Part shown: one piece after another, positions 1 through 42,304 of the stretch
Position numbering within the stretch: the stretch's first letter is position 1
Layout: each line of letters starts with the position of its first letter
DNA from: a virus
Strand: one strand, 5' to 3'
DNA: 42,304 nt
IMG/VR virus record: IMGVR_UViG_3300028563_000033
Span: 1 to 42,304 of that record
Translations under genes and position numbers: made by a program
Notes under the pieces: generated by a model
What the model saw: the letters and a program-made list of their open reading frames with translations, nothing else
The model's database searches: none
Told to the model about the DNA's origin: nothing

Positions 1-326
1 TCATCTGTATGGTCATGCACTGTTGACCGGGGGGCCGTATTGTATTGATTCCAGATGTTCGCCCTCATGCGGCCTCTCTTCCAGATTGGACATGTGGAAA
101 CGACTGGCCTAACAACCAAGCCAAAAAGGCCTCGTTCCCGTCGTTCCCGCGTAAAATTGTGTGGAAACACCTAAAAACAAGCCTAAACAGGGCGCAAAGC
201 AGTCGTTCCCGACCCTCTCTCTCTAAAGAGAGAGAGAGGGTACGGAACGGGAACGACGCGTTGCTCCACCCCTGTTTGGTCGTTCCTGAGTATGATGGGA
301 ACGACGGGAACGACATGAATTTGGCT
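1..326. other. Non-coding region with candidate replication origin
   Basis: No convincing gene is seen here; the open frames that cross it have no recognisable protein features. It holds repeated TCGTTCCC octamers in both orientations, two copies of TGTGGAAAC (93-101 and 160-168) that differ from the inverted DnaA box TGTGGATAA at two positions, an A-rich stretch near 150-190, and a perfect hairpin at 212-241. It lies directly downstream of the replicative helicase gene. Iterons, DnaA-like boxes and an adjacent helicase are the usual components of a theta-type phage origin; the assignment is inference. Confidence 0.5.
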
Positions 327-370
327 CTAAACATCGTTCCCGCCTTGCTCCGGGAACGACTCGGGAACGA
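132..370. repeat. Iteron-like array of TCGTTCCC octamers
   Basis: Nine exact copies of TCGTTCCC or its complement GGGAACGA lie at 132-139, 141-148, 203-210, 249-256, 297-304, 306-313, 334-341, 352-359 and 363-370, with a one-mismatch copy at 280-287. Several pairs are spaced 9 or 11 bp apart. The last three copies fall inside the end of the helicase gene and encode part of its C-terminal tail. The density is far above chance for an 8-mer. An initiator-binding iteron array is the favoured reading; a repressor-binding array is the alternative. Confidence 0.7.
212..241. repeat. Perfect 13-bp CT/AG hairpin
   Basis: Positions 212-224 (a CCC followed by CT repeats) pair perfectly with 229-241 around the tetraloop AAAG. 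It sits in the middle of the octamer array. Neither strand has a following T run, so it is not a standard rho-independent terminator. Cruciform extrusion at an origin or a single-strand initiation site are possible roles; neither is shown. Confidence 0.75.
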
Positions 371-2024
371 CTTTTGGTGCCTCGAAGGGCAAAGCTGACT
401 GACCGTTCTGGATTACCAGTCTCACGCAGCCACGAGCTGAGCCAGTCCGGTCAATCGTTATCTCGTTGCTCTCAATCAAATGGTCGAACGCGTACCAGAC
501 GTCGGCTTTTCGGAATCCGGACAGATGCGTGTTGAACAGCCAATCCCGGGACTTCGCGGATCCTCCAATGTCGCGCAGCTTGAGCACGATGGCGTCGTGC
601 AGGTTCGGTCGCTCAGTAGGGACATGGTCGTACTTCTTGGCCCTCTTGCCTCCACGCTGGCTGACCATCGCCTCACCGAGCGCAGCGGCCTCGGGCTCGG
701 TAGCAAGCCTCAAAGTCCCGCCAAGGCCCTTCTCAGTCTGCTGAATCAGCCACCGGTCGCCAAAGTGGGGCGCCATGTTGTTTTTGACATTGCTCATCAA
801 GATGCCTCGCAGCGTTTCGAACTGAAAAGCGGTCAGGCTCGTGTTCGAGCGAAAGCCGTCCTGAATGCCAGTCACACCGCGTGCGTCGCTCTTGCCGTTC
901 TGCCCGCTGGTCTTGCTCGAGTGGTGGGCGTTGATGACGGTGGGCGTGCCCGGTAGCGCGCACAGCGTTTCGACTGCGGCTACGTAGGAGGTGGCTGCGC
1001 TGTTGTCCTTCTCGACGTCGGGCCCGGCGAATCGTGAGAGGGGATCCATCACGACGAGGGCAAAACCCGCCTTGCTCCTTTCTGAGACTTTAGTGAGTTC
1101 TTGCCGGAATTGAGTGAGAAACGGCATGCGTTGGAAATCGTTGCGCGTGCCGTTACCAATGACGTTGACGACCTGACCCATCAGCGGCTTGGTGTAGATG
1201 TTATGCGCGGCGTCGCGTCTTGCCTCGTCACTCAACCCAAACGAGTTGTAGGCGCGCCATAGGTGGATCTGCATCAGCTGCTTGTCGGACTCACCACAGC
1301 ACAGAGCAACACAGCCTGGTGTTTGCACCTTGAAACCGCACCAAGGGAGTCCGAGTGCGACCGCAACCGCGAGCTGGCACAGCATCGTCGTTTTGCCGGT
1401 ACCGCCACCAGCTGACAGCAGGGCAGCGCGTCCGAGCGGTATTGCACCGTGGTTGCCTTCGCACATATCGTCACGTAGCAACCACTCGATAGGAGGAGGC
1501 TCTTCGACTGGGTTGCACATCTCATCTGCCCATTCACCGATAGCGATTGCAGGGCTGGGTCGATAGAGCTCCACACGTTGCGCCGTGTTCTCAACGGCTG
1601 CGAACGCATCCTCGACCGAGTTGGTTTCGAGCGTTGCAACGAGCATGCGCGCTTCGTTGAGTAGTGCACGCTTTTGCCAGAGCTCACGCGTTTGCTCTGC
1701 CCACGAGATGGCACCCGAGAGCACGGCGGCAGGGGTTTCAAGTTCGAGCTCGAGCAGGAACTTAGAGCCACCGGACTCTTCCAGCTTGCCCATCTGCTTG
1801 AGCTTGCGACCGACGTTTGGGCCGTTGACCTCATCGTCACGGCTCACCAGCTGTATGGCTTGTGCGACAATCTGATGTTTCGCAAAGCCAAAGTGATTCG
1901 GTGCAGTAACCTCGAATATCGGCTCAGCGAACGTCGGATCGTAGAGCATGGCACCGAGCAACGCGCGCTCGATTCCTGCGTCGATGAGTAATTCGCGCGC
2001 AATGGGTCCGGGTTCGTCACTCAT
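327..2024 (-). CDS. Replicative DNA helicase, DnaB N-domain plus RepA-type ATPase
   Basis: A 565-aa protein expected to unwind DNA at the phage replication fork. Residues about 15-130 resemble the DnaB N-terminal domain (IERALLGAMLYDP start). Residues about 195-430 form a RecA-fold ATPase of the RepA/AAA_25 type, with Walker A AGGGTGKTT at 205-213, Walker B FALVVMD at 321-327 and the NAHHSSKTSG stretch at 365-374. The C-terminal 100 residues look like a winged-helix segment followed by a tail encoded partly by the iteron array. Start and upstream stop overlap as ATGA (2021-2024). It is the last gene of the early operon and abuts the candidate origin. Confidence 0.85.
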   Translation of the reverse strand: MSDEPGPIARELLIDAGIERALLGAMLYDPTFAEPIFEVTAPNHFGFAKHQIVAQAIQLVSRDDEVNGPNVGRKLKQMGKLEESGGSKFLLELELETPAAVLSGAISWAEQTRELWQKRALLNEARMLVATLETNSVEDAFAAVENTAQRVELYRPSPAIAIGEWADEMCNPVEEPPPIEWLLRDDMCEGNHGAIPLGRAALLSAGGGTGKTTMLCQLAVAVALGLPWCGFKVQTPGCVALCCGESDKQLMQIHLWRAYNSFGLSDEARRDAAHNIYTKPLMGQVVNVIGNGTRNDFQRMPFLTQFRQELTKVSERSKAGFALVVMDPLSRFAGPDVEKDNSAATSYVAAVETLCALPGTPTVINAHHSSKTSGQNGKSDARGVTGIQDGFRSNTSLTAFQFETLRGILMSNVKNNMAPHFGDRWLIQQTEKGLGGTLRLATEPEAAALGEAMVSQRGGKRAKKYDHVPTERPNLHDAIVLKLRDIGGSAKSRDWLFNTHLSGFRKADVWYAFDHLIESNEITIDRTGSARGCVRLVIQNGQSALPFEAPKVVPESFPEQGGNDV

Positions 2025-2458
2025 CGGGAAAGCCTCAGTTCGTCAACAACATCAGCAGGTGGCCTAAAGAATCGCTCTTGCCCACGACACTTCACGAAGG
2101 GGCACTTGCGTCGGTTCGCAAGCATGAATCCGAAGCGCTGCCCATCGCGCCAGGGCGAAGTGTAACCAGTGACGCAATCAACAATGTCAACGGCTCCGAC
2201 GATGCCGCCCACCTGCATCGACTTGAACGGAGGCACGCGTATCAACTCAGTGCGTCCGAGTTCACGAGTCGCCTCATAGATGCTGAACACTGCTTGATTC
2301 TGGACGGCAGCAGGACACGAGCTCGACACATGGATCAGCACGGGCCCTCGGTATTCGGTGGACCATGAGCGGTTCTCGACGCACTTCCACCACGCTTCGG
2401 GGAGCTCGAATATTGCCCACGCCCACGGTGCTTTGACGGACAGGGCCAGAATGCTCAT
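2021..2458 (-). CDS. ASCH-domain protein
   Basis: A 145-aa protein whose N-terminus (LSVKAPWAWAIFELP, then ENRSW and YRGPVLIHVS) matches the ASCH fold, a PUA-like RNA- or modified-nucleotide-binding domain common in phages. The start at 2458 is chosen because it overlaps the upstream stop as ATGA; a longer open frame to 2554 adds residues unlike the family. It lies between the Cys-cluster protein and the helicase in the coupled early operon. The target is unknown; some ASCH proteins are RNases or m4C-nucleoside amidohydrolases, but no function can be assigned here. Confidence 0.75.
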   Translation of the reverse strand: MSILALSVKAPWAWAIFELPEAWWKCVENRSWSTEYRGPVLIHVSSSCPAAVQNQAVFSIYEATRELGRTELIRVPPFKSMQVGGIVGAVDIVDCVTGYTSPWRDGQRFGFMLANRRKCPFVKCRGQERFFRPPADVVDELRLSR

Positions 2459-2958
2459 TCTTCGGGCTCCCATTCGCAGCCATCCCAGCCCAGCGCCGCG
2501 AGTTCTTCGGGCGACCACATAAATGCACCTTGCCAGTGCGCCATCGACCAGCACTCGTACTCAGCGCACTCGGCTGGTTTCACTTCGTGAACTTTGCAAC
2601 CATCGATTGAACTGAAGAACACGCAAGGCGAATCGGCTGACCATGTCTCTTCGGCTATGAGCCACTTACCAGCAAATTCTTCGACTTGATGGTGACGCAA
2701 CAATACCGGGTGATTCGTCCCTCGACCGTCAACCACTGCGCAGTACTTGAGAAAGAACTCATGAGGGCCGAGACCGAAGTGCACCGCAAGCCTAAGCAGG
2801 TCCGCTTGAGTCAATGCGCCCGGTCCCTTCAGGCAGCAGTTACCCGACTTGCAGCATTCGTTTTTGAGTTGCTTGAGCGCCGGCGGATGCTCTTCCTCGT
2901 ACAGACGCAACCGACGTCGCTGATTCTCTCGCCAAAGCACCGACTGATACGCGCTCAC
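2455..2958 (-). CDS. YkgJ-like cysteine-cluster protein
   Basis: About 167 aa with a metal-binding Cys pattern: ECCKSGNCCLKG near the N-terminus and CVFF, GCKVHEVKPAECAEYEC further on, as in the YkgJ family of small zinc/iron cluster proteins. The GTG start at 2958 gives a GTGA overlap with the upstream stop and has a G-rich ribosome site; an ATG at 3000 is possible and would overlap the upstream gene by 46 bp. The biochemical role of YkgJ proteins is not established. It is part of the coupled early operon. Confidence 0.7.
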   Translation of the reverse strand: MSAYQSVLWRENQRRRLRLYEEEHPPALKQLKNECCKSGNCCLKGPGALTQADLLRLAVHFGLGPHEFFLKYCAVVDGRGTNHPVLLRHHQVEEFAGKWLIAEETWSADSPCVFFSSIDGCKVHEVKPAECAEYECWSMAHWQGAFMWSPEELAALGWDGCEWEPEE

Positions 2959-3350
2959 GGTTTGACCCCCATCGTCTCGAGCAGACTCGGTGCCAGCCAT
3001 CGTCGCGCATGCGCATCAATGACCCTGCCCAGTTCGTGTATTCCCTCATCCACGCCACCTGCATCGAGTCGTTCTGTCTCTCGACAGACGACATAGAGCC
3101 GGCTCCACGGTTGCGAAAACCGCTTTTGACGCATGAGTTGCTCTTGGCTCAACCTACCCCGCTTGGTCTTGTTCTCGATCTCGACACTCAGAGGACCAAT
3201 AGAACCAATGAGATCTGGGCCACCTTTGCCGCCTACCGGCGCGTGATACGAATCGCTATAACCTGTCTTATTGTTCTCCCATTGACCCCACGGGTAATAA
3301 CGATCCTGCAACCACAAGCGGACGTTTGCATCGAATGCGCGCTCGCTCAT
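2955..3350 (-). CDS. Small PD-(D/E)XK / VRR-NUC-like nuclease
   Basis: 131 aa. The segment GGKGGPDLIGSIGPLSVEIE followed by NKTKRG has the GPD...(V)EIEnK arrangement of Holliday-junction-resolvase-like and VRR-NUC nucleases, with the Asp in GPDL, the Glu in EIE and the following Lys as the likely metal site. In phages such proteins cut branched DNA or flaps. The start at 3350 is set by an ATGA overlap (3347-3350); the longer frame to 3620 is a shadow of the upstream gene. The motif is seen directly; substrate is inference. Confidence 0.6.
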   Translation of the reverse strand: MSERAFDANVRLWLQDRYYPWGQWENNKTGYSDSYHAPVGGKGGPDLIGSIGPLSVEIENKTKRGRLSQEQLMRQKRFSQPWSRLYVVCRETERLDAGGVDEGIHELGRVIDAHARRWLAPSLLETMGVKP

Positions 3351-3733
3351 GGTGTCGGGTCCCAATCTCGAATCAGTTTGCAAACGTGGTTGATTGCAGC
3401 GACATTGCGAGCCCATACGGTTGACACTGGGGTATCGCAGAACAAGTCGTTTGGTTTTAGCTCCAAGTACCAGTAGTGCCCGACGGGTTCGATCTCCTTT
3501 TGGACGCGTGGTAAGTACCCAACCGCTAGGGGTCGCAGATACCGCAATAGGTGCTCGAGTTGCGCATCGGGAACGTTGCCGCTGACAATGACGTACGGAT
3601 CGCAGCCGTGACCCGCACATGAGCCTTCCGTCGTGAAACCCTGGTCGTTCAGTACGTCGCAGAGCTCTATGATTTCAGGGTCGATCTTCTCTTCCCAGTT
3701 CGTATCGAACCGCACTGTTTTCCAGTCGCTCAT
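3347..3733 (-). CDS. Phage protein with SCAGHG motif
   Basis: 128 aa, function unknown. It contains GFTTEGSCAGHG, a Ser-Cys-x-Gly-His pattern found in many small phage proteins and loosely like the Tyw3-type signature. Aromatic residues (GHYWYLEL) suggest a compact alpha/beta fold. The start at 3733 is chosen from the ATGA overlap with the upstream stop at 3730; an upstream ATG at 3760 would add nine residues. It lies in the coupled early operon between a zinc-motif protein and the small nuclease, so a role in DNA or nucleotide metabolism is possible but unsupported. Confidence 0.6.
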   Translation of the reverse strand: MSDWKTVRFDTNWEEKIDPEIIELCDVLNDQGFTTEGSCAGHGCDPYVIVSGNVPDAQLEHLLRYLRPLAVGYLPRVQKEIEPVGHYWYLELKPNDLFCDTPVSTVWARNVAAINHVCKLIRDWDPTP

Positions 3734-3975
3734 AGCGTCCGCTCCACGTGGTAGCTGCAAAAGCTGGTTCCGTCTTGCTTTACCGTTCCGAGTCCGTGGA
3801 TGCTATTACACACGTACTCACCGACAGGACGAATAAACTTATCGCACGTAATGCACACGGGTGGCTTCGGAGAGTAGGCCACATCAGTCTCACGCACGGC
3901 CCGCAACGTGAAGTACTGGCGCTGCATCATCATGTCGGGTCGAACGTAGATAACCGGTAATTGTCGCGGATTCAT
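3730..3975 (-). CDS. Small zinc-motif protein
   Basis: 81 aa, unrecognised. It has CITCDKF, then C at EYVCN and CSYH near the end, a spacing that could bind one zinc ion. The start at 3975 overlaps the upstream stop as ATGA (3972-3975); a frame extending to 4053 is probably read-through of the neighbour. Methionine-rich PDMMMQ follows the N-terminus. It is one of several small Cys-containing proteins in this operon. Confidence 0.5.
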   Translation of the reverse strand: MNPRQLPVIYVRPDMMMQRQYFTLRAVRETDVAYSPKPPVCITCDKFIRPVGEYVCNSIHGLGTVKQDGTSFCSYHVERTL

Positions 3976-4154
3976 GATGGTGCTCCCTGTGCGTTCTTGC
4001 TTCCGCGCTTCTGCGATCGACGACAGCCATCGTTGAAAGGATGCGCGTCCCAAAATGGCGTTTCTTTCGCTTGCCCATAGATAGGCTCGAGTCCAAGGAC
4101 GGCGCGAATTGCGTCAACCAATGCATGGTCGGAAGCAATGTAGCGGTCACTCAT
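3972..4154 (-). CDS. Small hypothetical early protein
   Basis: 60 aa starting MSDRYIASDH, with no recognisable domain. The N-terminal half (ALVDAIRAVLGLEP) is a likely amphipathic helix and the C-terminal third is basic (CRRSQKRGSK). Both ends are joined to neighbours by ATGA overlaps (4151-4154 and 3972-3975), which is the main support for it being a gene. It directly follows the SF2 helicase. Confidence 0.5.
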   Translation of the reverse strand: MSDRYIASDHALVDAIRAVLGLEPIYGQAKETPFWDAHPFNDGCRRSQKRGSKNAQGAPS

Positions 4155-5530
4155 CTTCGCACCTGGCCCCACGACATACCGTCAGGCATGCACCCAAAAC
4201 GCGCCTTGTACTGAGCCACGGCCCATCCAATTCGAAACCGCTTCACATTGGCAATCGCCTTGACTCGTGCCCACTCCGCACATTTCTCTTCGGGCGTTGC
4301 GTCGCGAACAATCGGATTGATGCCGAATTGCGACTTGTACGTTTTGACGAGCCACCAGAGCGGTTTGCCCTCGGCTACCTGTTGCGCGCGCATGCGAGCA
4401 AGGGCAGCATCTTTCGCGTGCTGAACCGTCTCGCGACCGTCGAACACCTGCTCGAGCTCCTCGTCGAACACCTGCACGGGTAGGCTACGTCGCTCTGTCA
4501 CGAAGCCACAGATCGGACACTTGCCAACCCACGACTTGCAGACGCCGCCACATGCGATGCACTGGCGCAGCTTGAGCACGTTTGCGCGCCTGATTGCCTT
4601 GCCCTCGATAGAGTAGGCTCGGTCCTCGGTGGGCAGCCCAAACTTGCGATAAGCTCCCGCAAGGTCAATGAGCACGCAGTCGGTCTTGCTCCGATGCATG
4701 CGCAGGCCTCGACCGACGATCTGAAGGTAGAGCGCCATTGACTCGAGATTGCGCGCCAGCAAGAGGCACGACACCTGCGGAATGTCCACGCCCTCGGTCA
4801 ACAGGTGGACGTTCCACAACACCGTAATATCTCCGCGCGCGAAGGCTTCGAGCTTGCCTCGTCGCACGGTGGGCTCGTCCTCGCCCGTGATGTAGTCGCA
4901 TCGAATGCCGGCCGCTTGGAACTGCTCGGCCCAAATGCGCGCTTGCTCGATGCTTGGTGCATAGGCGAGCGTGAGTCTCTTGGTTCCGTGGTCCTTCCAG
5001 GCTTTGAGCGGATCGACTGCTAGTCCACCAGTATCGGGTCCACCGAACACCTTACACTGACAGATGTGACCCTGCTCTATCAGTTGCGAGTACTGCGCGG
5101 CCACCACGATGCGATCGAATAGGCCCTTGAGTGCCTTACCGTCTGCTCGTGCCGGTGTCGCAGTGAGCCCGATTCGACGCTTGTGCACAATGGTCTTTTG
5201 AATCTCGCTCCACTTGTCCGCGGCGTAGTGGTGACACTCATCTATGATCAACCAGTCGCAGTCGTAGGGCTTGAGTGACTGGATAGTAGTAACGACGATC
5301 TCCTGAAGGCCACCCCAGCCGTGCGCGTTGAATGCACGGTCCAGGGTGGCCTTCGCTTGCGCTACCAGCTCCTCACGATGCGCGACCCAGCAGATGCGCC
5401 CGCCGAGTCTTGCGGCGAGCTCGGCGCCCATGGTGGTTTTTCCAGAACCTGTCGGACTGACAAGGCACACGTTCAACTCGTCGGACAGAATATCAGTAAC
5501 GGCCGCTATCTGGTAGTCGCGGAGCTGCAT
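4151..5530 (-). CDS. SF2 DEAD/DEAH-box helicase
   Basis: 459 aa with a full superfamily 2 motif set: Q-like MQLRDYQ at the start, Walker A SPTGSGKT at 25-32, DECH at 97-100, LTATPAR at 122-128, TEGVDIPQ at 245-252 and motif VI QIVGRGLR at 270-277. A zinc ribbon follows (CIACGG at 324 onward, CPICG at 338-342), and the C-terminal 110 residues are unassigned. This architecture resembles the ResIII/SSL2-like helicases of many temperate phages, which assist replication or recombination. It starts 3 bp after the upstream gene and ends in an ATGA overlap. Confidence 0.88.
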   Translation of the reverse strand: MQLRDYQIAAVTDILSDELNVCLVSPTGSGKTTMGAELAARLGGRICWVAHREELVAQAKATLDRAFNAHGWGGLQEIVVTTIQSLKPYDCDWLIIDECHHYAADKWSEIQKTIVHKRRIGLTATPARADGKALKGLFDRIVVAAQYSQLIEQGHICQCKVFGGPDTGGLAVDPLKAWKDHGTKRLTLAYAPSIEQARIWAEQFQAAGIRCDYITGEDEPTVRRGKLEAFARGDITVLWNVHLLTEGVDIPQVSCLLLARNLESMALYLQIVGRGLRMHRSKTDCVLIDLAGAYRKFGLPTEDRAYSIEGKAIRRANVLKLRQCIACGGVCKSWVGKCPICGFVTERRSLPVQVFDEELEQVFDGRETVQHAKDAALARMRAQQVAEGKPLWWLVKTYKSQFGINPIVRDATPEEKCAEWARVKAIANVKRFRIGWAVAQYKARFGCMPDGMSWGQVRR

Positions 5531-5533
5531 CGG

Positions 5534-5815
5534 TTATTCCTTGGTATCGGCAAACAACGGCAGTGAATCGGAAGAGCGGTGTTGCTTCGCGTTTGGGCAA
5601 GTCGCGAAGTGGGACGTGTACTTGCGACCACCTAGGCGCCGACATTGACTCGCGAGCTCTATAGGACTCTCCACGTGCACGGCTCTAGCGTCTTCCGTAA
5701 CGTAGAATTTACCGTCAGAGTCCGGCACCGCATCGAACGGCATCGGCTTACCCGTGGACTGTATCGTGGCGAACACGATTGCCGCCTTGCAGCTGGTGCA
5801 TTGAGTGACCTTCAT
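5534..5815 (-). CDS. Small zinc-finger-like protein before the helicase
   Basis: 93 aa with CTSCKAAIVF at the N-terminus and C, H and C residues in the C-terminal half (SQCRR, TSHFATCP), consistent with a single zinc site. Phages often carry a gene of this pattern (a small metal-binding protein with a 'GK-P-DA' turn, here GKPMPFDAVPD) just before a helicase or polymerase. Start at 5815 overlaps the upstream stop as ATGA. The role is unknown. Confidence 0.65.
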   Translation of the reverse strand: MKVTQCTSCKAAIVFATIQSTGKPMPFDAVPDSDGKFYVTEDARAVHVESPIELASQCRRLGGRKYTSHFATCPNAKQHRSSDSLPLFADTKE

Positions 5816-6138
5816 AGCTCTGGCTCCTCGCCATCAGTATTCCGATCGTCCTCGCTGTCCGTGCTCTCAGGTAGCCCAATACCAATCGTTGAATAGTAGT
5901 GAGCCCATAGCCCACCGATGCGCGTGCGTACCTTATCTTCGGTCTCTTCGTGCAGCCCATAGAACGCACTGGGCGAGTAAAGATGCGTTTCCGCGTACAA
6001 CTCAACGCCGTCAGCATCGGTCGACTTTTTCGGGTGCGGCACCTGCACCCGAATCATCTGCACGCCGGCAAATGACACCTCAGTTACGAGCCCATGGTGT
6101 TGTCGGTGCCCCATGAGCTCGATAGTTCCCCATGTCAC
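5812..6138 (-). CDS. Hypothetical early protein with acidic tail
   Basis: 108 aa. The N-terminal part (GTIELMGHRQHHGLVTEVSF, then IRVQVP) is beta-rich and resembles a family of short phage proteins of unknown function; it includes YSPSAFYGLHEETE. The last 20 residues are strongly acidic. ATGA overlaps join it to both neighbours (5812-5815, 6135-6138). No catalytic motif is visible. Confidence 0.55.
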   Translation of the reverse strand: MTWGTIELMGHRQHHGLVTEVSFAGVQMIRVQVPHPKKSTDADGVELYAETHLYSPSAFYGLHEETEDKVRTRIGGLWAHYYSTIGIGLPESTDSEDDRNTDGEEPEL

Positions 6139-6776
6139 GGCTCACCCCACGAGATGCCAACGAGCTTGCCGTCCTTGACCTCGACGGTGGTAGGTTTCTC
6201 GAGCGCGATCACGTGACCGGGCAGCACCCAGAGAGCGAACGCGTGACGACCAAATTCGGCAAACGCTTTGATGCGAGCTGCCTTGTCGTCTTCGACTTCG
6301 ACGATGCCGATCTCAACTGGGAATAGGTAGAACGCCGTCCAGTCGGTGTCCCCGAGTGAGTCCCAGAGTGAGGCCCCGAGTGAGTCCCCGAGTGAGTCCC
6401 CGAGTGAGGCCCTGAGTGAGGCCCTGAGTGAGGCCCCGAGTGAGGCCCCGAGTGAGGCCCTGAGTGAGGCCCAGAGTGAGGCCCCGAGTGAGTCCCCGAG
6501 TGAGTCCCCGAGTGAGTCCCCGAGTGAGGCCCAGAGTGAGGCCCCGAGTGAGTCCCCGAGTGAGTCCCCGAGTGAGGCCCCGAGTGAGGCCGCCTCTTGA
6601 GGTGTCTTTACCCAATGGATCTCATACTTGACCAGTGCCGGGGCCACTATCACCGAGATCGCCGACTCCGCTACTGTCTTGTTAGTGACGGTACTAGTGG
6701 CCGCGTCGAACATCCGCTGACGGAACTGCTCGAGGGTAAGTTGCTGCTCGTCGGTTAGCTTATCGAGTTTGGCCAT
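6135..6776 (-). CDS. Protein with 20 tandem SLG-x tetrapeptide repeats
   Basis: 213 aa. Residues about 63-142 consist of repeats Ser-Leu-(Gly/Trp/Arg)-(Ala/Asp), encoded by twenty 12-bp units. They are flanked by an N-terminal helical part (LTDEQQLTLEQFRQRMF) and a C-terminal part (WTAFYLFPVEIGIVEVEDDK) that both look like ordinary globular sequence. Similar W/S/L tetrapeptide arrays occur in scattered bacterial and phage proteins without known function; the regular spacing suggests a solenoid or helical array. Start 6776 shares a TAATG junction with the upstream stop. Copy number probably varies between relatives. Confidence 0.75.
   Translation of the reverse strand: MAKLDKLTDEQQLTLEQFRQRMFDAATSTVTNKTVAESAISVIVAPALVKYEIHWVKTPQEAASLGASLGDSLGDSLGASLWASLGDSLGDSLGDSLGASLWASLRASLGASLGASLRASLRASLGDSLGDSLGASLWDSLGDTDWTAFYLFPVEIGIVEVEDDKAARIKAFAEFGRHAFALWVLPGHVIALEKPTTVEVKDGKLVGISWGEP
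6349..6588. repeat. Twenty tandem 12-bp units, consensus (g/t)ccccgagtgag
   Basis: Twenty contiguous copies of a 12-bp unit run without interruption. Variation is confined to the first base (g or t, giving Ala or Asp in the minus-strand protein) and the fifth base (c, t or a, giving Gly, Arg or Trp). The unit length is a multiple of three, so gain or loss of units preserves the reading frame. It is not a CRISPR: there are no spacers. Confidence 0.97.
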
Positions 6777-7474
6777 TACGCGAAGTCCTCGGGGCGCGTG
6801 TTGAGGTCTTGGTTTTTCTCGTTCGACGATCCGTAATTGTCATCGACGATGCCCGAGCCGTCGTCATCGACAGATTGTGGCTGAGCTACTGGGGCCACCT
6901 CTCGCTCACCGTCGGCCAACGTGTACCCTTCTTCACACTCGCGAGCCGTCATTGCCCGAGGCTCTTGCAGTTGCTTCGGGGGGCTAGTGTCCGTGCGTAC
7001 TTCACGCACCTGCATCAGCTTGTAATCGAACACCCGCTGGCACCTAACATCGCGGTATTCAGCTTCGTCACCAATCTCGTCCGCTAGATTGTTGATGTCC
7101 GCACTTGCCCTCGCAATGTCGGTCTCGATCGACTTCTTCTTCTTGTCCCATTCCTCCTTTTCAGTCGTCAGCATCGCTTCACTGAACTTGACCGTGCGTC
7201 GCAATTCCTTCATTCGGCGACCGCGATCGGTGACTTGGGCATGCGTCAACGTGCAAGGCAGACGACGATCAAAGTTGATAACTTGAACCTCGTTTGCCGG
7301 TCGCGCTCCCTTGGCCATGAGGGCTTCACCGATGGTCGCCTGCAGTGGCTTCGGTGTGTCGTTCTCTTCGTTCGGCTCCTGCTCAGCGCTCGACTTCTTT
7401 TTGGCCTTGCTTGACTTGGCCCCGTGCGTGCCGTCTTTTTTGTTGCTGGGTGTGGTGGTCTTCGTTCGTGCCAT
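6776..7474 (-). CDS. Basic/coiled-coil early protein
   Basis: 232 aa, unrecognised. The first 35 residues are Lys/Thr/Ser-rich and disordered, residues about 85-135 are charged and helical (FSEAMLTTEKEEWDKKKKSI), likely a coiled coil, and the C-terminal 60 residues are acidic. A GAGGAG ribosome site lies about 10 nt before the ATG at 7474. Its first 92 bases overlap the end of the preceding gene in another frame. The helical part resembles the short alpha-helical proteins that phages encode near their replication genes, but this is only a general likeness. Confidence 0.65.
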   Translation of the reverse strand: MARTKTTTPSNKKDGTHGAKSSKAKKKSSAEQEPNEENDTPKPLQATIGEALMAKGARPANEVQVINFDRRLPCTLTHAQVTDRGRRMKELRRTVKFSEAMLTTEKEEWDKKKKSIETDIARASADINNLADEIGDEAEYRDVRCQRVFDYKLMQVREVRTDTSPPKQLQEPRAMTARECEEGYTLADGEREVAPVAQPQSVDDDGSGIVDDNYGSSNEKNQDLNTRPEDFA

Positions 7475-7724
7475 TGGTGTTGGGTCTCCTCGTCAATCCG
7501 TTTTTGATGTTTTCAGCGAGTAACTTTGCAAAGTACGTCTCCGTAAACGTGAGCAGCGTGCTACCAACCGACGTGAGACAGTCGGCGAGCATTCCGTCGA
7601 TCGTGAGTGTCTCAATGAGGTTGTTTCGCAGACACCACGCGCGCGCATCAGCGTCGAAACATGGGTCGGATTCGAGCACAGCCTCGAGCGTGCGAAGAAT
7701 GCGCCGATTCGTCACGCGGATCAC
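7383..7724 (-). CDS. Hypothetical early protein, overlaps next gene
   Basis: 113 aa, unrecognised. The first 75 residues look like a normal helical protein (RRILRTLEAVLES, then LLTFTETYFAKLLAENIKN), while the last 35 are basic and Gln-rich and lie in the region shared with the next gene. An ATGA overlap (7721-7724) couples it to the upstream gene. Either the long overlap is real or the true product is extended by a reading frame that lost its stop. Confidence 0.55.
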   Translation of the reverse strand: MIRVTNRRILRTLEAVLESDPCFDADARAWCLRNNLIETLTIDGMLADCLTSVGSTLLTFTETYFAKLLAENIKNGLTRRPNTNGTNEDHHTQQQKRRHARGQVKQGQKEVER

Positions 7725-8542
7725 AACGCCACCGCCAATCGGGCACGCTCACTCACCTCACGCTTGCGCAGTCCGTGGGCGATGAATCCGATGATTGAGC
7801 GCCCTGTGGTGCGCGCGCATAGGCCGCACCGTGAGCAGTTGATACTCGAGTCGCGCTCGGCAGCACATACAACCACGCGCCTGCCTTCAGGCGTACGCAG
7901 CTCGTTCGGCGCATCAACGGGCAGCACCACCGCGACGGGCCCGTACTGCGAGAGGTCGTCAGCTTGCGCCAGATTGTCCGCGGATAGGTTGATCGTGAGA
8001 CCGTATCGGGTCGCATCAAGAGCCGCGCAGAGACCTGCCCACGTCGGCCACTTGTGTGTAAAACCAAAACCGCGCTTGCCGTGATTCGCATCGACGAGAG
8101 CGCTCAGTGCAATTCGATCAACCTCGCCGGCAATGCCAGGCAGATCCCCAACTTCGGCGTATCTCCACAGTTGACCGTGCGGCAGCTGCGCAACGAAGCG
8201 ACAGAGATCAGTCCAGCCAACTCCGACCCGCTCAACGTCACGCCACTTGTTGCGCAATATGTGTGACTCACCAAAGCACCCCGCGTTGAAGTGTGAGCAG
8301 CTCGGGGGGCAGGTGGACGCCGTGACGGCCACCGACGGAATCGGTCCGAGCTTCGAATTCTTCGACCGCTCGGCAATGGTGACTCGCAACGGGCTGGCTG
8401 TTGGCAGTCCCTTGCGATGGTCCGTGACCGGCGACTTGCCTTTGGCCCGACAGGTGGCGCAATCCTGATACAGGTGGCCGGGTATGCGCCCGGTGAACTC
8501 GACGATGGGCTGCTTGCGCCAGCACTGGTTGCAGCGCCTCAC
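7721..8542 (-). CDS. Phage protein with TCPPSC...GCFGE cysteine motif
   Basis: 273 aa. It starts with a CNQC...CATCR zinc ribbon, then has STCPPSCSHFNAGCFGE near residues 75-92, a pattern shared with phage proteins of unknown function of the GP88/DUF7227 kind, and ends with CSRCGLCA near residue 236. Three Cys groups suggest a metal-binding, possibly Fe-S, enzyme; the middle region (RRVVVCAAERD) is alpha/beta. GTG start at 8542 with a GGTGG ribosome site. It is the first gene after attP on the minus strand, so it would lie at one end of an integrated prophage. Confidence 0.65.
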   Translation of the reverse strand: MRRCNQCWRKQPIVEFTGRIPGHLYQDCATCRAKGKSPVTDHRKGLPTASPLRVTIAERSKNSKLGPIPSVAVTASTCPPSCSHFNAGCFGESHILRNKWRDVERVGVGWTDLCRFVAQLPHGQLWRYAEVGDLPGIAGEVDRIALSALVDANHGKRGFGFTHKWPTWAGLCAALDATRYGLTINLSADNLAQADDLSQYGPVAVVLPVDAPNELRTPEGRRVVVCAAERDSSINCSRCGLCARTTGRSIIGFIAHGLRKREVSERARLAVAL

Positions 8543-8566
8543 AGTTCCACCCCGCCGACCAATAAA

Positions 8567-8603
8567 CTGGACCGTCCAGAATACTCAGTCCAAAGCAGTC
8601 CAA
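8567..8603. promoter_or_regulatory. Left arm of attP, GTCCAG/CAGTCCAA repeats
   Basis: Positions 8567-8579 form the interrupted palindrome CTGGAC-c-GTCCAG, and CAGTCCAA occurs twice at 8586-8593 and 8596-8603 (10-bp period). The same hexamer recurs on the other side of the tRNA core. Such repeats on both sides of a core are typical of arm-type binding sites of tyrosine integrases; binding itself is not shown. Confidence 0.55.
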
Positions 8604-8676
8604 TCGAGACCCCGGCGCTAGAACCGGCGCAGCATAAATGCCGCTTGAATTCACTGCATGAGAACCGGGTGCCGCA

Positions 8677-8731
8677 TTCAGGTTCTAGTGGGCTAAAGCC
8701 CTTGGGGGTTCGATTCCCCCTCTTCGCACCA
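8677..8731 (+). other. attP core: 3' half of tRNA-Leu(CAG)
   Basis: From 8677 the sequence reads as tRNA-Leu from the anticodon loop to the CCA end: loop TTCAGGT (anticodon CAG at 8679-8681), 3' anticodon strand TCTAG (8684-8688), a 15-nt variable arm with a GGGC...GCCC stem as in class II tRNAs, a T arm (GGGGG-TTCGATT-CCCCC at 8704-8720), acceptor 3' strand TCTTCGC, discriminator A and CCA (8729-8731). The 5' half is absent: upstream bases cannot form the D arm or the anticodon 5' strand. Next to an integrase this is the classic phage attachment core that restores the host tRNA on integration. Confidence 0.88.
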
Positions 8732-8742
8732 CCCTGGAGACA

Positions 8743-8768
8743 TTGTCCAGGAAACTTGTCCAGGAAAA
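8743..8768. repeat. Right arm of attP, two direct repeats TTGTCCAGGAAA
   Basis: TTGTCCAGGAAA occurs at 8743-8754 and 8756-8767, a 13-bp period, immediately before the integrase stop codon. CCTGGA at 8733-8738 is an inverted partial copy. With the GTCCAG sites on the left they frame the tRNA core, as expected for integrase arm sites. Confidence 0.6.
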
Positions 8769-9893
8769 TCAGCCAGCGGCAGCGCGCTTGGCAGCAGCCT
8801 TGGCCATTGCCCTCGAGCCCGCCCGAGCACTGGTTCGCATGTAGCGAGCCGTGGTGGACATGTGCAGGTGCCCCAGTACGTACTGAACGCCCGTGATGTC
8901 CCCGTCGCTCTGCTCGAGCAGGTGGGTGCCTCCCGCAGAGCGCATGTGTTGCGGGCACAGCCGGTTGGCCTTGTGCCTCGGCATCTTGGCCTCGAGCGCA
9001 GCGGTCAACAGGACCCGCTTGTACCGGTGTCGACCAAAGATCAGACCATCGCCCTCGAGTTGCAGCGCCTCCAAGGCCTTCACACACTCCGGTGGCAGAT
9101 CGATCATGCGTTCGATGCCAATCTTGTCGTGCTCCTTCGGAATCCACCAGTCGGTGCGACCTGGTGACCACGTGACACCGAGCTTGGCCACGTTGAGCAC
9201 TTCGGGCCGCAGAGCGAGATAGTAGCCGAGCACAAATCGAGCTCGTATCGGGTAGCGATTGCCCAACGCGTCGCGCCTCGACCACTCGGGAAGCGCAGCA
9301 ATCAACGCAAGGATGTCTTCGGGGCTGTGCTCGTCTGCAGCACAGCGACGAGCCTTCGAGTAGCGAGTGCCCTTCGCGCGCACCGGAACACTCGGCACAG
9401 CGAACGGTGCAGATATATGACCATGCTTGTGCGCATAGGCCACCAGCTGCCGGTAGCACGAGAATTCCTTGCGCACGGTCTTGGCCTGCACCTTTGCCAG
9501 TCGTTTCACAAGCAGTCGTTCGAAGGCTTCGACGGACCACATTGCAGTCGTCGGCATCTCGGTTTCGAGTGCGTAGATGTAGAGCTCGCACGTCTCGCGA
9601 GTGGTCGCGCGCAGCACGCCCACCGTTGACGCTAGCCATTGCGCACCAACCTTAGAGGTTGACTTGCCTTCAATGACTGGTGAGCGCCCTGCTTGGTGTT
9701 CGCGTTCTGGCTCAAGTGTGCCAGCGAGGGCTGCGAGGTATTTCTCGAGCGCTTTGCTTTGAGCCTCGCTTCTATCGTACGTGCCAAGTCCGAGGTCGAA
9801 ATCCCGTCCGTCGTCGAGCGTGAAGAGCACCTCGTACGGTCTGTCTCGTCGTTGTCTGATGCGGTACGGCGTATCGCGTTTCGGGCGACCCAT
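8769..9893 (-). CDS. int: Tyrosine integrase
   Basis: 374 aa site-specific recombinase. The N-terminus (TPYRIRQRRDRPYEVLFTLD) looks like an arm-binding beta domain, a SAM-like core-binding domain spans about 80-170, and the catalytic domain about 185-355. Catalytic Arg I is R229 (ALRPEVLN), box II reads PQHMRSAGGTH with R318, then LGH with H341 and the nucleophile Y351 (ARYMR). The His of the usual HxxR box is Gln315 here. The ATG at 9893 has a strong GAGGAG site; an in-frame TGA lies just upstream. It ends beside attP and lies under the excisionase-like and Cro-like genes. Confidence 0.93.
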   Translation of the reverse strand: MGRPKRDTPYRIRQRRDRPYEVLFTLDDGRDFDLGLGTYDRSEAQSKALEKYLAALAGTLEPEREHQAGRSPVIEGKSTSKVGAQWLASTVGVLRATTRETCELYIYALETEMPTTAMWSVEAFERLLVKRLAKVQAKTVRKEFSCYRQLVAYAHKHGHISAPFAVPSVPVRAKGTRYSKARRCAADEHSPEDILALIAALPEWSRRDALGNRYPIRARFVLGYYLALRPEVLNVAKLGVTWSPGRTDWWIPKEHDKIGIERMIDLPPECVKALEALQLEGDGLIFGRHRYKRVLLTAALEAKMPRHKANRLCPQHMRSAGGTHLLEQSDGDITGVQYVLGHLHMSTTARYMRTSARAGSRAMAKAAAKRAAAG

Positions 9894-10027
9894 TGCTCAA
9901 GCTCCTCGACGGCAAACAGCAAACGACCGATCTGATACTCGGTCAAGTGACCGCGCACGAGTCGCTTGAAGGTGCGGACACTGACGCCGCACATGCTGGC
10001 AGCGTCCGTCTGATTGACCAGTTTCAT
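9632..10027 (-). CDS. Excisionase-like HTH protein overlapping integrase
   Basis: 131 aa frame. Residues 1-46 are a MerR/excisionase-type helix-turn-helix (QTDAASMCGVSVRTFKRLV, then YQIGRLLFAVEELEQWV). Such small proteins control recombination direction in many phages. Past residue 45 the frame runs inside the integrase gene in another frame, and its Ser/Thr/Arg-rich sequence looks like an out-of-frame extension without domain features. The start at 10027 overlaps the Cro-like gene stop as ATGA. The functional product may be only the HTH plus a nonspecific tail. Confidence 0.65.
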   Translation of the reverse strand: MKLVNQTDAASMCGVSVRTFKRLVRGHLTEYQIGRLLFAVEELEQWVARNAIRRTASDNDETDRTRCSSRSTTDGISTSDLARTIEARLKAKRSRNTSQPSLAHLSQNANTKQGAHQSLKASQPLRLVRNG

Positions 10028-10275
10028 AGCTTGGCAACCCTGCGCAGCTGAGCAGGGGTTGCTGGTTGTTCAAACCAGTCCGGATCGATCTGAAGGCGCT
10101 CTTCGTAAATCTTGCGCCACTGGTACACCGGAAGTCGGTTGCCACCGATATGGCGAGTAATTGTGCCCTGTTGCGATTGCTTGGCGATTCTACGAGCCAG
10201 CGCACGGATGCCACCGTAGCGCACCGCAATCAACAGCAGCTCAGTGGCGCCTCTGCTGGGGGTTGATGCCGTCAT
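10024..10275 (-). CDS. Cro/YdaS-like regulator
   Basis: 83 aa from the ATG at 10275. The pattern ELLLIAVRYGGIRALARRIA, QQGTITRHIGGNRLP, then IYEERLQIDPDWFEQP is that of short Cro/YdaS-type DNA-binding proteins, with the HTH in the first half. A TTG start at 10296 would lie inside the palindromic operator and is less likely. It is divergent from the XRE repressor across the operator array, so it is the candidate Cro partner of the lysis-lysogeny switch and is first in the minus transcript with excisionase and integrase. Confidence 0.65.
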   Translation of the reverse strand: MTASTPSRGATELLLIAVRYGGIRALARRIAKQSQQGTITRHIGGNRLPVYQWRKIYEERLQIDPDWFEQPATPAQLRRVAKL

Positions 10276-10287
10276 GGGTGGCGAGGC

Positions 10288-10312
10288 TGATACCAATTGG
10301 TAATCTTGTCAA
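10288..10312 (-). promoter_or_regulatory. Operator/promoter element, leftward copy
   Basis: Read on the minus strand it is TTGACAA-GA-TTACCAATTGGTATCA. It combines a perfect TTGACA -35 hexamer, the 12-bp palindrome TACCAATTGGTA (10291-10302) and a TATCA(G) that could serve as -10, although the 14-bp spacer is short. A nearly identical copy, facing right, lies at 10975-10999. It precedes the Cro-like/excisionase/integrase genes. Repressor control of both operons through this element is the natural reading. Confidence 0.65.
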
Positions 10313-10357
10313 TTGGTAATTCGCAATTGGCGACTGGCGGTTGGCAATCTGCAATTG
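10291..10357. repeat. CAATTG operator array with about 14-bp period
   Basis: CAATTG occurs at 10294-10299, 10310-10315, 10324-10329 and 10352-10357, and CGGTTG occupies the expected slot at 10338-10343. Spacing is 16, 14, 14 and 14 bp. The array fills the gap between the divergent Cro-like gene and XRE repressor gene, as expected for repeated regulator-binding sites. Confidence 0.65.
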
Positions 10358-10414
10358 GGCCATGAGGTTCCCAACCCTTGACGCCGATACCAGCTGTCAT
10401 CATGATTGCGCAAC

Positions 10415-10774
10415 ATGGTACGGGGCAAAACAGCTGCATTGGATTGCGCAGACGCGTTTGGGTCGAACCTTTCAGCCGCGCGACGCGCAAGAGGTATTAG
10501 CCAGCGCGATTTGTCCAGCATGTCTGGTATCAGCTCAGCCGCGATATCTCGATACGAAAGCCATGATCGAAAGTCGGCCATCTCGTTATCTGTCGTGTTG
10601 ACGCTGGCGCGTGCATTACGCGTGCACATAGCGTGGTTGCTGCTCAACGAGGGTCCGCGCGATCTAGACGCACCCATGATCGCGATTCAGATCGACGCCA
10701 CCACGCCCAAGAGACTCCGTGAGCTTGCCGATCAACTCGAGTCCGGTTTCGTTACCCCGAAGAGCGACGGCTGA
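10415..10774 (+). CDS. XRE-family repressor (CI-like)
   Basis: 119 aa from ATG 10415 (a TTG at 10406 would add three residues). Residues about 16-75 are an XRE/Cro-CI helix-turn-helix: LSAARRARGISQRDLSSMSG, ISSAAISRYESHDRKS, then VLTLARALRVHIAWLLLNEG. The remaining 40 residues have no protease (LexA-type) domain, so induction by RecA-stimulated self-cleavage is unlikely. It is the only rightward gene facing the leftward regulator genes and is flanked by the two operator elements, so it is the candidate lysogeny repressor. Confidence 0.8.
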   Translation: MVRGKTAALDCADAFGSNLSAARRARGISQRDLSSMSGISSAAISRYESHDRKSAISLSVVLTLARALRVHIAWLLLNEGPRDLDAPMIAIQIDATTPKRLRELADQLESGFVTPKSDG

Positions 10775-10909
10775 TAGCTCGTTAGCCGCCGCGGCGCAGT
10801 ACTCGGCGGTACCGAGCACACAGAGTACGATCCGTTGTCGGATGGTAGCGGTGAGCAGGCTACCAGTCTGCAATTGTACAGTGGTCAGGGACAAGTCAGG
10901 GTTATCCAT
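10664..10909 (-). CDS. Small hypothetical protein antisense to repressor end
   Basis: 81 aa from the ATG at 10909, which is preceded by GGAG at a good distance. The sequence (TATIRQRIVLCVLGTAEYCAAAANELSAVAL) is helical, without a recognised domain. The gene overlaps the last 110 bp of the XRE repressor on the opposite strand. The proper ribosome site and plausible composition support it, the overlap argues against it. If real, its transcript would be antisense to the repressor mRNA. Confidence 0.5.
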   Translation of the reverse strand: MDNPDLSLTTVQLQTGSLLTATIRQRIVLCVLGTAEYCAAAANELSAVALRGNETGLELIGKLTESLGRGGVDLNRDHGCV

Positions 10910-10968
10910 ATGGCACTCCAGACGGCACGAGTCCGTCCAGCATAACCACTGATCAATCGATCGATCGA

Positions 10969-10999
10969 TACCAGTTGACAACTTTACCAATTGGTATCA
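10969..10999 (+). promoter_or_regulatory. Operator/promoter element, rightward copy
   Basis: Positions 10975-10999 read TTGACAA-CT-TTACCAATTGGTATCA, identical to the leftward copy at all but the two middle bases. It contains the palindrome TACCAATTGGTA (10985-10996), and a degenerate half copy TACCAGTTGACA lies at 10969-10980, giving two sites 16 bp apart, the same distance as in the left array. It precedes the rightward recombination operon whose first ATG is at 11049 with a GGAAAGG ribosome site. Confidence 0.65.
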
Positions 11000-11048
11000 C
11001 TGTGGCCTTCGGGACCTGGGCAGACCCCACGTTTCCGGAAAGGTCAAC

Positions 11049-11279
11049 ATGAGATCACCCGATAAACCCCCTTCACCGGTGCTCGTTATTGCATCGGACT
11101 TACTCGCGCAACGTGCCAAGAGGCTCTTAGACCAGCTCGCCTGCGGTACCTGGCAAGCCGGTGCCGACCTGCGCGCCGCACTCGACGCTTACTACGCGGT
11201 GCGCGAAAACGGCATTGTCACAGACGCCATCAACTCGTCAGACGAAGCGGCCCCAGAGACTATGCGGGGCGCATCATGA
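11049..11279 (+). CDS. Small hypothetical protein, first of rightward operon
   Basis: 76 aa, unrecognised. The middle (VIASDLLAQRAKRLLDQLAC, then LRAALDAYYAVREN) is helical and could dimerise; the tail is acidic. The start follows GGAAAGG by 5 nt. The stop overlaps the next start as ATGA (11276-11279). As the first gene behind the operator-controlled promoter it may be an early regulator or a small recombination accessory. Confidence 0.65.
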   Translation: MRSPDKPPSPVLVIASDLLAQRAKRLLDQLACGTWQAGADLRAALDAYYAVRENGIVTDAINSSDEAAPETMRGAS

Positions 11280-12724
11280 CCGTGGCCACCTCACCGCTCA
11301 CGGATCTAGAGCAACAACAGATGGGCGAAGAATTACGCGCAGCATGGCCGCAGGTATCAGCGCCCAATATCTCAGTACTCGCCGAGTCGAAGATCGCTGA
11401 ACAGTTCGCTGTTGACACGGCCGCGATCGAATCGGCTAAGGCTCGTTACTCGACCGTCGATGCTAACACCAAAGACGGGTACGCTCTGGCCATTGAGGGG
11501 CGTGCACTTTTTCGTGACACGCGCATCGGCATCGACAAGCGACGGAAGGAACTCAACGCCGATGCGAACGCGTACACGAAGCGCGTCAACAGCGTAGCGA
11601 AGCAACTAATTGCACTCGTCGAGCCGACCGAAGAGCAGCTCAACGACAAGATCCACAAGGTGGACGAGGCCAAAGCCATGGCCAAGCAAGCCGAGCGCGA
11701 AGCTGCCGAAGCTGCCGAGCGCGCGCGTCTCAAGGCAGAGCAGGAAGCCGAGCGCGCCCGCATGGCAGAAGAGCGCGAAGCTATCGAGCTCGAAAAGAAG
11801 GCCCTCGCAGACCTACGCGCGAAGCAAGAAGCCGAGCAGCAGGCACGACGCGAAGCCGAGGAGCTCGAGCGCAAGGGCAGGGAAGAGGCCGAGCGCAAGC
11901 GCATGCAGGAATTTGCGGCGCGCATGGCACTACTGGCACGCTTGCACAATACCGGCATGCCGGGTTGTGCCTACGACGACACGTGCGCCACCACTGCCGA
12001 ACTCACACGCGCACCGCTACCAGAGTTTGCGGACATGCCCCTGCAACGCCTCGAGTCGTTGACGGTGACTAAAGAGCTCGCCGCAAAGGAGCTGCGCGAA
12101 GCTCGAGTACGACGCGAGCAGGCCGAACGCGAGCAGGCCGAAGCCGAAGAGCTCCGCAAGGCACAGGCGCGAGACGAAGAGCAACGACGGCTCAACGCAG
12201 AGCGCGCCGAGCTCGACAAGCAGCGCACGCAGCTCGAAGCCGAGAAGCGAAGGCAGCGCGAGCACCGATTCGGCTTGCTCATTCGTCTGGTGAACCTCAC
12301 GCCTGACTATCCAGCATCAGCACTGTGGACCGCCACGGGCAATAACGTCGAGGTTGACGACGAGGTTAAGGAGCCGTTCGCATCGATGGCAATCAGCGAA
12401 CTCGAATCGCTTGTTCTGCAGCTTGAACTGGCGTGGAGGCAAGAGCTAGAAGCACGCAGGGAGTTCGAGGCCGAGGAGAAGCGAGTAGCCGAGCTCGAGC
12501 GCAAGGCAGCACTTGAAAAGCGCCGCGAAGCCCTACGCCCCGACTGCGAAAAGCTTCGCATCTACGCGGAGAGCATTCGCGCGGTGCCGATTCCCGAGTT
12601 CAGCGACGACGCGGACGTGACGGGCACTATCAACACAACGATCGACGCATTGCTCAACATCGCAGAGGCACTTGATAAGGCTGCCGACGCTATTGACGGG
12701 AGCTCGAGCAATGCCGCTAGCTGA
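11276..12724 (+). CDS. Coiled-coil protein of the recombination operon
   Basis: 482 aa, dominated by two long Glu/Arg/Ala coiled coils (about residues 128-215 and 265-330) separated by a short folded segment (RLHNTGMPGCAYDD), with a second similar segment (RLVNLTPDYPASALW) before a third helical stretch. The N-terminal 125 residues (ARYSTVDANTKDGYALAIEG) match a family of phage coil-containing proteins that precede RecE/RecT-type genes. Likely a structural partner of the nuclease encoded next, acting on DNA ends; no ATPase or nuclease motif is present. The two Cys-containing inserts look like duplicated modules. Confidence 0.7.
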   Translation: MTVATSPLTDLEQQQMGEELRAAWPQVSAPNISVLAESKIAEQFAVDTAAIESAKARYSTVDANTKDGYALAIEGRALFRDTRIGIDKRRKELNADANAYTKRVNSVAKQLIALVEPTEEQLNDKIHKVDEAKAMAKQAEREAAEAAERARLKAEQEAERARMAEEREAIELEKKALADLRAKQEAEQQARREAEELERKGREEAERKRMQEFAARMALLARLHNTGMPGCAYDDTCATTAELTRAPLPEFADMPLQRLESLTVTKELAAKELREARVRREQAEREQAEAEELRKAQARDEEQRRLNAERAELDKQRTQLEAEKRRQREHRFGLLIRLVNLTPDYPASALWTATGNNVEVDDEVKEPFASMAISELESLVLQLELAWRQELEARREFEAEEKRVAELERKAALEKRREALRPDCEKLRIYAESIRAVPIPEFSDDADVTGTINTTIDALLNIAEALDKAADAIDGSSSNAAS

Positions 12725-13592
12725 CGGCATCCACGAAGACGTCTCTTGGGACGAATACAACGCCGAAGAAGCGGTCAGAATCTCGTCACTGGTCAATATG
12801 TCGGTGTCCCCGAAATACTACCGGTGGTGCACGCTACACCCCAAGGACTCGGAGGCCCTGCGGTTCGGGCGCGCCGTGGATCTAGCCGTGTTCGAGCCTG
12901 AGTTGTTTGGCTCACAGTATGTGCGCTGGACCGGTCACGACGCGGCGGGAAATAAAGTCATCAAGCGCGGTCACTACTGGGAGGACTTGCAGGCGATTGC
13001 GGGCAACGACGGGCAAGAGATCATCGACGAAGACGACTATCAGTTGGCGCTCGAGATTCGCAAAGCCGTGTGGGGTGACCCGCTAGGCAAGACGTACCTG
13101 CATCAAGGGCACCAGCAAGTCTCACTCATCTGGCACGACCAAGAGACGGGCTATCGGTGCAAGGCGCGGCTCGACTGGCTATCACTACGGGCGGCATTGG
13201 TGGACCTCAAGACCGCGCGCAGTGTGTTGCCGCGCAAGTTCCAACGCGATGGATCCGAGCTCGAGTATCACGTGAAGATGGCGTGGTACTCGGACGCCCT
13301 CGACATCCTCGGTAGTCCAGCGTCCGAAGTTGTGCTGCTTGCGGTGGAGAAGACGGGCCCCCTCGACGTCGTATGCTTCGACCTCGACGACGAAACCCTC
13401 GCCGTCGGTCGGTTCGAGTATCGACGTTGGCTCGAGGAGTTGCGCGCCTGTATTGACACCGACACTTGGCCCGGCATTGCCCGCGGCAAAAAAGTGCCGT
13501 TTGAGATACCGAGGTACAAGCGCCACGACTTCGACAACCTCGACCTAAACCAGCTACACAGCGACGCACAAGGACTGGAGATGCTCACATGA
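12711..13592 (+). CDS. RecE/Cas4-like PD-(D/E)XK exonuclease
   Basis: 293 aa, start at the ATG 12711, overlapping the upstream gene by 14 bp. The N-terminal segment RFGRAVDLAVFEP corresponds to the conserved GxAxHxxxLEP helix of RecE/Cas4/YqaJ-like nucleases, with Asp57 in place of the usual His. The metal site follows: QVSLIWHDQETGYRCKARLD with D155, then LVDLKTA with D165 and K167, and a YHVKMAWYSDAL helix. It would chew linear double-stranded DNA for phage recombination or genome maturation. Confidence 0.8.
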   Translation: MPLADGIHEDVSWDEYNAEEAVRISSLVNMSVSPKYYRWCTLHPKDSEALRFGRAVDLAVFEPELFGSQYVRWTGHDAAGNKVIKRGHYWEDLQAIAGNDGQEIIDEDDYQLALEIRKAVWGDPLGKTYLHQGHQQVSLIWHDQETGYRCKARLDWLSLRAALVDLKTARSVLPRKFQRDGSELEYHVKMAWYSDALDILGSPASEVVLLAVEKTGPLDVVCFDLDDETLAVGRFEYRRWLEELRACIDTDTWPGIARGKKVPFEIPRYKRHDFDNLDLNQLHSDAQGLEMLT

Positions 13593-13783
13593 AAACCCAA
13601 CCGTGCCCACCCCCTGACCACGTGACGGCGGATAGGACGCTGGCCGCATTGCGGTCGCCTACGATGTCGCAACGGGCCGCGCTGGCCCCGCTGACGTTCG
13701 GGCAGGCTGACGCGTTTCCGCTCACCACCAACCACAAGACGACCATTGGTACACCGATTGCTGAGGAAACAGCACATGAGTGA
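13589..13783 (+). CDS. Small Pro/Thr-rich hypothetical protein
   Basis: 64 aa, no domain recognised. It is linked to the nuclease by an ATGA overlap (13589-13592) and overlaps the next gene by 8 bp, which is the main evidence for translation. Sequence such as TFGQADAFPLTTNHKT is compatible with a short extended peptide. It may mainly serve translational coupling. Confidence 0.5.
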   Translation: MKTQPCPPPDHVTADRTLAALRSPTMSQRAALAPLTFGQADAFPLTTNHKTTIGTPIAEETAHE

Positions 13784-14303
13784 CCTCAAACTGAAACCGT
13801 GCCCCAAGGCCTTCGACGACTTCTACCGGTCGAAGTTCTTTACGGGCGACGACCTCGTGGGCAAGAAACCGATTTACACCATCGTGCAGTTCTACCAGAC
13901 CGAGTTGAAGCCCGAAGAAGACGGGGAGGCGCAAACGGTCATCGTGGCGAAGCTGAAGGAAACGCCACTGATGCTCAAAATAAACTACACCAACGCGTGC
14001 TGCTTGAAGGCCATGTTCGGAGCCGAGTTCCGCATGTGCGAGGGCAAGCGCATTGTCATCACCGCAGAGCGTGAACGCGTAGGCAACGAGCAGCTGAACA
14101 CCGTGCGCATCTACGGCAGTCCAGATCTGAAGGAAGACGTTCACGTTGAGATCAAGATGCCGTTTCGCAAGACCCCCGTGAAGCGCACGTTGAAGGCGCC
14201 GAATCAGCAGCAGGGTTCACAGCAACAGCCCGCGACGCAATCCTCACAGAAAGCGCCCACCACACGCAACGACGACCCTGACAACTACGACCGGAGCGCA
14301 TAG
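13776..14303 (+). CDS. Possible ssDNA-binding protein
   Basis: 175 aa from ATG 13776. A beta-rich body of about 125 residues (KPIYTIVQFYQTELKP, then KLKETPLMLKINYTN, KRIVITAERERVG) is followed by a Gln/Pro/Thr-rich flexible linker and an acidic Asp-rich end (NDDPDNYDRSA). A folded DNA-binding body with disordered tail and acidic end is the layout of single-stranded DNA-binding proteins, and the gene follows the RecE-like nuclease where phages place SSB or annealing proteins. No family motif is certain; this is inference. Confidence 0.6.
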   Translation: MSDLKLKPCPKAFDDFYRSKFFTGDDLVGKKPIYTIVQFYQTELKPEEDGEAQTVIVAKLKETPLMLKINYTNACCLKAMFGAEFRMCEGKRIVITAERERVGNEQLNTVRIYGSPDLKEDVHVEIKMPFRKTPVKRTLKAPNQQQGSQQQPATQSSQKAPTTRNDDPDNYDRSA

Positions 14304-14306
14304 CCT

Positions 14307-14570
14307 ATGGAATCACCCAATCCGATTGAACACCCATCATTTCCGCCCACATTGCTCACGTTCGAAAAGTGGCGCGTCTTTGAAGACCTGTCGGTTTGCC
14401 ACGACGGTGAGCTGATACTGGACCGTGAAGGCGAGCCACTCAGGCAGATAGTGGGACGCGGCAAGGTCATCTTCGCCGTGCACCTACGAGACGCAGCGAT
14501 AGCCCTACACAGGGAATCGCAGACCGTTGATACCCGCACTATGGCGCAGTCAGCACCCAGCCCCCTCTGA
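14307..14570 (+). CDS. Hypothetical protein, end of recombination operon
   Basis: 87 aa starting MESPNPIEHPSF. The middle (WRVFEDLSVCHDGELILDRE) is alpha/beta-like but matches nothing recognised. It starts 3 bp after the preceding stop. A rho-independent terminator 15 bp downstream closes the operon. Confidence 0.6.
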   Translation: MESPNPIEHPSFPPTLLTFEKWRVFEDLSVCHDGELILDREGEPLRQIVGRGKVIFAVHLRDAAIALHRESQTVDTRTMAQSAPSPL

Positions 14571-14584
14571 CAGCTGACTGCGCT

Positions 14585-14622
14585 CAACGCCCCGAGGTGA
14601 AACGACTTCGGGGCGTTGTTTT
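14585..14622 (+). terminator. Rho-independent terminator
   Basis: An 11-bp stem CAACGCCCCGA (14585-14595) with TCGGGGCGTTG (14608-14618), 12-nt loop, then TTTTA. It follows the rightward recombination operon. Confidence 0.85.
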
Positions 14623-14662
14623 ATCCGGCCTTGCGAACTATCGACACGTCGAATCAAATAGT

Positions 14663-14692
14663 TTATTGTTTTTCTAAAAAGTGTGCTATAAC
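14663..14692 (+). promoter_or_regulatory. AT-rich extended -10 promoter
   Basis: In an AT-rich island, unlike its surroundings, TGCTATAAC (14684-14692) is an extended -10 (TGnTATAAT-like), with TTATTG at 14663-14668 (18-bp spacer) or TTGTTT at 14666 as a weak -35. It would drive the cluster of small rightward genes from 14774. Confidence 0.6.
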
Positions 14693-14717
14693 TATTGAGT
14701 CAGACAGGGAGACAAAC

Positions 14718-14747
14718 GCCCCGCACCTCGAGAGAGGCCGGGGCTTT
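14718..14747 (+). other. Leader hairpin in small-gene transcript
   Basis: GCCCCG (14718-14723) pairs with CGGGGC (14739-14744), enclosing a second stem CCTC-GAGA-GAGG (14726-14737), followed by TTT. It lies between the promoter at 14692 and the ATG at 14774, so it could attenuate transcription or stabilise the mRNA 5' end; it does not hide the AGGGAG ribosome site. Confidence 0.55.
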
Positions 14748-14773
14748 CGGGGTGTCAGCAAGGGAGAAACACA

Positions 14774-14992
14774 ATGACAAATACAACACACGAGATTGAC
14801 CAAATTGTGTCAGACGTTGCGATCGAATTGCAAGATGGCGACACGCTGGAATTCACTGGCGAAGCGCTCGCGGCCTACCGTGCCCTGTCACCGCTCGACC
14901 TAGAGCATTGTGATCACGTGGACACCGACAGCTGCAGCGGCACGATAGCAGTCCTGGAAAGCGTATTGCGGTCGTTGGGAGATGCAGACTGA
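14774..14992 (+). CDS. Small acidic hypothetical protein
   Basis: 72 aa, strongly acidic (about one residue in five is Asp or Glu), for example QDGDTLEFTG and DHVDTDSCSG. The start follows AGGGAG. Acidic proteins of this size in a separately promoted phage cluster are often inhibitors of host DNA-binding proteins (DNA mimics), but nothing specific is recognised here. Confidence 0.6.
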   Translation: MTNTTHEIDQIVSDVAIELQDGDTLEFTGEALAAYRALSPLDLEHCDHVDTDSCSGTIAVLESVLRSLGDAD

Positions 14993-15087
14993 CGCGGTCA
15001 GCCGATACTGAACCGCCGAACCCACCCATTCCGCTCCCGCTCGCCTCTGAAACAAGGGCGGGCTTGGGGCGTTAGGAGGACCGTGAC

Positions 15088-15330
15088 ATGACCCTATTGA
15101 CGCTCCACTGGATCGCTAGCACCCGCACTACCGCATATGCCACGTATTTTCGCTGGTTTTTCAAGCGCGAGCGAGGGCAGTACTACCGGGTGCGAATTGC
15201 GGACGCGCTAAATAAAACTGACGCGCCCTGGGAGCTCCTAGACCACGCTGGCGTGCCGTCCTCTGATCCGGTGTCACACGTCACCATGAGACACACTCAA
15301 CACACCCTATTTATGAAAGCTGTGCCATGA
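15088..15330 (+). CDS. Small basic hypothetical protein
   Basis: 80 aa, with an aromatic/basic middle (YFRWFFKRERGQYYRVRI). A strong TAGGAGG ribosome site lies 8 nt before the ATG, so high expression is expected. The stop overlaps the next start as ATGA. No family recognised. Confidence 0.6.
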   Translation: MTLLTLHWIASTRTTAYATYFRWFFKRERGQYYRVRIADALNKTDAPWELLDHAGVPSSDPVSHVTMRHTQHTLFMKAVP

Positions 15331-15587
15331 ACACTCACAACAACCAATTCGTGAGCGCTACCGCAATCGAAATCCGAAACAACTGCTGTCTCATCAAGTA
15401 CGGGCTCGACCGGATCATCGAGCGACTAGATCGAGTCGCCAGTACCGATGACTTGGAGCTGTGCCTCGAGGCGACAAACGAGCTCCTGCAGGTCACGGTC
15501 ATGGTCAAGGACAGCGTCGACCTGGCCAGTGGAGCGTCTGCTGTCACCTGCGCGAGCCCGACGTTGCGTCCAGAGGAAGCCCCATGA
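15327..15587 (+). CDS. Small helical hypothetical protein
   Basis: 86 aa. Residues about 10-65 form likely helices (CCLIKYGLDRIIERLDRV, then ELCLEATNELLQVTVMVKDS); the end is Pro/Ala-rich. It is coupled to both neighbours by ATGA overlaps (15327-15330, 15584-15587). Function unknown. Confidence 0.6.
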   Translation: MNTHNNQFVSATAIEIRNNCCLIKYGLDRIIERLDRVASTDDLELCLEATNELLQVTVMVKDSVDLASGASAVTCASPTLRPEEAP

Positions 15588-15751
15588 ACATCCAATACAT
15601 CCAGCCCGAAGCAGACATCACTGAACTGGAACGCAAGGAACGCGGTGCGCGCCTCGAATGTGATCGACTTGAATCTCAAATTTTTGCATCGATAGAGAGA
15701 CTATTGTCGGTACTCGAGCAAAATACAGGTAACCATGCCGATCAAGACTAA
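15584..15751 (+). CDS. Short coiled-coil protein
   Basis: 55 aa starting MNIQYIQPEADITELERK; most of it is one charged helix (ARLECDRLESQIFASIERLL), a likely coiled coil. The start is set by the ATGA overlap; its last 17 bp overlap the next gene. Function unknown. Confidence 0.5.
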   Translation: MNIQYIQPEADITELERKERGARLECDRLESQIFASIERLLSVLEQNTGNHADQD

Positions 15752-15953
15752 GAACCACATCCCCCGGGCCATCAGTGCAGCCCTAGACTGCCCCCCCGGT
15801 CACATCCTACAGATAGACGCCGAGAATATCGTACGCTCATCCCTGGACCGACACTTCACGCGCCGCGCTGCAGCTATCGAGCTCGGGTTCAGCGACGCGA
15901 CATTCAGCGAGCTGCTCAAACGCCACCCGGAACTGCTCAGTGAAGTAGAGTGA
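15735..15953 (+). CDS. Small putative HTH protein
   Basis: 72 aa. The C-terminal half (FTRRAAAIELGFSDATFSEL, then LKRHPELL) reads as a homeodomain-like helix-turn-helix, suggesting a small DNA-binding protein. It is the last rightward gene; its end overlaps the convergent membrane-protein gene by 17 bp. It could regulate late genes, but this is inference from position and motif only. Confidence 0.55.
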   Translation: MPIKTKNHIPRAISAALDCPPGHILQIDAENIVRSSLDRHFTRRAAAIELGFSDATFSELLKRHPELLSEVE

Positions 15954-16359
15954 CGAGCATCGGTCGCAACACGAGTGCGGCCGCTGCCATCATTCCGAGT
16001 AGCACCACGACAGCAGCAATCATGATCCCAGGACCTCGCACCGTGACCATGCCCGCGTGAACGCTGATTGGCCGCGTCACAACTGAGTTAGGCTCTTCAT
16101 CGCTCATGCTGCCCAGCTTGTCCCGTCGCGAGTGAGGTGGGGGCATATCGGATAGCATTGCCGGGCAGTCCGGGTCAGTGTCAGCCTCTTTGTCGCCCGT
16201 CCCATCAATCATGCACGGCAGACGACGGACCTGCTGAGTGAGTGACATGACTTGAGTCGCAAGGTGCAGGTTCGCTTTTTTCAACTCATGAAACGAGTCT
16301 TGCAGGTCAGTGATCGCCCGCAGCATCTTGCCTAAATCCACCATTTCATCTTGCGTCAT
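15937..16359 (-). CDS. Membrane protein, putative holin or lysis accessory
   Basis: 140 aa: an N-terminal coiled-coil part (LRAITDLQDSFHELKKANLH), a disordered Asp/Pro/Ser-rich middle, and one hydrophobic helix near residues 110-130 (GIMIAAVVVLLGMMAAAALVL) close to the C-terminus. It follows the cysteine endopeptidase gene with an ATGA overlap (16356-16359). C-tail-anchored or single-pass proteins in this place are often pinholins or spanin partners; the assignment rests on topology and neighbourhood only. Confidence 0.5.
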   Translation of the reverse strand: MTQDEMVDLGKMLRAITDLQDSFHELKKANLHLATQVMSLTQQVRRLPCMIDGTGDKEADTDPDCPAMLSDMPPPHSRRDKLGSMSDEEPNSVVTRPISVHAGMVTVRGPGIMIAAVVVLLGMMAAAALVLRPMLVTLLH

Positions 16360-16892
16360 GTCAAACCTTTCATCAGCACCGAGCAGTCAATCACGTGTTG
16401 CAGCGGCCGCCCCCAATTCCACGACCACGGACCGCGCTTGCTCGTGATCTCGTTATCGTGAGCTCCACCGCCGGCAAGCTCGACTTGTCTCGTGTCGTCA
16501 GGGTCACTGATGCAAAACGCTACATGATCATTCGGCTTGCCGTCGTTAGCCCAATGCAGCAACGAGCCAGCAGCAGGAGCCGCACCGGACGCCGAGTAAC
16601 GCACGAGGGCGCCCTTGTCGCGCGCAATCTGCAGCACCCAGGCAATTGCCATCCCGCTCTTGTACGGGCACCGCAGCAGCTCGTGATCGATCTGGCAGTG
16701 GCGCCAGACGCCGAGCGCGAACATGCCGCAGTTCGTCGTGATTCGAACGTCCTGCTCAGGATCATCGCCAGGAGCACATACGAGCTCGGCCAACTCATCA
16801 CGACGGTTCGAGAGCGAGCACCCGACGTAATCGCGTACCGTTCCAATGACAAGGCGTTGGTTCTCGCTCCAGATTTCGGTAGATTCGGTCAT
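16356..16892 (-). CDS. CHAP/NlpC-like cysteine endopeptidase (endolysin candidate)
   Basis: 178 aa. TTNCGMFALGVWRHC places a nucleophile-type Cys55 at the start of a helix and NDHVAFCIS supplies His123, with GSLLHW between them; this Cys...His order and spacing is that of the CHAP and NlpC/P60 peptidases that cut peptidoglycan stem peptides. VELAGGGAHDNEI follows as another strand region. There is no signal peptide, so release would need a holin, which fits the membrane-protein gene next to it. It is coupled to the tail spike gene by ATGA. Confidence 0.6.
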   Translation of the reverse strand: MTESTEIWSENQRLVIGTVRDYVGCSLSNRRDELAELVCAPGDDPEQDVRITTNCGMFALGVWRHCQIDHELLRCPYKSGMAIAWVLQIARDKGALVRYSASGAAPAAGSLLHWANDGKPNDHVAFCISDPDDTRQVELAGGGAHDNEITSKRGPWSWNWGRPLQHVIDCSVLMKGLT

Positions 16893-19249
16893 GTGTCGAC
16901 CGTGACTCTTACAGCATGGTTGGTTGAGTTTACGCGCACAATGGCTGTTTTGCCGGCTGCGACGGTAACGCCCGGATCACTTCCTGCGGTTGACACGATA
17001 AGCATTCCTGATGAATTTTCATTGGTCACGGTGAACTGAAGCCCAGGGAGTCCCGGTATTCCCATTACTGTTGCCGCTGTTCCGGAAGCAATTTCAATTG
17101 TTGAGTTGTAACACTCATTGAGTACCAGAAATCGATTGTTGCCACTGAATGCTAAAATCCCGCCCGTTTGCTGAAGGACAACTTTTCCGGAGCCGCTAAT
17201 GGAAATCGGAGTTGTCACCCCGCTCAAATCGCATCCAGGGCCAACCGTAACCGTACCCGCTGAGCAGTTGATGCCTAGCCCGCCGACGAGGACTAAATTT
17301 GTTAGCCTAACGTTGGCGTTCGTCTCTACTAGCAAGCAATACCCAGTCGCGCAGGTCGCAATTTTGCCGCCGTCAATCACAACTGTACCTGTTGCTGCGA
17401 TATGAATTCCATTTCCAGCGACCGTGTTGACGAGATCAACGTCCCGAAATATATTCGGGCCTGCCCCCGAAACGAATGCAAGTAGCGCGGAAGAGTCGTT
17501 TCTGGAACTATGATGTCTCCACTGCGACACGCTACATGACCCAGCTATCGTCATGCCTATTCGGTCGCCGTCGGTGTTGAGTTGCACGAACGAACTGCTC
17601 GTAGCTGCGGCGTCTATGTAGACACCAGTGTCCACGAAGGTATAACTGCAGCACGTGAACGAATTGGCGTCACTGTTCCGATCGACAACCAACCCATACT
17701 GTGAGTTTTTGGTTGACGAAAACCCTAGTGTCTTAGTTCTGTGAGCAGTCCACAGCCATTGCCCGACTGCGCTCCCGATGTCCGAGCATGCGACAAAGCT
17801 CATGTCGTAACATCCGTATGATGAGTCATCGAAGCTCTGTGCCACGTGGCCCCAAACACAATCGGATGTCGCGTTCGCTATTGCCATGGACGCGTAGCAG
17901 TCCATGAACGTGTAGCCCTGCAACCTAGCGTTTCTTACGCGGTTGTTGAACACTAGAGTCGTATCGTTCGACTGACAATAGAGAGCGTTGCTGCCAACGA
18001 AATATGGATTGTTGGGATATTCGAATGTTGAATTCGACAGGGTGCAGTCGCGACAAGCTACGTCGAATCCGACCGAGGCTGTACCGCCGGAATATGGAAT
18101 CTGGTCGTTAGTTAGCCTGTAATTTAGCCCATTTACGGCAACGCGCTCTGACTGCGTGAACTCAAGCAGCTGATTAGAGAATCCGGTTACGTTGGCTCCC
18201 GTAAAGTCGAGCTGTATATCTTTGGGATGAATGCTAGAACATTCGACACTGTCACCAATTGCGTGGGACCAAAAAATAGACCGATTCAGCAACACGGCAA
18301 CATATGTCGGAGTGCCAGCAGTTATCCCTAGAGCAGTGTTTGCGGTACCTGATCCAATCGTAAGCGAAGTTAAGGCCGAGATTAGAAGTTTGTTCGATGA
18401 AGTCCCGCCAATTCCAACCTGTATCAAAGTTGACCACTTTGCTACAATAGCTGCAATGAAAGCGGACAGTGACGCCGTGTTAGTCGTGCCGGACAAAGTG
18501 AGAGTTTGTGCCCCGGCACCGTCAACATTCAACACAAGCGTCAATCCGTTGAGCGTCCCGGCGCCGCCATAGAGAGCGCTCGCAGTTACGTCGGTAGTCC
18601 CTATAGTCGCAACACCTAGGCCGCGAATATCGTAAGAGCATCCGCTAACCTCTGGAGTGCTGCCGACATATTGTTCCACCCAAGCAACGTCGCCGACATG
18701 CGGAGTCAGTGACCATGGGTTCACTATGATCACGTTGTTGTTTGCCGCAAGGCTGGCGGGAGGCGAAGCGAGCGTGCTTCCTGGATTCAGTTCGGCGCAA
18801 CCGTACAGACCAAACCGATAATGCATGTTGAATCGAATATTCGATCCTGGGGATACGCTCAGTTGTTGATTGCTGAATATATTTGGAGTGGAATTTGGAA
18901 TAGCAGATGTGCCGCTTGTGTCGCTTGTATTTGGCGGGCTTTTTAGCTGAATCGCGTTACCTGCCGCAATGGTGATTGATCTACCGGAACTTGCTCCCGA
19001 CAGCAGTGAGGAGGCTAAACCTGGTAAATCGTCCTGTGTGCCGTCAATCGCGACATAGGGCAATTTGAGCCCAGCTGTTGACACAACGCCCGTTGCCGTA
19101 CGGAGGCCTGAGGAAACACGGTCGTCAGAGAGACGAGGGTCGTTTCCGTTAGTTCCTACGCCCGTCGGACCCGGCGGCCCCGGTGGCCCCATTGGACCCC
19201 TGAGACCTCGTATCCCCTGCGACCCGCGCTCGCCTCTTAGATTTGTCAT
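16889..19249 (-). CDS. Tail spike/fibre with collagen-like N-terminus
   Basis: 786 aa. The first 35 residues contain Gly-x-x triplets (GERGSQGIRGLRGPMGPPGP, then PGPTG), a collagen-like trimer stem. The rest is Ser/Thr/Gly/Asn-rich and beta-structured, with repeated turns such as NSTFEYPNNPYF and VTVGPGCDLSGVT, as in right-handed beta-helix spikes that bind or cut host polysaccharide. It lies at the distal end of the tail operon, where receptor-binding proteins are found. DNA here looks more AT-rich than its neighbours, suggesting exchange. No catalytic site can be named. Confidence 0.75.
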   Translation of the reverse strand: MTNLRGERGSQGIRGLRGPMGPPGPPGPTGVGTNGNDPRLSDDRVSSGLRTATGVVSTAGLKLPYVAIDGTQDDLPGLASSLLSGASSGRSITIAAGNAIQLKSPPNTSDTSGTSAIPNSTPNIFSNQQLSVSPGSNIRFNMHYRFGLYGCAELNPGSTLASPPASLAANNNVIIVNPWSLTPHVGDVAWVEQYVGSTPEVSGCSYDIRGLGVATIGTTDVTASALYGGAGTLNGLTLVLNVDGAGAQTLTLSGTTNTASLSAFIAAIVAKWSTLIQVGIGGTSSNKLLISALTSLTIGSGTANTALGITAGTPTYVAVLLNRSIFWSHAIGDSVECSSIHPKDIQLDFTGANVTGFSNQLLEFTQSERVAVNGLNYRLTNDQIPYSGGTASVGFDVACRDCTLSNSTFEYPNNPYFVGSNALYCQSNDTTLVFNNRVRNARLQGYTFMDCYASMAIANATSDCVWGHVAQSFDDSSYGCYDMSFVACSDIGSAVGQWLWTAHRTKTLGFSSTKNSQYGLVVDRNSDANSFTCCSYTFVDTGVYIDAAATSSSFVQLNTDGDRIGMTIAGSCSVSQWRHHSSRNDSSALLAFVSGAGPNIFRDVDLVNTVAGNGIHIAATGTVVIDGGKIATCATGYCLLVETNANVRLTNLVLVGGLGINCSAGTVTVGPGCDLSGVTTPISISGSGKVVLQQTGGILAFSGNNRFLVLNECYNSTIEIASGTAATVMGIPGLPGLQFTVTNENSSGMLIVSTAGSDPGVTVAAGKTAIVRVNSTNHAVRVTVDT

Positions 19250-19291
19250 TGCTGCTCGCCTTCCTAGTTACTGTGGTGGTTGTTTGGTTGC

Positions 19292-20401
19292 TTACTGAAC
19301 GGGTTGAACGAAGTCAGCGTCGAGGTCTGGACTGAAGAGCTGCGCTGATGTGAGCAGGTGATAACTGCAATGTGTTCCAATGCAGACGCCCCAATGGTCC
19401 GGCAGTGCGTCCCAGTGATTCTGCACCAACCAAGTATCGGTCGGCACATTGTATCCAAATAATCCCTCGGCGTGTCCACCGTCAACAGGACCAGTGAGAG
19501 ACATGTTTCCGCAACGGTCGGGAGTCATCATCCCGTCGAGCCAATTCATGCCAGCGATAACTGGACCCGATTGAATTGCAACCTTGATCGCCGCCATGCC
19601 GTTGAGCACTTGGCAGCCCTTGGCAAACCCGTTTTGCACAAGCCATTTGCAGCCGCTCAACGAATCGCTACCGGTATCCTCTTGTGGCCACGAGCCTGGA
19701 ACGTCATCGTTGGCGGTGATCCACTTGTATGCATTGAGCCCGGCAGTGTTGAGCAGCGCCTGAGTTGCAAACGATAGCGTCCGAGGTTTTGCGCAAGCTA
19801 TATCAAGCTGGGTAAAGGCCTCGCACGCTCCCACTCTCCCTTGGTTGCCGGCGAACGGGTTGTTCGACAGCCACCCAACACTCGATACTGCAGTAGTGTC
19901 CACGCCCCTGAATAGGCCAAACGTGGTCACCTTGTGCCGTGGTTTGAGTGACCGTCGAATCTCATCCAGTCGCTGCGGGTTAGGTCCCATCAATGTTGGC
20001 GGGTTACACGTGGGTTGCACAAATGGGTTAGTCGCCGCAGGTGCAGGCGGCGGTCCAGCATCAACGACAACGGTTGCCGTCGGAACTGGAGTCGGTATCG
20101 GTGTTGGTGCAGGGGTTGGTTTGCACGCACTCAGTGCACAGCCGAGCCACATGACCTTTGCGATTGAATTGGTAGCCACGGTGCCTTTGCCTTCTGCTGC
20201 CTTCTGGACGGCGCAACACGGGTCATTGTCAACGGACATTGTCATTGGCGTTCGTTGCTCGACCCAAAAAACAACGAACGTACAGAGCGCAATCACTGCC
20301 GCAACTACTGCCCCGATCACCCGCTTGTCACTCAGCGCGGTCAGTAAGTTTACCATCAAACCGCGTTCAGCGGCCTTGACGTCATCGTCTGAGATGTTCA
20401 C
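19292..20401 (-). CDS. Membrane-anchored papain-like cysteine protease
   Basis: 369 aa from the GTG at 20401 (GTGA overlap with the lipoprotein stop; an upstream frame to 20551 is a shadow). Residues about 29-47 (IGAVVAAVIALCTFVVFWV) form one membrane helix, a Pro/Thr linker spans about 94-125, and the C-terminal domain has the papain triad: Q187 and C193 in NQGRVGACEAF, H310 in DGGHAEGL, N329-W330 in QNHWDALPDHWG. It would act outside the inner membrane. A C1-type peptidase is unusual in a phage tail/lysis cluster; host envelope proteins are plausible substrates. The linker is preceded by a lipobox-like LSAC at residues 90-93. Confidence 0.75.
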   Translation of the reverse strand: MNISDDDVKAAERGLMVNLLTALSDKRVIGAVVAAVIALCTFVVFWVEQRTPMTMSVDNDPCCAVQKAAEGKGTVATNSIAKVMWLGCALSACKPTPAPTPIPTPVPTATVVVDAGPPPAPAATNPFVQPTCNPPTLMGPNPQRLDEIRRSLKPRHKVTTFGLFRGVDTTAVSSVGWLSNNPFAGNQGRVGACEAFTQLDIACAKPRTLSFATQALLNTAGLNAYKWITANDDVPGSWPQEDTGSDSLSGCKWLVQNGFAKGCQVLNGMAAIKVAIQSGPVIAGMNWLDGMMTPDRCGNMSLTGPVDGGHAEGLFGYNVPTDTWLVQNHWDALPDHWGVCIGTHCSYHLLTSAQLFSPDLDADFVQPVQ

Positions 20402-20667
20402 TTGCGCACCTGTACAACTTGCATCGTTGCCTTGGGATAGAGCACTTGCAGTTGCTGCTGCTGCTCCTGAGCCGCAGACTCGGTCGTTGCGCAACCGAGG
20501 ATTACCGCCTGCAACCCGAGAGGCGCCAGGGGCTGCTTGACCTTGATGCAAAACTGGTACACCTGACCCTCAGCGTCCGTTGCAGCGACTTGCTTGATTG
20601 ACGCGCCGCACGCACTCAGCAGAGGGGCAAAGAGCAGCGCAAACAGGGTGACTTTTATACTATTCAT
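20398..20667 (-). CDS. Small phage lipoprotein
   Basis: 89 aa with a lipoprotein signal peptide: MNSIKVTLFALLFAPLLSAC, lipobox LSAC with Cys20. The mature part ends in a Gln-rich helix (ESAAQEQQQQLQVLYP). It directly precedes the membrane-anchored protease and overlaps it by GTGA. An outer-membrane spanin (Rz1-like) role is possible from size and location, but the Pro-rich content usual for Rz1 is missing. Confidence 0.7.
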   Translation of the reverse strand: MNSIKVTLFALLFAPLLSACGASIKQVAATDAEGQVYQFCIKVKQPLAPLGLQAVILGCATTESAAQEQQQQLQVLYPKATMQVVQVRK

Positions 20668-20682
20668 GCTTCTATCTTCCTT

Positions 20683-22572
20683 TCAACTCGCATAATTGCC
20701 AGCGCCGATGATGTCCACAATGACCGCGCAGTCCGCGGGGATTCCGCTGCTGCTTATGTTGTAGACGGTTATTGTGATTGTTCCGTTGGCTGTACCGCTA
20801 AGACCAAACGCAACCGAGACGGTCGAGTTCGATCCGGAGCACATGCCTGTCAGTGCAGTGAGATCTACGGAAACTGCCCAGCTTCCACCAGCGCCAACGT
20901 CATAGATTCGTAAAATCGTGCCGCGATAGGTCCAATCAAAAGCCTGTCCTGTTGCGTTTGAGTCTCTACCAATGACTCGCACGGTGATTGAAGCGTCGGA
21001 ACATCCCCGAACCCCAGTGTCGCCGGTCGGGGCCAGCACGTTGCCTTTCCACACCGACTCAGTGAACCCGAAACTACGAGTTGTATTGTACGGAACCACC
21101 CCCTCAAAGTGCTTGGAGTGCTGCTGGTGAGTCCCTTCGCTGTTGACAACCATTGTCCTGTCGCGCCACGTCAAATTACCGCTAGCGTCCGACTGCGCAA
21201 TGAATCCAGCGGCGGCACCGGTTCGCACCCTCAGCGTAGGCGTATCGACATACGCGCTCGGATCTGTAATTCCGCCCCAGCCAGTGAACCCCGTGTAATC
21301 CATCCAGAAGCGCGGGTGGGTGGGGTCGGATTGATTCGCGAATACCAACGCGCCGCGGATTCCTCCTGTAGTGGAGAGGCTGTTGGCGTGGATATCCCAG
21401 CTAGAGTAAAAACTACCGCCGGCATCACTGAGCACAATACTCGTGTTCCCCGAAGTCCCGTTGATCGTCAGTGCCGGAGTTGCGCTAGCCGCGTTCACAC
21501 TAACTGGCTCGGCAACGGTAACCAGTGAACCGTTATCCGTGATCGACGAGTTACCTAGACCTCCAGAGGTGAACACGGCAACCTTGCCCGCTGTGCCACT
21601 AATGGCGTCAAGCTTGGTCTTGTCTGCCGCTGACATTGAGCCTGCGGCAGAGTCGGTGGCTGGCGAAAGATCTATTTCTGTCCCTGTCTTCGTGAGTGGA
21701 GCGGCTACTGTTATTTCTGTAGCCCCAGAAAGTTGCGCGAAATGCAGAGTGTTGGTGCCCACCACATCGAATCCGCTGGTGTTGGTGCAGTACCAACCTG
21801 TACCGACCGTGCGCACCATGAAATACGCGCCGGCTGCAGCTATCCCCACAGCCATGTCACTGGCGAGAGTCCAGGCGCCAGAGCCCGTCAGATACAACCC
21901 GTTCCCAGTGCTCGTTAGCTGAGCCGTGGCCAACACGCGCATGTTGGGGTTGCTCAGAACAACACCGTCGGAGCTAGTCTTATCTAGGCCAGTTAGTGCA
22001 AAATTCGCAGTTAGTACGCCATCAATGACAGGGTGCGGCGCCAGCCCTTGACGGGAGGCATCGACGTACGCCTTATTGGTGGCAGCCGTCGGATCGGTAG
22101 GCGCACCGATCTGAGTAAGTACCTGACCATTCAAGCTCACCGATCCAGTCGCGCCAGCAAGCGCGCTGTGTACAGCGGAAAATGGCAATGCGTGTATATG
22201 ATCCGCGCCAGCGAAGTCCGCGCTTGTCCCTGCCTCATTGGTTGTTCCGATGTCGGAAGGTGTGCCACGAGTGCAGGGGTGCAGATGGTTCGCCAGCGCC
22301 ACACTATCACCGGACCCCGTGTCACCAGCACTGCCAACGACAATCGCCACCGGATCGCCAGCGGTGAATGTGACGTCGTCTAAATTGACGACCGCAGTCC
22401 CATATTTCTCCCCGCCTGCCGGAGGCTCGTACGTTGCTACCACGCTCCCGCCAAGCAAATTGATCTTGTCCACCGGAGCCGGCAGAGCCACGCCATTGCT
22501 CTCGACCTGTATCGCGCCGGCTCCGCCTTGCAGTAATCGATCGAGATATCCCGCGCCAGATGATTCGCTCAT
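20683..22572 (-). CDS. Large tail fibre protein
   Basis: 629 aa from ATG 22572 (ATGA overlap with the upstream gene). It contains ATNKAYVDASRQGLAPHPVI near residue 180, the motif of phage fibre stalks, and SAADKTKLDAISGTAGKV near 320, another recurrent fibre repeat (ADKTKLDGI type). The C-terminal 150 residues, Gly/Ser/Thr-rich and beta-structured, are the likely trimeric tip. It binds the host surface. A separate chaperone gene is not obvious. Confidence 0.8.
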   Translation of the reverse strand: MSESSGAGYLDRLLQGGAGAIQVESNGVALPAPVDKINLLGGSVVATYEPPAGGEKYGTAVVNLDDVTFTAGDPVAIVVGSAGDTGSGDSVALANHLHPCTRGTPSDIGTTNEAGTSADFAGADHIHALPFSAVHSALAGATGSVSLNGQVLTQIGAPTDPTAATNKAYVDASRQGLAPHPVIDGVLTANFALTGLDKTSSDGVVLSNPNMRVLATAQLTSTGNGLYLTGSGAWTLASDMAVGIAAAGAYFMVRTVGTGWYCTNTSGFDVVGTNTLHFAQLSGATEITVAAPLTKTGTEIDLSPATDSAAGSMSAADKTKLDAISGTAGKVAVFTSGGLGNSSITDNGSLVTVAEPVSVNAASATPALTINGTSGNTSIVLSDAGGSFYSSWDIHANSLSTTGGIRGALVFANQSDPTHPRFWMDYTGFTGWGGITDPSAYVDTPTLRVRTGAAAGFIAQSDASGNLTWRDRTMVVNSEGTHQQHSKHFEGVVPYNTTRSFGFTESVWKGNVLAPTGDTGVRGCSDASITVRVIGRDSNATGQAFDWTYRGTILRIYDVGAGGSWAVSVDLTALTGMCSGSNSTVSVAFGLSGTANGTITITVYNISSSGIPADCAVIVDIIGAGNYAS

Positions 22573-23243
22573 GTCCCTGCTCCAAAGTGGATGATGCTGC
22601 CCCACGCCTGGTTAGCCGTTCCCGTTGTTTCTTCGTTGGGCCAATTGTATTTAGGAGTCGGATCGACCAGTCCGTTGCATACGCTGTAGATTGACAGATT
22701 CGAAGTGGTATTCGCCGACCACGCCCACAGACTCATTGGGACATTGTGCGCGGCGGGCGCAGTGAACAGTAACGACGCCTGGAATTCGAACGGGACAGCG
22801 GTTCCTGACGTGTTGGCGATGGACTCAAAAACTCGAGTATAAGAGGCGCCTGCTATCCGCAGCTGCACGTACGTCAACGACAGGACCGTATCGACCGACA
22901 CAAGATTGATAGGTCCGACATTTACCAGCAGTTGATCGCCGATCTCTACATTCGGACCAACGACGGCTAACGGCGAGCCACTCACGTCGAATATTTGGCG
23001 TGGGGTGTTGTTTACCGTCTGCGGAGACGGGCCCGTGTGAGTGTTGTCCGAGATGCTTTTGCTGAGCCCCGCATAGAAGCCCTTGGCCACTAACGCAGCG
23101 GTCAAGCGTGCATCAATATTAGCCGTTCGATCGGCGAGATCTTCGGTGGCTGCAGCAGAGTTCACTTCGCCGCGCACGTCACCGTCCTCAATCGCGCGAA
23201 CGTTTGCGGGGTAGTTTGCTGGGTTGCCGGGTATATTGATCAT
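22569..23243 (-). CDS. Tail fibre-connecting structural protein
   Basis: 224 aa starting MINIPGNPANYPANVRAIED. The N-terminal part (VNSAAATEDLADRTANIDAR) is helical, as in fibre-attachment proteins; the rest is beta-rich (VGDQLLVNVGPINLVSVDTV-like strands). It lies between the tail protein I-like baseplate gene and the large fibre with ATGA overlaps on both sides, so it probably joins the fibre to the baseplate or is a short second fibre. Confidence 0.55.
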   Translation of the reverse strand: MINIPGNPANYPANVRAIEDGDVRGEVNSAAATEDLADRTANIDARLTAALVAKGFYAGLSKSISDNTHTGPSPQTVNNTPRQIFDVSGSPLAVVGPNVEIGDQLLVNVGPINLVSVDTVLSLTYVQLRIAGASYTRVFESIANTSGTAVPFEFQASLLFTAPAAHNVPMSLWAWSANTTSNLSIYSVCNGLVDPTPKYNWPNEETTGTANQAWGSIIHFGAGT

Positions 23244-23995
23244 TGGTAGACCCTGTCTCCCGCCAGGTACGCAGCGTGCGGGTTACGATGACTCATCACG
23301 TTCCACGTGCCGTCGGGCTGTTGCGCGTTCCACGTGGTTTCATTCCACACCACAATGGTGTGCATGTGCCGAATGTTGCCGGAGCCCTGCGAGCGAATCA
23401 GACTCGCGATGCCTTGCACCGTACCGTACACGGTACCCGTGAGAGCATCGCCAATCGGACCGATCCCCCACGTGCCGCCGTCTCCGCACCTTCCACCGGC
23501 GGAACCGAACACACCATCGTCGGTCCAGAACGGTGGCTCATAGATGATCAACCAGAACCGAGCCGGGAGGTTCAGACCATCCCAATTCCACGCCATTGAG
23601 CCAATCGTTACCGTGCCGGAGTTCCAGTCCCAGTAGCGGCCACCGTTGAACACGACCCGCATGTGCAGCGGGAAGGGTGTACAGTACGCCGCTACTTGCT
23701 GCATCTGTCCCAACGGGTGCCCGAGTAGTCGCTTAGAATCGAGCCACAGCAGCAGCCGGGCGACTATCTGATCGTCCGTCTCATTGGGACCGCGCAGCAC
23801 GTCACGGTCACGGCACAGCTGCGGAATAGCGGTCGGATTGAACCCAGGGAAACGCGAGGTGAGCGCTTGCTTTGCTGCTTCGCCGAACGCGTCAGCCACC
23901 AGAATCATCGAGTAAATGAAGCGCGCGCCCCAAAACCCCTTGAGCCACCGAGGTAGGTCCTTGAAGATCGAATCGCGGAAGGTAAGGAGCTCCAT
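23240..23995 (-). CDS. Baseplate protein, tail protein I-like
   Basis: 251 aa. The N-terminal half (FKDLPRWLKGFWGARFIYSM, then RGPNETDDQIVARLLLWLDS) and the position right after a gpJ-like protein fit the P2 gpI/Mu gp48 group of baseplate wedge proteins. The C-terminal half is Trp/Gly/Asn-rich (YWDWNSGTVTIGSMAWNWDG, PDGTWNVMSHRN) and probably faces the fibres. It shares a TAATG junction with the upstream gene. Confidence 0.7.
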   Translation of the reverse strand: MELLTFRDSIFKDLPRWLKGFWGARFIYSMILVADAFGEAAKQALTSRFPGFNPTAIPQLCRDRDVLRGPNETDDQIVARLLLWLDSKRLLGHPLGQMQQVAAYCTPFPLHMRVVFNGGRYWDWNSGTVTIGSMAWNWDGLNLPARFWLIIYEPPFWTDDGVFGSAGGRCGDGGTWGIGPIGDALTGTVYGTVQGIASLIRSQGSGNIRHMHTIVVWNETTWNAQQPDGTWNVMSHRNPHAAYLAGDRVYQ

Positions 23996-25182
23996 TAAGT
24001 CCTCACCACAATATTGACCTGCGCAGTCACGTCACCGAGCACTGGGACCCCGTTGACAGGGCAAGACACATCGGCTGCAAGATTACTGATCACAGTGTGG
24101 AACGTGTCATCGGGAAACACCGTCTTGATAGTGCCGCGAATGTCGTCCACAAATACCCAGCCAACATCGGGAGCGCTCGGTAGACGGTCACCGCCAATTG
24201 TGCGAGTAGCAAACGACTCTTGAAGAGCCAGCAAGATGTCCGCCTGGCAATCGCGGCTAGACTTACCGACGCTCGAGTAAATCCAGACTTGGTATACGAC
24301 ATTGATCGCAATGTTGACCGTGCTGATGATGGCTATCGTGCCTCCTGGCGGAACAACGTGCGTATACAGGTAGTAGCTAAGCGCTCCGAGGTCGGTGCTC
24401 GTGTCGTTCACGTTGCCAGGGACATTCCCCGAATCGGTGGCGACATAGATATGACACGACGCATCCCCGGGACCCGCGACCACTCGAGTGCGGGTCACTC
24501 CGATGGGACTGCCATCAAGACGCGTTGCAGTCTTCGCGTAGTACGAATAGGCGCCGAATGGTCCGTTATCGGACAGCGTTGCCAGCTTCTCTTTGCAGCG
24601 TTGCTCGAGGGCCGTATCACTCTCAGCGTCGCTAGCCACGAGCGAACCGGCGTTGCTACAAGTGACCTTGAGCATCCTCGGACTGACAATCGTGTCGATT
24701 GCGCCCGGGCCCGAGTTTGATGCGCTGCCCGCCTCGAGCGCCTTGAAGTTCAGTGACTGTGAACCCGCGCCACTCAATGACAGCGGCTCCGTGTTCACGT
24801 ACTGCTTGCCCGTCGTAGAATTCTTGACGGTCACCTTGCCGGCGGCAAACGAGTACACGCCGCCGCCAGCATTGGTGAGCGTGACGGGATTGCTCGCGAA
24901 CGTCGCTGGGTTGCGGTCAACGTTGTAGACGTACAGAGCAACCGCGGTTTTCCACGAGCCTGAACTGAGCCCCAAGAACCCCAGGTTGCACAAGTTAGCA
25001 ATCAGCATCGATAGCGGCGACAGGATGACAGCCACCGCAGCAACGATCGTTCGAACGACTGCGCCCGGCTTCCAGGTGGTCGTGTTGACTCCCACCCTTC
25101 CCATCAGGTTGTAGACGCACTGCTTGCACTGCGCGACCGTGAGACCCTGCGCTAGCTCGCTAAGAGGAATAAATGCACTCAT
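23995..25182 (-). CDS. Baseplate J-like protein
   Basis: 395 aa, the wedge protein of contractile tails (P2 gpJ/Mu gp47 family). The typical pattern is seen: hydrophobic N-terminal helices (LSPLSMLIANLCNLGFLGLS), SNAGSLVASDAESDTALEQR followed by KEKLATL, and the C-terminal TVNIAINVVYQVWIYSSVGK region. It bridges the gp25-like protein and tail protein I. ATGA overlap with the upstream gene. Confidence 0.88.
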   Translation of the reverse strand: MSAFIPLSELAQGLTVAQCKQCVYNLMGRVGVNTTTWKPGAVVRTIVAAVAVILSPLSMLIANLCNLGFLGLSSGSWKTAVALYVYNVDRNPATFASNPVTLTNAGGGVYSFAAGKVTVKNSTTGKQYVNTEPLSLSGAGSQSLNFKALEAGSASNSGPGAIDTIVSPRMLKVTCSNAGSLVASDAESDTALEQRCKEKLATLSDNGPFGAYSYYAKTATRLDGSPIGVTRTRVVAGPGDASCHIYVATDSGNVPGNVNDTSTDLGALSYYLYTHVVPPGGTIAIISTVNIAINVVYQVWIYSSVGKSSRDCQADILLALQESFATRTIGGDRLPSAPDVGWVFVDDIRGTIKTVFPDDTFHTVISNLAADVSCPVNGVPVLGDVTAQVNIVVRT

Positions 25183-25715
25183 GACGCCATGTCCTCCGCG
25201 AGCTGGCTCGCGCTCGTTAGTGTCTCGGTCAAACTGTAGGTCTTCCCGCTGTACAGCTCACCATCGATCGAAATGTCAAAGGCATCGGTTCCGGTGTCGT
25301 CCTTGCCGAGGTACGTGATCACGCACTGACAGGACTTTACTCGGTCGTCTTTCAAACACTCCGCAGCGAGCAAGTCTTGCTCGGCCATGATCTCCACCAT
25401 GGTCATGTCAGCGCTTAGAAACGCCATCACGTCACGGCCATAGTCCGGATCCTCACCGAGGTAGCTCAATGTCCCATGTTGCGTAGTGATGCGACGTAGC
25501 AGCGCTTGCGATACGCCCTCCGGAGAATTCTCGTCAACCTCGTCGAAGTTCGCCGTCAGATCCGTGTCACACGACAGATCGCGACCGTAGCCGAGATCAC
25601 CCGTGGGAGCAGCAACGATCACCGCTGGGACGCCATCAGGTTCGATGATGAGTCCCGCCTGCACGTCCGCGACGTACTGGTCAGTTGCCGCCTGGATGTC
25701 GTCGAGCAAAGTCAT
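25179..25715 (-). CDS. Baseplate wedge, gp25/gpW-like
   Basis: 178 aa. GRDLSCDTDLTANFDEVDEN followed by SPEGVSQALLRRITTQHGTL and YGRDVMAFL matches the gp25-like wedge family, whose members start tail sheath polymerisation. It precedes the gpJ-like gene as in P2 and Mu. The C-terminal 80 residues carry an extra beta domain (FDISIDGELYSGKTYSLTET). Confidence 0.75.
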   Translation of the reverse strand: MTLLDDIQAATDQYVADVQAGLIIEPDGVPAVIVAAPTGDLGYGRDLSCDTDLTANFDEVDENSPEGVSQALLRRITTQHGTLSYLGEDPDYGRDVMAFLSADMTMVEIMAEQDLLAAECLKDDRVKSCQCVITYLGKDDTGTDAFDISIDGELYSGKTYSLTETLTSASQLAEDMAS

Positions 25716-26191
25716 TTGACGAACACCTTTCCCATGGCGGTAAAAGTCCCAGGGTACCGCGTCGCGAACACGAGCGCGTTGATGTGGTCCGTCCCGCTCC
25801 CGCCTGGAAGACCAGCTCCAATTGCGCCGTTGAGTTCACCCGCGGCACTGGCGGCAGCGCCGTCGTACACGAAGGCCTCGACACCAGCCGCACCGAAAGC
25901 CGTTTGCAAGTCGAGAATGAGCTGCAACTGCGCCTGCAGCTGGGCAATGACGCTCGCGTTGGCCGCGACGTTGAACTTCACGCTGGGGGGCTGCAATGCG
26001 AGCGCCGCAGCAACGCGCCCCACAGCAGCAACGCGAGCGCCAAGACTTGGCAGCTTCACTGCCAGGGCACCGCTCACTCGCAGCGCGCCAGCAAGCTGAC
26101 CTCGCAATCGTGGAATGACGCCTGCGAGCATCGATACCATGGTCGGCATCAGTCCACCAACAGAGTACGAGCCAAGGTAACGGACGGTCAT
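25712..26191 (-). CDS. Hypothetical baseplate protein
   Basis: 159 aa, Ala/Leu/Gly-rich, with a helical middle (VIAQLQAQLQLILDLQTAFG) and a C-terminal strand region (INALVFATRYPGTFTAMGKV). Wedged between the hub/spike gene and the gp25-like gene with ATGA overlaps on both sides, so it is very probably a tail component. The first 60 residues are unusually Ala-rich and repetitive (RGQLAGALRVSGALAVKLPS). No family recognised. Confidence 0.6.
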   Translation of the reverse strand: MTVRYLGSYSVGGLMPTMVSMLAGVIPRLRGQLAGALRVSGALAVKLPSLGARVAAVGRVAAALALQPPSVKFNVAANASVIAQLQAQLQLILDLQTAFGAAGVEAFVYDGAAASAAGELNGAIGAGLPGGSGTDHINALVFATRYPGTFTAMGKVFVK

Positions 26192-27477
26192 TCGATCGCC
26201 CCCTTGTCCGAGGCTGACAGAATGTAACCAAGCAGCGGATCGGCCTTTGGCGGCAAGATGGTCGGAGGGGTCGGATCATCCACAATCGTCACGACGTCCG
26301 AGAATGAACACAAGTAAGGAACGCCAGCCATCACCACCGGAACCGTCCCCGTGGGTGACCCCAGTGCCAGCGCAGGAGCCGTGTACGCGCCCGCCATTGG
26401 CCCCAGACTCAACGTGATAACAGTCCCCGGTCCACCTGAAGTGATCAGATCGGACATGCGCGCGATACCCGAGACCTTATCCGGGTCACCCGCTGGCCAC
26501 CCCGACACATATGGCATCGTACAGTCGCCCTCGTCGAACGCGACGCGAACGATCGTCCCCTCGTCAGGAGTGGACACGGCACTGGCAATGCCAGCGACTT
26601 GAGAGACAGGCAGCACATCCGGGAGTCCCGATATCGGACGCACCGCCTGAAGTTGTAACCGCTTATCCGAATCGACCGAAACGACTCGGTAGCGGTAGGT
26701 GCCGTAGAGTCGCTTTGACTCCCGCTGCGCCAGCAACGCAGCAACGGCACGGCCCAGGCGCGACTGTGACAACTCATCGCCACCAGTCCACGCAAAGACG
26801 CGGCACTTGCCGGAGCCAGTCTCTTTATCCACCTCGACCGTCAGTCGCATCTCACGGACCGTTTGAGGCTCGGTGAGCCGGTCCTTGAGAATCGCACCGA
26901 CCCACAGACTTGCCGGGTCATCGACCGCCAGCTCAGCTATCCGAGTGAGAGGCGAGTAGTTCAGCAGGTTGTACGAACCCGCGGTCGGTTCAAAAGTAGT
27001 GCGCTGCCCCGCCTGCGTGACGCCCTGCGTGTCCACCCACCAGATACGACCATCGCCAAGGGCCTGTTCTAGAACACTGCTTGCCGTGGCAATGCGGCGG
27101 ACGAAGTGGGTTTCTAGGGTGGGCTCGGCAGGATCGAAGGAACCCAAGGTCTCGCCGGCAATCTGAGCCGCGTCGAGCGCCACCGCTTCGGCACTGACAC
27201 CAGCGTCGTCCGCGTAGTCCTGCGGCTCACACGGGTTGCCCCAGCCACCAGCGCCGCCCACGATGCGCAGGGAGCGCGCCAGGGCAAACGAGCCCGTGTA
27301 CGATGGCAGCACGGTGCCGTGGAGCTCGAGGGAGCCCAGCCGCACCACCACAGCGCCCGACAGGTCGTCCGTCGTATCGTCGAGCACGGCATCAACGAAC
27401 CACGCCCCGCCCCATGGCACGAACAGCTCAAGCCGCGTGCAGTGCTTCTCACCGATCGAAACGAAGAAGTCAGTCAT
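26188..27477 (-). CDS. Tail hub/spike protein, gpD-gpV-like fusion
   Basis: 429 aa. Residues about 1-280 are hub-like (phage gpD/gp27 type: beta-rich, LELFVPWGGAWFVDAVLDDT). From about 285 an OB-fold of the gp5/gpV kind follows: VSQVAGIASAVSTPDEGTIV, then RVAFDEGDCTMPYVSGWPAG, and a short Pro/Ala-rich end. It closes the tail tube and carries the membrane-piercing tip. In P2 hub and spike are separate genes; here they appear as one, as in some Mu-like tails. Confidence 0.75.
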   Translation of the reverse strand: MTDFFVSIGEKHCTRLELFVPWGGAWFVDAVLDDTTDDLSGAVVVRLGSLELHGTVLPSYTGSFALARSLRIVGGAGGWGNPCEPQDYADDAGVSAEAVALDAAQIAGETLGSFDPAEPTLETHFVRRIATASSVLEQALGDGRIWWVDTQGVTQAGQRTTFEPTAGSYNLLNYSPLTRIAELAVDDPASLWVGAILKDRLTEPQTVREMRLTVEVDKETGSGKCRVFAWTGGDELSQSRLGRAVAALLAQRESKRLYGTYRYRVVSVDSDKRLQLQAVRPISGLPDVLPVSQVAGIASAVSTPDEGTIVRVAFDEGDCTMPYVSGWPAGDPDKVSGIARMSDLITSGGPGTVITLSLGPMAGAYTAPALALGSPTGTVPVVMAGVPYLCSFSDVVTIVDDPTPPTILPPKADPLLGYILSASDKGAIE

Positions 27478-28064
27478 CGCGGAGCCCCCGGTGCGCTGGG
27501 TGCGAGTTTTCCGACCTGGCCCGGGTCAAGTAACTGATCGGTCAAATCCTTGATGCGCTTGTCGAGCGGGTCGAGCGGGCTATCTTGCGAGGCCTCAAGC
27601 TTCGCAGACGCCGCACGAGGCTTAGTCACTATCTGCACGAACTCGATGGGCACGATGTAAACGCCCTTGGTACCCGCCGGCTCCTCTTGGGGTTCGTTCT
27701 CCACCATGCACGACGTAATGCCGAGCGGCACCAATTGCGGGTGCCAAATGGTCATCGCCAGCGCCGGATCGTAATTGGTGCTCGATGCACTATTGACCGC
27801 ACCACGACGCGGTACCGTGTTGATCAAGACTCGCCACGTCTGCCAATCTTCCCAGTCCTGAACGCTGGCAAGAATCAAGTTCGTCTTGAAGTGAGCCAGC
27901 TTGCGACCAAAAAACACCACGAACGCAAAGTCGATTCCGTACCCGCGACGCTCATCAATTGCGCGAGCGATAGAGGCGCCCACCGGTCCGACACACACGC
28001 CCGGGCTCCAATTGTTGGCCAGCTTGAACTTGTTGACCGGGTTGCGGATAGGGTCCCAGCTCAT
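27474..28064 (-). CDS. Tail tip/LysM-type connector
   Basis: 196 aa starting MSWDPIRNPVNKFKLANNWS. VFFGRKLAHFKTNLILASVQ and VYIVPIEFVQIVTKPRA resemble the beta-rich tail connector (Mu gp43-like/DNA circularisation N-domain) proteins found between tape measure and hub. The C-terminal 45 residues are helical and Pro-rich. ATGA overlaps link it to both neighbours. Confidence 0.6.
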   Translation of the reverse strand: MSWDPIRNPVNKFKLANNWSPGVCVGPVGASIARAIDERRGYGIDFAFVVFFGRKLAHFKTNLILASVQDWEDWQTWRVLINTVPRRGAVNSASSTNYDPALAMTIWHPQLVPLGITSCMVENEPQEEPAGTKGVYIVPIEFVQIVTKPRAASAKLEASQDSPLDPLDKRIKDLTDQLLDPGQVGKLAPSAPGAPR

Positions 28065-29995
28065 GCCGCTGCTCCCTGCTGAATCGTGAGACCCTCGAGT
28101 GCTTGCGCAATCAGATCAGTAAGTTCACCGATCGACAGCGTCACCTTATCCGACTTGCTCAATCCGTGCAGGTGCAGCTGACCGATCGTCGGATGCGCTT
28201 GACCGCCACCGGATGACGCGCGTCCCCCACCTCCAAACGCGGCACCACGAGCGCCGAAGCCAGCAGCACCGCCAGCATCGAACGTAGCGCGCTGAATGTC
28301 GCGAGTCGTCCGCACGAGCTCCGGTTGACCCTTTTTCATGCCGATCCCCTGACCCGCAGTTAAGTTGAGCCCGAGACGTTCCCATTTCTTCGAAGGGGAA
28401 TGACTCTCTTGCTCTTTCTTCGCTGCATCATTGGCGGCACGTTGGGCAGCACGGGCAGCTTCGATTAGCGCTGGCTTTCCTTTTTCGATTCCGTCAATGA
28501 GCCCCTGGATCATGTTGAATCCAACGCCCATGGTGTCGCTACCATGTACGAGCTGCTTATAGGCTGCGTCCGCTGCATCATCCGCGGCTTGCCAAGCCTT
28601 GTCCTGATTACCGATCCCGCCGTGGAACGTGACCGCCTGCATCAACTTGCCAGCGACCTGTGCAAAACGAATCACAGTCGTAAGACCGTCAGCAAGCACT
28701 AGCGTGGCCTGGCCAGCGCGAAGAATTCCCACCGCGAGGCTTGCTACACCGTTGATAGCCGTCTCGAGCAGCTGTCCAGCGTCCCCGAGTCCAAGGTTCT
28801 TGAATGACAGTACACCCTTGAGTGTCTTGAACTTGATCGCCGCCTCGAGGGCTACGATGGTCACGCCCTGCAGAAACCGCTTTACCGTTAGCGATCCCTT
28901 TTCAGCACTGGACGACAGCGGGTCGAAGAACGTGCCAAAGATTGCGCGCCACGCCTTCGATGTCTCGGTGCCCTTGCTGAACAGCCCGAGCACGTTGTGC
29001 AGTCCGCGCAGCAGCGGCTCAACCTTCAGACCCGTGAATAGCTGCGTGAACCCATAACGGGCTTTGGCGATCTGCACAGGCAGCGCCAACATTTGCTGCT
29101 GCACAATCGGTCCGAACTTGGACTTCATGATCGCCGCGGCACCCGTCACACTGCGCCCGAACATGGCAGCGCCCGCTACCATGTTGATGCCCATCTGCCG
29201 TCCCTCGTCACCCGCAGCGGCCTCGCCTAGTGCCACGGCCTCTAGCGATTGCTTGAGCGCGTTGCCACGCAGTCCGAATCGATAAAGCTCGGCATTGAGT
29301 GCGACGACACGATCGCGCGTGATTGGCACCGCATTCGAAACATCGTCGATCGCGGTCTGCATCTGCGCAGCGTTACCCGGCGCGCGCTGCATGATGCCGA
29401 AGAACCCGCGCCACACTTTGGTCATGCCCTCGATCGAGAGCCGTTCAGAGCGGTACGCGTCCGCCGATGAGACAGCCATCTTGGCGAGTCCGATAACACT
29501 CTTCGCAACCGCCAAGTCGAACACGACCAAAGCAGCAACAGCGGCCAGTGTCACGCCGATAAGTCCAGCCCTACCGAGAGTGCCGACAAGTGTTTGCGTC
29601 TTCGATGTCAGCCCAGAGACGGGACCACCAGCAATCGAAGCACCAGCTGCAAGTGCCGAGAGCCCCGACGACGCGCCTTTCGCGGCCGCCGTGGTTTTCT
29701 TCATCGCTTCGGTTGCAATGCCAAGTCCCCCCTTCATACCGAGCAAAGCAACTGTCTTCTGACCAATTACTTTCCTCTCTTCGAGCATGCGATTCTTCAG
29801 ATCGACCCCCATCTTGGTCGTCTGCAGCCCGGCAGTCTTCAGGCCCTTGTAGGCCAGCTGCATCTTGTTGAGCGAGAGGAATTCCTTGTCGAGTTCACCG
29901 CGCAGCTTCTCAATGGTCTTAGCCTGAGCCTGCGTTTCAGGAACGCCCTCGGCTTTCAACTCCGTAACGAATACTGCGCGGTTCTCGTCAGCCAT
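28061..29995 (-). CDS. Tail tape measure protein
   Basis: 644 aa, Ala/Lys-rich and mainly helical, with hydrophobic segments near 155-190 (LAAVAALVVFDLAVAKSVIG) that may become membrane-inserted on infection. It contains the SPSKKWERLGLNLTAGQGIG stretch near residue 535 that recurs near the C-terminus of phage tape measures (HSPSKxxxxLG), followed by a Gly-rich end. At about 0.15 nm per residue it predicts a tail near 95-100 nm. It follows the tail chaperone as in nearly all long-tailed phages. Confidence 0.9.
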   Translation of the reverse strand: MADENRAVFVTELKAEGVPETQAQAKTIEKLRGELDKEFLSLNKMQLAYKGLKTAGLQTTKMGVDLKNRMLEERKVIGQKTVALLGMKGGLGIATEAMKKTTAAAKGASSGLSALAAGASIAGGPVSGLTSKTQTLVGTLGRAGLIGVTLAAVAALVVFDLAVAKSVIGLAKMAVSSADAYRSERLSIEGMTKVWRGFFGIMQRAPGNAAQMQTAIDDVSNAVPITRDRVVALNAELYRFGLRGNALKQSLEAVALGEAAAGDEGRQMGINMVAGAAMFGRSVTGAAAIMKSKFGPIVQQQMLALPVQIAKARYGFTQLFTGLKVEPLLRGLHNVLGLFSKGTETSKAWRAIFGTFFDPLSSSAEKGSLTVKRFLQGVTIVALEAAIKFKTLKGVLSFKNLGLGDAGQLLETAINGVASLAVGILRAGQATLVLADGLTTVIRFAQVAGKLMQAVTFHGGIGNQDKAWQAADDAADAAYKQLVHGSDTMGVGFNMIQGLIDGIEKGKPALIEAARAAQRAANDAAKKEQESHSPSKKWERLGLNLTAGQGIGMKKGQPELVRTTRDIQRATFDAGGAAGFGARGAAFGGGGRASSGGGQAHPTIGQLHLHGLSKSDKVTLSIGELTDLIAQALEGLTIQQGAAA

Positions 29996-30206
29996 GCAGG
30001 CCCCCCACAGCAGACGCTAGGCCTTGCATGCCTTCAGCGACTTTATGCAGTGATTGGATTGCGTCTGCCACGATTAGAGCTCCGACCTGTTGCCGAACCC
30101 AACGCTCATCTTCTAACGACGGCTCGATGCCGAAGAATTCGAGCAGGTATTCGGCTGCTACCGCTGGGTTCTCAAACGCGTCCTGACGAGCCTCCGCTAT
30201 TTTCCC
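29988..30206 (-). CDS. Predicted -1 frameshift extension of tail chaperone
   Basis: The tail chaperone frame ends TTG-GGA-AAA-TAG, containing the heptamer GGGAAAA (30200-30206) in the X-XXY-YYZ register. One base back, the frame is open for 70 codons, from ATA-GCG-GAG down to a TGA at 29988-29990, 8 bp inside the tape measure gene. The encoded sequence (IAEARQDAFENPAVAAEYLL, then EFFGIEPSLEDERWVRQQVG) is helical and protein-like. This is the gpG/gpGT arrangement of lambda and many other long-tailed phages. The fusion product would be about 207 aa. Confidence 0.85.
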   Translation of the reverse strand, partial: GKIAEARQDAFENPAVAAEYLLEFFGIEPSLEDERWVRQQVGALIVADAIQSLHKVAEGMQGLASAVGGLHG

Positions 30207-30610
30207 AACAGGTTTGACTGGTCAACTGCAACGAGCAAACTCGCTGCGTTGATCACAGCGTCGCGAGCGTTGGGGAAGTCCAGATACATCTTCTCAGCTT
30301 CAACCGCAGTCGGGTACTCAACCGCCACCGCGCTGAATTCAGACTGTAGCTCTTCGGTCAAGTTTCGATTCGACGTTGCGGTCGAGATCTTGTTGTACAC
30401 GACTGCCGGCGCCTTCTTCACTGCGATGAAACGCCCGTCAGGAAGGAACACAACTGCGAGGTTGATACCGAGCGTCTTGCCCGTGCTCTCCTCGATCTCG
30501 CCCAGCTTGATCTCGCTGTCGATGCGCGTTTCCTTCACGGCCGCGTCGTATGCCTCGACCTTGTTCTTCCGCTTCTGCCTAATCTCTGCCAGTTGCTCTT
30601 GCTTGTTCAT
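30197..30610 (-). CDS. Tail assembly chaperone
   Basis: 137 aa, analogous to lambda gpG / Mu gp41: a mostly soluble protein that coats the tape measure during tail tube growth. The N-terminus is helical and basic (EIRQKRKNKVEAYDAAVKET), followed by a beta stretch (GINLAVVFLPDGRFIAVKKA) and a helical C-terminus (RDAVINAASLLVAVDQSNLL). It lies between tail tube and tape measure and ends in a frameshift heptamer. Confidence 0.85.
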   Translation of the reverse strand: MNKQEQLAEIRQKRKNKVEAYDAAVKETRIDSEIKLGEIEESTGKTLGINLAVVFLPDGRFIAVKKAPAVVYNKISTATSNRNLTEELQSEFSAVAVEYPTAVEAEKMYLDFPNARDAVINAASLLVAVDQSNLLGK

Positions 30611-30640
30611 CGGGGTCTCCTTTGTTCACACACGCTTCTG

Positions 30641-31165
30641 TCAGCCGCCCTCTTCGCTCGAGTCGTAGAGGGTAAATCCGTTCACCTTCTTGCGAAGGCA
30701 CTGGAAGCCGATCTCTTCGTAAAGCCCAGCTGGACCGCGTTCCCACTGTCCAGATGGCCCTTTGACGGTAACGTCTTCCCACTCGTAGAACGCTTGCAAG
30801 GGTCCCTCGACCACTTGGACCGTCCAATACATGGTGACATTGCCGTAGCTGCGCTTGTCCGGAGCAGCGCGCCCTAGCATCGTGATGAGTGAGTCGAAAC
30901 CGGCATTCACGCCAGCCGATGCAGCGTGTTGCAGAAACCGCACCTTGGGCTCACCGGGATTGTACTCGCCCGCCGAATACCCCATAGGCGCTTGTGCACG
31001 GTTCTGACCGTAAATCAGCTCCCGTTCGCGCTGCTCGTCGCCGGTCTGGAAGTTGTTGAAACCGAACATCCGTTGGCCACCGCCGCCAAACTCCGGATTG
31101 ATCTCGATAATGAAGATGATCGAACCCCAACTAACTAGGTTCGAATTGAACCGCTGCTTATCCAT
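30641..31165 (-). CDS. Tail tube protein
   Basis: 174 aa from ATG 31165, overlapping the sheath stop by 8 bp. Beta-rich with Trp/Gly/Phe (SNLVSWGSIIFIIEINPEFG, KVNGFTLYDSSEEG at the end), positioned between sheath and tail chaperone, where contractile phages place the tube gene. The fold family cannot be named from motifs alone; position gives most of the support. Confidence 0.7.
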   Translation of the reverse strand: MDKQRFNSNLVSWGSIIFIIEINPEFGGGGQRMFGFNNFQTGDEQRERELIYGQNRAQAPMGYSAGEYNPGEPKVRFLQHAASAGVNAGFDSLITMLGRAAPDKRSYGNVTMYWTVQVVEGPLQAFYEWEDVTVKGPSGQWERGPAGLYEEIGFQCLRKKVNGFTLYDSSEEGG

Positions 31166-32987
31166 TTGGCGCACCAATCTGCGAGACCATCGCAACTGTG
31201 AGGTTGATCGTCTTCACGTAGATCTTCGTGACGAACTCGGCCTCGACCGTCAGAGGCGGAGCCGTGCCAGTCACCGGATCGATCGACGTGAGGTTGTCGT
31301 CGGGCGAGATTGTTGTGAGTTGGTCACTCGCGTAACCCGGGCTCATGATCGCCCCGTTCGCTGCTTTATTCGCGCCCTTCTCGAGCGCGTTACGGTCCGA
31401 GTCCCGCATCTTGCCCGTGGCTGAATTCGCAAAGAAGTCAGCGCTAAGGCGCCGTCGGAAGTACGTCCGCAGCGAGCGAGCGAGTAGATTGCCCACCTCA
31501 AGATGCGGCATCATCGTCACGCCACTCGATCCGCCACCGTAAGCCGTGAACATGCGCGGGTTGTTGACATAGACGCCCGTCTCGTTCTCGTGCGTGCGCA
31601 GAACACCGGCGCGCAAATCATCGAGCCCCGGATCGTGCTGCTCGTCGTGGCAATCTGTGTTGCCGTTGTCGTCCTCGAGCGTGACTCCTGGAAGTGGCCC
31701 GAGCGTGACTTGCGCGATATCCGTTTGCGGATTGACGCTCGCCTCTCGAGGCGCCACCACAACCACCGGGCTCCACTTGTACGTGCGACCACTGACCGCC
31801 GAGAGTACCTTGCAGTCGAAGCCCCAGATTGACCCGAACTCGAGCGCAATCGAGTTCCACTCGGTCTTGAATGCTGCTTGGTAGTCCGCGTCAGACTCGG
31901 CAACGGACACCGTGGGACCGCCGACAATCGAGCGGCCCTGCATGCGCCAGCCGCCCATCCAGCCGCGCTCTTTGCCGGTAAGGAACGCTTGCACGAACGC
32001 ACTGTCGATGATCTGCGCCAGGCTCGCGGTAACTACGCCGCACACTGCAGCCCACTCCCAAGCGCCCGAGTAACGGAACGCCGCATCGAGAGCCGCTGTG
32101 ATTGACTCCGCCGTGAACATGGGAGCATTGAGCAGCACTGCCAACTCGGCACCGGGAGCGACGGTCTGTCCCGCACTGCCAAGCGTAACCGAGGCCCCAC
32201 CAGAATCGGGGAACGTGATCTCGTGCGCCGTGCCCAAGTCCGTCACCTGTGACCAGGTTCGACCATCGTCGGTCGACGTCTGATAGGTGATGCCAGCCGT
32301 GCCAAGTGTGCCACCGTCCACACAGCGCCACCGCGCTTGATAGTCGCCGTCCGGGTAGGTTGTAGCGTCAACGGTCGCAACCGCCGTGCAGGTCGAGCCC
32401 GGGTACTGACTCGTGTCCAGCGTGCCGAAGCTGCCAGCCGCAACAACGTTGGCAAACAGGCTAATGATCTCGCTCGCAGCGAGAGTGCCAGCGGCAAGGG
32501 ATAGGGTCAGGTTCTCGGTATCGCCCAAAGGAACCACGATCGAGTTCGCTGTGCCCAGCGGAGTGAGCGCGCCATAGTTGTCACCGCCGTCTGTAGATAT
32601 TCGGTAGGTGATCCCCGCCGTGGCGACCGTGCCACCCGAGACGATCATCACGATCACCTCCGCGTTCTGGCTCGTGGTGCTGCCCGTATGCACGGTCACA
32701 ACACTGCTGCCGTGCCCTGTCGTCCGAGTGACGTCAGAGAATGCTGACTCGCTCGACGAGTCCACTCGGACGCACACGACCTGCAGCCGGTAATTCTTGA
32801 TCGCGTAGCAAGCGGCCTCAACAAGAGGACCGCTTGCGAACGTCGATATCACGTCACTGCCGCGAGTCTTAGCGATGGGAGTTGCAATTGGTCCTGCATC
32901 GGCTGGACCGATGATCATCAGCTGCTTGCCGGGCAATGCCTGTATCGACAGCCCGTTTCGACGGAACACATTGACCGACGGAATCAT
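31158..32987 (-). CDS. Tail sheath protein with duplicated insert
   Basis: 609 aa. The N-terminus (LPGKQLMIIGPADAGPIATP) and the C-terminal third (EVGNLLARSLRTYFRRRLSA, then VEAEFVTKIYVKTINLTVAM) match the contractile sheath. Between them are two related beta modules, residues about 118-178 and 225-287, both with GGTxxTAGITYxxSTDxG, LGTAxxI and a closing AxEIxxLF or AELAVLL. Sheath proteins often carry variable surface domains; here the insert looks duplicated and resembles Ig-like surface modules. Confidence 0.85.
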   Translation of the reverse strand: MIPSVNVFRRNGLSIQALPGKQLMIIGPADAGPIATPIAKTRGSDVISTFASGPLVEAACYAIKNYRLQVVCVRVDSSSESAFSDVTRTTGHGSSVVTVHTGSTTSQNAEVIVMIVSGGTVATAGITYRISTDGGDNYGALTPLGTANSIVVPLGDTENLTLSLAAGTLAASEIISLFANVVAAGSFGTLDTSQYPGSTCTAVATVDATTYPDGDYQARWRCVDGGTLGTAGITYQTSTDDGRTWSQVTDLGTAHEITFPDSGGASVTLGSAGQTVAPGAELAVLLNAPMFTAESITAALDAAFRYSGAWEWAAVCGVVTASLAQIIDSAFVQAFLTGKERGWMGGWRMQGRSIVGGPTVSVAESDADYQAAFKTEWNSIALEFGSIWGFDCKVLSAVSGRTYKWSPVVVVAPREASVNPQTDIAQVTLGPLPGVTLEDDNGNTDCHDEQHDPGLDDLRAGVLRTHENETGVYVNNPRMFTAYGGGSSGVTMMPHLEVGNLLARSLRTYFRRRLSADFFANSATGKMRDSDRNALEKGANKAANGAIMSPGYASDQLTTISPDDNLTSIDPVTGTAPPLTVEAEFVTKIYVKTINLTVAMVSQIGAPNG

Positions 32988-33706
32988 GTATCAGCCTCCA
33001 CTGTGAAAGGGTTCGTATCGTTGACCGTGACTCTCGCGGTCGGATGAACCTGAACGAACTCCGCCAAATCATCGAACTGATCGACGATTGCGGATTGAAC
33101 AGTTGCGGGGATTTGGTACTCGACGCCGTTCGGTAGCTGCTGCGAGGGCTTGAGCACCTTTGGCTCACCGAGTTCTACGGGTGAGGTGACCTGGTCGTCG
33201 CCGTAGTGGTGACAGGCCAGATACACGTTGCGCGCCAGTTCGTGCATCAGCGACTCAACGATGTGATCGTTAGCGCGAGCGCTACTAATGCGCGTTTCGT
33301 CCCGCCCGTAAACGAACCACTGAAATTTGCGGGGCTGACTGAACAGCGGCCTCGGATAACGTCCAGGCTGCTCGGCATCCTCGAACGCACCGACGGAACC
33401 GTCTGCAGCATTCGGCACCAACGCAATGCGTCCGTGAGTGCCAACGTTGGTTGCTTTCTGCGGCTCGAGTCGTCCCCACACGACGGTAACCGGAAACTTG
33501 ACTGGAGCCCACGTAACCAGGTCGGTACCGAGCTGCCAACACGTGTCGAGGTTGTTGTCTGTCAGAACCACCACACACATGCCGGCGACTTTCGGCAGTG
33601 CGTCACGAGCTGCAGTACTGAGCACGCCCGTGAACGCGCCGAGCCAGTCCGTGTACGTGAGCCGTCGAATCTCGTCGAACAGACCCTCGAGAGCAAAAGT
33701 GGTCAC
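32984..33706 (-). CDS. Probable tail terminator/connector protein
   Basis: 240 aa, no certain family. It starts MTTFALEGLFDEIRRLTYTD; the middle (RKFQWFVYGRDETRISSARA, then NDHIVESLMHELARNVYLAC) is alpha/beta. Position between the gpG-like protein and the sheath is the usual place of the tail terminator that caps the tube before head joining. ATGA overlaps on both sides. Confidence 0.55.
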   Translation of the reverse strand: MTTFALEGLFDEIRRLTYTDWLGAFTGVLSTAARDALPKVAGMCVVVLTDNNLDTCWQLGTDLVTWAPVKFPVTVVWGRLEPQKATNVGTHGRIALVPNAADGSVGAFEDAEQPGRYPRPLFSQPRKFQWFVYGRDETRISSARANDHIVESLMHELARNVYLACHHYGDDQVTSPVELGEPKVLKPSQQLPNGVEYQIPATVQSAIVDQFDDLAEFVQVHPTARVTVNDTNPFTVEADT

Positions 33707-34137
33707 TTGCCCCCCTTGATCTCGTTGAATCGCTTTTGCAGACGCTCACGGATGACGCCCTTGAACGGGCCTGGGAGTTTCGAAAATGGAATGATTGAAC
33801 GACGGAAACCGCCGAGCTTTGCCGAGCCGCCTCGGTAACCGCGAGCACTGCCAACATGGTGGCGAACGTCCACGGCATTGTTCAACGAGGTTTCGATCGT
33901 CGTGCCCTTTGCAACGTTCGTCACGTGACTGGCCGCATTGATCAGAACGGGGCGCCCATCCTTACCAGGGGGCCATGCGTGCCCGTAGGGATCGACCTGA
34001 TTCGCAACGTTCTCTTCGACCTTTTGCTGAAAACCCTCAGCGACGTCACGCGAGCAATCCTCGTTGATCGTCTGAACCTTTTCGAGAAGTTCGAGCTCCG
34101 CGTCGAGCGCGGCGAATGCGGCGGAGTTGTCAGCCAT
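33703..34137 (-). CDS. Virion morphogenesis protein, gpG-like
   Basis: 144 aa from ATG 34137 (8-bp overlap with the upstream stop). It has the NQVDPYGHAWPPGKDGRPVL segment of the Mu gpG/HK97 gp10-like virion morphogenesis family (DPyGxxWxp...L), followed by HHVGSARGYRGGSAKL and a basic C-terminus. Such proteins act in head-tail joining. Confidence 0.7.
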   Translation of the reverse strand: MADNSAAFAALDAELELLEKVQTINEDCSRDVAEGFQQKVEENVANQVDPYGHAWPPGKDGRPVLINAASHVTNVAKGTTIETSLNNAVDVRHHVGSARGYRGGSAKLGGFRRSIIPFSKLPGPFKGVIRERLQKRFNEIKGGK

Positions 34138-34609
34138 AGCGACGATTCCCCGCGACTGCATCGTACTGCTTGTGCCGCGATGTATAAGGACTCTGCTCGG
34201 AGTAACCAAGCGTTACCGGTGCAACGATGCCGCTTGAGTCATCGTTCGCACTCAGTGGTAGATCGTAGAGACCGTCTTTTGCGTCGGCGATCTCCTTGAG
34301 TTGCTCGTGAACGAACTCGAAATGCTTTTCTACTAGGGTCCACTGCTCGTCCGATGGCCGAATCCCCAGGGCCATAAACGCTTCGGGCTCCACGAGCCAC
34401 GCCGTCAGCTTTCGGATAATGTCCGGGGGATTCGGTACCGGTCGCACGTAGCGTTTACCAATCCTCGAATCGACCCACCCGCTAGCAGCAGAGCACAAGG
34501 CTTGTAGCTTTCCGGGCCACTTCGCGTCTAGCTCCGCCGCGTTTTGCGGGTTGAAAGCACTGAAGTAACTCAGCGCTGTCTGGTCGGTGTCGAGGTAGTT
34601 CGATGACAT
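34130..34609 (-). CDS. Head-tail connector, gp36-like
   Basis: 159 aa starting MSSNYLDTDQTALSYFSAFN. The helical pattern with SAASGWVDSRIGKRYVRPVP and IIRKLTAWLVEPEAFMALGI resembles the DUF1320/Mu gp36 connector family (an all-helical adaptor below the portal). It follows the capsid gene by 20 bp, as in Mu-like modules. Confidence 0.7.
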   Translation of the reverse strand: MSSNYLDTDQTALSYFSAFNPQNAAELDAKWPGKLQALCSAASGWVDSRIGKRYVRPVPNPPDIIRKLTAWLVEPEAFMALGIRPSDEQWTLVEKHFEFVHEQLKEIADAKDGLYDLPLSANDDSSGIVAPVTLGYSEQSPYTSRHKQYDAVAGNRRYG

Positions 34610-34629
34610 TGGCTGTTCAGATTGGCTGC

Positions 34630-35832
34630 TCAGGTTACCGTTGCGCGCGGCGCTTCGAACTTGTCGATAAACGACGGTTCACCAACGCCGACAAAGATTC
34701 GAGTCTGCCCAACAGCAGCCACGGCATCTTTCCTCGCGAGCTCGTATTGCGGCGAACCACTGCCGGTTGCATCGCCGTAGATCTGGACCTGCCATGGCTC
34801 ACGCATGCCGATGTTGATTGCGCCCAGCTCTGACTCTGCGTTGTCGCCCTCGCACTCGAGGTACCAGTCCCACGGCTCAATCGCTACTGTCCCACCCGTA
34901 TAGGTGGCGAGGTCCTTTGCGGAGTCGAGCTCTTGAAGAATCACGGGACCCTTGAAGCCAAGACGCTTGATTGACCCTTCAATGTCCATCGAGCCGCCGC
35001 CGGTTGAACCGCTACCCGCATGAGCAGCAATCACCTTAGCGTCAAGGATTCGGTCGATTTGCTTCTGCAATCGCTTGCTAGCAACAATCGTTGTCGGATC
35101 CATGTAGCGAGGGGTTTCCCCGTCGGCCATAACCATCGTTGCCTTTTGGGCGATGGCGAGCCAAAGGTTATTCCAACCGTCTTCAATCGACACATCAGCA
35201 CTAGCGCTGTATTGCCAGATCCCGTTACCGTCCTTCGCGAATGGTCCACCGAGAGGCAGGAACCCACAATCCGTCGTAGATGCCTTCCCCTTGTGGTAAT
35301 TCGAGTAGGTACCGAGCCCCGTGTTTTTGTAGTTGTACGGATGCGCCGTGCTGAACAGGGCTTGACCGTCAAAGCACTTCAGTGGGTACGAGTTACCGTT
35401 GGTGGTGTTGAGTACCAACGTTGTACCTTGACGAAGTGCGCCGACTGCCAATTCTTGGGGTAAACGAGCAACTTTTGCCGTTGCCTGTGAGACTGCCTCA
35501 CTCATCAGGTTGATCCCCTGAATGACGTTTCCTCCCGACTGCGTATCCTTGAATTTGCCTTCAGAAATCTCAATTCCCCACTTGTGAAAGTGGTTGACGA
35601 AGATACTTTCAGCCAACACAAGGTCACTCAGATCGACGCCGCCGCCATCGGGGCCCCAATCTCGCAGCTTCTGCGCCTCAAGCAGGTGGAAGAAGTGCTC
35701 CTCCAAAGTGTCGCTCTCAAGCACCTTGACGAAACGTTGATAGTTGAGATTGCGTGCAATCTTCGCGTACGTGTTGATCCGCTTGAAGTGGCAGGCGGTT
35801 CGAATCTTGTTGATTGTGATCTGCTCTAGCAT
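34630..35832 (-). CDS. Major capsid protein, Mu gpT-like
   Basis: 400 aa. The segment CFDGQALFSTAHPYNYKNTG matches the conserved lDGqpLFstaHp of gpT-type capsid proteins, with an HK97-like fold. Near the N-terminus KLRDWGPDGGGVDLSDLVLA is the E-loop region; the C-terminus has GREPWQVQIYGDATGSG-like strands. An AAAGGGA ribosome site lies 9 nt upstream, fitting high expression. Encoded just after the decoration protein. Confidence 0.85.
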   Translation of the reverse strand: MLEQITINKIRTACHFKRINTYAKIARNLNYQRFVKVLESDTLEEHFFHLLEAQKLRDWGPDGGGVDLSDLVLAESIFVNHFHKWGIEISEGKFKDTQSGGNVIQGINLMSEAVSQATAKVARLPQELAVGALRQGTTLVLNTTNGNSYPLKCFDGQALFSTAHPYNYKNTGLGTYSNYHKGKASTTDCGFLPLGGPFAKDGNGIWQYSASADVSIEDGWNNLWLAIAQKATMVMADGETPRYMDPTTIVASKRLQKQIDRILDAKVIAAHAGSGSTGGGSMDIEGSIKRLGFKGPVILQELDSAKDLATYTGGTVAIEPWDWYLECEGDNAESELGAINIGMREPWQVQIYGDATGSGSPQYELARKDAVAAVGQTRIFVGVGEPSFIDKFEAPRATVT

Positions 35833-35845
35833 TGCCCGATCCCTT

Positions 35846-36283
35846 TCAGCTCATCAAGTCCGCAGACTCGACTGCAGTCACTCGGACGCCTACGCCACGG
35901 GTCGAATCAACGGCCCAGATTACCCCGGCGAATGCGCGGTTGATTCCGCCGCTCGTCTTGGTTTTGCTCACAGTGTCGCCGTCAACGAGGTAACACTTTG
36001 CAAGAAAGTCCGTTGCAATGGCGATGTTCCCGTCATTGGCGAACCACTCTAGCTCGACAGGTCGATACAGCTGCGCTTGCACAGTCGTATCACCAGCGGT
36101 CTGGCTGTAGTCCTCGCATGCAGCACCAATGACGAACTCATTGGTCGCGCCGCTTGCAGGGCCAGCAGTGTACGTGCCTCGGATATTGGCGACGGCTTGA
36201 TTTTGGCCACCAACCGCACCGGTCGCCAAGGCTAGCGTCATCGTGTAGATCGTCGAACGGTCTCGCGTTCTCGCGGTGCTCAT
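35846..36283 (-). CDS. Capsid cement/decoration protein
   Basis: 145 aa, beta-rich, Ala/Thr/Gly/Val-rich (TMTLALATGAVGGQNQAVAN). Position between the protease/scaffold gene and the major capsid gene is the common place of DUF2190-like or lambda gpD-like cement proteins in Mu-type heads. The C-terminus (FAGVIWAVDSTRGVGVRVTA) fits the DUF2190 pattern of a fold presenting short strands. ATGA overlap with the upstream gene. Confidence 0.65.
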   Translation of the reverse strand: MSTARTRDRSTIYTMTLALATGAVGGQNQAVANIRGTYTAGPASGATNEFVIGAACEDYSQTAGDTTVQAQLYRPVELEWFANDGNIAIATDFLAKCYLVDGDTVSKTKTSGGINRAFAGVIWAVDSTRGVGVRVTAVESADLMS

Positions 36284-37986
36284 TGCTTGCCCCCGCGCAG
36301 TGAAGCGACGCGCGCCTCGGTTGCGTTGACAATCGCGTTAGCTTGCTCTGGAGAGAGCAAACCAAGTTCCTTCTTGCCACCGCCGATATCGATAAGGCCC
36401 GTGCTCTTGTTTCCAAGATTTAGGGATTTCAGCTCGGACTCGCTGAAGATAGACAAGTCAGGAGTTTCAGCGCCCGGATTGATGTCAATCACCTTTGCGC
36501 CGGTGCCTTCGGTACGGCCGCGAGTGCCGGTTGCACCGATTGCCGCAACGCTGGGGTTCGGTGTGCCGAGCTTTGCAACTCGCCTGGACAGCGTATCGAT
36601 GGCTTGCGCTTGCTGCACGATGACAGCGTTCTGCGCAGCTAGCCGGCGATACGACGTCGCCTCGCGACGAAGCCGAGCCGCGCTCGCACGAAGAGATCGC
36701 GCGTGCAACATGTGCGTCTTGGCAGTTTTCGCCGCGTCCTTGGCGCCGCTTGTGACAGCAGCGAGGGCCTTTGCATCCTCGTCACCGGCTTCAGCTTCCG
36801 CCTTCTTCGCATCGGTTTCGCACTTCTTCGCGTCCTCGTCGGACTCGGCAGAGCTCGAAGCGTCGTCGTCGGTCTCAGCCGCTGAAGCATCGTCGCCGCC
36901 TTCGTCTTCACCCTCGTCACCGTCGGGCTCTTCCTTAGGCTTGTCCTTTGGTTCGTCCTTAGGCTCGTCTTTGGGCTCGTCGTCGCCCTCGGCCGAGTCG
37001 TCCTCAGCCATCTTTTTGAGCATGCCAGCAGCGCGCGCAGCTTTCTTCGCGTCACTCCCTGATGCAATTTTCGCGAGCCCCTTTTTCACGGCGTCAAAGT
37101 CGCCGCCATCGTCGGCCCGACTAATCACGCTCGCTTGTGGAGCTGGCAAACCTAGCGCCGCTCGCGCGGACGCTGCCAATGTCTTTGGCTTCATGTCTGC
37201 GTCACTTTCCGCGCCTGTTGGCGCTTCGGTTAGTTCAGCTCCCGCCACCATGGCAAGCGCTGCAGATTCACCGGCTACTTCGTCAGCGAGGCCAATATCC
37301 ACAGCCTGTTGCCCGTGGAAAATGCCAGCCTGCCAGCTGCGAATGGTTTCGACGTCAATGCCGCGCCGTTCCGAAACCCACTGAAAGAATATCTCTGACT
37401 CGTAGTCAACGGAGGCTTGTATGGCCGCCTCGGTCTCGTCACTGATCTCGTTGCACGGATGGCCGTCAGCTTTGCGCAAACCAGACGTAATGAGGCGAAC
37501 ATCCTCGCCCATAGCGTCGAGCATCTTCTTTACCGAGTGAACTTCAGCAATCACACCGATCGAACCGAAGCGACCCTCTTCGGGCACAACGATGATATCG
37601 GCAGCCACCGCTAGAGCGAGACCCGCCGAGCACGTCTGACCGTCGACGTACCAGACGAATAGCTTGCCACTCTCATCAGCAAGCCGTCGAAGTTCGCGCG
37701 CGGTGTCGAAGCAACCGGACACGTCGCCGCCAGGCGTGTCACCGGAAACAAACACAACCTTCGCCGAGCTCGCGAACGCCTCACGCATTCGGACAGTGAT
37801 CTGGTCGTAAGACTCAAACCACCACTCATCGTGATGTGACAGCGGGCCACGAATCGCAACGTACGCTACGTCATCCGTAAACAGCTCCGCCTCTTGCTGT
37901 GGCTCGTCGGTGAACGCGTAGTCGATGCCGTAAGCGCCAGACGCACGAGGCTCGATTGCGACGGCGCCCTTGCGAATAAACTTCAC
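36280..37986 (-). CDS. Head maturation protease with C-terminal scaffold
   Basis: 568 aa. Residues about 35-245 are a peptidase S49 (SppA/SohB-type) domain: VSGDTPGGDVSGC, nucleophile Ser120 in GQTCSAGLALAV and Lys172 in SGLRKADGHP. Residues about 290-420 are low-complexity and charged, with DEPK repeats and a Glu/Asp/Ala-rich stretch; 420-480 is a likely coiled coil; the C-terminus (LSIFSESELKSLNLGN) may bind the capsid. A protease joined to scaffold is typical of Mu- and lambda-type prohead proteins. ATGA overlaps with portal and cement genes. Confidence 0.85.
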   Translation of the reverse strand: MKFIRKGAVAIEPRASGAYGIDYAFTDEPQQEAELFTDDVAYVAIRGPLSHHDEWWFESYDQITVRMREAFASSAKVVFVSGDTPGGDVSGCFDTARELRRLADESGKLFVWYVDGQTCSAGLALAVAADIIVVPEEGRFGSIGVIAEVHSVKKMLDAMGEDVRLITSGLRKADGHPCNEISDETEAAIQASVDYESEIFFQWVSERRGIDVETIRSWQAGIFHGQQAVDIGLADEVAGESAALAMVAGAELTEAPTGAESDADMKPKTLAASARAALGLPAPQASVISRADDGGDFDAVKKGLAKIASGSDAKKAARAAGMLKKMAEDDSAEGDDEPKDEPKDEPKDKPKEEPDGDEGEDEGGDDASAAETDDDASSSAESDEDAKKCETDAKKAEAEAGDEDAKALAAVTSGAKDAAKTAKTHMLHARSLRASAARLRREATSYRRLAAQNAVIVQQAQAIDTLSRRVAKLGTPNPSVAAIGATGTRGRTEGTGAKVIDINPGAETPDLSIFSESELKSLNLGNKSTGLIDIGGGKKELGLLSPEQANAIVNATEARVASLRGGKQ

Positions 37987-39401
37987 GCCGCCACCTTCCC
38001 CTCAGCCAGCGCCTTGCCGAGCGTGTACAGAATGGCCTTAGCCTCTTGCGACTTCTGGCCATCGTTGTCGTTCGACTTCGCCGACTTGCCGATCTTCTCG
38101 ATGGCCTCGAGAATCTTGCGGGATTCCTCTGGCGTGGCGGGCTCGGACGAAATTCCGAACTTGCGGAAGATCTCGCCCACCGGGAACTTGATGCCCATGA
38201 CAGCGGCAACGCGCAGCATTGACTCGAGTCCGGACCCGAGCGCTGTGTAGATCGAAGCCTCGGCACTGAGGTCAGTCGGGCGCCGAACGTCGTAGCGGAA
38301 CCCGGGCGAGTCTTCGATCTCGTCGGGGAACATCCACGCCGTAAACCAGGGGAGCACCTGCGTAGAAATTGTGTGCGCTAGCGGGACCGCACTGTCTTCG
38401 ATCAGGTCGTAACGTACCGAGGCGTAAAGATCCTCGCTCGAGAACCCGGTGCCACCAGTGACGCTCACGAGTTGCCCCGCGAACTGAATCATGAACGCCT
38501 CGTTGCACTCTTTTATCGAGCTATCGAAGCCTTCCCAGCCGCGACCGTTGGACTCGACCAGCTTGACGTCCCACCCTGGTTTGACGCCGAATACGGTGTT
38601 GATTCCCCACGAGGCCACTTGCTGAAAGAAGCCGTTGGTCATCTTCTCGCTGGCACCCTGCGGACTGACCGCAACGCGTGCAGCGTTAGCCAGGTGATAA
38701 GACCAATTATCCTTGAGCGCCTGATTCGAGTCCTTGCGAACCCAACATCGACCAGCAGGGTGCCATTTGCCGTACTGCCACGGGGCCACACGAGGCCCCG
38801 TCAGATGTAACGCCCACCGCCCGTTACCTGGTTCAATCGGCACAATTCCGGCAGCAGTGCGCAAAATCCAGCAATTGAAAGGCCAGAGATAGAACAGGTC
38901 CTTTGGGTCTTTCCGCTCGAGTACGGGGTAGGGTCGGCCCTGAACGGGCACGAGCTCCCACAGTGCGACGTTCAGAAAGTCGGCATCGTCCGCGCCCTGG
39001 CGAAGTTCCTGGGGGGGGCAGAGCAGGTCGAACACGGTAAACGCGCCGTCTGCACGCTGCAGCTCTTCCTGCACCCGTTGCGAGCCTGACCAGACTTTGG
39101 GCAAGCGCATCATTCCGCCGTTCTTCGTCGTCTGCAGTCCCGAGATCACCGAGTCCCGGCGCATCGCACGGCAAAGGTGCGACACCATCGACAGGTCGCC
39201 CCAGTCGGCAGCCTGCGAGGCGATGTCCACATCTTCCAACATCCACTCGAGCCGCGTGCCCGAAAGTGTCTGTAAATTGCCGCCAAAAAGCTTTCGAATC
39301 GTTTCGACGACGCTTGTATCAACTCCAAAACCGGGGGGCGTTACGAAGCCTTCGTAGATCGTCTTGCCGATGAGTTGTGCTGCACGTGAAACAATGCTCA
39401 C
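37983..39401 (-). CDS. Portal protein, DUF935/Mu gp29-like
   Basis: 472 aa. Portal-like features include the helical N-terminal part (DWGDLSMVSHLCRAMRRDSV) and SGLQTTKNGGMMRLPKVW, FMIQFAGQLVSVTGGTGFSS with the following SEDLYASVRYDLIEDSA, as in Mu gp29-type portals. The portal forms the dodecameric ring through which DNA is packed. GTG start at 39401 without a strong ribosome site. Its usual upstream neighbour, the large terminase, is not here; a divergent small operon takes that place. Confidence 0.85.
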   Translation of the reverse strand: MSIVSRAAQLIGKTIYEGFVTPPGFGVDTSVVETIRKLFGGNLQTLSGTRLEWMLEDVDIASQAADWGDLSMVSHLCRAMRRDSVISGLQTTKNGGMMRLPKVWSGSQRVQEELQRADGAFTVFDLLCPPQELRQGADDADFLNVALWELVPVQGRPYPVLERKDPKDLFYLWPFNCWILRTAAGIVPIEPGNGRWALHLTGPRVAPWQYGKWHPAGRCWVRKDSNQALKDNWSYHLANAARVAVSPQGASEKMTNGFFQQVASWGINTVFGVKPGWDVKLVESNGRGWEGFDSSIKECNEAFMIQFAGQLVSVTGGTGFSSEDLYASVRYDLIEDSAVPLAHTISTQVLPWFTAWMFPDEIEDSPGFRYDVRRPTDLSAEASIYTALGSGLESMLRVAAVMGIKFPVGEIFRKFGISSEPATPEESRKILEAIEKIGKSAKSNDNDGQKSQEAKAILYTLGKALAEGKVAA

Positions 39402-39469
39402 GGGTCAAGCAATGGCTCAATTCGGTTGCGCGCTTCAATGACTTCCGGGACACTACCTCCAGATCATCC

Positions 39470-39479
39470 GGAGTACTCC
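39470..39479. promoter_or_regulatory. 10-bp palindrome between divergent genes
   Basis: GGAGTACTCC is a perfect palindrome in the 132-bp gap between the portal gene (leftward) and the small rightward operon. It is a possible operator for one or both; no promoter hexamers are clear around it. Confidence 0.35.
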
Positions 39480-39533
39480 AGAACATCTAGCGAACATCAA
39501 CCCAAGAACTCTACAAGTAGTAAGGAAGTACTT

Positions 39534-39740
39534 ATGCCCAAAACAGCCGATGCCCAAGCAGTGCGAACGATAGCCGCCAAAGCAGCATGTGGGGAAGACA
39601 GTGTGCGCAACTTCTACGCCGGGCGCCGCATGCGATCAGTTACCGAGTTCCGCATTCGGAACGCCATCAACGAACTAGGCCCATCCGTGCCGCGTCCCGA
39701 GTCAATGGCAGTCTCCAGCGTACCCGGGAGCAAATCGTGA
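39534..39740 (+). CDS. Small HTH-like protein
   Basis: 68 aa starting MPKTADAQAVRTIAAKAACG. The segment CGEDSVRNFYAGRRMRSVTE followed by FRIRNAINELG resembles a short LacI-like helix-turn-helix, as found in small phage regulators. AAGGAAG lies 5 nt before the ATG. The stop overlaps the next start as GTGA (39737-39740). Confidence 0.6.
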   Translation: MPKTADAQAVRTIAAKAACGEDSVRNFYAGRRMRSVTEFRIRNAINELGPSVPRPESMAVSSVPGSKS

Positions 39741-40030
39741 ACCGCGATTACCCACCAGGTAGGGCACTCGAACCAGCGGAAACTACGGCATCAAACCGAG
39801 CTGACCGGCGGAAGACCTGGAGAGCGACTTCAGCCAAACGAAAACTTGAACAGCACAACGCCAGCCTAATATCACTCAACGACGTCGAAGAAATCATCTT
39901 TCAGCGAGCTGGCGAACTGCGAGAGGTTGGAAGGGAAACCGAGGCCGACCAGGTGCGCATGCTTGTGTTCATACTCAGGGATCACCTGAACCAAATGCGA
40001 ACAAGCGCAGTCTCGAGCGTAGACCCGTGA
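39737..40030 (+). CDS. Hypothetical protein of rightward small operon
   Basis: 97 aa from the GTG at 39737. The C-terminal half (SLNDVEEIIFQRAGELREVG, then ADQVRMLVFILRDHLNQM) is helical; the N-terminal half is basic and disordered. Translational coupling by GTGA on both sides supports it. Function unknown. Confidence 0.55.
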   Translation: MNRDYPPGRALEPAETTASNRADRRKTWRATSAKRKLEQHNASLISLNDVEEIIFQRAGELREVGRETEADQVRMLVFILRDHLNQMRTSAVSSVDP

Positions 40031-40212
40031 CGACTTGCGCGTTCTGTGGTGGCGCTGCTCATCCTGCTACCGGGTGCTACTACGGACCGCGCACACTGGT
40101 CTGTTACTCGTGCGTCGTGGAGTTCTGGCGGTGGTTCAAGTCGCAACTTGAAGGCAAGGGCATGCGGCGTGGAGTGAGCTTCTACTTGGCCGCTGGTAAG
40201 TGGCGTAGGTGA
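40027..40212 (+). CDS. Small zinc-ribbon protein
   Basis: 61 aa from a GTG at 40027. CAFCGG and CYSC (residues 4-7 and about 26-29) form a probable zinc ribbon, followed by a basic C-terminus. It ends the rightward operon just before a strong hairpin. ClpX-type zinc ribbons look similar in spacing, but no assignment is safe. Confidence 0.55.
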   Translation: MTTCAFCGGAAHPATGCYYGPRTLVCYSCVVEFWRWFKSQLEGKGMRRGVSFYLAAGKWRR

Positions 40213-40220
40213 AATTGACA

Positions 40221-40256
40221 GAGCCCCGGCCTCCACTAGGGACAGTTCCGGGGCTC
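40221..40256. terminator. Hairpin between convergent genes, probable terminator
   Basis: GAGCCCCGG (40221-40229) pairs with CCGGGGCTC (40248-40256). T tracts on either side are weak. It lies between the rightward small operon and the leftward Cys-rich gene cluster, so it may end transcription from both. Confidence 0.6.
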
Positions 40257-40604
40257 GGTAGGTTTCGACTCGCGCAATCGACCGTGACATTGCAGCGATC
40301 CGGGAGGTCCGTCTGTGTCTCCGTGGCAAGTACCGGGTCCCGTAGAATCACCAACACACACGCATGGCCCGTCGTGCCCCTCTCGCAAAAAGCAGCGACC
40401 ACCGCACCCGAGCTGCACAGAGCATTCCCGGTTCTCCAGAGAGTCGTTAGATCCTCTGTACCAAAGATCCGCGTCACATTCCGGAATACACCACATTTTC
40501 ACCAGTCGATCGGCAACGAAAACTGGAATTCCAATAGGGGTAGACGGGTTTCCAAACGCCTTAGTGAGTCGTTTGATGATCGCTGACTGTGGCCTCTTAC
40601 CCAT
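40236..40604 (-). CDS. Cys-rich hypothetical protein
   Basis: 122 aa from ATG 40604. The segment CGGRCFLREGHDGPCVC resembles the short C..C.....H.GP.xC metal motif found in scattered phage and bacterial proteins. The start follows the stop of the upstream gene by 2 bp. The end lies inside the terminator hairpin, which is unusual and lowers confidence in the last residues. Confidence 0.5.
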   Translation of the reverse strand: MGKRPQSAIIKRLTKAFGNPSTPIGIPVFVADRLVKMWCIPECDADLWYRGSNDSLENRECSVQLGCGGRCFLREGHDGPCVCVGDSTGPGTCHGDTDGPPGSLQCHGRLRESKPTEPRNCP

Positions 40605-40606
40605 CT

Positions 40607-40810
40607 TCAACACCCGCACAGCATGAAAACTGACGCTGAATCGCTACCACCACACCCAAGCCCCCTCATACACCCGCGTAGCACACCGTCTGCCTGGTAC
40701 CAGTGCGACGACTTCTTGGCTGCGCACGCCGACGGGCAGCAGTAAGCCTTCACGTCAGCCTGGAAGCATGTCGAGAGTATCAGCCACGAAGCTATAAGTG
40801 CGGCGTTCAT
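40607..40810 (-). CDS. Small secreted Cys-rich protein
   Basis: 67 aa. A hydrophobic N-terminus (MNAALIASWLILSTCFQADV) looks like a signal peptide, followed by a short mature part with several Cys (AYCCPSACAAKK, GCMRGLGCGG). The start overlaps the lipoprotein stop as ATGA. A disulphide-bonded periplasmic or outer-surface peptide is plausible. Confidence 0.55.
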   Translation of the reverse strand: MNAALIASWLILSTCFQADVKAYCCPSACAAKKSSHWYQADGVLRGCMRGLGCGGSDSASVFMLCGC

Positions 40811-41259
40811 GTTTTCGGCTCACACATGTTGCAGGCATCGCAGTACAGACCGGAAGTGCACGACGTCACCTGACTGGATGAGTTGAAGATGCAAGGGCAG
40901 TACAGCTCACCGAGCTGGGGACACGATGGCTTTGGTCCAATGTAATTGGCGCTGTACGTGGTGGACGTGGAGGTCACCACGCAAATTGCAGTCGCTACCG
41001 ACGATCCGCCGGTTGCATTGGTGCCTCCCGTTGCAGCGACGCGCCCACCAGTCGCGAGCGCGCCTCCCGTCGCCTTCATTCCACCAGTTGCAAGTGCGCC
41101 ACCGGTTGCCGCTCCACCCGTGGACGAGGCAGAGTCGCCACCCGTAGCGACACTGGACTGGACAACTTCCGCGTTCACCTCGCCACCGTCCACGATAATA
41201 TTCGTGGTCGAAGTGCTCGAGCAAGCCACCAAACACAGTGCAAACGCCAGGAACCGCAT
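40807..41259 (-). CDS. Lipoprotein with Thr-Gly-Gly repeats
   Basis: 150 aa. MRFLAFALCLVACSS has a lipobox (LVAC, Cys13). Residues about 38-85 are Ala/Thr-Gly-Gly repeats (ATGGALATGGMKATGGALAT), then a compact Cys-rich domain (CPQLGELYCPCIF, CTSGLYCDACNMCEP) with eight cysteines. TGG-repeat lipoproteins of this type are common in myxobacteria, which is the main host hint in the window. A role as a cell-surface cargo (moron) rather than in the virion is likely. Confidence 0.7.
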   Translation of the reverse strand: MRFLAFALCLVACSSTSTTNIIVDGGEVNAEVVQSSVATGGDSASSTGGAATGGALATGGMKATGGALATGGRVAATGGTNATGGSSVATAICVVTSTSTTYSANYIGPKPSCPQLGELYCPCIFNSSSQVTSCTSGLYCDACNMCEPKT

Positions 41260-41328
41260 AACTCAAGTATCCACGCCCAACTGCCGCGACACCAGCTCTT
41301 TTTGAACCATCCGCGTAACCATCTGGTA

Positions 41329-41619
41329 TCACTCATTATCCAGCTTGCGCTCCTGCCGCTTGAGCATCTCGATTGTGGCCTTGGTTCCGTGGACTGCCTC
41401 ATAGTACTTGAGCGAATCGGGCACCTTCACTTCGCCCGGCCTGTGGTGGTACCAAGGGGTTCTAGATGCGCGACGTCCTGCACGGTTTTGACGCTTAGCG
41501 CGCTCCAATAGCTCGTCCTCGTCGGGGAGCTTCTCTGGCTCTGCTGTTGCGGTGTCAATTGCACCGAGCACGTGAATGAGACCTCGACGCAGGGCGAGTA
41601 GCAGGGGGCGCGTGTTCAT
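41329..41619 (-). CDS. Hypothetical protein before glycosyltransferase
   Basis: 96 aa, basic, helical (DEDELLERAKRQNRAGRRAS, then KATIEMLKRQERKLDNE). It overlaps the glycosyltransferase stop as ATGA. The N-terminus (RPLLLALRRGLIHVLGAIDT) is amphipathic and might touch a membrane. Not recognised. Confidence 0.55.
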   Translation of the reverse strand: MNTRPLLLALRRGLIHVLGAIDTATAEPEKLPDEDELLERAKRQNRAGRRASRTPWYHHRPGEVKVPDSLKYYEAVHGTKATIEMLKRQERKLDNE

Positions 41620-42304
41620 GGTGCCTCAACTGTTGCCGTAAGTTCTTCATACAGCAGTCGATAGTTCAGTGCACACTCGTTCATTGCAGAATGTCCCGCA
41701 CTGAGTCGCAATGTTCGATCCCGAGCCTGTGTTATGAATTCCCCCAGTGCACACACCAGCGACCCGGAGTTGTCCCAATCGTACCATCCGACTCCCCCGG
41801 ATACCCGTTCCTGCATCGTTGGCACTTTAGCCACCAGCACTGGACACATTGCCGCCAAGCACTCGTCCACCACCATTCCGTACGCCTCCTTTCTGGCCAC
41901 TGCAGGCACAGCCACGTCAACGTTCTGCAGCAGCTGTGGCAACTCCTCGGGCGAATACCGTCCGTGGAACCTCACGTGTTCAAGCTTGCTACGATCCGCA
42001 AACTCCACCCACTCACCGAGCACAGAGAATTCGAACCGGTTATCGTATTTGAGTGCTCGGGCGGCATCAGCGAACGCGTTCCACCCCTTCTCGGGCAACA
42101 CTCCACCAACCCACGCCACCCTAACCCTACCCGTTGGGCGGTATGTATCAGCAAACGGGTAGCTCGGTACACCGTGTGGGATCAACACTGTCTGAAGTTT
42201 TGCCCCGTCAATTCGATGACAACTCACATTTCGCTCGTAGCGCTCACGTAGAGATTCACTCGGGAACACGATGCGGTCGACGTAACCCAACATCGACCCC
42301 ACCT
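41616..42304 (-). CDS. GT4-type glycosyltransferase, 5' end outside window
   Basis: At least 229 aa of the C-terminal Rossmann domain of a GT-B glycosyltransferase (group 1). VRVAWVGGVLPEKGWNAF is the nucleotide-binding strand-loop, and KEAYGMVVDECLA gives the EX7E motif that binds the sugar nucleotide. The N-terminal acceptor domain lies beyond the right edge. It could modify host surface glycans or virion proteins. Glycosyltransferases carried by temperate phages commonly change O-antigen and block superinfection; this is inference. Confidence 0.8.
   Translation of the reverse strand, partial: VGSMLGYVDRIVFPSESLRERYERNVSCHRIDGAKLQTVLIPHGVPSYPFADTYRPTGRVRVAWVGGVLPEKGWNAFADAARALKYDNRFEFSVLGEWVEFADRSKLEHVRFHGRYSPEELPQLLQNVDVAVPAVARKEAYGMVVDECLAAMCPVLVAKVPTMQERVSGGVGWYDWDNSGSLVCALGEFITQARDRTLRLSAGHSAMNECALNYRLLYEELTATVEAP

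What the first reader, a model, noticed from the sequence alone, without database searches (positions are those of the whole stretch)
19292..20667. Lipoprotein plus membrane-anchored papain-like protease in the tail/lysis cluster
A C1-type cysteine protease with complete Gln-Cys-His-Asn pattern is tethered by one membrane helix and a Pro-rich linker, and is translationally coupled to a small lipoprotein. Such a pair is unusual in phages. It could be a new lysis or envelope-remodelling system acting where spanins normally do, or a superinfection or host-interaction factor. No Rz/Rz1 pair is otherwise recognised.
Basis: partly seen in the sequence, partly recalled or inferred. Interest (0 to 1): 0.75.

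Follow-up and report, generated by a model that had tools for sequence, protein, structure and literature searches.

The report
Membrane-tethered papain protease in phage lysis
A bacterial virus carries a papain-type protein-cutting enzyme that looks tethered to the host's cell envelope and is paired with a small lipoprotein; relatives in other phages sit beside genes that burst the host cell, so it may help the virus get out by cutting envelope proteins.

Summary
Window 20667-20398 (minus) encodes an 89-aa lipoprotein. It overlaps (GTGA) a 369-aa ORF (20401-19292) whose C-terminal half is a papain-fold domain: Gln187, Cys193, His310 and Asn328 are invariant in 62 chosen sequences, and the model matches Xylellain (Z 18.1).

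The protease belongs to a phage family (phrog_16701) that is mostly soluble, frequent in actinophages and often near endolysin genes. In other IMG/VR phages it lies in compact cassettes: 2TM holin-like protein, lipoprotein(s), protease, wall hydrolase (L097 CHAP, L204 GH25). In L101 it is an N-terminal lipoprotein with a linker, followed by a 2TM protein and CHAP. The window's CHAP lies 2.4 kb downstream, beyond a tail-fibre gene.

Best reading: a lysis-module protease tethered to the envelope, cutting envelope proteins. Lysis membership is supported by comparison only. Substrate, membrane and a spanin-replacing role are inferred. In a 98%-identical sister phage the cassette is swapped with the tail fibres, which keeps a receptor-masking role open.

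The parts
20398..20667 (-). LipA: 89-aa small lipoprotein (signal MNSIKVTLFALLFAPLLSA / C20-G21)
   Evidence: ORF; strict lipobox scan; homologous to the LipA part of L092 14524-14976 (34% identity, E 2e-10), which itself has relatives in L096 and L097; no direct hit in the phage collection
19292..20401 (-). 369-aa protease ORF (GTG start; GTGA overlap with LipA stop)
   Evidence: phrog_16701 E 2.7e-18
20258..20320 (-). transmembrane helix, about aa 28-48
   Evidence: Kyte-Doolittle 2.7 over 19 aa; AF2 helix 26-49
20120..20179 (-). possible internal GTG start (aa 75) and lipoprotein signal MATNSIAKVMWLGCALSA / C93-K94
   Evidence: sequence; weak SD-like AGAAGG 9 nt upstream, -3.4 kcal/mol, comparable with CHAP -3.5 and coil-TM -3.8; inferred by analogy with L101, whose protease has an N-terminal lipobox
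20024..20122 (-). Pro-rich linker, aa 94-126 (12 Pro)
   Evidence: low pLDDT
19295..19906 (-). papain-fold (C1-type) peptidase domain, about aa 166-369; Q187, C193, H310, N328
   Evidence: alignments; model; Foldseek; VIA
16889..19249 (-). collagen-like tail fibre between the pair and CHAP
   Evidence: phrog_6320 tail fiber E 7.7e-4; Collagen below cut-off
16356..16892 (-). CHAP-type hydrolase (putative endolysin), homologous to CHAP of L097 and L101
   Evidence: PF05257 E 5.1e-5, 24.1 bits, just below cut-off 26; 61% identity to the L097 CHAP that directly follows the protease there
15937..16359 (-). 140-aa protein with a C-terminal TM helix, possible holin-like
   Evidence: KD 2.81; phrog_1296 holin only E 0.29, not significant
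20683..22605 (-). upstream protein, tail/fibre-like by position, whose C-terminal part is exchanged in the sister phage
   Evidence: PHROG matches are an unknown family (phrog_27782 E 4.5e-15) and 'head decoration' (phrog_2647 E 5.4e-12); boundary at 21212

Best explanation
The pair belongs to a phage lysis cassette. Late in infection LipA and the protease are made together from overlapping genes. The protease is exported by its TM helix or, from the internal GTG, as a lipoprotein anchored at Cys93, and the Pro-rich linker lets the papain domain reach substrates in the envelope. When the membrane is opened and the CHAP hydrolase cuts the wall, the protease cuts envelope proteins that would still hold the cell, such as outer-membrane or cell-wall proteins, so that virions get out. 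Shown: gene overlap, lipobox, linker, papain fold (model), intact catalytic residues, and the same parts next to 2TM holin-like and wall-hydrolase genes in other phage contigs. Inferred: expression time, export route, which membrane, substrate, and any replacement of spanins. My estimate is about 0.75 for membership in a lysis module and about 0.35 for proteolysis of an outer layer as its specific task.
For: (1) L097: [2TM+LipA]-GTGA-LipB-ATGA-C1 protease-ATGA-CHAP, with no tail fibre in between and, judged by eye, a different structural module. L096 has the same first three genes; its contig ends 687 b after the protease. (2) L101: the protease itself has an N-terminal lipoprotein signal and a TGG-repeat linker, then a 2TM protein with Pro-rich tail, then CHAP; it is the closest of the six proteins compared with the window's (35% over 164 aa, E 1.4e-27). 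(3) L204: 2TM-ATGA-lipoprotein-ATGA-protease-ATGA-GH25 (PF01183 E 8e-28): same layout with an unrelated wall hydrolase. (4) L020: 2TM segment fused to the protease; L192: 2TM protein just before it. (5) Named phages: 5 of 10 distinct genomes that I picked from the 33 records have it among lysin/holin genes (Morgana, Lilbeanie, Sixama, GMA2, Mufasa8). (6) PHROG scan of 90 neighbour ORFs at 47 non-redundant loci: 14 of the 25 families shown (of 84) are endolysin or amidase; 1 of 25 shown (of 147) for 88 distant ORFs. (7) Papain fold and catalytic residues.
Against: 5 of the 10 named phages have the protease away from lysis genes (Sycamore, Shaeky, Wakanda, Quesadilla, GX15bay). The Pfam version of the neighbour test is weak (Amidase_2 in 3 of 90; wall-related PG_binding_1 in 2 and SLT in 1 of 88 distant ORFs). 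CHAP relatives in L102 and L103 have no C1 protease next door. In the window a fibre gene lies between protease and CHAP, and the sister phage L092 exchanges fibres and this pair together while CHAP stays. Most relatives found are soluble and the named ones nearly all infect actinobacteria, so the ancestral target cannot be an outer membrane of the proteobacterial kind. Host of the window phage unknown; Lys at +2 of C93 tends to mean inner membrane in M. xanthus (8 of 12; PMC3222651, passages). No propeptide or inhibitor was recognised that would hold back an exported protease before lysis. The 2TM calls are by eye or simple hydropathy. The internal start is unproven and its SD is weak.
Confidence: 0.55

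Rival explanations
1. Auxiliary endolysin: the papain domain cuts peptides of the wall itself, together with CHAP, and the anchor only keeps it near the wall.
For: It sits directly beside lysin A genes in Gordonia phages; in Morgana the preceding gene matches the C-terminal part of an endolysin family (phrog_317 E 8.7e-12). BetterKatz authors list a cysteine protease-like gp29 as a predicted endolysin (PMC4982276, passage). Leptospira prophage authors call a cysteine protease beside a holin pair a putative endolysin (PMC8705779, passage). BFVD matches include an 'Endolysin' (Gordonia phage OneUp, E 5.7e-5) and a 'Lysin A' (Mycobacterium phage Indlulamithi, E 1.6e-4).
Against: The family is of the C1 (papain/cathepsin) type by profile and fold, known for protein substrates (recalled), and the window, L097, L101 and L204 already have a CHAP or GH25 hydrolase. 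BetterKatz gp29 was not compared with the window.
Confidence: 0.2
2. Receptor-masking or receptor-cutting pair: lipoprotein (as T5 Llp does, recalled) and tethered protease hide or destroy the phage's own surface receptor, and are therefore inherited with the matching tail fibres.
For: Between the window and sister phage L092 (97.9% identical over 21212-35184, 94.1% over 15039-16879) the end of the upstream tail/fibre-like protein, LipA, protease slot and collagen-like fibre are exchanged as one block.
Against: In L097 and L101 the same cassette is not beside fibre genes, and in L204 it is followed directly by GH25 (judged from ORF translations); five named actinophages have the protease with lysin A/holin. 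L092 keeps a LipA homologue but with a different, diverged protein in the protease slot.
Confidence: 0.12
3. Virion protein: the protease rides on the tail and cuts surface proteins during entry.
For: The genes lie inside the tail region of the window, between a tail/fibre-like gene and a collagen-like fibre.
Against: Signal sequences/TM at the N terminus do not suit a virion protein; in L097 and L101 the gene is away from tail genes.
Confidence: 0.06

Closest known systems
phrog_16701 'peptidase' / cysteine proteases of Gordonia, Streptomyces, Arthrobacter and Mycobacterium phages
   Same: Same papain-like domain with Gln-Cys-His-Asn; most share the D-T-G-S motif; in five of ten genomes read the gene lies among lysis genes
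   Different: The ten read are short soluble proteins in which no lipobox or TM was found
Xylellain (3ois), papain and cathepsins (family C1)
   Same: Fold and catalytic residues
   Different: 11-24% identity over the aligned part among the PDB rows shown; no recognised propeptide; phage cassette context
Two-component spanins (lambda Rz/Rz1)
   Same: A membrane-anchored protein paired with a small lipoprotein near lysis genes; Pro-rich segment behind a lipobox, as in Rz1 (PMC6139136, passage)
   Different: The partner here is an enzyme; no Rz-like coiled-coil i-spanin recognised
Leptospira TA-TA prophage lysis module (PMC8705779)
   Same: Predicted cysteine protease next to a holin/antiholin pair in a diderm host (passage)
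   Different: Its sequence was not compared here; named a putative endolysin, no lipoprotein tether reported in the passages read

Membership tests
Peptidase family C1 (papain-like) | papain fold | tested here: met
   AF2 model; Foldseek 3ois E 1.5e-7; VIA Z 18.1, rmsd 3.6 A, 209 aligned
Peptidase family C1 (papain-like) | catalytic Gln, Cys, His, Asn in order | tested here: met
   Q187, C193, H310, N328; invariant in 62 of 62 chosen rows
Peptidase family C1 (papain-like) | Pfam Peptidase_C1 model above cut-off (a convenience test, not part of the family's definition) | tested here: not met
   window protein: 0 Pfam families up to E 1; of 4 relatives scanned, L014, L020 and L192 pass 20.7 bits and L002 does not
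Peptidase family C1 (papain-like) | peptidase activity | not testable with these tools
   none
phrog_16701 | profile match over the domain | tested here: met
   E 2.7e-18, aa 149-326 of the tested fragment, i.e. about 161-338 of the ORF
Bacterial lipoprotein (LipA) | N-terminal signal with lipobox | tested here: met
   MNSIKVTLFALLFAPLLSA/C; lipidation not tested
Bacterial lipoprotein (protease) | lipobox near the translated N terminus | tested here: inconclusive
   lipobox LSA-C93 exists but needs the internal GTG start; N-terminal in relative L101
Unimolecular spanin | N-terminal lipobox and C-terminal TM helix | tested here: not met
   TM (28-48) precedes the lipobox (93); C-terminal part is an enzyme domain
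Two-component spanin | i-spanin with coiled coil plus o-spanin lipoprotein | tested here: inconclusive
   LipA resembles an o-spanin only by signal (phrog_3198 E 0.015, aa 1-25); no i-spanin recognised by the TM and lipobox scan; no coiled-coil predictor run
Phage lysis cassette | adjacent holin-like and peptidoglycan hydrolase genes | tested here: inconclusive
   met in relatives L097, L101, L204 (2TM proteins by eye); in the window CHAP is present but one fibre gene away and no holin was recognised with significance
Phage lysis cassette | needed for lysis | not testable with these tools
   none

The most novel reading that the evidence does not exclude
Some phages of diderm hosts carry out the outer-layer step of lysis by proteolysis: a lipoprotein-tethered papain protease, with a partner lipoprotein, takes the place of spanins. 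Holin-like, lipoprotein, linker and protease segments are shuffled and fused freely within one compact cassette that moves between unrelated phages.
Probability: 0.27. Interest if true: 0.85.

Novelty: new variant of a known kind. Interest (0 to 1): 0.58.

Why it matters
How phages without recognisable spanins get through the outer layer is, as far as I know, an open question (recalled). A tethered protease in a 2TM-lipoprotein-protease-hydrolase cassette, present in phage contigs whose other genes look different (by eye), offers one concrete, testable answer. It also gives a lead on what the 'cysteine protease' genes of many actinophages do. In my literature searches (titles, abstract starts and the passages named in the report) I saw cysteine proteases called putative endolysins (PMC4982276, PMC8705779) but no lipoprotein-tethered protease or such a cassette; subscription journals are largely missing from that library.

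Tried and rejected
Dead ends. Single-protein scans with the window protease or LipA found no relatives in viral contigs, nor with the protease in genome contigs. A scan with the baseplate protein found only the sister record L092, and one with the window's CHAP alone only that record again. Folding without an alignment gave a useless model (pLDDT 41.7). LipA has no tblastn match in the phage collection up to E 1. Genome contigs with A6 (121 relatives, best 80 kept) gave many actinobacterial loci and weaker matches in other phyla; the only one I opened, L134 (Holophagaceae), did not show a lysis cassette around it. CHAP relatives L102 and L103 (512-kb and 116-kb contigs) have no C1 protease next door.

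Considered and rejected or lowered. (a) Frameshift or assembly error joining a TM gene to the protease: not excluded by a second copy, because no close relative of the ORF was found; but in-frame fusions of a membrane segment to a following cassette gene recur in L092, L096, L097 (2TM+LipA) and L020 (2TM+protease). (b) That the L092 protein in the same slot is an ordinary member of the family: BLAST E 0.034, profile comparison E 0.0036 with probability only 9%, no meaningful PDB match (best E 1.6), no hit of the window protease in its record. It aligns at the Cys and GGH but lacks the Gln and Asn, so I call it a possible diverged relative only. It is similar to a ctsHD2 protein annotated 'cysteine protease and beta' next to an amidase. 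(c) I had recalled that Lys at +2 sends M. xanthus lipoproteins to the matrix; the paper says inner membrane, so I dropped it. (d) The strict SD-plus-lipobox scan around 89 non-redundant loci gave 3 hits in 276,568 b near the protease and 3 in 841,873 b elsewhere. One of the 3 near hits is L101 itself and the scan misses L092, L096 and L097, so I do not lean on it. (e) Papers opened without use: PMC9862828 and PMC10318531 (passages).

Rows dropped before counts. One search kept 80 of 212 relatives and 80 of 238. The neighbour test used 47 non-redundant of 80 loci, with a crude ORF caller whose upstream and downstream neighbours are on the coding strand in only 27 of 43 and 27 of 47 cases. Of 160 rows, 155 pass my simple Q-C/H/N motif test; L031, L044, L084, L218, L253 do not. 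A7 used 62 rows chosen by hand (window, L101, L097, L096 and 58 of the 80 loci); loci whose domain start my regex placed wrongly or not at all, and near-duplicates, were left out, among them L031 and L044. Hydropathy flagged also L022 and L031/L218; I judged by eye that these stretches lie upstream of the likely start. The 10 named phages were picked by me as distinct among the 33 records.

Full report
What is there. The window is an unnamed virus record of 42,304 bases of a contractile-tailed phage: weak tail-sheath matches, a baseplate wedge protein, a tape-measure-like protein, a head maturation protease. It has no near DNA match among 50,697 phage records (query window 15000-32000). On the minus strand, a tail/fibre-like gene by position (22605-20683; PHROG matches 'unknown' and 'head decoration') is followed by a small lipoprotein (LipA, 20667-20398), a 369-aa protease ORF (20401-19292), a collagen-like fibre (19249-16889), a CHAP-type hydrolase (16892-16356) and a 140-aa protein with a C-terminal TM helix (16359-15937). 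The protease's GTG start overlaps LipA's TGA.

The enzyme. The protease matches phrog_16701 'peptidase' (E 2.7e-18) and 33 phage records by tblastn, 32 of them actinophages by name (Gordonia 15, Streptomyces 13, Arthrobacter 2, Mycobacterium 2). Q187, C193, H310 and N328 are invariant in 11 of 11 and 62 of 62 aligned sequences; the 62 were chosen by hand. A profile of the 11 finds cathepsin B and other papain-family chains (best E 8e-13). With the 62-sequence alignment AlphaFold2 gives block-mean pLDDT of 84-94 from residue 171 to 330, lower on both sides. The model's best solved match is Xylellain (Foldseek E 1.5e-7; VIA Z 18.1, 3.6 A, 209 residues). The window protein alone hits no Pfam family; of four relatives scanned, three pass the Peptidase_C1 cut-off (L014, L020, L192) and L002 does not. 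So the papain fold and an intact active site are well supported; activity is not shown.

The anchor. A GTG at aa 75 would start a 295-aa lipoprotein precursor. Its SD-like leader is weak (-3.4 kcal/mol) but close to those of CHAP (-3.5) and the coil-TM gene (-3.8); the ORF's own GTG has -6.2 and LipA -5.6. If only the long form is made, the lipobox segment would follow a helix that, by eye, looks N-in, which is awkward for lipoprotein processing. That is why I favour an internal start, but it is an inference.

Sister phage. L092 (47,433-base record) is 97.9% identical over window 21212-35184 and 94.1% over 15039-16879, but the stretch between is replaced, apart from 96 bases around the start of the collagen-like fibre and 29 bases just before LipA. 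In its place L092 has one ORF joining a 2TM holin-like segment to a LipA homologue (34% identity to the window's LipA, E 2e-10), then a second lipoprotein (LipB) with TGG repeats, then a 250-aa protein with a GDC...GGH pattern, then its fibre. That protein is at best a diverged relative.

Cassettes elsewhere. The L092 LipA as bait found L096 and L097. Both have [2TM+LipA]-GTGA-LipB-ATGA-C1 protease. In L097 the next overlapping gene is a CHAP protein 61% identical to the window's, and the cassette stands between terminase-like and portal-like genes, a different structural module (judged from the sequences by eye). L096's contig ends 687 bases after the protease; CHAP is found in 4 of the 5 records searched (window, L092, L097, L101) but not in the L096 record. 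The CHAP alignment as bait found L101: an N-terminal lipoprotein signal (MKSKLLLLATALLVCFGA/C), TGG linker and C1 protease in one ORF, then a 2TM protein with a Pro-rich tail, then CHAP. The same scan found CHAP relatives L102 and L103 without a protease next door. A last scan found L204: 2TM protein, lipoprotein, C1 protease and GH25 hydrolase (PF01183 E 8e-28), each overlapping the next. L192 has a 2TM protein before the protease and L020 has a 2TM segment fused to it. The 2TM calls are by eye or simple hydropathy; no Pfam holin model reached significance in those scanned (Phage_holin_3_6 E 0.32-0.33 for L020).

How general. Of 160 rows kept by two scans (89 non-redundant at 70%), hydropathy and lipobox scans show a convincing fused anchor only in L101/L188 and L020/L201; the rest look soluble. 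In 10 distinct named phage genomes that I picked and read, the gene lies among lysin/holin genes in 5 and not in 5. Among 90 immediate neighbours at 47 loci, 14 of the 25 PHROG families shown (of 84) are endolysin or amidase; among 88 distant ORFs 1 of 25 shown (of 147) is. The same test with Pfam is weak (Amidase_2 3 of 90; distant ORFs include PG_binding_1 2 and SLT 1 of 88). The ORF caller was crude, so these are indications, not rates.

What it most likely does. The recurring partners (a membrane-perforating candidate, one or two lipoproteins, a wall hydrolase) make a lysis module the best home for the protease. In actinophages it is soluble and would leave with the endolysin; in the window and L101 it carries its own tether. 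A task that fits both is cutting envelope proteins at lysis. In a diderm host this could do what spanins do. Against this, no outer membrane is shown for the unknown host: the only five phage records matched by the baseplate protein are Myxococcus phage Mx4 (two records) and Meiothermus/Thermus phages, which is only a hint. Lys at +2 would suggest inner-membrane retention if the host were a myxobacterium (PMC3222651, abstract and passages). The block exchange with fibres leaves a receptor-masking role possible; the fibre-free contexts of L097 and L101 and the hydrolase-linked L204 argue against it.

Prior knowledge. A 'cysteine protease-like' gp29 is listed as a predicted endolysin in Gordonia phage BetterKatz (PMC4982276, passage; sequence not compared here). 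A predicted cysteine protease next to a holin/antiholin pair is called a putative endolysin in Leptospira prophages (PMC8705779, passage). A survey of Gordonia rubripertincta lysis cassettes (PMC9671378, passages only) has no occurrence of 'cysteine' in its main text, and the spanin survey (PMC6139136, passages only) none of 'protease'. I found no description of a lipoprotein-tethered papain protease in a phage in searches of an open-access library.

Verdict. Real, not chance, and not ordinary, but built of known kinds: a new, tethered variant of a known phage protease in a recurrent lysis-type cassette.

Noticed in passing
window 40807-41259 (-): A second lipoprotein gene with TGG repeats (MRFLAFALCLVA/C...), like the LipB linkers of L092, L096 and L097, far from the protease, on the other side of the portal-like gene.
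   Followed up: partly
L092 14524-14976; L096 7812-8264; L097 7794-8246: A 2TM holin-like segment ending in KDF[ND]VTG is fused in frame to the signal peptide of lipoprotein LipA; no usual internal start fits well. How such a fusion is processed is unclear.
   Followed up: partly
L092 15410-16162 and L094 7869-8600: A protein family with a G-x-C...GGH pattern but no Gln/Asn, in the protease slot of L092 and directly after an N-acetylmuramoyl-L-alanine amidase in myovirus ctsHD2, annotated 'cysteine protease and beta'.
   Followed up: partly
L102 (512-kb contig) and L103 (116-kb contig): CHAP homologues (48% and 44%) of the same small family in much larger phage contigs without the protease; L102 carries the same metagenome number (3300028654) as the sister phage L092.
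   Followed up: no
L014, L016, L017, L019, L080: Several soluble relatives carry a C-terminal Pro-rich tail and a short W...KGL end, perhaps a wall-binding tail.
   Followed up: no
L002 6618-7001 (Morgana gp29): The small gene before the Morgana protease matches the C-terminal part of an endolysin family (phrog_317 E 8.7e-12), so lysin A seems split into several genes; similar small genes precede the protease in Lilbeanie, Sixama and GMA2 but were not scanned.
   Followed up: partly
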